A stretch of DNA of 38,242 bases from Spongiactinospora gelatinilytica. Lineage in GTDB: Bacteria > Actinomycetota > Actinomycetes > Streptosporangiales > Streptosporangiaceae. The stretch is from the NCBI RefSeq assembly GCF_003236385.1, contig NZ_POUA01000025.1, positions 1 through 38,242 on the forward strand. The letters are read 5' to 3'. The number at the start of each line of letters is the position of its first letter. Position 1 is the stretch's first letter. The notes under the pieces are model-generated. The model saw nothing but the letters and a program-made list of their open reading frames with translations. It made no database searches and had not been told where the DNA came from. The translations under genes were made by a program, and so were the position numbers. This document shows positions 1 through 38,242 of this stretch, one piece after another.

Positions 1-767
1 CCGCCACCCCGCTCGACATCCGCAAGGTCATCGCCCGCCGCTCCTTCATGGAGTTCCGGCCCGGCGACATCTGCAACCTCGGGTTCGGCATCTCCCAGCA
101 GATCGGGTCGATCGCCGCCGAGGAAGGGGTGGCCGACGCGCTGACGCTGACCGTCGAGCAGGGCATCTTCGGGGGCGTGCCCGCGTTCGGCGGGGACGGC
201 GGCGCGGGCCGGGACTACCAGGCCAGGCTGGAGCAGCCGTCCATGTTCGACTTCTACGACGGCGGCGGGCTGGACATCGCCAGCCTTTCGTTCGCCCAGG
301 TGGACCGGTTCGGCAACGTCAACGTGCACGCCTTCGACGAACGGCCGCGCGGCCCCGGCGGCTTCATCAACATCAGCACCCGCACCAGGCGGCTGTGCTT
401 CGTGGGCGCGTTCACCGCTGGTGGGCTGCGGGTGTCCTTCGAGGACGGCTCGCTGCGCATCCTTCAGGAGGGGCGCGAGCGGAAGTTCGTCGACGCCGTC
501 AACGAGATCAGCTTCAACGGCGAACTCGCCCCCGGCAAGGGGCAGTCGGTGCGGTACATCACCGAGCGCGCCGTGTTCGAGCTGACGCCCGAGGGCCTGC
601 GGCTGATCGAGGTGGCGCCCGGCATCGACGTCGAGCGAGACGTCCTCGCCCACATGGACATCAAACCCACGGTCAGCGACTCGCTCACCATGATGGACTT
701 CCGGCTGTTCGCGCCGGGGCCCATGGGGCTGGCCGCCGGCTTCGCCGCCGCGGGGAGGCCGGCATGA
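1..767 (+). CDS. Acetate/propionate-type CoA-transferase (YdiF-like), C-terminal part
   Basis: The gene is cut by the left window edge: the frame is open from base 3, before the first ATG at 48, and ends in a TGA at 765-767. The visible ~255 residues resemble the second half of the acyl-CoA:acetate CoA-transferase (YdiF/propionate CoA-transferase) family. The VEQG..GG stretch around base 150 carries the glutamate that in family I CoA-transferases forms the covalent CoA thioester. A later FGNVNVH segment and the C-terminal DVLAHMDIKP and MDFRLF stretches also fit the family. The enzyme would move CoA between short acyl-CoA and free acids in the cytoplasm. The stop codon overlaps the ATG of the crotonase gene by 4 nt, so the two are co-translated. 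Substrate unknown. In E. coli, ydiF lies near the quinate/shikimate dehydrogenase gene ydiB, which matches the order seen here. Confidence 0.88.
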   Translation, partial: ATPLDIRKVIARRSFMEFRPGDICNLGFGISQQIGSIAAEEGVADALTLTVEQGIFGGVPAFGGDGGAGRDYQARLEQPSMFDFYDGGGLDIASLSFAQVDRFGNVNVHAFDERPRGPGGFINISTRTRRLCFVGAFTAGGLRVSFEDGSLRILQEGRERKFVDAVNEISFNGELAPGKGQSVRYITERAVFELTPEGLRLIEVAPGIDVERDVLAHMDIKPTVSDSLTMMDFRLFAPGPMGLAAGFAAAGRPA

Positions 768-1537
768 CCGAACTCGTACGCCTGGTCCCCGGCGTCTGCG
801 CCGAGATCATCCTCGACAACCCGCCGATGAACGTCGTGACCACCCAACTGACCGCCCGGCTGTACGAGGTGCTGAAGACCGTGGCGGCCGACGACGACAC
901 CCGCGCGGTGATCGTCTACGGCGCGGGCGGCAGGGCGTTCTGCGCCGGTTCGGACATCGCGGAGTTCGAGTCGCTGCACGGCCGCGCCGCCGAGGGCAAG
1001 GTGCTGCTGGAGAAGCTGGTCTACCGCAGGCTCGCCGGGCTGGCCGTGCCCACCGTGGCGGCGATCGAGGGGCACGCGCTCGGCGGCGGAATGGAGCTGG
1101 CGCTGTGCTGCGACTTCCGCGTCGCCACCCGCCGTTCCAGGCTGGGCATGCCGGAGCTGAAGCTGGGCGTGACGCCCGGCAGCGGCGGCACCCAGCGTCT
1201 GCCCCGCATCGTCGGCCCGGCCCGCGCCAAGGAGATGATCCTGCTCGGTGAGCCGATGGACGCCGAGACCGCGCTGTCGGCCGGCCTGCTCACCCGGGTC
1301 GTGGAGCCGGGCGAGGCGCTGAACGCCGCCCGCGCCCTGGCCGCCACGCTCGCCGAGCGCGGGCCGGTGGCCATGCGGATCGCCAAGCGGCTGATCGACG
1401 CGGCCACCGAGACCCCGCTGGACGAGGGGCTGGCCCTGGAGACCGACGGCTCGGAGGCCGTGTTCGCGACCGACGACGTACTCGAAGGCGCACGGGCCTT
1501 CCTCGAAAAGCGCGCCCCTCGTTTCACCGGGCGCTGA
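764..1537 (+). CDS. Enoyl-CoA hydratase/isomerase (crotonase family)
   Basis: A 257-residue crotonase, the usual length. The open frame extends upstream to 395, but the ATG at 764 overlaps the upstream stop (ATGA) and matches the family N-terminus. Oxyanion-hole regions are visible as FCAGSDI and the GHALGGG block. Both glutamates that act as general acid/base in true hydratases appear present: the E of GGGMELAL and the E of MPELKLG just before GSGGTQRL. Hydration of an enoyl-CoA is therefore chemically possible. With the CoA-transferase upstream and a dehydrogenase downstream it looks like part of a small acid-degradation operon; the substrate is not identifiable from sequence. Confidence 0.9.
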   Translation: MTELVRLVPGVCAEIILDNPPMNVVTTQLTARLYEVLKTVAADDDTRAVIVYGAGGRAFCAGSDIAEFESLHGRAAEGKVLLEKLVYRRLAGLAVPTVAAIEGHALGGGMELALCCDFRVATRRSRLGMPELKLGVTPGSGGTQRLPRIVGPARAKEMILLGEPMDAETALSAGLLTRVVEPGEALNAARALAATLAERGPVAMRIAKRLIDAATETPLDEGLALETDGSEAVFATDDVLEGARAFLEKRAPRFTGR

Positions 1538-1559
1538 ACGACACCCCAGGAGTGGAAAC

Positions 1560-2408
1560 ATGCGGACAGTCGCCCTCTTCGGCACCCCCTTGCGGCGGCA
1601 GCACTCGGTGGTCATGCACAACGCGGCGTTCGCCGCCGCCGGGCTCGACGCCCGCTACGAGCTGCGCGAGGTCGATGCGGCCGGACTCGTCGCGCAGGTC
1701 GGGCAGGCCCGGCTGGAGGGGTGGATGGGCTTTCAGATCACCGCCCCGCACAAACGGTTCGTGATGGACCTGCTGGACGAGATCGAACCGGACGCCCGGC
1801 GGATCGGCGCGGTCAACAGCGTCGCCGCCGGGCCGGACGGGCATCTGGTCGGTTTCAACACCGATGTCCTCGGGTTCATGGCGGGCCTGCGCGCGTGCCA
1901 TCCCGGCGACCTGGCCGGCCGTTCGGTCGTGGTGGCCGGTTCCGGCGGCGTCGGTCACGCGGCGGTGTACGGCCTGGCGGCCACGGGCGTCGGCCGGCTC
2001 ACGGTCGCGGACCTGGACGTCGCCATGCCGCGCGGGCTGGCCGAGGAGTTCGCCGGATTCGCCGAGATCGAGCCGATGGCGCTGGCCGATCCGCGGGTCG
2101 CCCGGCGGCTGGCCGAGGCCGACGTCTTCGTCAACGCGACCTCGGTCGGCATGCTGACGCCCGGCCCGGTCGTGGACGTCGCCCTGCTCGACCCCGCGGC
2201 CACGGTGTTCGACGTCGTCTACATCCCCACCGAGACCGAGCTGGTGCGGCAGGCCAGGGCGCGCGGCATGCGCGCGGCCAACGGCGACCGGATGCTCGTC
2301 GCCCAGGCGGCGACGGCCTGGACGCACTGGACCGGCCTGCCCGACCCCACGGAGGTGATGAGCGCGGCCGTCGCCCCGCTGCTCGCCCGCGCCGACCTCG
2401 CTCCCTGA
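1560..2408 (+). CDS. Quinate/shikimate dehydrogenase-like protein (AroE family)
   Basis: A 282-residue AroE-family protein. Visible family motifs are the catalytic lysine in ITAPHK, GAVN, the NTDxxGF block with the catalytic aspartate, and the dinucleotide loop GSGGVG. After the second beta strand the sequence reads VADLD. An acidic residue there is typical of NAD-dependent catabolic quinate/shikimate dehydrogenases (for example the Corynebacterium enzyme) rather than NADP-dependent biosynthetic AroE. The Ser-x-Ser pair that holds the shikimate carboxylate is changed: counting back from the conserved HN, the first serine is Gln and the second is kept. It starts 22 nt after the crotonase, with AGGAG upstream of the ATG. 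A catabolic role on quinate, shikimate or an analogue is inferred. Confidence 0.85.
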   Translation: MRTVALFGTPLRRQHSVVMHNAAFAAAGLDARYELREVDAAGLVAQVGQARLEGWMGFQITAPHKRFVMDLLDEIEPDARRIGAVNSVAAGPDGHLVGFNTDVLGFMAGLRACHPGDLAGRSVVVAGSGGVGHAAVYGLAATGVGRLTVADLDVAMPRGLAEEFAGFAEIEPMALADPRVARRLAEADVFVNATSVGMLTPGPVVDVALLDPAATVFDVVYIPTETELVRQARARGMRAANGDRMLVAQAATAWTHWTGLPDPTEVMSAAVAPLLARADLAP

Positions 2409-2423
2409 CCGGCCGGAAGGACG

Positions 2424-2455
2424 AAGGAGGGCGACCGATGGTCGCCCCTCCTTTT
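2424..2455. terminator. Hairpin terminator between convergent genes
   Basis: Arms at 2424-2436 and 2440-2453 pair almost perfectly (13 against 14 nt, one bulged G) across a GAT loop. A short T run follows on the plus strand, and an A run flanks the other side. It lies between the convergent dehydrogenase and amidohydrolase genes, so it can serve both directions. Confidence 0.75.
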
Positions 2456-2465
2456 CGGGTCCGCG

Positions 2466-3485
2466 TCAGGCGTCTGCGGGCAGGCGCATCAGGCGCAGGA
2501 TGTTGTGCTCGTAGATCTGCTCACGCTCGGCGTCGGTGATGTCCAGCTCGTTCAGCACACGGATCGTCTCGCGGATGTACATCGGGCCGCCCTCGGGGTC
2601 GAAGGGGCAGTCCGAGGCGAACAGCACGCGTTCGGCGCCGAAGAAGTCCAGGCCGCAGCGGGTGCCGATGGCCGAGCCGGACAGCGCGGTGTCGGCGTAG
2701 AAGCGGCGGAAGTACTCCAGCGGGCGCTCGGGCAGCTCGCGCCGCAGGTTCGCGTACTCCTCCCCGGCGGTCCGGCTGCCGAGCTGGTCGCTCCAGCCCA
2801 GCCCGATCCGGCCCTCCAGGTAGGGGATCATCGCGCCCATGTGGTGCGTGATGATCTTGATGTCCGGGTGCCGCTGGAACAGGCCGGAGAAGACCATCCG
2901 GGCCATGGCCACGCTGGTCTCGTACGGCCAGCCCAGCGCCCACCAGATCTCGTACTTGGAGGTGTCCTCGGTCGCGTAGTCGGCGAAGCCCGCGCCGCGC
3001 GCCGGGTGCATCCAGATCGGCAGGTCCCGCCTGGCCATCTCGTCGAAGACGGCCTGGAACGCCGGGTCGTCCAGGGGCTTGCCGTTCACGTTGGTGAACA
3101 CCTGCACGCCGCGCGCGCCGAGCCCGTCGATGGCGAAGGCCAGCTCGGCCATCGCGGCGTCCGGGTTGCTCAGCGGCAGCGCGGCGGCGAACGCCGGGAA
3201 CCGGTCGGGGTACTTCTCGCAGAGTTCGAGCATCGACTCGTTGGCCAGCCGGGCCAGCGCCACGGCCTCGTCCGGACCGGCCAGCACCTCGATCGGCGGC
3301 GAGGACAGCGTGAGCACCTGCTGGTAGTCATCGCCGAACTCCTCCATCATGCGCAGCCGCACCTCGACGTCGTGCAGCGCCGGCAGCTCCAGCCAGCGCC
3401 GCAACGCGGCCCGGCCGCCCGACAGCTCGCGCATCCGCTCGAAGTAGGGCGCGGGCAGGATGTGGCTGTAGGCATCGACCTTCAT
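2466..3485 (-). CDS. Amidohydrolase, ACMSD-like (amidohydrolase 2 family)
   Basis: A 339-residue TIM-barrel metal-dependent hydrolase/decarboxylase of the ACMSD type. Metal-site motifs are visible: the N-terminal strand DAYSHILP, His160 in WMHP, the THH pair at 214-215 followed by GAMIPYLEGRI, and the late FASDCPFD with the conserved aspartate. The first metal motif reads Y-x-H (Tyr6, His8) where ACMSD itself has H-x-H; some relatives also lack the first histidine. Members of the family decarboxylate or hydrolyse aromatic or dicarboxylic acids. It is the last gene of the leftward transporter operon, 3485 abutting the permease stop, so it probably acts on the imported compound. The exact reaction is unknown. 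Confidence 0.85.
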   Translation of the reverse strand: MKVDAYSHILPAPYFERMRELSGGRAALRRWLELPALHDVEVRLRMMEEFGDDYQQVLTLSSPPIEVLAGPDEAVALARLANESMLELCEKYPDRFPAFAAALPLSNPDAAMAELAFAIDGLGARGVQVFTNVNGKPLDDPAFQAVFDEMARRDLPIWMHPARGAGFADYATEDTSKYEIWWALGWPYETSVAMARMVFSGLFQRHPDIKIITHHMGAMIPYLEGRIGLGWSDQLGSRTAGEEYANLRRELPERPLEYFRRFYADTALSGSAIGTRCGLDFFGAERVLFASDCPFDPEGGPMYIRETIRVLNELDITDAEREQIYEHNILRLMRLPADA

Positions 3486-4276
3486 CAGTGTCCTCTCGAA
3501 GTCTGGGGAACCCAGCCGGTGATCTTGCGGTCCACGGCCTGGACCAGGGCCACGGCGCCGAGGGCGACGGCGATGATGACCAGCAGGATGGCCAGCACTC
3601 CCGCGCCGTCGAACCGGCCGCCCGCCTGGGTGACGATGCGGCCGAGGCCGACGACCGCGATGAACATCTCGCCGTTGATCATGCCGGTGACCGCGCGACC
3701 CACGCCCAGCCGGACACCGGCCATGATCATGGGGGCCGCGGCCGGGAGCATGACGCGCAGCAGGATCTGCGTCTCGCTCGCGCCGTAGGAGCGGGCCATC
3801 TCGACCAGGTGCCCGGGGACCGACTGGATGGCCGAGGCGGTGTTGATGATCATGACGAACATCGCGTACATGACGACCACGGCGACGATCGAGCCCCGGC
3901 CCTCGCCCAGCAGGGAGAAGAAGATCGGGGCGAAGACCAGCGACGGGGCGGTCAGCAGCGCGTAGACGTACACGCCGAGGGCGGCCTCGACCTTGCGGAA
4001 GCGGCCCATCGCCACGCCCACGAGCAGGCCGCCCGCCAGTGAGACGGCGAAGCCCAGCACCAGGTTGAGCAGGCTGTCGGCGAGGCTGGCGAAGATCTCC
4101 CCGCTGGTCACCATGCCGGCCAGGCGGCCGATGACGGTGCTCAGCGGCGGGAAGAACGACGCGCCGGCCAGGTGCCCGATCAGCTCCCAGACGATGGCGC
4201 CGGCCAGCAGGCTGATCGGGCCCGCGGGGACGCGCCGCCTCGGCAGCCGCCGGCGGGCCGCGGCCGGGGCGCTCAT
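3485..4276 (-). CDS. ABC transporter permease (SsuC/TauC type)
   Basis: A 263-residue inner-membrane permease with about six hydrophobic segments. The cytoplasmic EAA-like loop is visible as EMARSYGASETQILLRVMLPAAAPMIMAG, of which the EMARSYGAS...LP core is the ATPase contact in the nitrate/sulfonate/taurine family. The ATG at 4274-4276 overlaps the ATPase stop by 4 nt; the longer upstream open frame is a shadow. It would form a heterodimer with the permease at 5064-5924, to which it is related, because the operon has two permeases, one ATPase and one binding protein. Confidence 0.9.
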   Translation of the reverse strand: MSAPAAARRRLPRRRVPAGPISLLAGAIVWELIGHLAGASFFPPLSTVIGRLAGMVTSGEIFASLADSLLNLVLGFAVSLAGGLLVGVAMGRFRKVEAALGVYVYALLTAPSLVFAPIFFSLLGEGRGSIVAVVVMYAMFVMIINTASAIQSVPGHLVEMARSYGASETQILLRVMLPAAAPMIMAGVRLGVGRAVTGMINGEMFIAVVGLGRIVTQAGGRFDGAGVLAILLVIIAVALGAVALVQAVDRKITGWVPQTSRGH

Positions 4277-5067
4277 CGGCCCGCCTTGGCGGGGCGGCGT
4301 TCCTCGTGCATGTCGCGCAGCCGGTCCCACAGGTAGGCGGTGATCTCGACGTACTTGCCGGAACGCTCCAGCGCCCCGACGTCGCTGGAACGCGGCCGGG
4401 TCAGCGGCACCGGGACGATCTCCGAAATCCGCCCGGGGCGGGCGCTCATCAGCACGACGCGGTCGCCGAGCAGCACCGCCTCCTCCATGCTGTGCGTGAT
4501 GAACACCACGGTCAGCCGGTGTTCCTCCCAGATCGACAGCAGCTCCTCCTGGAGCAGGCGGCGGGTCTGCTCGTCCACCGCCCCGAACGGCTCGTCCATC
4601 AGCAGCACGCTCGGCTGCACGGCCAGCGCGCGGGCGATGCCCACCCGCTGCTGCATGCCGCCGGACAGCTCGCCCGGCCGCTTGGTCTCGAATTCGCCCA
4701 GGCCCACCGTCTCGATCAGCGCGCGGGCGCGCTCGATCCGCTCGGTCTTGCCGACCCCGCGCATCTGGAGCCCGAAGGCGACGTTCTCCAGGACGGTGGC
4801 CCACGGCAGCAGCGCGAAGTTCTGGAAGACCATGCTGCGCTCGGGGCCCGGCCCGCGCACCGGCGAGCCGTCGATGAAGATGTCGCCCTCGTTCCAGGGG
4901 ATCAGCCCGGCGATGGCCTTCAGCAGCGTGGTCTTGCCGCAGCCGCTCGGCCCGAGCACGGTCAGGAACTCGTTGTCGGCGACCGTGAGGTCCACGTCCT
5001 GGAGCGCCTGCACCACGCCGCCGTCCTGACCGATGTAGCTCTTTCCCAATCCACGAACTTCGATCAC
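4273..5067 (-). CDS. ABC transporter ATP-binding protein (SsuB/TauB type)
   Basis: A 264-residue ATPase. The Walker A loop is at residues 39-47 (GPSGCGKTT), the ABC signature LSGGMQQR at 134-141, and Walker B LLMDEP at 155-160 with a D-loop and a switch histidine in ITHSMEEA. It starts at GTG 5067, which overlaps the stop of the upstream permease (GTGA) and has AGGAG about seven bases upstream; the longer frame upstream is a shadow. It energises the two neighbouring permeases in the cytoplasm. The sequence fits importers of the nitrate/sulfonate/taurine group; the substrate cannot be read from the ATPase. Confidence 0.92.
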   Translation of the reverse strand: MIEVRGLGKSYIGQDGGVVQALQDVDLTVADNEFLTVLGPSGCGKTTLLKAIAGLIPWNEGDIFIDGSPVRGPGPERSMVFQNFALLPWATVLENVAFGLQMRGVGKTERIERARALIETVGLGEFETKRPGELSGGMQQRVGIARALAVQPSVLLMDEPFGAVDEQTRRLLQEELLSIWEEHRLTVVFITHSMEEAVLLGDRVVLMSARPGRISEIVPVPLTRPRSSDVGALERSGKYVEITAYLWDRLRDMHEERRPAKAGR

Positions 5068-5924
5068 CGGGTGCTCCTTGCGGTAGTGGCCTTGGACCAG
5101 CGGGTCAGCCGGTGCTCTCCCCACCGGGCGAGAGAGATGAGCAGCAGCGCCTCGGCCACAATGATCACGATGGTCCCGTACAGCATCGGCGCCCGGAACA
5201 GGCCGCGGTACTCCAGGATCAGCCCGCCCAGCGCGGCGGAGACCATCAGGAGTTCGACGAGGACCATGCCGGTGACCGCGCGGCCGACGCCCAGCCGGAT
5301 GCCCGTCATGATCGCGGGCAGTGCGCCGGGGAACAGAATCCGCGTCCAGATCTGCCGCTCCGTTGCGCCGAACGAGCGGGCCATCTCGATCAGCGACGGG
5401 TCCACCTGGCGGACCCCCGTGCGGCTGTTGACCACCACCATCACGATGGAGAAGACCGCGACCAGGATGACCCGCGAGGCCAGCCCGAATCCGACCGACA
5501 TCATCAGCAGCGGGATGATCGCCGCCATCGGAGTGACCAGCAGGATGTTGAGGTAGACGTCGGCGAACCGCTCCAGCGCCCGGAACCGGCCGAGCACGAT
5601 CCCCAGCGGCACCCCGATGACGACCGCGATGGCGAAGCCGATCACCAGTGCCTGGTTGCTGACGTACATCGCCTGCCACAGCTCGGCGGTGCCGAGCAGT
5701 TGGAAGGTCGCGCCGACGGTCTCGGTGAAGGTGGGCAGCAACAGCCCGCCCCACACGGTGGCGTACGCCTCCCAGGCGACGGCGAACACGGCGAACGTCA
5801 GCAGTTGGTAGGGCAGGTTCGCGCCGAGCAGGCGGCGCGGCGGGCAGGGCCGGCGGGCCTCGACGGGGCCGGTCCGGGTCGTCGCGGCGCCGCGCGCGCG
5901 GCGGTGCGTGGTGGCGGTCGTCAT
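5064..5924 (-). CDS. ABC transporter permease (SsuC/TauC type), second copy
   Basis: A 286-residue membrane protein with a basic, unstructured N-terminus of ~35 residues followed by about six transmembrane segments. The ATPase-contact loop reads EMARSFGATERQIWTRILFPGALP in part, like that of the neighbouring permease. Its 3' end overlaps the ATPase by 4 nt. Its start overlaps the binding-protein stop by 4 nt, so the whole transporter is translationally coupled. The two permeases are diverged paralogues and probably pair with each other. Confidence 0.9.
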   Translation of the reverse strand: MTTATTHRRARGAATTRTGPVEARRPCPPRRLLGANLPYQLLTFAVFAVAWEAYATVWGGLLLPTFTETVGATFQLLGTAELWQAMYVSNQALVIGFAIAVVIGVPLGIVLGRFRALERFADVYLNILLVTPMAAIIPLLMMSVGFGLASRVILVAVFSIVMVVVNSRTGVRQVDPSLIEMARSFGATERQIWTRILFPGALPAIMTGIRLGVGRAVTGMVLVELLMVSAALGGLILEYRGLFRAPMLYGTIVIIVAEALLLISLARWGEHRLTRWSKATTARSTR

Positions 5925-6904
5925 TTCGCCGCCTGGATGAAGGAGAGGTCGGCCACGTCCTTGGCCTTCATGCCGGGTTTGATCACGCCTGCCCTGGCGA
6001 AGAAGTCGATGGTGCCCTGGACGTTGGCCTCGGTCAGCGCGCCCGCGTTGAAGAGCCCGGACGAGACGTACCGTTCGGCGATCTTCGCCATGTCGGCGGG
6101 CTTCTCCTCCGGCAGGTACTTGGCCACCAGGTCCACCAGGTACTTGGCGTCGGCGTTGATGGCGGCGTGCCGGCGTACCAGCGCGGTGATGAACTCCTGG
6201 GCCACTTCGCGGTGTTCGGTCAGGAACTCGGTGTTGGCGTACACGGTCTGCGGATGCAGATCGGGCAGGCTCTTGCCGAAGTCGACCACCTGGGAGAACT
6301 TCGACTTGCCCGACGACTCAAGGGCGACGACGTCGGAGACCTCCAGCGGGGTGGCGTCGATCTGGCCCGCGAGCAGCGCCTGGGCGCGCACATTCGAGCC
6401 GCCGATGGTCAGGTACTCCGGCTGCCGGCCGCCCTTGCACTGGGCGCGCGCCCAGTCCTTGGCCATGGCGGTCGCCACGGCGCCCTCACTGAAGATGCCG
6501 AACGGCCGCCCGCCCAGGTCGTCGCAGGTGGAGATGCCGGGCTTGCCGTAGACGGCCCACTGGTTGCCGATGACGTCGGCGATGATCTTGATTGGGGCGT
6601 CCTGTTCGATGGCGATCAGGGCGGGGCTGGTGGCCTCCGCCGAGATCGCGTAGTCACCTCTGGCCAGCCCCTCCATCGCCAGCTCCGGTTCGGCCAGTTC
6701 CACGATCTCGACCCTGTGGCCCGCCCGGCGGAGGTCGTCCACCGCCGCCAGGATGGGCACCGTCGTGATGTCCGGTTCGATGACCGCCACCGTGAACGAT
6801 CGCGTGCCGTCCGGGTTGGTGGTGGCGACGCCTCCGCCGCAGGCCGTCGCGGCGGTCACGGCCGCGACGGCGATGAGCCGTTTCAGATGAGTCCCGACGT
6901 GCAT
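5921..6904 (-). CDS. Substrate-binding lipoprotein of the ABC importer (NMT1/SsuA-like)
   Basis: A ~327-residue binding protein. From the ATG at 6904 it has a short basic N-region, a hydrophobic stretch and a lipobox ending in Cys22 (ATAC, then GGG), so it should be lipid-anchored outside the membrane. The body resembles NMT1/SsuA-type solute-binding proteins. The ATG has a GAGGGG a few bases upstream. A TTG at 6922 in the same frame has an AAGGAGG nine bases upstream and is a real alternative start. It heads the importer and amidohydrolase operon and presumably captures an organic acid. Repression by the divergent LacI protein is likely given the operator-like sites in the gap. Confidence 0.88.
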   Translation of the reverse strand: MHVGTHLKRLIAVAAVTAATACGGGVATTNPDGTRSFTVAVIEPDITTVPILAAVDDLRRAGHRVEIVELAEPELAMEGLARGDYAISAEATSPALIAIEQDAPIKIIADVIGNQWAVYGKPGISTCDDLGGRPFGIFSEGAVATAMAKDWARAQCKGGRQPEYLTIGGSNVRAQALLAGQIDATPLEVSDVVALESSGKSKFSQVVDFGKSLPDLHPQTVYANTEFLTEHREVAQEFITALVRRHAAINADAKYLVDLVAKYLPEEKPADMAKIAERYVSSGLFNAGALTEANVQGTIDFFARAGVIKPGMKAKDVADLSFIQAAK

Positions 6905-6985
6905 GGTCCCCTCTTTCCGCAACGCGATGGCCCTCCTTGGTCACCCGGACCACTGGCCCGAGCCTTGAAAAGCAAGGTCATCGAC

Positions 6986-7001
6986 TAGGCAAACGTATGC
7001 C
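6986..7001. promoter_or_regulatory. Putative LacI-family operator, transporter side
   Basis: The 14-bp sequence at 6988-7001 (ggcaaacgtatgcc) is a palindrome with one mismatched pair and a central CG, the usual form of LacI-family operators. Its TAGGCAAACGT core recurs exactly at 7113-7123, beside the regulator start. It lies 84 bp upstream of the binding-protein ATG, where it could block the transporter promoter. Confidence 0.6.
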
Positions 7002-7112
7002 GTGCGGACATGGTAGTGAGCCGTACCACAAAAACGTCAAGAGGATTCTGCAGGTTGTATGCACATAGGTCGGATGCTCGGTTTGCCGATTCAAGCCTCA
7101 GCCTGCCATCAT

Positions 7113-7128
7113 TAGGCAAACGTTGTCC
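7113..7128. promoter_or_regulatory. Putative LacI-family operator, regulator side
   Basis: The sequence at 7115-7128 (ggcaaacgttgtcc) shares an 11-bp core with the site at 6986-6996 and is a weaker palindrome around CG. It lies 15 bp before the LacI ATG, suggesting autoregulation. A further half-site in inverted orientation, gtttgcc, is at 7081-7087. Confidence 0.55.
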
Positions 7129-7142
7129 GAGGGAGGGTGGCG

Positions 7143-8162
7143 ATGATGTCTCTGGCCGACGTGGCCCGGGAGGCCGGCGTGGCCGTGTCCACCGCGTCAC
7201 GAGTGCTGAACGGCTCCACCCACCCCATCTCGGCCGCCACCCGCGCCCGGGTCATCGAGGCCGCCACCCGTCTCGGCTACTCGCCGAGCGCGCTCGCCCG
7301 GGCGCTGGTCTCCCGCACCAGCCGCCTGGTCGGCGTCCTGGTCAGCGACATCGTCAACCCCTACTTCTCGGTCATCGCCCGCGGCGCCGACGACGTGGCG
7401 AGCCGCGCCGGATACGTCACCATGCTCTCCAACGTCGACCGGCGCACCACCATGGAGATCAACCGGCTGCGGACCATGCGCGACTACCGCGCCGCCGGGG
7501 TGATCTTCGCGGGCAGCGGCCACGTCGACGACCCGCAGGCCGACGATCTCGCCAAGGCCGTGCGCGAGGCCCGTGAGCAGGGCATCCACAGCGTGTCGCT
7601 GACCGCCCGCGACCTCGGCTGCCAGGTCATCACCGCCGACAGCCAGGCCGCCGCCTACGAGATCACCGAGTATCTGATCTCACTCGGGCACCGGAGGATC
7701 GCGTTCGTCGAGGGACCGCCCGGCATGATCGCCAACCGCGAGCGCCGGGACGGCTTCCTGGCCTGCATGAGCGACGCCGACCTCACCGCCGAGGCGCAGT
7801 GTCTGCCCGGCGGCTTCGACTACGAGGCCGGGCACGCGGCGGCCATGCGGCTGATCGCCCGTCCGCCGCTGCCGCACGCCGTCCTGGCCGCCAACGACGA
7901 GGCCGCGGTCGGCGCGCTCGGCGCGCTGCGGCAGGCGGGCATCGACGTGCCGGGCGAGGTGTCCGTGGCGGGCATCGACGACCTGCGGGTGGCCCGGTTC
8001 GTCGGGCTCACCACGGTGAGCCTGCCGCTTTACGAGATGGGCGCGATGGCGGCCCGGCACATCATCGACAACCCGGCGTGCGCCGCCGGCGACGACACCA
8101 CCACGACCGTGCTGAGCCACCGGCTCATCCCGAGGGAGACCACCGCGCCGCGACCCGCCTGA
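7143..8162 (+). CDS. LacI-family transcriptional regulator
   Basis: A 339-residue regulator of normal LacI/GalR length. The N-terminal helix-turn-helix and hinge helix are evident in the first ~60 residues (SLADVAREAGVAVSTASRVL, then LGYSPSALARAL). A periplasmic-binding-protein-like sensor domain follows, with the VGVLVSDIVNPYF start and an AVLAANDEAAVGAL strand near residue 255. ATGs occur at 7143 and 7146 and an in-frame GTG at 7137; GGGAGG just upstream favours 7143. It is divergent from the importer operon and has operator-like repeats on both sides of the gap, so it probably controls that operon and itself in response to the imported compound or a derivative. Confidence 0.92.
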   Translation: MMSLADVAREAGVAVSTASRVLNGSTHPISAATRARVIEAATRLGYSPSALARALVSRTSRLVGVLVSDIVNPYFSVIARGADDVASRAGYVTMLSNVDRRTTMEINRLRTMRDYRAAGVIFAGSGHVDDPQADDLAKAVREAREQGIHSVSLTARDLGCQVITADSQAAAYEITEYLISLGHRRIAFVEGPPGMIANRERRDGFLACMSDADLTAEAQCLPGGFDYEAGHAAAMRLIARPPLPHAVLAANDEAAVGALGALRQAGIDVPGEVSVAGIDDLRVARFVGLTTVSLPLYEMGAMAARHIIDNPACAAGDDTTTTVLSHRLIPRETTAPRPA

Positions 8163-8183
8163 TGCGGCCCCTACCATACGCGC

Positions 8184-9074
8184 ATGACCTCCCACGGATT
8201 CACGCTGACCGCCGAGGGCCCGTTCGACTTCGGGGCCTCGCTGCGCTTCGTCGAGGATTGGCCGGCCACCGGCGCGCTGCCCACCGACGGCGGCGCACTG
8301 CGCTTCGCCTACTGCGCCGAATCCGACTGGCTGCCCATCGGCGTGCGGATGACGGCCGCGCCCGGCGGGGTCGCGGTCGCCACCACGCGGGCCGCCGGGC
8401 CGCGGATACGCGCGGAGGTGGCCCGCATCTTCTCCCTCGACCTGGACGGCAGCGGGTTCGCCACCGTCGGCGAGGCCGACCCGGTGGTCGGCGACCTGCA
8501 GCGACGCGGGCCCGGCCTGCGGCCGGTGTGCTTTTGGAGCCCGTGGGAGGCGGCCTGCTGGGCGGTGATCGTGCAGCGTTCCTCCATGCACATCGCCGCC
8601 AAGATCAAGGCGCGCATCGCCGAGCGGTACGGTGCGCGGGTCACCATCGACGGCGAGGACCACGCGGCCTTCCCCCCGCCGATGACCCTGCTGGACGCCG
8701 GGGGCTTCGGCCTGCCCGCCCAGAAGGAGGAATGGCTGCGCGGCCTGGCCCGCGCGGCGCTGGACGGGCCGCTCACCACCGAGTACCTGCGTTCGCTGAG
8801 CCCCCCGGACGCCCTGGCCGAGTTGCGCTCGCTGCCCGGCGTCGGGCCGTTCTCGGCCGGGCTGATCCTGATCCGAGGCGCGGGCGCGCCCGACGCGTTC
8901 CCCGGCGATGAGCCGCGGCTGTTCGCACTGCTGCGCGAGGCGTACGGCCTGGCGGAGGACGCGCCGCCCGCCGCCTACCGCGACGTGGCCGACGCCTGGC
9001 GGCCCTACCGCTCGTGGGCGTCGTTCCTGTTCCGGGCCGACGCCTACGGCATCCTGGACGACCCGCCCGCGTAG
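8184..9074 (+). CDS. DNA-3-methyladenine glycosylase II-like (HhH-GPD, AlkA-like)
   Basis: A 296-residue protein whose C-terminal half carries a helix-hairpin-helix (LPGVGPFSAG at about 217-226) followed by the GPD aspartate, Asp242 in FPGDEP. This arrangement removes alkylated bases in AlkA-type glycosylases. The N-terminal ~100 residues form a beta-rich domain, as in AlkA. It would act in base-excision repair. It stands alone 21 nt after the LacI gene and converges on a TetR gene; no functional link with its neighbours is evident. Confidence 0.82.
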   Translation: MTSHGFTLTAEGPFDFGASLRFVEDWPATGALPTDGGALRFAYCAESDWLPIGVRMTAAPGGVAVATTRAAGPRIRAEVARIFSLDLDGSGFATVGEADPVVGDLQRRGPGLRPVCFWSPWEAACWAVIVQRSSMHIAAKIKARIAERYGARVTIDGEDHAAFPPPMTLLDAGGFGLPAQKEEWLRGLARAALDGPLTTEYLRSLSPPDALAELRSLPGVGPFSAGLILIRGAGAPDAFPGDEPRLFALLREAYGLAEDAPPAAYRDVADAWRPYRSWASFLFRADAYGILDDPPA

Positions 9075-9084
9075 CCGCCGCGCG

Positions 9085-9645
9085 TCAGGGCCGCGGCAGG
9101 CTGCGCACGATCGTCTCGGCGGTGTACCGCAGCCAGGCCCCGTCCACCCCGTCCGGCCGGGCCAGGGCGTCGAACAGCACGCCGTCGATCTGCGCCACGA
9201 ACATCCGGGCCGCCGGAACGGGGTCCGGAACGCCCGCCGCGCGCAGGCCCTCCTCGGCCTTGCGCAGGAACCGCGCCCCGGCGACGTCCAGCTCGCCCCA
9301 GAGCAGTGCCCGGCGGGCCGCGTCCAGGTACAGCTCCATCCGCGCCTGGGTCCGTGTCCTGGCCGGTCCGAGCCAGTACCCCAGCAGTCCGGCCAGGGCG
9401 TCGGCCACCTCCTCAGGGCTGTGCCACGCGCCCTGAGGCAGCCGTTCCAGCGACGCCTCATCCTGCTCCAGCATCCGCGCCAGCACCCCGCCGAGCAGCG
9501 CCAGGCGGGTGCGGTAACAACTGCTGGTGCTCCCCGGCGGCAGCCCGGCCCGCGCGTCCACCGCGCGGTGGGTCAGGCCGCGCATCCCCTCCTCGGCGAT
9601 GACCTCGATGGCGGCGTCGGCCGCCCGCTCCCTGCGTGTGCTCAT
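9085..9645 (-). CDS. TetR-family transcriptional regulator
   Basis: A 186-residue TetR protein. The helix-turn-helix lies in the first ~50 residues (AAIEVIAEEGMRGLTHRAVDARAG core, then a Tyr-containing recognition segment). A C-terminal helical ligand/dimer domain follows. The ATG at 9645 has GGAGGGG seven bases upstream; an in-frame start at 9699 lies inside the pseudogene. It follows the molybdopterin oxidoreductase remnant on the same strand and probably derives from the same transcript. Its best candidate target is the double operator at 10265-10295. Confidence 0.88.
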   Translation of the reverse strand: MSTRRERAADAAIEVIAEEGMRGLTHRAVDARAGLPPGSTSSCYRTRLALLGGVLARMLEQDEASLERLPQGAWHSPEEVADALAGLLGYWLGPARTRTQARMELYLDAARRALLWGELDVAGARFLRKAEEGLRAAGVPDPVPAARMFVAQIDGVLFDALARPDGVDGAWLRYTAETIVRSLPRP

Positions 9646-9669
9646 CGCCCGTCCCCTCCGCCGGCGACC

Positions 9670-10240
9670 GCTCGGGCTCGACGGTGACCGGCACGGCACT
9701 GAGCACCGCCGTACCGCCGACCTGGTCCACCCCGGCCGGGTCGGTGAGCAGCCCGGGCTCGCCGGTCCTGATCGGGTCCACGGCGGGCCTGGTGAACAAC
9801 GTGCCGCCGGGCCGGTCGAGGTCGCCTGTGAGGATGTCCAGCAGTTGAACAGCCCACCGGCACAGCGTGCCGTGCCGCTGCGTGGACACGCCCATCCGCC
9901 CGTAGCAGGCGGCGTCGGCGCCCGGCCGGATGGAGTGATGCCCGGCCCCGAGCCGCGCGGTCTCGGTCCTGGCCGGCAGCGCCCTGATGCGGCGGCCCAT
10001 CCCGGAGGCGGTCATCAGGCTGCCGTTCGACACCGCCGGGTTCGCGCCGAAGGCCAGGTCGAACGCCTCGTCCCAGGTGATCTCCCGCCGGCCGCCCGCG
10101 GTGCGCCGCACGGGCGAGCGCAGGCGGTCGTCCTCATCGCCCCGGATGTCGATGACCCGGTCGCCGGAGGCGGTGATGCGAAGACCGCACATCGCCTCGC
10201 ATAAGGCGCACGACCCGGGCCGGATGGTGGCCTGTGTCAT
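9670..10240 (-). pseudogene. Molybdopterin oxidoreductase remnant with several in-frame deletions
   Basis: Pieces of an entire molybdopterin oxidoreductase follow each other in one open frame but with most of the protein missing. In order: the N-terminal Cys motif CALCEAMCG with DRVIDIRGDEDD; RLRSPVRR to WDEAFDL; GANPAVSNGSLMTASGMG; TETARLGAGHH; YGRMGVSTQRHGTLC with LDILTGDLDRPGGT; and the C-terminal LLTDPAGVDQ end. The family is normally about 700 residues; fewer than 200 remain here. The second part of the iron-sulfur site and most of the cofactor-binding domains are gone, so oxidoreductase activity is not expected. The frame continues past the homology into the TetR gene (to 9458). It keeps a start codon and a TTA codon at 10202-10204. 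The deletion points are judged from memory of the family. Confidence 0.65.
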
Positions 10241-10264
10241 ACGTCCAGTTTTAGCAGCTCTCTG

Positions 10265-10295
10265 CTACATCTGTAGTGAATCGCTACAGATGTAG
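10265..10295. promoter_or_regulatory. Double operator (12-bp inverted repeat, two near-palindromes)
   Basis: Two 12-bp sites, ctacatctgtag at 10265-10276 and ctacagatgtag at 10284-10295, are perfect reverse complements separated by 7 bp. Each is also palindromic by itself apart from its central two bases (CTACA-NN-TGTAG), and centres are 19 bp apart. This is the form of a tandem dimer-binding operator just upstream of the remnant/TetR transcript. TACA-NN-TGTA is also the form known for CopY/MecI-type repressors, but no such gene is visible; TetR binding is the simplest inference. Confidence 0.7.
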
Positions 10296-10330
10296 TAGAT
10301 CGTGCCCTGGCCTGCGGCGGCGCGAGGGCG

Positions 10331-11419
10331 TCACGCCCCGACGGTCTTGGCGTACATGCCGCTGGTCAGGTCGAAGCGGAGGGCCGCGTGGGAGGTCGAG
10401 GTCAGGATGTCCCGCCACTGGCGCTGCAAAACGCTGGTGTCCCGCTGGGCCTGGCTGCCGCCCGACTCGAACAGCCGGTTGGCCGTGGCGCGGGTCAGTT
10501 CGGCCGCCAGTGAGGCGTCACGGGCGTTGCGCGCGGCCGTCTCCGGCGTGCAGCCGCCCAGGTCTGCCATGTCCAGGGCGCGTTCGGTGACCAGGTCGGC
10601 GGCGTCCAGCTCCGCGCCCGCGCGGGCCAGGGTCTGCTGGGCGGGCGGCGGCAGGCTGCCCTCGGTCTTGGCGAGCATCGTGCCGGTCCAGGCCCGTAAC
10701 ATCGCCCGGGCCGAGCCGAGCGCCGGGGTGGCGAACAGCGGCCCGGCCACCGCGGCCAGCGGCGTCTGGTGGCAGATGGCGTCCGAGTGCTCGCTGCCGC
10801 CCTGGAGCAGGGTGCTCCACGGCACCGACCGGTGGTGCGGCACGAAGACGTCCTGGGCCACCACGCTGTTGCTGCCCGTACCGCGCATGCCCAGGTTGAA
10901 CCACGTCTTCTTGACCCGGAAGGCGTCGCGGGGCACCGCGAAGAAGCTCGGCCCGCCCGGTACGCCGACGCACAGCAGGGCCCAGTCGGAGAAGTCCACC
11001 GCGCTCAGGAAGTTCCACTCCCCCGACAGCCGCCATCCGCCGGGGGCCGCCTCCGCCGTGCCGGACGGTACGAGGGCGGCCGCGATGGCCGCGTCGGGCC
11101 CGCGCCGCCACACCTCCGCCTGCCCCTCGGGCGGGAGGTAGGCCGCCATGCGGCCGGAGGTCGCCAGGATCAGCGCGCACCAGGACGCCGACGCGCACGA
11201 CCGGCCCAGGGTGAGCAGCGCCTGGCGAAGTTCGGTGAACGTCGCCTCGTACCCGCCGTGCCCGGCGGGCACGAAGTGGCGGGCGAAGCCGGCCTCGATG
11301 AGGGCGGCGATGACGTCCTCCGACAGACGCCGCTCCTCCTCGGCCTCGGCGGCCCGCTCGCCGGCCAGTTTGGCGGCGGCGTCGGCCGCCTCGATGAGCC
11401 CGGTCTCGCTGGGTGTCAT
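10331..11419 (-). CDS. Flavin-dependent oxygenase of the acyl-CoA dehydrogenase fold
   Basis: A 362-residue protein with an acyl-CoA dehydrogenase fold, related to the oxygenase component of two-component flavin monooxygenases (HpaB/HsaA and ActVA-ORF5-like polyketide hydroxylases). Visible are the helical N-terminal domain, the middle beta domain with W.LSGEWNFLSAVDFSDW, and the FNLGMRGTGSN block that contacts flavin in these families. The catalytic glutamate of true acyl-CoA dehydrogenases was not identified. The ATG at 11419 has AAGGAG six bases upstream. It lies 11 nt downstream of the acyltransferase gene in the same transcript. The flavin reductase at 35819 is a natural partner supplying reduced flavin. 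Leu241 is a TTA codon (10697-10699). It probably hydroxylates the polyketide. Confidence 0.8.
   Translation of the reverse strand: MTPSETGLIEAADAAAKLAGERAAEAEEERRLSEDVIAALIEAGFARHFVPAGHGGYEATFTELRQALLTLGRSCASASWCALILATSGRMAAYLPPEGQAEVWRRGPDAAIAAALVPSGTAEAAPGGWRLSGEWNFLSAVDFSDWALLCVGVPGGPSFFAVPRDAFRVKKTWFNLGMRGTGSNSVVAQDVFVPHHRSVPWSTLLQGGSEHSDAICHQTPLAAVAGPLFATPALGSARAMLRAWTGTMLAKTEGSLPPPAQQTLARAGAELDAADLVTERALDMADLGGCTPETAARNARDASLAAELTRATANRLFESGGSQAQRDTSVLQRQWRDILTSTSHAALRFDLTSGMYAKTVGA
10697..10699 (-). other. Rare TTA leucine codon in the oxygenase gene
   Basis: Codon 241, in frame from ATG 11419. TTA codons are rare in such high-GC genomes and in streptomycetes depend on the bldA tRNA. 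Confidence 0.9.
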
Positions 11420-11430
11420 GGTGGTCTCCT

Positions 11431-12363
11431 TCACATCGGGGCCTTCACGGCGAAGGCGTCGGGGCCGAGCGTCACGACCGCGCTGCCGCCCGGGCGTACC
11501 GCGCGGTGGCGTCTGGCCAGCGGGGCGAGCTGGCTGAGGCAGGCTTCGACGAGCGTGTAACCCTGCCCGTCGCCGAGCAGGCCGTCGAGCGCGGGCCAGA
11601 ACAGCACCGGATCGGCCAGTTGCATCGCCCAGAACTCGGGCGTGACGGCCTCTTCCGCGGTGACCCACCGCCCGGTCCGGCACGAGCGGACGGGGATGGC
11701 CGGGGGCCGCAGGGTCATCCCGGCGAGGCAGCGCCGCAGCTCCTCGGCGGCGGGCCGCAGTACGGGACTGTGGAACGGCTGGAGCGCCCGCACCCGGCGG
11801 CACATGAGGCCCCCGTCGCGAATCGCCCGCTGGGCGGCGGTCAGCTCCGGCTCCGGGCCGGACACGATGCACTGCCGTGGCGCGTTCCACGCGCCGATCA
11901 CGACGTCCCCGCCGAGGTAGGGGGTCAGGTCATCGGGGGCGGCGGCGACCGCGAGCATGCCGCCGGGCGGCATCAGCCGCGCCGCCTCCGCCCGCCGGCA
12001 CATCAGTTCGGCGCCTTCGGCCAGGCTGAACACGCCCGTGAGCGCCGCCGCGGCCAGTTCGCCCACGCTGTGCCCGAGCAGCGCGCGCGGCGGCGTCCCA
12101 GCGTCGATCAGCGCCCGGCCGATCGCGTGATCGACCGCGAACAGCAGGGGCTGCGCGCGGGTGACATCGTCGATCGGGACCTCCGGGTCGCCGGACAGCC
12201 ACTCCTCCCGCAGCTTCGAGCCCTGCGCGCCGCAGGCGTCGAAGAACTCGTCCATCGCCGCGGTGAAGGCCGGCTGCCCGCCGTACAGTTCGGCGGCCAT
12301 GCGCGGGAACTGCGCACCCTGTCCGGGCAGGAGCAGCGCCACCGGCTGCCTGATGTCTCGCAT
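11431..12363 (-). CDS. Discrete acyltransferase (malonyl-type AT)
   Basis: A 310-residue stand-alone AT. LLPGQGAQFP lies at the N-terminus, the nucleophile Ser99 in GHSVGE, Arg residues at 123-124 that would bind the extender carboxylate, and the partner His198 in QPFHSP. The F-H in that motif fits malonyl rather than methylmalonyl selectivity. The frame extends to 12501, but the ATG at 12363 fits the family start. A SARP-type promoter ends six bases upstream of that ATG, so the transcript may be leaderless. In type II clusters such enzymes load malonyl groups or, as with ZhuC of R1128, edit acyl-ACPs during priming by a non-acetate starter. The adjacent KSIII/ACP set makes the priming role plausible. 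Confidence 0.85.
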   Translation of the reverse strand: MRDIRQPVALLLPGQGAQFPRMAAELYGGQPAFTAAMDEFFDACGAQGSKLREEWLSGDPEVPIDDVTRAQPLLFAVDHAIGRALIDAGTPPRALLGHSVGELAAAALTGVFSLAEGAELMCRRAEAARLMPPGGMLAVAAAPDDLTPYLGGDVVIGAWNAPRQCIVSGPEPELTAAQRAIRDGGLMCRRVRALQPFHSPVLRPAAEELRRCLAGMTLRPPAIPVRSCRTGRWVTAEEAVTPEFWAMQLADPVLFWPALDGLLGDGQGYTLVEACLSQLAPLARRHRAVRPGGSAVVTLGPDAFAVKAPM

Positions 12364-12369
12364 GGGCCC

Positions 12370-12412
12370 AGCGTGGGCGGCGGTCCTCAAGCAAGACTTG
12401 AGAAGTCCTCGA
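12370..12412 (-). promoter_or_regulatory. SARP-type promoter of the AT/oxygenase operon
   Basis: Read on the minus strand: heptamers TCGAGGA (12412-12406), TCAAGTC (12401-12395) and TTGAGGA (12390-12384), exactly 11 bp apart; then 8 nt and a -10-like CACGCT (12375-12370). The acyltransferase ATG follows after six bases. Three heptamers at 11-bp period placed 8 bp before the -10 is the known SARP (ActII-ORF4/DnrI) arrangement. Confidence 0.75.
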
Positions 12413-12429
12413 CACGCAGGCCGTACCAG
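12387..12429 (+). promoter_or_regulatory. Possible rightward SARP promoter toward the LuxR gene
   Basis: The same DNA read on the plus strand gives TCAAGCA (12387), TTGAGAA (12398) and TCGACAC (12409) at 11-bp period. Then come 8 nt, TACCAG (12424-12429), six bases and an ATG at 12436. The -10 lacks the final T, so this direction is weaker. It may make the element bidirectional. Confidence 0.4.
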
Positions 12430-12504
12430 AGTCGTATGCGACCCATGACAGAACCACCGGGCAGAGTGGGACAGGAAGGCGGTCGAGGGAGGGAGCTCCA
12501 TCGG

Positions 12505-13287
12505 ATGGATGCCACGGACTCGTCAGGGGGCATAGGAGTCCTGCTCGGCGTGGATCATGTGATCTTCAGGGAATGTCTCAGGGACTGGATCGGCGGGGCG
12601 CACGGCATCGCCGTGGTGGGCGAGGCCCGCTCATCCGCCGAGGTGCCGCACGTGGCCGCCCGGCTGCGGCCGGACGTGGTGCTGCTGAGCACGGGCGGCG
12701 ACCGGCCGGCGGCGGAGTTGCGGGTGCTGCGGGAGGTACGGCGGCGGCTGCCGCGCACCAAGATCGTTGTACTGTCGCTGCGGAACGCCTCCCCCGTGGA
12801 GGAGGCCCTGGAGCACGGCACGCACTGGTGCCTGCGGAGCACGAGCACGCGGGCCGATCTCGTGCTCGCCCTGCGCAACGTCGCCGCGCGCAACGTCGCC
12901 GCGCATACTGAAGGCCCGTCACCTTCGCATTTCCCCCCCTTGCGGCAGGTGGATGGCGGCGACGGGCCACGGTGGCGGGCCTGTCTGTCCACACGCGAGC
13001 AGGAAGTGCTCGATCTGGTCTCACAGGCCCTGAGCAACGCGCAGATCGGCGCGCGGCTGTCCATCACGGAAGGAACGGTGAAACGACATCTGCGCAACAT
13101 CTATGCCAAACTCGGCGCCGTGTCGCGCATCGACGCGATCAACAAGGCGGCGTACGCCTCGCCGACGTGGAATTCCCCCCACGACGCCGCCGGCACCCAG
13201 CACGCGCCGGCCCCCGGATCAGGCGGAGATGGCCAGCGTCCGATCTCCCAGCAGCACCTCACGGTGCAGGCGCTGGACCGCCGGTGA
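12505..13287 (+). CDS. LuxR-family regulator with degenerate receiver domain
   Basis: A 260-residue protein with a receiver-like N-terminal domain (about 10-130) and a LuxR/NarL helix-turn-helix (LSTREQEVLDLV ... VKRHLRNIYAKL, about 161-205). The phosphorylation pocket is lost. The aspartate expected in PDVVLLD is Ser62, the conserved lysine is Arg111, and the first acidic pair reads G-V-D. It is therefore an atypical, phosphorylation-independent type, as described for some antibiotic-pathway regulators. GGGAGG precedes the ATG at 12505; ATGs at 12436 and 12445 are in-frame alternatives, and 12436 would fit a leaderless start. The 3' end overlaps the convergent SARP by 69 nt. It is probably pathway-specific. 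Confidence 0.82.
   Translation: MDATDSSGGIGVLLGVDHVIFRECLRDWIGGAHGIAVVGEARSSAEVPHVAARLRPDVVLLSTGGDRPAAELRVLREVRRRLPRTKIVVLSLRNASPVEEALEHGTHWCLRSTSTRADLVLALRNVAARNVAAHTEGPSPSHFPPLRQVDGGDGPRWRACLSTREQEVLDLVSQALSNAQIGARLSITEGTVKRHLRNIYAKLGAVSRIDAINKAAYASPTWNSPHDAAGTQHAPAPGSGGDGQRPISQQHLTVQALDRR
12874..12903 (+). repeat. Tandem 15-bp duplication in the LuxR gene
   Basis: cgcaacgtcgccgcg occurs twice without a gap and encodes RNVAA-RNVAA at the end of the receiver domain (residues 124-133). It keeps frame and lengthens the linker by five residues. Confidence 0.85.
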
Positions 13288-14001
13288 GGGGTCCAGCCCG
13301 AGCTCGCGCGCCAGAATCTCGCGCAGGTTTTGGAACGCTGCAAGCGCCTCCGCGCGGCGACCCGCCTGGCTCAGCACGTTGACGAGCTGGGCGTGCAGCC
13401 ATTCGTGCAGCGGGTTTTCCGCGATCAGGCTCCTCAGTTCGCCGATCAGGTCGCGATGCCGGCCCAGGTGCAGGTCGGCCTCGATACGCAGTTCCATGGC
13501 GTGCGTGCGGCGGTCCGCCAGATGGACGACGTGCGAGCGAAGGAGCGGTCCTTGTGTGACATTGGCGAGCGGCGGGCCCTGCCAAAGGGCCAGCGCCTCC
13601 CGAAGGTCGGCCGAGGCGGCCTCGTACCGGCCCTGGCGCAGCAGGCCGGCGGCCTGCGTCACCAGGCGGTCGAACCGGCCCTGGTCGAGTTGGTCCTGAT
13701 CTACCAGGAGGGTGTAGCCGAAGGGCTTGGTCACCAGCAGCTCGCGCCCCGTCCCGCTGAGCCGTTCCCGTTCGATCAGGCTGCGTAAGTGGTAGATGTA
13801 GGTCTGGGTGGTGGTCAGCGCGCTTTTCGGCGGGTTGTTCCCCCAAAGCTCCTGGATGATGGAATCGACGAGCACCAGCCGATTGGCGGAAACCAGCAGC
13901 AGGGCGAGGACCTGACGCACCTTCGGCGCGCTTGGTGTGCAGGCTCTGCCACCGTGCATCACCTCCATCGGCCCGAGCACAGTGAATCTTGACGTCCCCA
14001 T
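13219..14001 (-). CDS. SARP-family pathway regulator (small form)
   Basis: A 260-residue Streptomyces antibiotic regulatory protein, the size of ActII-ORF4. An OmpR-like winged-helix DNA-binding domain covers about residues 1-95 (RFTVLGPMEV start, ELWG, TYIYHLRSLIE). A bacterial transcriptional activation domain covers about 100-245, ending ELGLDPSPAVQRLHREVL. The ATG at 14001 has GGGAGG four bases upstream; the open frame to 14103 is not needed. Leu72 is encoded by TTA (13786-13788), a possible bldA-type translational switch. It probably activates the SARP-type promoters at 12370, 18788, 34686 and 34742. A 20-bp palindrome lies ~100 bp upstream. Confidence 0.92.
   Translation of the reverse strand: MGTSRFTVLGPMEVMHGGRACTPSAPKVRQVLALLLVSANRLVLVDSIIQELWGNNPPKSALTTTQTYIYHLRSLIERERLSGTGRELLVTKPFGYTLLVDQDQLDQGRFDRLVTQAAGLLRQGRYEAASADLREALALWQGPPLANVTQGPLLRSHVVHLADRRTHAMELRIEADLHLGRHRDLIGELRSLIAENPLHEWLHAQLVNVLSQAGRRAEALAAFQNLREILARELGLDPSPAVQRLHREVLLGDRTLAISA
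13786..13788 (-). other. Rare TTA leucine codon in the small SARP gene
   Basis: Codon 72, in frame from ATG 14001. In streptomycetes a TTA in a pathway activator couples antibiotic synthesis to development through bldA. Confidence 0.92.
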
Positions 14002-15056
14002 GGTGCCTCCCGTGAGTGGCGGAAACTTGCATCCACCGGCCTGGGTACTGAAATTCCTCAGCAGAATATAGCTATACATAAGCCGCCCGAAATGCGATGC
14101 CACTAAAGAGGTAGTGGCCGAAAAAGGCGTCCGCCCCCGGGCAAGATCACGAGTGGGCCCAGGTGAAATCTGAATGCCGGTACCGTGGCCCGGGATTACA
14201 CGCAGGTAAATAGTTTAAGATCCAACCACGCGGTGATCAATCCCGCACACCGATCCTGACAAAGGACGAACAAGCGTGAAAAAAGGCGAAAGAGAGGCGC
14301 TCTCAGCGGAAACGACGGGCGATGCCACGGCCGTCCACGTCATCACAGTGTCGGCCAGGCGGCATATCGGACCGACCGGAAAGCGGCGTGGCGACCCGTT
14401 GGAAGCGACCACCAAGGCCCCTGAAAGGCCAGGCGCGCCGGGGCGTCCGGCCCTCCGCACCGGCGGTGCGGCCCGCGTACGGCCCGCCTCCGCAGCCTCA
14501 CCGGTGACGCCGTCGCGCTCCGGAGTCGTACCGCGCACCATCGGTGTGTCGCGTGTCACATCACAGGTCGCCGCCATGGCGGCCATGAGCCGGCCGGACC
14601 GGCGCCGGGGCGGCCGATGGCGCGGGGCCCCGCCCGGCGACCGCGAACCGATCGCACGCAGGCAGCACCGGAGGGTGTGGAGCCTGTGCCGGCATCCGGC
14701 CCCAAGGCGGGCACACCACCGAGGCTCCCGTGGGATGCGGGTGTCCGAAACCATAACGCTCTTCTATATGAATGGCGTCGCGCCGGCGATCGAAGGCCCG
14801 CAGGGGAGACCTAACTCCGGCGCGCCGCAAGGGCCCCATGGAAAAGGACGAAGAAATCCACGACATCCGCGCCGCGGCCTTCACGCTCATGCCACATCGC
14901 GTCCGATACGTGACAGTCCGACGCCCTTGACGACGGTAAAAACCGCGTATCCGCAGGTTGCCTCCCATCGCGGGATCTGCTCTCCCGCCGCCTTCCCGGT
15001 GGCGGATCGAAAACATCCGGTAGGCTGGCCTGCCGGTCCGCGGTTAGTGTGGTGAC
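14002..15056. other. Gap without a convincing gene
   Basis: About 1,055 bp between the small SARP and the histidine kinase. The first ~270 bp are relatively AT-rich and hold the SARP upstream region, including a TATAGCTATA palindrome at 14067-14076 and the palindrome at 14099-14118. From 14276 to 15055 a frame stays open on the plus strand, with a GTG after AAAGGA, but its product is Arg/Pro/His-rich and resembles no family. A 30-residue frame at 14838-14930 starts at ATG but has no good ribosome site. An eroded gene or a non-coding RNA cannot be excluded. Confidence 0.6.
14099..14118. promoter_or_regulatory. Perfect 7-bp inverted repeat upstream of the small SARP
   Basis: gccacta (14099-14105) and tagtggc (14112-14118) are exact reverse complements around a 6-nt centre. 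It lies 98 bp upstream of the SARP ATG, just beyond the AT-rich stretch likely to hold the promoter. This suits a dimeric regulator binding site; no T run follows, so a terminator is less likely. Confidence 0.5.
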
Positions 15057-16265
15057 GTGCGACCGCCGGGCTTATGGCGACATATCGTTCGCCTGCCTCC
15101 GATCTCCATCGATATCGCCGCAGCGGCCCTCCTCACCGGCACGGCCCTCTTGCAGCCCCACCTGGCGACCTCCAGGCCCGACACCCCCTGGCTCCCCGTC
15201 CTGGCCGCGCTGCTCGGCCTCGCCGTCGCGGTACGCCGGCCCGCGCCGATCCCCGCCCTGCTCCTCGCCCTCCTGTCCACCGCGGGCGCCGACCCGCTCG
15301 GCGTCATGGAGCCGGCGCTGGCCGCGATCCTGCTCACCGCCTACACCGTCGGCACGGTGTCGGAACGGGCCACCGCCGCCGCCGTGGCGATCGGCTGCGC
15401 GGTCCTGCTCTGCGCCGGATTCGCCGTCGCGGAGCGGCTTTTGGCCCTGGATTCGCAGGGCGGCCCCGTGCCGTCCGTCATCGGCGTGCTCGCGGGCATC
15501 GCGGTCGGCCAGGCGACCGCGACCCGGCGGCAGTTGCTCGTGGCGCTCAAGGAACGGGCCCTGCGCGCCGAACTGGCGCTGGAGGAGGAGGCCAGGCGGC
15601 GGGTGGCCGAGGAGCGCATGCACATCGCGCGGGAGGTCCACGACCTGGTCGCCCACCACATCTCCGTGGTCAACGTGCAGGCGGGGGTCGCCGCCCACCT
15701 GCTCCGCGAACGACCGGAGGCGGCCGGGGAGGCACTGGGTCACGTCCGCACCGCCGCCCGCACCGTACTGGACGAACTCGGCGCGGTCCTCGACGTACTA
15801 CGCGGGTCCGGCGACCCGCGGGCCCCGCTGGAGCCGTTGCCCGGGCTGGCGGACCTCGACCGGCTCATCGACTCCTTCGGCGGAGCCGGGCTGCGGGTGG
15901 ACAGAACGGTGTCCGGCGCGCCCCGGTCGTGCCCGCCCGCCGTCGACCTCTGCGCCTACCGAATACTCCAGGAGTCGCTCACCAACGCCCGTAAATACGG
16001 ACGAGGGCGGGCCAAGGTGACGATGTCCTACACCGATCAAGAACTCACGATAAACGTCCGCAACGAGTGCGCCGACGCCCGCGAGCGCGACGTCCCCGGC
16101 ACCGGACACGGGCTCATCGGCATGCGCGAGCGGATCGCCTCGGTGGGCGGCACGCTCGTCGCCGGTCCGGCGCCCGCCGGGGAGTTCGCCGTGCTGGCCC
16201 GCCTGCCGCTCGACGGAAGCCACCTGACAGACGGGAACCGCGATGATCCGAGTGTTGCTCGCTGA
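15057..16265 (+). CDS. Sensor histidine kinase (HisKA_3 type)
   Basis: A 402-residue membrane kinase. The first ~155 residues hold about four to five hydrophobic segments with almost no external sensor loop, as in cell-envelope stress kinases. The dimerisation/phosphoacceptor helix has His195 in AREVHDLVAHH. The ATPase domain follows, with the N-box LQESLTNARKYG and the G-box GTGHGLIGMRER. It starts at GTG 15057. It overlaps the response regulator by 23 nt and precedes an ABC exporter, so it probably senses the membrane or an antimicrobial compound and induces export. Confidence 0.9.
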   Translation: MRPPGLWRHIVRLPPISIDIAAAALLTGTALLQPHLATSRPDTPWLPVLAALLGLAVAVRRPAPIPALLLALLSTAGADPLGVMEPALAAILLTAYTVGTVSERATAAAVAIGCAVLLCAGFAVAERLLALDSQGGPVPSVIGVLAGIAVGQATATRRQLLVALKERALRAELALEEEARRRVAEERMHIAREVHDLVAHHISVVNVQAGVAAHLLRERPEAAGEALGHVRTAARTVLDELGAVLDVLRGSGDPRAPLEPLPGLADLDRLIDSFGGAGLRVDRTVSGAPRSCPPAVDLCAYRILQESLTNARKYGRGRAKVTMSYTDQELTINVRNECADARERDVPGTGHGLIGMRERIASVGGTLVAGPAPAGEFAVLARLPLDGSHLTDGNRDDPSVAR

Positions 16266-16911
16266 CGACCAGACGCTGATCCGCAAGGGCTTCCGCTCGC
16301 TCATCGAGTCGGCGCCCGACCTGCTCGTGGTCGGCGAGGCCGAGACCGGCGCGCAGGCCGTGAAGCTGGCCCGCGAGACCGGGGCCGACGTCATCTTGAT
16401 GGACATCCGGATGCCGGAGATGGACGGCCTGGCGGCGACCCAGGAGATCACCGCCGACGACGCCCTCGCCGGGGCGCGCGTCCTGGTGCTGACCACGTTC
16501 GAGATCGACGAGTACGTGTTCCGGGCGCTGCGGGCGGGGGCCAGCGGGTTCCTCGGCAAGGGCGTGGAGCCGCGCGACCTGCTGGAGGCGATCCGCGTCG
16601 TCCACGCGGGTGAGGCCCTGCTCTCGCCCAAGGCGACCAAGGGGCTGATCACGCGCTTCCTCAGCCGGCCGGTCAAGGCCGACACCGCGCCGTCGGAACT
16701 GCTCGAAGTGCTCACCGTCCGGGAGCGCGAGATGGTCGCGCACGTGGCGACCGGGCTGTCCAACGAGGAGATCGCCGAGGAGCTGTGCGTGTCGCCGTAC
16801 ACGGTGAAGACGCACGTCAACCGGGCCATGACCAAGCTGGGTGCCAGAGACCGGGCGCAGCTCGTGATCACCGCCTACCAGACGGGGCTGGTGCGGCTGC
16901 CCGGCGCGTAG
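16243..16911 (+). CDS. Response regulator (NarL/LuxR type)
   Basis: A 222-residue two-domain regulator. The receiver domain has Asp8-Asp9, the phosphorylation site Asp54 in ILMDIRMP, Thr84-Thr85 and Lys106. A C-terminal LuxR-type helix-turn-helix follows from about residue 146 (LTVREREMVAHVATG ... VKTHVNRAMTKLG). All pocket residues are intact, unlike the LuxR protein at 12505. It starts 23 nt inside the kinase gene and is the kinase's cognate partner. The ABC exporter downstream is the likely target. Confidence 0.93.
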   Translation: MIRVLLADDQTLIRKGFRSLIESAPDLLVVGEAETGAQAVKLARETGADVILMDIRMPEMDGLAATQEITADDALAGARVLVLTTFEIDEYVFRALRAGASGFLGKGVEPRDLLEAIRVVHAGEALLSPKATKGLITRFLSRPVKADTAPSELLEVLTVREREMVAHVATGLSNEEIAEELCVSPYTVKTHVNRAMTKLGARDRAQLVITAYQTGLVRLPGA

Positions 16912-16917
16912 GGCCGC

Positions 16918-16981
16918 GGGCCCCGGCTCATCCCAGCGGACCACACCGGGGCCCATGTCCTGCGACGGCAGGCCGTCGCAG
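16918..16981 (+). terminator. Two tandem hairpins between response regulator and ABC genes
   Basis: A 9-bp perfect inverted repeat (16918-16926 with 16946-16954, 19-nt loop) is followed by a tight one (16960-16968 with 16973-16981, CAGG loop). No T run follows. They may terminate or attenuate transcription between the two-component genes and the exporter, or separate its promoter. Confidence 0.5.
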
Positions 16982-17033
16982 ATACTGCGCTCGGACGACG
17001 CGGATGAGACCGCCGCTGCCGCATCGTGAATCC

Positions 17034-17966
17034 GTGATCGAAGTCACGAACCTCAAGAAGCGGTACGGCGACACACTGGCCGTCGATTCCCTGACGTTCA
17101 CCGTCAGGCCGGGAGTGGTCACCGGGTTCCTGGGCCCGAACGGCTCGGGCAAATCCACCACCATGCGGCTCATCCTCGGCCTGGACGAGCCCACCGAGGG
17201 CGTCGCCCTGGTCAACGGACGCCGCGTCCGCGAACATCCCGCGCCGCTGTGCGAGATCGGCGCGCTGCTGGAGGCCAAGGCCGCCCACCCGGGCAGGTCC
17301 GCCCGCGACCACCTGCTCGCGCTGGCCGCCACCAACGGCATCCCCCGCCGGCGCGTCCACCACCTCCTGGAGCTGGTCGGCCTGCGGGACGTCGCGCACC
17401 GCCGGGCGGGCACCTTCTCGCTGGGCATGGCGCAGCGGCTGGGCATCGCCGCCGCGCTGCTCGGCGACCCGGACACCGTGGTGCTCGACGAGCCGGTCAA
17501 CGGCCTGGACCCCGAGGGCATCGTCTGGATCCGCGAGCTGCTGAAGGGGCTGGCGGCCGAGGGCCGCACCGTCTTCCTGTCCTCGCACCTGATGAGCGAG
17601 CTGGCCGAGACCGCCGAGCACGTCATCGTGATCGGCAAGGGCCGGCTGATCGCCGACGAGCCCGTGGACGGGCTCATCAGGTCGGTGTCCGACACCCGGC
17701 TGCGGGTGCTGGTGCGCACCCCCGACCCGGTACGGCTGTGCAACCTGGTGCAGCGCGCGGGCGTGACGATCACCCGGCGGCACGAGGGCGACCTGCTGGA
17801 GATCGAGGGCATGGCGGCCCGGCGGATCGGCGACGAGGCCGCGCTCGCCGCGATCCCGCTGCACGAACTGCGCACCGTGGAGGCATCGCTGGAAGAGGCG
17901 TTCATGCGGCTCACCGGCAACGCGGTGGAGTACCGCACGCCGCTCGCCACGGAGCGGGCCTCATGA
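17034..17966 (+). CDS. ABC exporter ATP-binding protein
   Basis: A 310-residue ATPase of the antibiotic/bacitracin export type. Walker A GPNGSGKS is at 34-41, the signature loop in the variant form FSLGMAQR at 128-135, and Walker B VVLDEP at 149-154, with a C-terminal extension typical of exporters. It starts at GTG 17034 by family alignment; ATG 17004 in the same frame is an alternative and neither has a clear ribosome site. It overlaps the permease by 4 nt. It is likely controlled by the two-component system just upstream and may give self-protection. Confidence 0.88.
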   Translation: MIEVTNLKKRYGDTLAVDSLTFTVRPGVVTGFLGPNGSGKSTTMRLILGLDEPTEGVALVNGRRVREHPAPLCEIGALLEAKAAHPGRSARDHLLALAATNGIPRRRVHHLLELVGLRDVAHRRAGTFSLGMAQRLGIAAALLGDPDTVVLDEPVNGLDPEGIVWIRELLKGLAAEGRTVFLSSHLMSELAETAEHVIVIGKGRLIADEPVDGLIRSVSDTRLRVLVRTPDPVRLCNLVQRAGVTITRRHEGDLLEIEGMAARRIGDEAALAAIPLHELRTVEASLEEAFMRLTGNAVEYRTPLATERAS

Positions 17967-18781
17967 CCGCCCCGGCCGTCTCGGTGCCGGGCGTCAGCCT
18001 GTCCCGCGTGATCAACAGCGAGTGGATCAAGCTGCGGTCGGTGCGCTCGACCACCCTCGCCCTGCTGCTGTCGGTCGTCGTGCTCGTGGGCATCGGCCTG
18101 ATCGCGGCGAGCGCGATGGCGCAGCCGCTCGCGACAGGCGAACTGGAGACCGACGGACCGCCCTTCCAGCCGAGCACGGCGGTCGGCGCGATCCTGGGCG
18201 GCGTCGCGTTCGCCCAGTTGCTCATCGCCGCGCTGGGCGTGCTGTACGTCTCGGTGGAGTACTCCACCGGGATGATCCGCGCGACGTTCTCCGCGGTGCC
18301 GCGGCGGCTGCCGGTGCTGTGGGCCAAGTGCCTGGTCTTCGCCGGTGTCGTCTTCACGCTGATGCTGGCGTCGAGCCTGATCGCGTTCTTCGCCGGGTCG
18401 CCGTTCCTGGCCGCGCACGGCGTCGCCCCGTCCCTGGCCGACCCATCCGTGCTGCGTGCCGTACTGGCCGCACCGGCGTACCTGACCGGCGTCGGCCTGA
18501 GCGCGATCGCGGTGGCCACGCTGCTGCGCAGCACCGCCCTGGCGGTCTCGATCGTCTCGTTCACCGTCTTCCTGCTCGACTCGCTGGCCGGGATGCTGCT
18601 GCCCGCCTCCATCGCCGACGCGATCACTGCCTACCTCCCGGCGACCGCGGGCAAGGCGTTCATGAGCGAGACGCAGGCCGCCGGCACCCTCGCGCCGCTG
18701 CCCGGCTTCCTGGTGTTCTGCGGGTATCTGGTGGTCCTGCTGGGCGCCGCCGCCTTCGTGCTGAAGCGGCGGGACGCCTGA
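17963..18781 (+). CDS. ABC-2 type exporter permease
   Basis: A 272-residue membrane protein with about six hydrophobic segments, the first near residues 30-50 after the typical INSEWIKLRSVRST start. The YSTGMIRATFSAVPRR loop resembles the cytoplasmic coupling segment of ABC-2 permeases paired with bacitracin-type ATPases. Its ATG overlaps the ATPase stop (ATGA). It ends 7 bp before the first heptamer of the core-operon promoter. Confidence 0.88.
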   Translation: MTAPAVSVPGVSLSRVINSEWIKLRSVRSTTLALLLSVVVLVGIGLIAASAMAQPLATGELETDGPPFQPSTAVGAILGGVAFAQLLIAALGVLYVSVEYSTGMIRATFSAVPRRLPVLWAKCLVFAGVVFTLMLASSLIAFFAGSPFLAAHGVAPSLADPSVLRAVLAAPAYLTGVGLSAIAVATLLRSTALAVSIVSFTVFLLDSLAGMLLPASIADAITAYLPATAGKAFMSETQAAGTLAPLPGFLVFCGYLVVLLGAAAFVLKRRDA

Positions 18782-18787
18782 CCCATC

Positions 18788-18830
18788 TCAAACGGTCCTC
18801 AAGTGAATCTTGAGGGTCGTCGCACACTCT
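18788..18830 (+). promoter_or_regulatory. SARP-type promoter of the core polyketide operon
   Basis: Heptamers TCAAACG (18788), TCAAGTG (18799) and TTGAGGG (18810) occur at exactly 11-bp period; then 8 nt and a -10-like CACTCT (18825-18830). Transcription would start near 18838, just upstream of the KS-alpha gene. The layout is base-for-base the same length as at the other three sites. Confidence 0.8.
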
Positions 18831-18872
18831 CCCTGGTGACAGCCGATGTCGCAGAGGGAGAGTGTGCGCCTC

Positions 18873-20138
18873 ATGGATCGACGAACCGTGATCACCGGGA
18901 TGGGGGTGCTCGCGCCCGGTGGAACGGGGACGAAGGATTTCCTGGAACTGCTGGCCTCCGGGCGGACGGCCACCCGCAGGATCTCGTTTTTCGACCCTTC
19001 GCCCTTCCGGTCCCAGGTGGCCGCCGAGTGCGACTTCGACCCGGCCGTCGCCGGGCTGACCCACCGCGAGGCCCGCCGGATGGACCGTGCCACCCAGCTC
19101 GCGGTGGTCGCGGCGCGCCAGGCGGTCGCCGAGGCCGGCATCGAGCCGGATGAGCTGGACCCGCACCGGGTCGCCGTCAGCGTCGGCACCGCCGTCGGCG
19201 CGACGACCAGCCTGGAGCGAGAGTACCTGGTCCTTTCCGACTCCGGCCGGGACTGGCTGGTCGATCCCGGCTACGCCTCACCGCACCTGTTCGACTACTT
19301 CGTGCCGAGCGCCATCGCCTCCGAGGTCGCCTGGGTCATCGACGCCGAAGGGCCGGCGGCGATCGTCTCCTCCGGCTGCACCTCCGGCCTCGACTCCGTG
19401 GGGTACGCCCACCAGTTGATCAGGGAGGGCACCGCCGACGTCGTGCTGACCGGCGCCACCGACGCGCCCATCTCGCCCATCGCCGTCGCCTGCTTCGACG
19501 CGATCAAGGCGACCACCCCGCGCAACGACGACGCCGAGCACGCCTCCCGCCCCTTCGACCTGACCAGGAACGGCTTCGTGCTGGGCGAGGGCGCGGCGAT
19601 GCTGGTGCTGGAGGAGTACGAGCACGCCCGCCGCCGGGGCGCGCACATCATCGCCGAGATCAACGGCTACGCCACCCGCTGCAACGCTTACCACATGACC
19701 GGGCTCAAGCCCGACGGCCGGGAGATGGCCGAGGCCATCACGGCCGCGCTCGCCGAGGCGGGCATGGACGGCGACGCCGTGGACTACATCAACGCGCACG
19801 GCTCGGGGACCAAGCAGAACGACCGGCACGAGACGGCGGCCTTCAAACGGGCGCTCGGCGACCACGCCTACCAGACCCCGGTCAGCTCGATCAAGTCGAT
19901 GATCGGGCACTCGCTCGGCGCGATCGGCTCGATCGAGATCGTCGCCTGCGCCCTGGCCATCGAGAACGGCCTCGTCCCGCCCACCGCCAACCTGCGCGAA
20001 CGCGACCCCGAATGCGATCTTGACTACGTGCCGATCCACGCGCGGGACCAGCGGGTGGACACGGTCCTCTCAGTGGGCAGCGGGTTCGGCGGCTTCCAGA
20101 GCGCCATGCTGCTCAGCCGGCTCGGAAACGGGGACTGA
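18873..20138 (+). CDS. Type II PKS ketosynthase alpha (KS-alpha)
   Basis: A 421-residue KS-alpha, the standard length. The active site is intact: Cys169 in SSGCTSG, His309 in NAHGSGT and His346 in MIGHSLGA. It condenses malonyl-ACP units onto the growing chain as a heterodimer with the chain-length factor encoded next. ATG 18873 gives the usual family start ([12 protein letters not shown]) and has GAGGGAG 12-13 bases upstream. ATG 18846 and GTG 18864 are in-frame alternatives; 18846 lies only ~8 nt past the predicted transcription start. It is the first gene of a 13-gene operon. Confidence 0.96.
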
Positions 20139-20139
20139 C

Positions 20140-21402
20140 ATGACGCAGACCACGATCGCCGGCGGGGCGGCACGTACGCGGCCCGCCACCGCCGTCATCA
20201 CCGGCCTCGGTGTGGTGGCGCCCAACGGGATGGGCGCGGAGGAGTACTGGACGGCGACCCTGCGCGGGGAGAGCGGCATCGCCCCACTGGGCGACCGGAT
20301 GGCGAAATATCCGGCCCGGCTCGCCGGGCAGGTCGCCTCCTTCGTCGCCGAGGAGCACATCCCCTCCAAGCTGATGCCGCAGACCGACCGGGTGACCAGG
20401 CTGGCGCTGGCCGCCGCCGAATGGGCCCTCGCCGACGCCGGGCTGCGCCCCGCCGAGCTGCCCGAGTACAGCATGGGCGTGGTCACCTCCAACGCCTCGG
20501 GCGGTTTCGAGTTCACGCACCGGGAGATCCAGAAGCTCTGGACGCAGGGACCGCAGACGGTCAGCGTGTACGAGTCCTTCGCCTGGTTCTACGCGGTCAA
20601 CACCGGGCAGATCTCCATCCGCCACGGCATGCGCGGCCCGAGCGGCGTGCTGGTCGCCGAGCAGGCGGGCGGCCTCGACGCGGTCGGCCACGCCCGCCGG
20701 GCCGTACGACGCGGCACCCCGCACATCGTCACCGGCGGCGTCGAGTCCTCCTTCGACCCGTGGGGCTGGGTCAGCCACATCGCCAGCGGCAGGCTCAGCG
20801 GCCGGACCGATCCGGCACGCGCCTACCTGCCCTTCGACGGGGCCGCCGACGGATACGTCCCCGGCGAGGGCGGCGCCATCCTCATCCTGGAGGACGCCGG
20901 GGCCGCCGCCCGGCGCGGCGCGGCCAAGGTCTACGGCGAGGTCGCCGGCTACGCCGCCACCTTCGACCCCAGGCCGGGTTCGGGCCGCCCGCCCGGGCTG
21001 GAGTACGCCATCCGCAAGGCCCTCGACGACGCGGGGGCGCGGCCGGAGACGATCGACGTCGTCTTCGCCGACGCCGCCGGCGTACCGCGGCTGGACCGGG
21101 AGGAGGCGGCGGCGATCACCGCCGTCTTCGGCCCCGGCGGCGTGCCGGTGAGCGCGCCCAAGGCGCTGACCGGCCGGCTCTACGCCGGCAGTGGCCCGCT
21201 GGACGTGGCCTGCGCGCTGCTGTGCATCAGGGACGGCCTGATCCCGGCCGTCCCCAACATCGGCGACCTGCCCGCCGACTACCGGATCGACCTCGTGCGG
21301 GGCGACGCGCCGAGGCCCGCGAAGGTCCGGAACGCCCTGGTGCTGGCACGAGGGAAAGGCGGGTTCAACGCCGCCGTCGTACTTCGGAAGGAAGCGCAAT
21401 GA
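20140..21402 (+). CDS. Type II PKS chain-length factor (KS-beta)
   Basis: A 420-residue KS-beta. The nucleophile position holds Gln175 in VAEQAGG, the classic Cys-to-Gln change of chain-length factors. The gate positions known from the actinorhodin CLF (109, 112, 116) align with Phe123, Thr126 and Ile130. The first two match the octaketide actinorhodin enzyme; the third is smaller than its Phe, which could allow a longer chain. It starts 1 nt after the KS-alpha stop and overlaps the ACP gene by 4 nt, consistent with equimolar synthesis. The chain length cannot be fixed from these residues alone. Confidence 0.95.
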   Translation: MTQTTIAGGAARTRPATAVITGLGVVAPNGMGAEEYWTATLRGESGIAPLGDRMAKYPARLAGQVASFVAEEHIPSKLMPQTDRVTRLALAAAEWALADAGLRPAELPEYSMGVVTSNASGGFEFTHREIQKLWTQGPQTVSVYESFAWFYAVNTGQISIRHGMRGPSGVLVAEQAGGLDAVGHARRAVRRGTPHIVTGGVESSFDPWGWVSHIASGRLSGRTDPARAYLPFDGAADGYVPGEGGAILILEDAGAAARRGAAKVYGEVAGYAATFDPRPGSGRPPGLEYAIRKALDDAGARPETIDVVFADAAGVPRLDREEAAAITAVFGPGGVPVSAPKALTGRLYAGSGPLDVACALLCIRDGLIPAVPNIGDLPADYRIDLVRGDAPRPAKVRNALVLARGKGGFNAAVVLRKEAQ

Positions 21403-21641
21403 CCCTGGACGACCTCCGCAGAATCATGGTGGCCTGCGCGGGCGAGGACGAGCATGTGGACCTCGCCGGGGACATCATCGACCGGACCTTCGCCGAGCTG
21501 GGATACGACTCGCTGGCCGTGATGGAGACGGCGGCGAGGATCGAGGGCGAGTTCGGGGTGAAGATCCCCGACGAGCAGGTCCCCGAGCTGGCCACCCCCC
21601 GTGCGCTGCTGGACTGCGTTTCCCGCGCGACCGTCTCCTGA
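21399..21641 (+). CDS. Acyl carrier protein of the minimal PKS
   Basis: An 80-residue ACP with the phosphopantetheine attachment Ser38 in LGYDSLAV and the usual four-helix pattern with acidic helix II. It overlaps the CLF gene (ATGA), completing the KS-CLF-ACP minimal set. It carries the growing poly-beta-keto chain. It differs clearly from the ACP at 34418, which has GLDSL and a different flanking sequence, so the two ACPs probably serve different stages. Confidence 0.95.
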   Translation: MTLDDLRRIMVACAGEDEHVDLAGDIIDRTFAELGYDSLAVMETAARIEGEFGVKIPDEQVPELATPRALLDCVSRATVS

Positions 21642-21670
21642 CGACCTCTTCCCACCGAAAGGAACAGACC

Positions 21671-21991
21671 ATGATCGTCCACACCCTGATCTACCGCTTC
21701 CCCGCCACGGTGACCGAGCAGGACCAGCAGGAGTTCTTCGCCGCCATGAAGGAACTGCTGGACCGGCACGACACCATCAAGGGCTTCGACCACCGGCCGC
21801 ACCTGTGGCTGCCGGCCGACAAGGGCTCCCGCGGCATCACCGCCTCGGCCATCGCCCAGTTCAGCACCGAGTCCCTGGACGACCTCAAGACGTTCTCCGA
21901 GACGCCCGAGGTCTACGACTTCACCACCCAGTGGAAGGGCAAGCTGCAGTTCGAGGCCGCGTACGCCAACCACGAGCAGATGTCGGTCTGA
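21671..21991 (+). CDS. Dabb-family dimeric alpha/beta-barrel protein, putative cyclase
   Basis: A 106-residue protein of the stress-responsive dimeric alpha/beta barrel type: an IVHTLIYRF first strand, a helix, and a C-terminal EVYDFTTQWK..FEAAY segment. Dimers of this fold form small cavities; plant olivetolic acid cyclase is a member, and TcmI-type polyketide cyclases share the overall fold. Its place in the operon between ACP and aromatase argues for a role in chain folding or cyclisation. It has GGAACAG rather than a strong ribosome site; the gap from the ACP is 29 nt. Catalytic residues were not assigned. Confidence 0.75.
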   Translation: MIVHTLIYRFPATVTEQDQQEFFAAMKELLDRHDTIKGFDHRPHLWLPADKGSRGITASAIAQFSTESLDDLKTFSETPEVYDFTTQWKGKLQFEAAYANHEQMSV

Positions 21992-22040
21992 CCCCCCGAT
22001 CGACCGACCGACCAACCCCGACTGACCAAGGAGAAGCGCC

Positions 22041-22526
22041 ATGCCGTACGCGGAGCACACCGTCACCGTGGACGCGTCGATCAGTGTGGTCTGGGACCTG
22101 CTGGTGGACGTGGAGGGATACGCGCGGATCTTCCCGCCCACCCAGGACGTGAAGATCATCGAGGGCGACTCGACGTACCAGATCGCCCGGTTCGTGGTGG
22201 ACGTCAACGGCGAGACCGCCACCTGGGTCTCCAGGCGGGACATCGACGCCGGGCGGCACGTCATCGCCTACCGCCAGCTTGAGACCGCGCCGATCGTGGG
22301 CCGGATGGGCGGCGAGTGGCGGGCGTTCCCGTTCGGGGCGGACCGCACCCAGCTCGTGCTGACCCACGACTTCGAGACCCGCGAGGCCGTGGACGGCAAG
22401 GTCGCCGGCCGGTTCTCCCCCGAGGAGGCCGACGCGATGCTGCACGCGGCCGTCGAGCGCAACAGCGTGGCCGACCTCAACGCGGTGAAGTCCGAGGCGG
22501 AACGACTGGTCGCGGAACCCGCATGA
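22041..22526 (+). CDS. SRPBCC aromatase/cyclase (TcmN N-domain/WhiE-VI-like)
   Basis: A 161-residue single-domain START-like protein. It has the family opening HTVTVDAS...VWDLLVDVEGYARIFP and the central WVSRRDID motif, near the WVSHR of TcmN. Such monodomain aromatase/cyclases fold and aromatise the first ring of unreduced chains (C7-C12 or C9-C14), consistent with no ketoreductase being present in the window. AAGGAG lies upstream of the ATG. It overlaps the next cyclase by 4 nt. Confidence 0.87.
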   Translation: MPYAEHTVTVDASISVVWDLLVDVEGYARIFPPTQDVKIIEGDSTYQIARFVVDVNGETATWVSRRDIDAGRHVIAYRQLETAPIVGRMGGEWRAFPFGADRTQLVLTHDFETREAVDGKVAGRFSPEEADAMLHAAVERNSVADLNAVKSEAERLVAEPA

Positions 22527-23275
22527 AGAGGTTCTACGACCTCAGCGTGGCCACGCAGAGCACGCCGAGTGAGGCTACGCCGGTGACCGTCGAACTCCTC
22601 GACCACCGCACCGGCGCGATCGTCCTCGGGCTGAACCCCGACGACTTCCCGGACGGCATGGCGATCTCCAACGAGACCGTCACGCTGACCACGCACACCG
22701 GCACGCACATGGACGCGCCGCTGCACTACGGCCCGCTGACCGCCGGCCGTCCGGCCAAGAGCATCGACCAGGTGCCGCTGGACTGGTGCCACGGCCCGGG
22801 GGTCCGGCTGGACCTGCGGCACGTCGCGGCCGGCACCGCCATCACCGTGGACCAGCTCCGCGCGGCGCTCACCGAGGCCGGGCACGCGCTGGTCCCCGGC
22901 GACATCGTGCTGCTGTGGACGGGCGCGGACGCCCTGTGGGGCGGCGCCGAGTACCTGACGGACTACGCCGGGCTGTCCGGTGAGGGCACCGAGTTCCTGG
23001 TGGAGAGCGGTGTGCGGGTCATCGGCATCGACGCCTGGGGCCTGGACAAGCCGATGCGCGCGATGATCGAGGACTACAAGCGGACGGGCGATCCGGCCTG
23101 CCTGTGGCCCGCGCACGTCTACGGGCGGCGCAAGGAGTACCTGCAGTTGGAAAAGCTCGCGAATCTGGGTGCGCTGCCCGCGGCCACCGGATTCGAGGTG
23201 TCGTGCTTTCCGGTGTCCATCGCGGGCGCCGGGGCCGGCTGGACCCGCGTGGTCGCCACCGTGGAGGAGCGTTGA
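22523..23275 (+). CDS. Metal-dependent cyclase-family protein (kynurenine formamidase-like fold)
   Basis: A 250-residue member of the PF04199 'putative cyclase' family. The metal-binding signature is clear: His58, His62, Asp64 and His68 in THTGTHMDAPLHY. Members include kynurenine formamidases, and also proteins encoded in aromatic polyketide clusters such as mithramycin MtmX, thought to act in late ring closure. It overlaps the aromatase by 4 nt and the dioxygenase by 1 nt. Hydrolase or cyclase chemistry on the polyketide is inferred. Confidence 0.82.
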   Translation: MKRFYDLSVATQSTPSEATPVTVELLDHRTGAIVLGLNPDDFPDGMAISNETVTLTTHTGTHMDAPLHYGPLTAGRPAKSIDQVPLDWCHGPGVRLDLRHVAAGTAITVDQLRAALTEAGHALVPGDIVLLWTGADALWGGAEYLTDYAGLSGEGTEFLVESGVRVIGIDAWGLDKPMRAMIEDYKRTGDPACLWPAHVYGRRKEYLQLEKLANLGALPAATGFEVSCFPVSIAGAGAGWTRVVATVEER

Positions 23276-23871
23276 TGTACCACCACACGTTCAGCAGTGT
23301 TGACAAGATCGGCAAGGGCCTGCTGCGGAGCTTCGACGAGCTGACCCCGAACACCGGGTTCAAGGACGACGACATCGTCCGGTACGTCGGGCTGGGCACC
23401 GGGCACGCCAAGGGCACCGCGGTCACCTGGAACGACGACGGCGACTCGCCTTATGACCGGCTCGGGCCCGCGGTGCGCGACTTCGTGGCCGAGCAGCTCG
23501 CCGACGACACGGTACGCGCGAAGGTGCCCGGCGAGGAGTTCCGCCTGACGGTGTTCCAGGTCCGCAACTACGCCGACGACAAGCAGATCGCCCGCCCCTC
23601 GCAGGGCTTCCACCAGGGCGGCGGCGACCATGTGCTGGTCACCGTCGTGGCGGAGGAGGACGTCAACGGGGCCGTGCACATGCTGGCCCTGGCCGAGGAC
23701 GAGTCCGCGCTGGTGTTCGAGCGCCGGCTCGGCGTGGGCGAGACGCTGCTGCTCGACGACCGGACCCTCACCCACCACTGCACGCCGTTCACCCCCAAGG
23801 CGGGCGGCCGGGCCCAGCGGGACCTGATCATCGTCTCGCTCGCCCGCACGGACGCGGAGGCCAGGGGATGA
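23275..23871 (+). CDS. Fe(II)/2-oxoglutarate oxygenase-like protein with HxG instead of HxD
   Basis: A 198-residue protein resembling the 2OG-Fe oxygenase family of L-isoleucine 4-hydroxylase (PF10014). The family motif H-x-D-G-x-D reads His113-Gln114-Gly115-Gly116-Gly117-Asp118. The second iron ligand His167 (in THHCTPF) and the 2-oxoglutarate arginine Arg182 (in QRDLIIV) are in place, so only the carboxylate iron ligand is missing. The same Asp-to-Gly/Ala change leaves room for chloride in Fe/2OG halogenases such as SyrB2, so halogenation is one possible role; a non-oxygenase role or loss of activity are others. ATG 23275 overlaps the upstream stop by one base. The residue alignment is from memory of the family. 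Confidence 0.75.
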   Translation: MYHHTFSSVDKIGKGLLRSFDELTPNTGFKDDDIVRYVGLGTGHAKGTAVTWNDDGDSPYDRLGPAVRDFVAEQLADDTVRAKVPGEEFRLTVFQVRNYADDKQIARPSQGFHQGGGDHVLVTVVAEEDVNGAVHMLALAEDESALVFERRLGVGETLLLDDRTLTHHCTPFTPKAGGRAQRDLIIVSLARTDAEARG

Positions 23872-25589
23872 CCATGACGAACTACCGCCATGACGTCGTG
23901 GTGGCCGGCGGCGGCCCCGTCGGGATGATGCTCGCCTGCGAGCTCCGCTCGGCGGGGGTGTCGGTACTGGTGCTCGAACGGCGGCCGGCCCCGGACCCGA
24001 TGCCCAAGGCGGGCATCATCGGCCCGCTGGCGGCCGAGGCGATCGCCAGGCTCGGCCTGCGCGACGAACTACTGGCCGCCGAGGCGGAGGCCACCCGCCG
24101 CGACGAGGAGATCATCGCCGCACTCATGTCCAAGGGCGGCCCCAGCGGACCTGCCGGTGCCACAGGACCCGGAGGCGGCCCTGGAGCACCCGGTCGCCCC
24201 GGAGGCCCCGGTGGACCGGGCGGCCCCGGAGGGCCATCGGCAGCCGGAAGAGGCCCTGGTGGGCCCGGTGGCTCTGGAGCATCCGGTCGCCCCGGAGGGC
24301 CGGGCGGGCCCGGTGGGCGGCCGGGCGGGATGACGCCGCCGGAGCATTTCGCCGGGCTGCCGCTGGACGCGGCGCGGTCCGCCGATCCCGCGCGCCGCCG
24401 GGTCCGGGTGGACCAGCTCACCCTGCACGGCATCCTGGCCCGCCACGCCGAACGCCTCGGCGTGGACGTCCGCCATCGGCACGAGGTCGTCGGCCTGAGC
24501 CAGGACGAGGACGGCGTGAGCGTCCACGTCTCCACCGCCGACGGGCCGATCGAGGTCCGCTGCGCCTACCTGGCCGGCTGCGACGGCGGCCGGAGTACCG
24601 TGCGCAAGCTGGCCGGATTCGACTTCGCGGGCACCGGCCCGACGCTCACCGGCCGCCAGGGCCTGGTGCGCATGGGCGACCCGGACGGCCTGCGGCCCGG
24701 CTTCAACCTGACGCCGGACGGCGGTTACCTGTTCGCCGTGTTCGGCGCGAACCGGGTGGCGACCATCGAGTTCGAGGGCCCGCCGGAGAACCGGGACGTG
24801 CCGCTGACGGCCGGGGAGCTGCAGGAGAGCGTCCGCCGGGTGAGCGGCACCGAGGCGACCATCAACGAGCTGCTGTCCGGGGTGCGCTTCACCGACCACA
24901 CCCGCCAGGCCACCACCTACCGGCTGGGCCGGGTGCTGCTGGCCGGCGACTCGGCCCACGTACACCCGCCGTTCGGCGGCCAGGGCCTCAACGTGGGCCT
25001 GGTGGACGCCGCGAACCTCGGCTGGAAGCTGGCCGCGCAGGTCCAGGGCCGGGCCCCCGAGGGCCTGCTGGACACCTACACCGCCGAGCGCCACCCCGAG
25101 GCCGCCCGGCTGCTGGACAACACGCGCGCCCAGACCGCGCTCATGCGGCCCGATGCGCAAAGCCGCGCGATGCGCGACCTGTTCGCCGGCACGCTCGGCC
25201 TCGACGCGGTCAACCGGCACCTGTACGACATGGTGACGGGCCTGTCCACCCGCTACGACGTGGGCGAGGAGGGCGAGCCCGCAGGGTCGCTGCTGGCCGA
25301 TCCGGAGCTGTCCACCGGCGGGCATCTCGCCGAGCACTTCGGCGGGGGCCGCGGGGTCCTGCTCGACCTGGCCGACCGGGCGGAGGTCCGGGCCACCGCC
25401 GCGGGCTGGTCCGGGCGCGTCACGGTCGTCACCGCCCAGGTCAAGGCCGATGCGATGGACGACCTGGACGCGCTGCTGGTCAGGCCGGACGGCTGCGTCG
25501 CGTGGGCGCTGCCCGCGGGCGCCGCGCACCGTGACCAGGCGCTGGCGGCGGCCCTGTCCAGGTGGTTCGGGCCGGGGCGCGATGGCTGA
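23868..25589 (+). CDS. FAD-dependent aromatic monooxygenase with collagen-like insert
   Basis: A 573-residue class A flavoprotein monooxygenase of the polyketide hydroxylase type. The dinucleotide fold GGGPVG is at 13-18, a CDGGRST motif lies mid-protein, and the FAD-ribose motif reads AGDSAHVHPPFGGQGLN. It would hydroxylate or rearrange an aromatic polyketide with NAD(P)H and O2. Between residues ~90 and 154 it carries a Gly-Pro-rich stretch of Gly-X-Y type that its paralogue at 26201 lacks. The rest aligns closely, so the stretch is an insert in the loop following the first FAD-domain helices. It overlaps neighbours by 4 and 8 nt. The frame is unbroken, so a functional protein is expected. 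Confidence 0.92.
   Translation: MTMTNYRHDVVVAGGGPVGMMLACELRSAGVSVLVLERRPAPDPMPKAGIIGPLAAEAIARLGLRDELLAAEAEATRRDEEIIAALMSKGGPSGPAGATGPGGGPGAPGRPGGPGGPGGPGGPSAAGRGPGGPGGSGASGRPGGPGGPGGRPGGMTPPEHFAGLPLDAARSADPARRRVRVDQLTLHGILARHAERLGVDVRHRHEVVGLSQDEDGVSVHVSTADGPIEVRCAYLAGCDGGRSTVRKLAGFDFAGTGPTLTGRQGLVRMGDPDGLRPGFNLTPDGGYLFAVFGANRVATIEFEGPPENRDVPLTAGELQESVRRVSGTEATINELLSGVRFTDHTRQATTYRLGRVLLAGDSAHVHPPFGGQGLNVGLVDAANLGWKLAAQVQGRAPEGLLDTYTAERHPEAARLLDNTRAQTALMRPDAQSRAMRDLFAGTLGLDAVNRHLYDMVTGLSTRYDVGEEGEPAGSLLADPELSTGGHLAEHFGGGRGVLLDLADRAEVRATAAGWSGRVTVVTAQVKADAMDDLDALLVRPDGCVAWALPAGAAHRDQALAAALSRWFGPGRDG
24135..24329 (+). repeat. Collagen-like Gly-X-Y coding insert
   Basis: 195 bp encode residues 90-154 of the monooxygenase, mostly Gly with Pro, Ser, Ala and Arg in triplet pattern. 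At DNA level it contains a 25-bp repeat (24181-24205 and 24274-24298, one mismatch, 93 bp apart, in frame), which suggests growth by internal duplication. Confidence 0.88.
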
Positions 25590-26187
25590 GGGCGCCCATG
25601 GGCTGCTCCTCGACGCCGCGGCGCAGGACCTGCTGTTCCGCGAGGCGCGCACGGTGGAGGCGTTCACCGGCGAGCCGGTGACCGAGGAGCACCTGCGGGC
25701 CGTCTACGACCTGGTCAAGTACGGCCCCACGTCGATGAACCAGCAGCCGCTGCGGATGGTGGTGCTGCGTTCGGCGCAGGCCAGGGCCGCGGTGGTCCGA
25801 TGGATGCTCGGCATCAACAAGACCCGTACCGCGGCGGCTCCGCTGACCGTGCTGCTCGCCGCCGACCTGCGCTTCCACGAGCGGCTGCCGGAGCTGTTCC
25901 CGGCGAAGCCGGACGCGGCGCGGCTGTTCGAGGACCCGTTCGTGCGCAAGGAGTCCGCCCGGTTCAACGCGGCCCTCCAGATCGCGTACCTCATCCTCGG
26001 CATCCGCGCGGCCGGCCTGGCCGCCGCCCCCACCCTCGGCTTCGACCCCGAGGGCATCGACAAGGAGTTCTTCGGCGACGGCGGGCACACCGTGCTGACC
26101 GTGCTCAACATCGGCAGGCCCGCCGCGACCGCCGTGCCGCCGCGGCTTCCGCGGCTGGCCTACGACGACGTCGTCACCGAGCTGTGA
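25582..26187 (+). CDS. Nitroreductase-family protein (RutE/malonic semialdehyde reductase-like)
   Basis: A 201-residue FMN-dependent nitroreductase-fold protein most like RutE-type enzymes. The segment YGPTSMNQQPLRMVVL near residues 51-66 and the late GIRAAGLAAAPTLGFD match that family. RutE reduces malonic semialdehyde, but in a polyketide operon such proteins may reduce quinones or enones. It sits between the two paralogous monooxygenases and overlaps the first by 8 nt. Its ATG at 25582 lies inside the upstream gene; the longer open frame is a shadow. Substrate not predictable. Confidence 0.82.
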   Translation: MAEGAHGLLLDAAAQDLLFREARTVEAFTGEPVTEEHLRAVYDLVKYGPTSMNQQPLRMVVLRSAQARAAVVRWMLGINKTRTAAAPLTVLLAADLRFHERLPELFPAKPDAARLFEDPFVRKESARFNAALQIAYLILGIRAAGLAAAPTLGFDPEGIDKEFFGDGGHTVLTVLNIGRPAATAVPPRLPRLAYDDVVTEL

Positions 26188-26200
26188 GGAGTGTGTCCCC

Positions 26201-27706
26201 GTGACCAACTACTTCGAGGTCGTCGTGGCGGGCGGCGGGCCCGTCGGGCTGATGCTCGCCTGCGAGCTGCGTTCGGCCGGGGTGTCGGTACTGGTCCTGG
26301 AACGGCGGGCCCGGCCGGACCAGGCGATCAAGGCGGGCTCGATGGGCCCGCTGGCCGCCGAGGCCATGTACGGCCTGGGCCTGGCCGCCGAGCTGGGCGC
26401 GGCCGAGGAGGCCGCGACGGCCCGCGACCTCGCCCTCACCGGCAAGGCCGGCGGCCCGCGCGAACACTTCGGCGGGATCTTCCTGGACCCGTCGCTGGCC
26501 TCCGACCCGGACCGCCGCCGCGTCCGCATCGACCAGCCGGAGCTGGAGGCACTGCTGGCCAGGCACGCCGACCGGCTGGGCGTGGAGGTGCGGCGCGAGC
26601 ACGAGGTGGTCGGCCTGAGCCAGGACGAGCAGGGGGTGAGCGTGCGGGTCGCCGCGCCCGGCGGCCCGCTCCAGGTCCGCTGCGCCTACCTGGCCGGCTG
26701 CGACGGTCACCGCAGCACCGTGCGTGAGTTGGCGGGTTTCGACTTCGTCGGCTCTCCGGCCGGCCTCACCGGCCGGGACGGCGTGGTACGGCTGGCCGAG
26801 TCCGAGCGGGCCAAGCTGACCCCCGGGTTCCACCACACCGAGCGCGGCGTCTTCGTGTTCGCCGGGTTCGGCGCGCAGCGGGTGGCCGCCGTGGAGTTCG
26901 ACAGCCCGCCGGACGACCCGTACGCGCCGCTCACCCTGCCGGACCTCCAGGCCGCCGTCCGCCGGGTCAGCGGCACCGACGTGGTCATCGACGAACTCGT
27001 CTCCGGCTTCGTCTACACCGACGAGGCCCGGCAGGTGACGTCGTACCGCGCCGGGCGGGTGCTGCTCGCCGGGGACGCGGCGCACATCTACGCCCCCTTC
27101 GGCGGCCAGGGCCTCAACGTCGGCCTGGTGGACGCGGCGAACCTGGGCTGGAAGCTGGCCGCGCAGGTCCAGGGATGGGCCCCCGAGGGCCTGCTGGACA
27201 CCTACACCGTCGAGCGCCACCCGGTGGGCGCGGTGCTGTTGCACAACACGCGCGCGCAGGCGGCGCTGATGCGGCCCGACCCGCAGAGCCGCGCGCTGCG
27301 CGAGTTGTTCGCCGGGCTGGTCGGCCTGGAGCCGGTCACCCGGCTCATCGTGGACATGAAGACCGGCCAGTCGGTCCGGTACGACCTGGGCGAGGCCCAT
27401 CCGCTGGTCGGCACGCTCTGCCCGGACCTGCCGCTGGGCGGCGCCGGCGGGCGGCTCCGCGAACGGCTGGGCGGCCAGGGGCTGCTGCTGGACCTGGCCG
27501 GCCGGGCCGAGGTCCACGCCGCGGCGGCGGGCTGGTCGGCCCGGGTCGGGACCGTCTCGGCGAAGGCCGGGATCGACGGCGTCGACGCGCTCCTGCTCAG
27601 GCCCGACGGCTGTGTGGCGTGGGTGCTGCCCGCGGGAGCCGTGTTCGGCGAGAAGGAACTGACCAGTGCCCTGGCGGCCTGGTTCGGGGAAGGGAGGACG
27701 GGATGA
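26201..27706 (+). CDS. FAD-dependent aromatic monooxygenase, second paralogue
   Basis: A 501-residue class A monooxygenase, usual length for the family. GGGPVG lies near the N-terminus, CDGHRST in the middle and AGDAAHIYAPFGGQGLN for FAD. It starts at GTG 26201 with GAGGAG upstream. It is a close paralogue of the enzyme at 23868, with near-identical DNA around the FGGQGLN...LLDTYT region, but has a short normal loop where the other carries the collagen-like insert. Two such enzymes suggest two hydroxylation steps, or one hydroxylation and one Baeyer-Villiger or ring-opening step. It overlaps the carboxylase gene by 4 nt. Confidence 0.93.
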   Translation: MTNYFEVVVAGGGPVGLMLACELRSAGVSVLVLERRARPDQAIKAGSMGPLAAEAMYGLGLAAELGAAEEAATARDLALTGKAGGPREHFGGIFLDPSLASDPDRRRVRIDQPELEALLARHADRLGVEVRREHEVVGLSQDEQGVSVRVAAPGGPLQVRCAYLAGCDGHRSTVRELAGFDFVGSPAGLTGRDGVVRLAESERAKLTPGFHHTERGVFVFAGFGAQRVAAVEFDSPPDDPYAPLTLPDLQAAVRRVSGTDVVIDELVSGFVYTDEARQVTSYRAGRVLLAGDAAHIYAPFGGQGLNVGLVDAANLGWKLAAQVQGWAPEGLLDTYTVERHPVGAVLLHNTRAQAALMRPDPQSRALRELFAGLVGLEPVTRLIVDMKTGQSVRYDLGEAHPLVGTLCPDLPLGGAGGRLRERLGGQGLLLDLAGRAEVHAAAAGWSARVGTVSAKAGIDGVDALLLRPDGCVAWVLPAGAVFGEKELTSALAAWFGEGRTG

Positions 27707-29307
27707 CCGCACTCGACGAACGCGCCCCCGCCCGGCTCGGCGAGCCCGATATGCGCGGGCGAGTGGAGGAGCTGGCCGGGCTCAGGGAGCGGGTCGTGGA
27801 AGGCCCCGGCGCGAAGAGCACGGCCGCGCAGCACGCCAAGGGCAAGCTCACCGCGCGCGAGCGCATCGATCTGCTCTTCGACAAGGACTCGTTCACCGAG
27901 ATCGAGCCGTTCCGGCTGCACCGGGCCCGCGGCTTCGGCCTGGAGGACAAGCGGCCCTATTCCGACGGGGTGGTGACCGGCTGGGGCGAGGTGAACCAGC
28001 GCAAGGTCTTCGTCTACGCCCACGACTTCCGGATGTTCGGCGGGGCGCTCGGCGAGGCGCACGCCGAGAAGATCCACAAGCTGCTGGACCTGGCCGAGGC
28101 GACCGGGGCGCCGGTGGTCGGCCTGTGCGACGGCGCCGGGGCGCGGATCCAGGAGGGCGTCACCGCCCTCGCCGGGTACGGCGGGATCTTCCAGCGCAAC
28201 GCCCGGATGTCCGGCGTGGTCCCGCAGATCAATGTGATCATGGGGCCGTGCGCGGGCGGCGCGGCCTACTCCCCCGCCCTGACCGACTTCGTGTTCATGG
28301 TGCGCGGCACGGCCCAGATGTTCATCACCGGTCCCGACGTGGTGCAGGCCGTGACCGGGGCCCAGGTGACGCACGCCGAACTGGGCGGGGCCGACGTCCA
28401 CGCGAGCGTGTCGGGGGTGGCGGCCTTCGCCTACGACGACGAGGAGGAGTGCCTGGCCGCGGTACGCGACCTGCTGGCCTACCTGCCCGCCAACAACCGG
28501 GAACTGCCGCCGGACGAGTCGCCCGGTGACTTCCTGAGCGACCCGGCGGGCCGGCGCAACGACAGGCTGCTGGACCTGGTGCCCGCCGACCCGAGCCGGG
28601 CCTACGACATGCGCGAGGTGATCGAGGAGATCGTCGATCACGGCGACTTCATGGAGGTCCACGCCGCCTGGGCCACGAACGTCATCTGCGCGTTCGCCCG
28701 GCTCGGCGGGCGGGTCGCGGGCATCGTGGCCAGCCAGCCGGCCTCGCTCGCGGGCGTGCTGGACATCGACGCCTCCACCAAGGCGGCCCGCTTCGTGCAG
28801 ACCTGTGACGCCTTCAACATCCCGCTGCTCACGCTGGTCGATGTGCCGGGCTTCCTGCCGGGGGTCGAGCAGGAGCACGGCGGGATCATCCGGCACGGTG
28901 CCAAGCTGCTGTACGCCTACTGCAACGCCACGGTGCCGCGGATCCAGATGATCCTGCGCAAGGCGTACGGCGGGGCGTACATCGTGATGGACTCGCGCTC
29001 GATCGGGGCGGACCTGTCGTACGCCTGGCCGACCAACGAGATCGCGGTGATGGGCGCGGAGGGCGCGGCCAACGTGATCTTCCGCAGGGAGATCGCCGCG
29101 GCGGCCGACCCGGAGGCGGTACGGGCCGAGCGGATCGCCCAGTACCGCAGGGAGCTGATGCACCCCTACCACGCCGCCGAACGCGGTCTCGTGGACGACG
29201 TGGTGGACCCGGCCGACACCCGGCGCACGCTCATCCGCGCGCTGGAGATGCTGGCCGCCAAGCATCAGCCGCTGCCCTCCCGCAAGCACGGCAACCCGCC
29301 GTTCTGA
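27703..29307 (+). CDS. Acyl-CoA carboxylase beta subunit (carboxyltransferase)
   Basis: A 534-residue carboxyltransferase of the AccB/PccB type. The acyl-CoA and biotin oxyanion-hole glycine pairs are recognisable (GPCAGGAAYSPAL near 181-193, and the RKAYGGAY block). The residue that sets substrate range in Streptomyces coelicolor (Asp422 in PccB, Ile in the acetyl-accepting AccB) is Ile427 in AYGGAYIVMD, so acetyl-CoA should be accepted and malonyl-CoA made. ATG 27703 overlaps the monooxygenase stop. With the epsilon and alpha subunits downstream it forms a complete enzyme placed to feed the PKS. Confidence 0.93.
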   Translation: MTALDERAPARLGEPDMRGRVEELAGLRERVVEGPGAKSTAAQHAKGKLTARERIDLLFDKDSFTEIEPFRLHRARGFGLEDKRPYSDGVVTGWGEVNQRKVFVYAHDFRMFGGALGEAHAEKIHKLLDLAEATGAPVVGLCDGAGARIQEGVTALAGYGGIFQRNARMSGVVPQINVIMGPCAGGAAYSPALTDFVFMVRGTAQMFITGPDVVQAVTGAQVTHAELGGADVHASVSGVAAFAYDDEEECLAAVRDLLAYLPANNRELPPDESPGDFLSDPAGRRNDRLLDLVPADPSRAYDMREVIEEIVDHGDFMEVHAAWATNVICAFARLGGRVAGIVASQPASLAGVLDIDASTKAARFVQTCDAFNIPLLTLVDVPGFLPGVEQEHGGIIRHGAKLLYAYCNATVPRIQMILRKAYGGAYIVMDSRSIGADLSYAWPTNEIAVMGAEGAANVIFRREIAAAADPEAVRAERIAQYRRELMHPYHAAERGLVDDVVDPADTRRTLIRALEMLAAKHQPLPSRKHGNPPF

Positions 29308-29486
29308 TGGACATCCGCCTCTCCGGCGCCGAGCTGACCGAAGAAGAGCTCGCCGCCGTGGTCATCGCGCTGCTCGCGGGGTCGCGGGCGCGGCCCGCGG
29401 CCCACCGGGTCCCGCTGCGCCGGCGGCCCACGCGCCTCCCCGTACCGGGCTACCACTCCCCCAGATCATGGAGAACACGTGCATAA
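29307..29486 (+). CDS. accE: Acyl-CoA carboxylase epsilon subunit (small)
   Basis: A 59-residue frame. It opens [22 protein letters not shown] and ends with [11 protein letters not shown], the pattern of actinobacterial AccE/PccE: a short N-terminal strand and helix, a Pro/Arg-rich linker and a terminal SPRSWR-type tail. Epsilon subunits stabilise and stimulate the alpha-beta carboxylase complex. Its ATG overlaps the beta-subunit stop by one base and its end overlaps the biotin carboxylase GTG by 8 nt, so all three are translationally coupled. It is easily missed in annotation because of its size. Confidence 0.85.
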
Positions 29487-31233
29487 GGTGCTTATCGCCA
29501 ATCGTGGTGAGATCGCCGTACGCGTCGCTCACGCCTGCCGCGACGCCGGGATCGCCGGAGTCGCCGTCTACGCGGAACAGGATCTGGACGCCCTGCACGT
29601 CCGGGTGGCCGACGAGGCGTACGCGCTGGGCGGGCGTTCGGCGGCGGAGACGTACCTCAACGTGGAGCGGCTGCTCGACGTGGCCGTGCGCGCGGGGGCC
29701 GACGCGGTGCATCCCGGCTACGGATTCCTGGCCGAGAACGCCGACTTCGCGCAGGCCGTCATCGACGCCGGACTCACCTGGATCGGCCCGCCCCCGCGGG
29801 CCATCCGGCTGCTCGGCGACAAGGTGCGCGCCAGGGAGATCGCGCGGACCGTCGGCGCGCCGCTCGCGCCCGGCACGTCCGGCCCGGTGTCCGGCGCGGA
29901 GGAGGTCGTGGCCTTCGCCCGCGAGCACGGCCTGCCGGTGGCGATCAAGGCGGCGCACGGCGGCGGCGGTCGCGGCATGAAGGTGGCCAGGACCATCGAG
30001 GAGATCCCGGAGTTGTACGAGTCCGCGGTGCGCGAAGCCGAGGCGGCCTTCGGGTCCGGCGTGTGCTTCGCCGAGCGGTACCTGGACCGCCCCCGCCACC
30101 TGGAGACCCAGTGCCTGGCCGACACGCACGGCATCGTCGTGGTGGTCTCCACCCGCGACTGCACCCTGCAACGGCGGCACCAGAAGCTGGTCGAGGAGGC
30201 TCCCGCGCCGTTCCTGCCGGCCGGGGAGACCCGGCGGCTCATCGACGCCTCCAAGGCGATCCTGCGGGCGGGCGGCTACGTCGGCGCGGGCACCTGCGAG
30301 TTCCTGATGGGGGCCGACGGGACGATCACCTTCCTGGAGGTGAACACCCGCCTCCAGGTCGAGCACCCGGTGAGCGAGGAGGTCTCCGGCATCGACCTGG
30401 TGCGCGAACAGCTCAGGATCGCCGCGGGCGACCGGCTCGACCAGGGCGACCCGCCCGTGCGCGGGCACTCCATCGAGTTCCGGATCAACGCCGAGGACCC
30501 GGGGCGCGGCTTCCTGCCCGCGCCGGGCACCCTCACCCGGCTGCGGCTGCCCACCGGGCCCGGCGTGCGCGTCGATCTCGGCTACGCCGAGGGGATGACC
30601 GTCCCCCAGACGTTCGACTCGCTGATCGCCAAGGTGATCGTCACCGGCCGGGACCGGGCCGAGGCCCTGGCCCGCGCCCGGCGGGCGCTCGGCCACTGCG
30701 AGTTCGCCGGGATGCCCACCGTGCTGCCCTTCCACCAGGCCGTCGTGAACGACCCGGCGTTCGCGCCCGCCGGCCCGGCCGAGCCGTTCACCGTCCACAC
30801 CCGGTGGATCGAGACCGAGTTCGCCGGGCTGATCCCCCCGTACGACGCCGAGCCCGAGCAGGAGACCCCGGCCGGGCGCGAACTGCTCACCGTCGAGGTG
30901 GGCGGGCGGCGGGTCGCCGTCTCACTGCCCGCCGGATTCGCGGCGCCGGCCGCCACCGCCGCCCGCCCGGCCGAGGCCCGGCGGCGCAAGGCCGGACGCA
31001 AGCCGGTGGCCGGGGGCGACACGCTGGTGAGCCCCATGCAGGGCACGATCGTGCGGGTGTTCGTCGCCGACGGGGACGCCGTCCAGGAAGGGGACAGCCT
31101 GCTGATCCTGGAGGCCATGAAGATGGAACAACCGCTCGCCGCGCACAAGGCCGGCGTGGTCAGGGGGCTGGCGGCCGAGGTGGGGCAGACGGTCGCGGGG
31201 GGCGCGGTGCTGTGCGAGATCGTGGCCGCCTGA
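29479..31233 (+). CDS. Acyl-CoA carboxylase alpha subunit (biotin carboxylase with BCCP)
   Basis: A 584-residue fusion. The biotin carboxylase domain (about 1-450) has the ATP-grasp glycine loop HGGGGRGMK and the [14 protein letters not shown] catalytic segment. A Pro/Ala/Arg linker follows, then a biotin carboxyl carrier domain with Lys548 in EAMKMEQP. It carboxylates its own biotin using ATP and bicarbonate for transfer by the beta subunit. It starts at GTG 29479 ([12 protein letters not shown]). It is the last gene of the core operon, ending 2 nt before the convergent large SARP gene, with no clear terminator between. Confidence 0.95.
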
Positions 31234-31235
31234 GG

Positions 31236-34200
31236 TCAGGACGCCGCCCCGCCGTATGCGATCAGCTCCTGGCGGCCCATGGTGCGCCCGCGGGCGGACA
31301 GCCGGTCGAAGGCGGCCCGCCCCAGCCCGTCGACCGCGGCCCGCGTGATGGCGGACAGGTCTTCCGGCGACAGCCCCGGCCCCGGCGCCATGGCCGCCGC
31401 CCCGCCGAGCAGCACCGCGGCGCGCTCGTGGGCCCCGCGCCGGGCCGCGAGGTCGGCGAGGCCGATCAGGACGGCCCCGATCACCGGCACGTCGGCGCTG
31501 CGCACGGCCGCGCCGAGCGCCCTGCCGTGCGCCTCCTCCGCCTGCTCCAGCCGGCCCTGCCCGGCGTGCAGCAGGCCCAGCGAGGTCAGCACCATCGAAC
31601 GAAGTTCCATGAGGTCCGCGTCGGCGTCCTCGACGATGGCGGCGGCGGCCGTCAGGTGCTCGTGCGCCCGGTCGGCGTCGCCCTCGCGCCGGGCCAGGTT
31701 GCCCAGCAGCAGGTGCACACCAGCGACAGTGGACGCCTGGCCCATGTCCTCGGCGAGCGCCCTGGCCTCGTGCAGGCTGGCCAGCCCGGCCTCCCGCTCG
31801 CCGTGCTCGATCTGGATCGTGGCCAGGTAGAACAGCAGGCCGGGACGCTCGTGGCGGGCGCCCAGCTCGTCGGACAGCCGCAGCGCCTCGGCGTACGCGG
31901 TGCGGGCGCGGTCGTACTCGCGCCGGACGAAGGCGATCTCGGCCGACGCCCGCAGCGCCGAGGCCATGCCCCACCGGTCGCCCGCCGAGCGGAACGCCGC
32001 GAGGGCGGCGTCGAAGTCGGCGGCGGCCTGCCGGTCGGCGTCGTCCAGCCGGCGCATGCCCCGCCACAGCAGCGCGGTCGCCCTGGTCCACGGGTCGGGG
32101 TCGGCGACGTGCCGGGAGGCCAGCTCGGCGATGTGCCCGGGCGGCTCCTTGAGCGCGATGGCCAGCGCGGGATCGGCCAGGATGAGGTAGGGGTGGCGGC
32201 CCGGTTCGCCGGCGGCCCGCCACGCCGCCACCGCCGCCCGCGCCCGGCCGGCCGGTTCCCGGCCGAGGTCGAGCCCGCCGAGCAGCAGGGCCAGCACGGT
32301 GGCGTCCGGGGGAGCGCCCTCCGCCACGGCCAGCGCCTGCCTGGCCCACTCCGCGCCCTCGCCGCGCGCTCCGGTCAGCCGCCAGTACCAGCCGAGCGCG
32401 GCCACCAGCCGGACGGCGCTCCCGGCGTCGTGGTCGTCGATCGCCTGGCGCAGCGCGGCGCGCAGGTTGTCGTGTTCGGCCGTGAGCCGGTCCAGCCAGG
32501 TGACCTGGTCCGGGCCGCGCAGGCAGGGTTCGGCGCGCTCGGCCAGCGCCAGGAACGTGGCGGCGTGCGCCCGTCGCAGCCGTTCCCGCTCCCCCGACTC
32601 GGCGAGCCGTTCCAGGGCGTACAGGCGCACGGTCTCCAGCATGCGGTAGCGGATGCCGGCGGGCTCGCGGGACACCTGTAACAGCGACTTGTCGGCCAGC
32701 GCGCCGAGCAGCGGCAGCACGTCCGCGCCCGCCACCTGTTCGGCCGACTGCAGCGTGGCCCCGCCCGCGAACACCGAAAGACGCCGCAGCAGCACCTGCT
32801 CGGCCGGCTCCAGCAGCTCCCAGCTCCAGTCCACGACCGCGCGCAGCGTCTGGTGGCGGGCGAAGGCCGTACGGCTGCCGCCGACCAGCAGCCGGAACCT
32901 GTCGTCGAGCCGTTCGGCGAGCTGTTCGACCGACAGCACGCGCAACTGGGCCGCGGCCAGCTCGATGGCCAGCGGCATCCCGTCCAGCCTGCGGCAGATC
33001 CGGGCCACGCCCGCGACGTTGCGTTCGGAGACGGTGAAACCCGGCACGATCGCCGCGGCCCGGTCGGCGAACAGCCGCACGGCGGGGGCCTCCAGCGCCT
33101 CGGCGGGCCGGGTCGCGTCCGCGGGCACCATGAGCGGCGGCACCCAGGCGAGCCGTTCCCCGGCGATGTTCAGTGACTCCCTGCTGGTGGCCAGCACCCG
33201 CAGGCCCGCGCAGGAACCGAGCAGCACCTCGGCCAGCCGGGCGACCTCCTCGATCACGTGCTCGCAGTTGTCGAGGATGAGCAGTGAGCGGCGGGTGGCC
33301 AGCATGGTCACCAGGCGGTCCAGGTCGAAGGCGGGCGGCACGCCGTCCCGCGCGCCGGTCAGCAGAATGCCCTCCGGCGGGTGCAGTACCGCGGCCATGG
33401 CCCCCAGCACGTCGGCCGGTTCGGTGACCGCGGCCAGCTCCACCAGCCAGACCTCATCGCGCGAGTGCTCGATGGCCCGCGCGCCGACCTCCCTGGCCAG
33501 CCGGGTCTTGCCCGCCCCGCCGGGGCCCATCAGGGTGACCAGGCGGTGTTCGGCCAGGTGGCGTTCGACCATCTCCATCTCGGCGTCGCGGCCCACGAAC
33601 GACGTCAGCGACGCCCGCAGGTTGGTACGCCGGCCCCCGTGCCCGCCGTCGCGGACCAGCGGATCGCGGCGGAGCACGGCCAGATAGGTCGTCTCCAGCT
33701 CGGCCGAGGGGTCCACGCCCAGCTCGTCGGCCAGGGCCTGCTTGGTCTGCCGGTAGACCTCCAAGGCCGCCGCCTGCCGGTCCGACGCGTACAGCACGCG
33801 CATCTGGAAGGCGCGCAGCCGCTCGTCCAGCGGGCGGGCGGCGAGCAGGGTCTCCAGTTCGGGCAGCAGCGCCGCGTGCCTGCCGAGGGCGAGGTCGGCC
33901 TCGATGCGGTCCTTGGTCGCCGACAGCCGGAGTTCTTCCAGCCGGGCGATGGGTCCTTGGGCGAAAAGGGCTTCGGCCACGTCGAGCAGCGCGGGGCCGC
34001 GCCACAGTTCCAGCGCCGCGCCGAGGAGTTCGGCCGCGCGGGCGTGGTCGCGCCCGGCGAGGGCGGCCTGGCCCGCGGCGGCCAGCCGCTCGAACCGGTT
34101 GGCGTCGAGGTCGTCCGGCTCGGCCGCCAGCAGATAGCCGCCGAGCCGGGAATCGATCACGTCCCGGCCGATCACCGCCCGCAGCCGCGACACCAGGGAG

Positions 34201-34388
34201 TGCAACGCGTTGACGGCGTCGGCCGGAGCGCCGTCGGGCCACACGTCACCGATCAGCCGGTCGGCCGGCACGACCTGGCCCGTGTTCAGGCCGAGGATGA
34301 TCAGTAGCGCCCGGAGCCGGGCGCCTCTGACCTCGATCGACCGGCCGTCGCGCCATACGTCGAGGGGACCGAGGATCCGAAACTCCAC
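31236..34388 (-). CDS. Large SARP-family regulator (SARP-NB-ARC-TPR, AfsR-like)
   Basis: A 1050-residue regulator. A winged-helix domain covers about 1-90 and a BTAD about 97-240 (ending ELGVDPSAELETTYLAVLRR). An NB-ARC-type ATPase has a P-loop GPGGAGKT at 288-295 and a Walker B-like LLILDNCEH. A long C-terminal half of TPR-like helices follows. It starts at GTG 34388, 29 nt after the stop of the second ACP, so it is probably on that ACP's transcript and thus under a SARP-type promoter itself, a likely positive loop. Leu570 is a TTA codon. Members act as ATP-dependent activators; it probably shares targets with the small SARP. Confidence 0.92.
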   Translation of the reverse strand: MEFRILGPLDVWRDGRSIEVRGARLRALLIILGLNTGQVVPADRLIGDVWPDGAPADAVNALHSLVSRLRAVIGRDVIDSRLGGYLLAAEPDDLDANRFERLAAAGQAALAGRDHARAAELLGAALELWRGPALLDVAEALFAQGPIARLEELRLSATKDRIEADLALGRHAALLPELETLLAARPLDERLRAFQMRVLYASDRQAAALEVYRQTKQALADELGVDPSAELETTYLAVLRRDPLVRDGGHGGRRTNLRASLTSFVGRDAEMEMVERHLAEHRLVTLMGPGGAGKTRLAREVGARAIEHSRDEVWLVELAAVTEPADVLGAMAAVLHPPEGILLTGARDGVPPAFDLDRLVTMLATRRSLLILDNCEHVIEEVARLAEVLLGSCAGLRVLATSRESLNIAGERLAWVPPLMVPADATRPAEALEAPAVRLFADRAAAIVPGFTVSERNVAGVARICRRLDGMPLAIELAAAQLRVLSVEQLAERLDDRFRLLVGGSRTAFARHQTLRAVVDWSWELLEPAEQVLLRRLSVFAGGATLQSAEQVAGADVLPLLGALADKSLLQVSREPAGIRYRMLETVRLYALERLAESGERERLRRAHAATFLALAERAEPCLRGPDQVTWLDRLTAEHDNLRAALRQAIDDHDAGSAVRLVAALGWYWRLTGARGEGAEWARQALAVAEGAPPDATVLALLLGGLDLGREPAGRARAAVAAWRAAGEPGRHPYLILADPALAIALKEPPGHIAELASRHVADPDPWTRATALLWRGMRRLDDADRQAAADFDAALAAFRSAGDRWGMASALRASAEIAFVRREYDRARTAYAEALRLSDELGARHERPGLLFYLATIQIEHGEREAGLASLHEARALAEDMGQASTVAGVHLLLGNLARREGDADRAHEHLTAAAAIVEDADADLMELRSMVLTSLGLLHAGQGRLEQAEEAHGRALGAAVRSADVPVIGAVLIGLADLAARRGAHERAAVLLGGAAAMAPGPGLSPEDLSAITRAAVDGLGRAAFDRLSARGRTMGRQELIAYGGAAS
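32679..32681 (-). other. Rare TTA leucine codon in the large SARP gene
   Basis: Codon 570, in frame from GTG 34388, within the helical region after the ATPase domain. Confidence 0.88.
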
Positions 34389-34417
34389 AGGGCGACTTTA
34401 AAGCACTTCTGGGGTGG

Positions 34418-34678
34418 TCACGGCGCTACGCCGGCCAGCCTTCCGTTCACATAATCCAGCACCATCCGTGCCGTGGCCATCTGGTCCACGTCGTCATCGG
34501 GGATCGGCAGCCGCAGTTCCTCCTGAATAACCGTGACGACCTCATATCTGGCCAGCGAATCCAGGCCGAGTTTCTCGAAGGGGGTGTCCGCGGACTCCTC
34601 GGTGAGCTCGGCCGCCTCCGAGGCGCCCAGGCACTTACCGACAACGCGCTTCAGGTCATCGAGCGTGAACTTCTGCAT
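34418..34678 (-). CDS. Second acyl carrier protein (starter-unit ACP candidate)
   Basis: An 86-residue ACP with attachment Ser41 in LGLDSLARYEV. It lies next to and divergent from the KSIII gene and far from the minimal PKS. Paired ACP/KSIII genes serve non-acetate priming in clusters such as R1128 and frenolicin, so a starter role is inferred. The ATG at 34678 sits seven bases after the -10-like hexamer of the SARP-type promoter, implying a leaderless mRNA. An in-frame GTG at 34687 overlaps that hexamer and is less likely. No ribosome site is visible. The large SARP follows in the same direction. Confidence 0.9.
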   Translation of the reverse strand: MQKFTLDDLKRVVGKCLGASEAAELTEESADTPFEKLGLDSLARYEVVTVIQEELRLPIPDDDVDQMATARMVLDYVNGRLAGVAP

Positions 34679-34685
34679 GTCCGCC

Positions 34686-34728
34686 ACGATCGCCCGCGGC
34701 CTTGGAAGAACCCTTGAGAAGGACTCGA
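34686..34728 (-). promoter_or_regulatory. SARP-type promoter of the second ACP and large SARP
   Basis: Minus strand: TCGAGTC (34728-34722), TCAAGGG (34717-34711) and TCCAAGG (34706-34700) at 11-bp period; 8 nt; -10-like GATCGT (34691-34686). The ACP ATG follows after seven bases. Confidence 0.72.
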
Positions 34729-34741
34729 GACCGCCGCGTTC

Positions 34742-34784
34742 TCAAGCCGTCTTTGAAGCGCCTTCAAACGCGCCTCGCGACCAT
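34742..34784 (+). promoter_or_regulatory. SARP-type promoter of the KSIII gene
   Basis: Heptamers TCAAGCC (34742), TTGAAGC (34753) and TCAAACG (34764) at 11-bp period, then 8 nt and GACCAT (34779-34784). A fourth, weaker repeat TCGCGAC continues the period at 34775. It is back to back with the leftward promoter ending at 34728, leaving 13 bp between the two elements. Confidence 0.78.
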
Positions 34785-34820
34785 GGCCCGAATGCCGACG
34801 CAAGGAGGTCCGAGACTGCC

Positions 34821-35822
34821 ATGACCAGCCAGCTTCTGGCGGCCCCGCGAACACACTGCCGCATTCTCGGATTGGGCGTGCACCGGCCGCCGCGCGCGGT
34901 CGCCAACAGCGAGATATGCGAGTGGATCGAATCGTCGGAGGAATGGATCGTCAGCCGATCCGGAATCCGCTCGCGCCGGTTCGCCGGCAAGGACGAGACC
35001 CTGGAGGCGATGGCCGTGTCCGCCGGCCGCGCGGCGCTCCGGCACGCGGGCGTCACCGCCGACCGGGTCGGCTGCGTCGTGGTGGCCAGCATGTCCAACC
35101 TGGTGCAGACGCCGCCGCTGGCCGTCAGGGTCGCGCACGACCTGGGGGCGCTCGACGCCGGCGGCTTCGACGTGTCGGGGGCCTGCGCGGGCTTCTGCCA
35201 CGCCCTGGCCGTCGCCGCCGACATGGTCTCCACGGGACAGTCCACATACGTGCTGGTCATCGGTAGCGAGCGGATGACCGACATCGTCGATCCCACCGAC
35301 CGGACGATCTCCTTCCTGTTCGCCGACGGCGCGGGCGCCGTCCTGGTGGGTCCATCCGACCGGCCGGGCATCGGCCCCGCGGTCCGCGGGGCCGACGGCG
35401 CCTCCCGGGAGGCGCTGCGGATGAACACCACATGGGACGCCTTCCGCGCCGATCCGACGCTTCCGCCGCCGATGATGAAGATGGACGGCCGCAGGGTCTT
35501 CCGCTGGGCCGTGGAGCACATGGTGCCAGCCGGGCTGCGGGCGCTGGCCGGCGCCGGGATCGACCAGCACGACCTGGCGGCGTTCATCCCGCACCAGGCC
35601 AACATCCGCATGATCGAAATCCTGGCCGCCAAGCTGGAGCTGCCCGATCACGTCGCGGTCGCCGGTGACGTCGCGGTCAGCGGCAACACCTCGGCCGCGT
35701 CCATCCCGCTCGCCATGGACGCCCTGCTCCGCGACGGCCTCGCGCCGCCCGGCGGGGCGGCCCTGCTGCTGGGCTTCGGCGCGGGCCTCAACTACGCCGG
35801 TCAGGTCGTGCTCCTGCCATGA
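34821..35822 (+). CDS. Ketoacyl-ACP synthase III (KASIII/FabH-like), starter condensation
   Basis: A 333-residue KASIII with a complete catalytic triad: Cys122 in VSGACAGF, His258 in IPHQANIRM and Asn289 in SGNTSAAS. This contrasts with daunorubicin DpsC, which lacks the cysteine. In type II clusters an active KASIII (ZhuH, FrnI, BenQ) condenses an acyl-CoA starter with malonyl-ACP. The ATG at 34821 has AAGGAGG 12 bases upstream; the open frame from 34533 is a shadow. It overlaps the flavin reductase by 4 nt. The acyl starter cannot be read from the sequence. Confidence 0.93.
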   Translation: MTSQLLAAPRTHCRILGLGVHRPPRAVANSEICEWIESSEEWIVSRSGIRSRRFAGKDETLEAMAVSAGRAALRHAGVTADRVGCVVVASMSNLVQTPPLAVRVAHDLGALDAGGFDVSGACAGFCHALAVAADMVSTGQSTYVLVIGSERMTDIVDPTDRTISFLFADGAGAVLVGPSDRPGIGPAVRGADGASREALRMNTTWDAFRADPTLPPPMMKMDGRRVFRWAVEHMVPAGLRALAGAGIDQHDLAAFIPHQANIRMIEILAAKLELPDHVAVAGDVAVSGNTSAASIPLAMDALLRDGLAPPGGAALLLGFGAGLNYAGQVVLLP

Positions 35823-36301
35823 CCTCGCCGGACGCGTTCCGTACCGCCATGTCCGCCTTCGCCAGCGGCGTCACCGTGGTCACCACCATGGACGAGGGCG
35901 GCAAGCCGTACGGCTTCACCGCGACGTCCTTCTGCTCGGTCTCGCTGAGCCCGCCGCTGCTGCTGGTCTGCCTGGCCCAGTCGGCCAGGTGCTACCCGGT
36001 CTTCGCCTCCTGTGGCCGCTTCGCGGTCAGCATGCTCCGCGACGGGCAGGACGAGGTCGCGCTGCGCTTCGCCGACACCCGGGCGGACAAGTTCGGCGCG
36101 GGCGTCGCGACGCAGACCCCGGCCGGCCTGCCGATCGTCGACTCGGCGCTGTGCGGGATCGAGTGCTCGATCCAGGACCGCTACGACGCCGGGGATCACA
36201 TGCTGCTGCTCGGCCGGGTCGACTGGGTGCACTTCCACAGCGGCGACCCGCTCATCTACTTCAACCGCGCATTCCACCGGCTCGGCTCCGTCAGATCGTG
36301 A
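35819..36301 (+). CDS. NAD(P)H:flavin oxidoreductase (ActVB-like)
   Basis: A 160-residue flavin reductase-like protein. It has the typical SGVTVVTTMDEGGKPYGFTATSF opening with the TSF flavin contact, SLSPPLLLVCLA, and the C-terminal DPLIYFNRAFHRL. Such proteins supply reduced FMN/FAD by diffusion to two-component oxygenases. The acyl-CoA dehydrogenase-fold oxygenase at 10331 is the only visible partner, 24 kb away but also under a SARP-type promoter. It overlaps KSIII by 4 nt (ATGA) and shares its transcript. Confidence 0.9.
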   Translation: MTSPDAFRTAMSAFASGVTVVTTMDEGGKPYGFTATSFCSVSLSPPLLLVCLAQSARCYPVFASCGRFAVSMLRDGQDEVALRFADTRADKFGAGVATQTPAGLPIVDSALCGIECSIQDRYDAGDHMLLLGRVDWVHFHSGDPLIYFNRAFHRLGSVRS

Positions 36302-36379
36302 CAGGGGCGCGTCAGCGCGTGGTGCGGCCCGGAACAGGGCCGTGGAACACCATCGACACACGAAGAGAGGGAGGTGGCC

Positions 36380-37330
36380 ATGTCCTACGCCATCAGAGCT
36401 GAGAACCTCAGCAAGACCTACGGTTCCACGCGCGCGCTCGACGGGGTCGGCTTCGCCGCACGGTCAGGGCAGGTCCTCGGCGTGCTCGGGCCGAACGGCG
36501 CCGGAAAGACCACGGCGGTCCGCATCCTGGCCACCCTGGCGCAGCCCGACGGCGGTGTCGCCGAAGTGGGCGGCCACGACGTCGTACGGCAGGCCAAAGA
36601 GGTGCGCAAGGTCATCGGCCTGACCGGCCAGTACGCGGCCGTGGACGAGATCATCAGCGGCTTCGACAACCTGTTCCTCATCGGCCGGCTGCTCGGCATG
36701 TCCCGGGAGGAGTCCCGCAGCCGGGCGACCCGCCTGCTGGAGCAGTTCGGGCTGACCGACGCGGCCAAGCGCTCCGCGGGCACCTACTCCGGCGGCATGC
36801 GGCGGCGGCTCGACCTGGCCGCCAGCCTGCTCGGCCGGCCGCGGGTGCTGTTCCTGGACGAGCCGACCACGGGCCTGGACCCGGCCGCCCGCGACGACCT
36901 CTGGGACGTCATCCGCGACCTGGTGGCCGACGGCACCACCGTGCTGCTGACCACCCAGTACCTGGAGGAGGCCGACCAGCTCGCGGACCACATCGTCGTC
37001 TTCGACCACGGGCACGTCATCGCCGAGGGCTCCCCGCACGAGCTGAAGAGCAAGCTGGGCGGCCAGGTGCTGGAGGTGTGGCCGGTGGACCCGGGCGACC
37101 GGGAGGAGGTCTCCGCGATCCTCGGCGAGATCGCGCGGACCCCGGCCACGGTCGAGGACCGGCGGGTGACCGTGCCGATGGCCGACCGGGACGGGCTGCG
37201 CGCCGCGGTGCTGCGGCTGGACCTCGCCGACATCGCGGTCGCCGAACTGGCGCTGCGCAGTCCCAGCCTGGACGAGGTGTTCCTGACCCTGACCGGGCAC
37301 CGCGAGGCCGTGGGCGGCAGGAGCGCGTGA
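36380..37330 (+). CDS. ABC exporter ATP-binding protein (DrrA-like)
   Basis: A 316-residue ATPase of the daunorubicin-resistance DrrA type. Walker A GPNGAGKT is at 37-44, the signature YSGGMRRR at 136-143 and Walker B VLFLDEP just after, with a C-terminal ~100-residue extension ending SLDEVFLTLTG. ATG 36380 has GGGAGG upstream; GTG 36374 in frame is an alternative. The 78-bp gap from the flavin reductase holds no SARP heptamers, so it may be read through or have its own promoter. It probably exports the cluster product and gives self-resistance. Confidence 0.92.
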   Translation: MSYAIRAENLSKTYGSTRALDGVGFAARSGQVLGVLGPNGAGKTTAVRILATLAQPDGGVAEVGGHDVVRQAKEVRKVIGLTGQYAAVDEIISGFDNLFLIGRLLGMSREESRSRATRLLEQFGLTDAAKRSAGTYSGGMRRRLDLAASLLGRPRVLFLDEPTTGLDPAARDDLWDVIRDLVADGTTVLLTTQYLEEADQLADHIVVFDHGHVIAEGSPHELKSKLGGQVLEVWPVDPGDREEVSAILGEIARTPATVEDRRVTVPMADRDGLRAAVLRLDLADIAVAELALRSPSLDEVFLTLTGHREAVGGRSA

Positions 37331-37360
37331 GCGCCCCCGCGAACCGATGAAGGAGAGTTC

Positions 37361-38170
37361 ATGACCACCATGCCCGCCGCCGGGCCCGCCGCCGGGCCCG
37401 CCGCCGCGCCCTTCGCCGGCGCCCGGGAGACGCTGGCGCTGACGAGGCGCAGCCTGCTGCACCTGAAGACCAATCCCGAAGAGATCATCGAGCTCGTCGT
37501 CCAGCCGATCGTGATCGTGTTGATGTTCACGTTCGTGTTCGGCGGCGCGATCAAGGGTGACTGGCGCGACTACCTCCAGTTCGCCCTGCCGGGCATGCTC
37601 GTGCAGGCCACGCTGTTCGCCACCATGCGCCTTGGCACCGCGCTCGGCACCGACTTCAAGAAGGGCGTCTACGACCGCTTCCGCAGCCTGCCGATCGCCC
37701 GGTTCGCCCCGTTGACCGGGGCCATCCTCGGCGAGATGGTCCGCTACCTGCTGTCCATCGTGGTCCTGCTGATCGTCGGCACGCTGCTCGGCTTCCGCAT
37801 CCAGACCGGCATCGTCGCGACCCTGGCCGCCGTCCTGCTGCTGCTGGGCTTCGGCTTCGCCATGTCGTGGGGGTCGGCGCTGCTCGGCCTGACCATGCGC
37901 GCCGCGGAGAGCGCGTCGGAGTTCGCGTTCCTGATCATTCTGCCGCTGGCCTTCACCGGCAACCTGTTCGTGCCGACCGACACCATGCCGGGCTGGCTCC
38001 AGGTCTGGGTGAACATCAACCCGGTGACGTCCATCGCCGACACGCTGCGCGGGCTGCTGCTCGGCGGCGAGGTGGCCCGGCCACTGCTGTGGTCGGTCGT
38101 CTGGATCGCCGGGCTGACCCTCGTCTTCGCGCCGCTGTCGATCCGGCGCTTCCGCACCAAGTCCGGGTGA
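37361..38170 (+). CDS. ABC-2 exporter permease (DrrB-like)
   Basis: A 269-residue DrrB-type permease. An Ala/Gly/Pro-rich N-terminus with a tandem AAGP repeat precedes the first helix. About six membrane segments follow, with the cytoplasmic FKKGVYDRFRSLPIAR loop and the LAFTGNLFVPTDTMPGWLQ segment typical of the family. GGAGAG lies before the ATG and it starts 30 nt after the ATPase gene. It forms the membrane part of the exporter with the DrrA-like ATPase. Confidence 0.92.
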   Translation: MTTMPAAGPAAGPAAAPFAGARETLALTRRSLLHLKTNPEEIIELVVQPIVIVLMFTFVFGGAIKGDWRDYLQFALPGMLVQATLFATMRLGTALGTDFKKGVYDRFRSLPIARFAPLTGAILGEMVRYLLSIVVLLIVGTLLGFRIQTGIVATLAAVLLLLGFGFAMSWGSALLGLTMRAAESASEFAFLIILPLAFTGNLFVPTDTMPGWLQVWVNINPVTSIADTLRGLLLGGEVARPLLWSVVWIAGLTLVFAPLSIRRFRTKSG

Positions 38171-38242
38171 GCACCCGGTCTTCGACCGATTGAGAACCGA
38201 CCAACGGAAGGGAGGGTGGCGCGGGGTGTCCCCGTCCTGGGG
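38171..38242 (+). other. Right edge: possible start of a further gene
   Basis: After a small 5-bp hairpin (38176-38180 with 38184-38188) a strong GGAAGGGAGG lies at 38206-38215. It is followed by GTG codons at 38216 and 38226; the latter has suitable spacing. Only five codons remain before the window ends, so no product can be named. Confidence 0.3.

Follow-up and report, generated by a model that had tools for sequence, protein, structure and literature searches.

A PF10014 protein with an HxG iron motif, a candidate Fe/2OG halogenase, in an R1128-like type II polyketide cluster of Spongiactinospora gelatinilytica

Two Fe/2OG halogenases that carry HxG in place of the usual iron motif, SecA (PMC12171316) and the plant enzyme DAH (PMC12346261), are described as lying inside clades of HxD/E enzymes, and a 2026 preprint uses HXG/A as a marker of this type of halogenase (PMC12871659). 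The motif is also present in human AspH, a HXG...H hydroxylase that was not found to halogenate (PMC10947486, PMC13168262); FIH in which Asp was changed to Gly is reported to retain some activity (PMC10947486), and the change of Asp to Gly or Ala in prolyl 4-hydroxylase reportedly did not result in a halogenase (PMC2767507). In the family PF10014, HilB and IDO are described as hydroxylating amino acids (PMC3684760) and TqaL as making an aziridine (PMC10764440). In the literature searched, most of it outside subscription journals, we found no PF10014 protein reported to be a halogenase. With regard to polyketides, the R1128 pathway is described as having an initiation module that primes with an alkyl-acyl group, its cyclases ZhuI and ZhuJ acting on an unreduced octaketide (PMC340942, PMC5059770).

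Here we analyzed a stretch of 38,242 nucleotides of S. gelatinilytica (contig NZ_POUA01000025.1, hereafter the window), which encodes a small PF10014 protein, P0001. Its sequence makes it a serious, if tentative, possibility that P0001 is a folded Fe/2OG enzyme of this family and a candidate aliphatic C-H halogenase, which an R1128-like type II PKS pathway took over from a lineage of enzymes that oxidise amino acids.

The polyketide cluster around P0001

Table 1. Features of the window, with positions counted from its first nucleotide.
Feature	Coordinates	Strand	Remarks
Acyl-CoA-dehydrogenase-fold protein	10331..11419	-	probably a flavin hydroxylase
Acyltransferase (AT)	11431..12342	-	
Ketosynthase alpha	18846..20138	+	
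Ketosynthase beta / chain length factor	20140..21402	+	
Acyl carrier protein (ACP)	21399..21641	+	
Dabb-domain protein	21671..21991	+	Pfam 25.1 bits, cut-off 25
Aromatase/cyclase	22041..22526	+	best PDB match 3tfz ('Cyclase'), E 7e-60
PF04199 cyclase	22523..23275	+	Pfam
P0001	23275..23871	+	198-aa PF10014 protein, HxG replacing HxD; reading frame uninterrupted (translation)
HQGGGD	23611..23628	+	residues 113-118 of P0001; Gly115 codon 23617-23619, iron-Asp position
His167 of P0001	23773..23775	+	distal iron histidine (translation, alignment)
Arg182 of P0001	23818..23820	+	expected 2OG-carboxylate arginine; role inferred from family
FAD hydroxylase 1	23868..25589	+	Pfam
Nitroreductase-family protein	25582..26187	+	Pfam
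FAD hydroxylase 2	26201..27706	+	Pfam
Acyl-CoA carboxylase, two genes (carboxyltransferase, biotin carboxylase/carrier)	27703..31233	+	
Second acyl carrier protein	34418..34687	-	
KSIII, starter-unit ketosynthase	34821..35822	+	
Flavin reductase	35819..36301	+	

P0001 lies in a type II PKS cluster, in line with an earlier, sequence-only reading, and the cluster has syntenic counterparts in two Nonomuraea species. We tested 29 proteins of the window, and 25 of them (10331 to 38170) have syntenic homologues in both Nonomuraea genomes at 66-95% identity; the TetR, AlkA-like, LacI and amidohydrolase proteins had no syntenic homologue in either of them, LacI having a distant 31% match in one. The best PDB matches of the two ketosynthase subunits are the actinorhodin pair, and the match of the aromatase/cyclase, 3tfz, is presumably ZhuI. 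The gene set typical of R1128 is thus present, comprising a minimal PKS together with KSIII, a second ACP, an AT and a ZhuI-like cyclase, and by gene content the cluster is of the R1128/rubrolone layout; an alkyl-primed product of anthraquinone type would be typical of a bimodular R1128-type cluster. A ketoreductase was not detected among the 16 proteins scanned with Pfam, most other genes being judged by eye. As candidates for tailoring we consider the two FAD hydroxylases, the nitroreductase-family protein, the acyl-CoA-dehydrogenase-fold protein and the flavin reductase. Since the window is the whole contig, the cluster may continue past its ends.

Given the KSIII, second ACP and AT genes, an alkyl-primed product is predicted, as described for R1128 (PMC340942), and by analogy with this cluster type an sp3 alkyl side chain is suggested as the target of P0001. 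The start codon of the P0001 gene overlaps the stop codon of the PF04199 cyclase gene (TGATG) and its stop codon overlaps the start of FAD hydroxylase 1 (ATGA), so that P0001 and both neighbours look translationally coupled.

Two further genes of the cluster deserve mention on their own account. FAD hydroxylase 1 contains, at about codons 90-155, an insertion that resembles collagen, is rich in Gly and Pro and varies in length; the protein has 573 aa in the window and 533 aa in Nonomuraea sp. SYSU D8015 (L008:10601-12202), and in N. ceibae (L007, frame from 10591) the insertion is also shorter than in the window copy. Among the 14 genes of the cluster that were compared, the Dabb-domain gene evolves fastest, with dN/dS values of 0.47 and 0.53.

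Iron site, relatives and predicted fold of P0001

P0001 matched the Pfam family PF10014 (2OG-Fe_Oxy_2) over residues 87-187 with 63.3 bits (cut-off 23.1), while NCBIfam gave no match up to E 1. Translation confirmed the residues named by the sequence-only reading, H-Q-G-G-G-D at 113-118, His167 and Arg182, and its placing of Gly115 on the iron-Asp position of the family held in the phmmer and BLASTP alignments. Phmmer against the PDB paired Gly115 with the Asp of HHDGHE in 9dq0 and 8jms. Outside the orthologue group, P0001 has its best full-length relatives in P0004, encoded on a plasmid of Streptomyces sp. NBC_00557 (HRDGFD, 33% identity), and in the product of the L099 gene (L153:8991-9584; HQDGFD, 32% identity); BLASTP aligned both to P0001 free of gaps from the first His through D118, and Gly115 therefore takes the Asp position, and D118 corresponds to an acid present in these HxD proteins too. 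In alignment A2 (14 rows) His167, Arg182 and Asp183 fall on invariant columns. P0001 thus has Gly where the PF10014 motif HxD has Asp, and another Asp or Glu as iron ligand is unsupported, none aligning on the iron position by phmmer, A2 or BLASTP. The resulting pattern, HxG/A alongside a retained distal His and 2OG Arg, is that of the Fe/2OG halogenases, and it is equally the HXG...H motif of the AspH-type two-His oxygenase.

The statement that just the carboxylate was lost and all else kept proved too strong. P0001 has a gap of 15-17 residues at the stretch around SEEVNTYAGGIERRF of P0004 (alignments including A2, and BLASTP), and the N-terminal PF10014 block missing there contains a Q, N, GG and R that are typical of the family. 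Changes in A2 also affect the Glu in P-E-G-x-H and, in the later GG, the second Gly.

A scan of genome contigs, which requires matches to short peptide patterns, yielded two orthologues, in N. ceibae (74% identity) and in Nonomuraea sp. SYSU D8015 (78%). Both carry HQGGGD and neither has HxD, so an isolated mutation or a sequencing error at the motif was rejected. The three HxG proteins share His113, His167 and Arg182 without exception, and likewise D118, E127 and E128. Their longest invariant run spans residues 108-128 (21 positions, shuffle P 0.008), and the invariant positions amount to 27/28 in 108-135, 27/29 in 155-183, 12/13 in 87-99 and 45/86 in 1-86. The dN/dS of the P0001 gene was 0.43 and 0.40 in the two pairwise comparisons, second highest in both among 14 cluster genes (range 0.11-0.53; of the 25 shared genes, these 14 were covered, with FAD hydroxylase 1 in part). 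The gene is under purifying selection, though among the faster ones of the cluster.

P0001 gave matches at E 0.001 in 6 of 198 genomes of relatives, own genome included, and at the same threshold the gene was absent from two genomes of the same genus (G001 and G002). With alignment A1, 4 of 396 genomes of the phylum matched, namely the own genome and three weak matches, and 5 of 54 Nonomuraea genomes, namely the two known orthologues and three weak matches. PLSDB returned nine records up to E 10, P0004 being the one full-length match, and the viral contigs searched held no relative of either P0001 or P0004.

The iron-Asp site was then tallied across the family. In the 130 rows of PF10014 that show a residue there, it is Asp in 125, Gly in three (P0001 and its two orthologues) and Ala in two. 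These derive from 134 rows, 131 after dropping L024-L026, which are the genes of the HxG trio again; the rows are partly non-independent (P0004 and L100 are one gene, as are L022 and L062, and L053-L056 are identical), and the 89 new ones, 29 loci given and 60 fetched, are part of the matches of one search.

The two Ala rows, L049 (G534:C1:2533716-2534288) and L092 (G903:C9:69437-70009), are identical at 184 of 191 positions and read HRAG. Judged by eye, the genes around L049 resemble smpB, ftsX and prfB; the family block at the N-terminus of L049 is degenerate. With these housekeeping-like surroundings the pair seems decayed, and it was set aside as a second halogenase lineage. Other departures were seen in the family: L031 (G259:C10:267983-268285), a PF10014-like protein, retains none of the iron histidines, L131 (G1146:C1:382955-383530) has Tyr for the first iron His (YRDG), and L053-L057, from IMG/VR viral contigs, encode a canonical-looking protein (HRDG) with Met in the 2OG-Arg column.

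A tree of 54 rows (including a random draw of 25; midpoint root; 14 named rows consisting of duplicates, fragments and outlying subfamilies were left out, as were short or identical rows) placed the HxG trio in one clade (100/100), joined successively by P0004 (90/72), L099 (100/99) and L017 (96/90), and all three of these nearest relatives are HxD proteins. In both P0004 and L099 the next gene overlaps and encodes a PLP aminotransferase, which suggests recruitment from amino-acid oxidation; on this sequence evidence the simplest history would be that a PF10014 enzyme oxidising amino acids was taken over by a polyketide pathway, with loss of the carboxylate and of the block.

An AlphaFold model of P0001 reached a mean pLDDT of 76.9 and a pTM of 0.81. 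Its input was the three HxG sequences plus core fragments of two viral HxD PF10014 proteins, which may bias it towards the family fold; the three HxG sequences alone gave a pLDDT of 33.6. The best structural matches were BelL (8jms, Z 18.3, rmsd 3.4, 187 aligned) and HrmJ (9dq0, Z 18.0; 9dqp, 17.0), followed by a bsmA homologue (15.9), 8w8h (15.8), IDO (15.0) and TqaL (14.7); the best nine are all PF10014 (Z 18.3-14.7), the next match has Z 12.7, and Foldseek agrees. Known halogenases were not among the 50 structural matches listed for the model, and the 8 PDB sequences that the PF10014 profile matched at E values up to 10 included no characterised halogenase. The weaker blocks are residues 101-120 (pLDDT 54, 64), 131-150 (58, 63), 161-170 (65) and the C-terminus (57), and the motif (64) and the distal His (65) both lie in them. 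The structural check that had been proposed for P0001 thus came out in part: the model supports the PF10014 fold, but its confidence near the motif is too low for it to support the iron-site geometry as well.

Halogenation and the other possible activities

As a halogenase, P0001 would hold Fe(II) by His113 and His167, with 2OG chelating the iron and its far carboxylate resting on Arg182, as expected from the family. Chloride or bromide would occupy the site vacated by the change of Asp to Gly115; O2 and decarboxylation would lead to a halo-oxo-ferryl species, which would abstract a hydrogen atom from an sp3 carbon, and halogen rebound would give C-Cl. The likely target would be the alkyl side chain contributed by the KSIII/ACP/AT initiation module. 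In its most explicit form, which we put forward with some hesitation, P0001 could be the first radical halogenase of the PF10014 fold, derived from an amino-acid oxidase by the change of Asp to Gly plus the block deletion, and acting on the sp3 alkyl chain of an R1128-like polyketide, perhaps cryptically en route to a cyclopropane or other ring.

This assignment draws on the replacement of the iron Asp by Gly while both His and the Arg are retained, on the same HQGGGD in both orthologues, on conservation that is highest at the active site together with purifying selection, on the synteny of 25 of 29 genes in two species, on a model whose nearest structures are PF10014 enzymes, and on the alkyl-primed product predicted from the KSIII, second ACP and AT genes. 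We know of no product of this cluster, which counts against it. Precedents are offered by SecA, DAH and the HXG/A marker (PMC12171316, PMC12346261, PMC12871659). The halogenase candidate of the sequence-only reading stands as regards HxG, with no other Asp/Glu aligned and HxG orthologues, whereas halogenation is still what we infer from it, and is weakened by the reported hydroxylation by AspH with HxG, the partial activity of FIH with Asp changed to Gly and the unconverted prolyl 4-hydroxylase. It is also weakened by the weak model at the motif and distal-His blocks, by the two same-genus genomes lacking the gene, and by the second-fastest dN/dS and the missing block, which would also fit a protein freed from catalysis.

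The same motif would suit an AspH-type two-His Fe/2OG oxygenase, in which water or a polyketide oxygen fills the empty site and the reaction is a halide-free hydroxylation, desaturation or ring closure. We consider this somewhat unlikely. AspH itself, described as having HXG...H and water at the vacant site, hydroxylates (PMC10947486, PMC13168262); the structures nearest to P0001, BelL and HrmJ, are of ring-closing enzymes that form cyclopropanes, as TqaL forms an aziridine (PMC10764440), and hydroxylation of amino acids is reported for other members of PF10014 (PMC3684760). Yet in five alignments the named ring-closing and hydroxylating PF10014 structures keep HxD. Moreover, to our knowledge, two-His oxygenation has no precedent in a bacterial biosynthetic cluster.

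Less probable still, and in our view unlikely, is a non-catalytic or repurposed protein that binds the polyketide or a partner in a chaperone-like or cyclase-like manner, free of redox chemistry. Loss of the carboxylate ligand and of the 15-17 residue block would agree with it, as would the rank of its dN/dS among the 14 genes and the separate HxA pair L049/L092, which appears decayed among housekeeping-looking genes; but His113, His167 and Arg182 are invariant in the trio and conservation is strongest in the stretches of the active site, which would not be expected had metal and 2OG binding been left to drift. Finally, an ordinary 2-His-1-carboxylate oxygenase with its carboxylate elsewhere is very improbable: D118, three residues on, and E127/E128 are invariant in the trio, but the alignment from His113 to D118 is free of gaps, D118 is the acid that HRDGFD and HQDGFD have besides their ligand, and E127/E128 sit at the far end of the strand predicted at 119-128.

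If P0001 halogenates, a further Fe/2OG family would have turned halogenase independently, and the natural HxD and HxG relatives of 32-33% identity would probe what the change of Asp to Gly alone lacks, a question raised by the reported failure of that change in prolyl 4-hydroxylase (PMC2767507). Should P0001 be a hydroxylase, bacteria would have in it an equivalent, acting on a small molecule, of AspH with its unusual two-His site. On either reading, the search for new products has a defined target in this cluster.

Comparison with known systems

The R1128 and rubrolone clusters, as described, share with this one the KSIII/second ACP/AT module, a ZhuI-like aromatase/cyclase and the minimal PKS; the rubrolone oxygenases named in the relevant part of the report are P450, ActVA-orf5-like and luciferase-like (PMC5059770), an Fe/2OG enzyme not being among those named there. 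BelL and HrmJ, the best structural matches, align with P0001 at the distal His and the 2OG Arg but keep HxD and the N-terminal family block, and their reported substrate is an amino acid, 6-nitronorleucine, which is cyclised to a nitrocyclopropane (PMC10764440). P0004 and the L099-type proteins are closest in the tree and of the same length class, whereas they have HxD and their neighbour is a PLP aminotransferase gene and not a PKS. Human AspH shares with P0001 the HXG...H motif and two histidines; however, it is reported to hydroxylate EGF-like domains of proteins, with water at the vacant site (PMC13168262). SecA, DAH, SyrB2, WelO5 and BesD belong to families other than that of P0001, and like P0001 they are described as having HxG or HxA in place of HxD/E.
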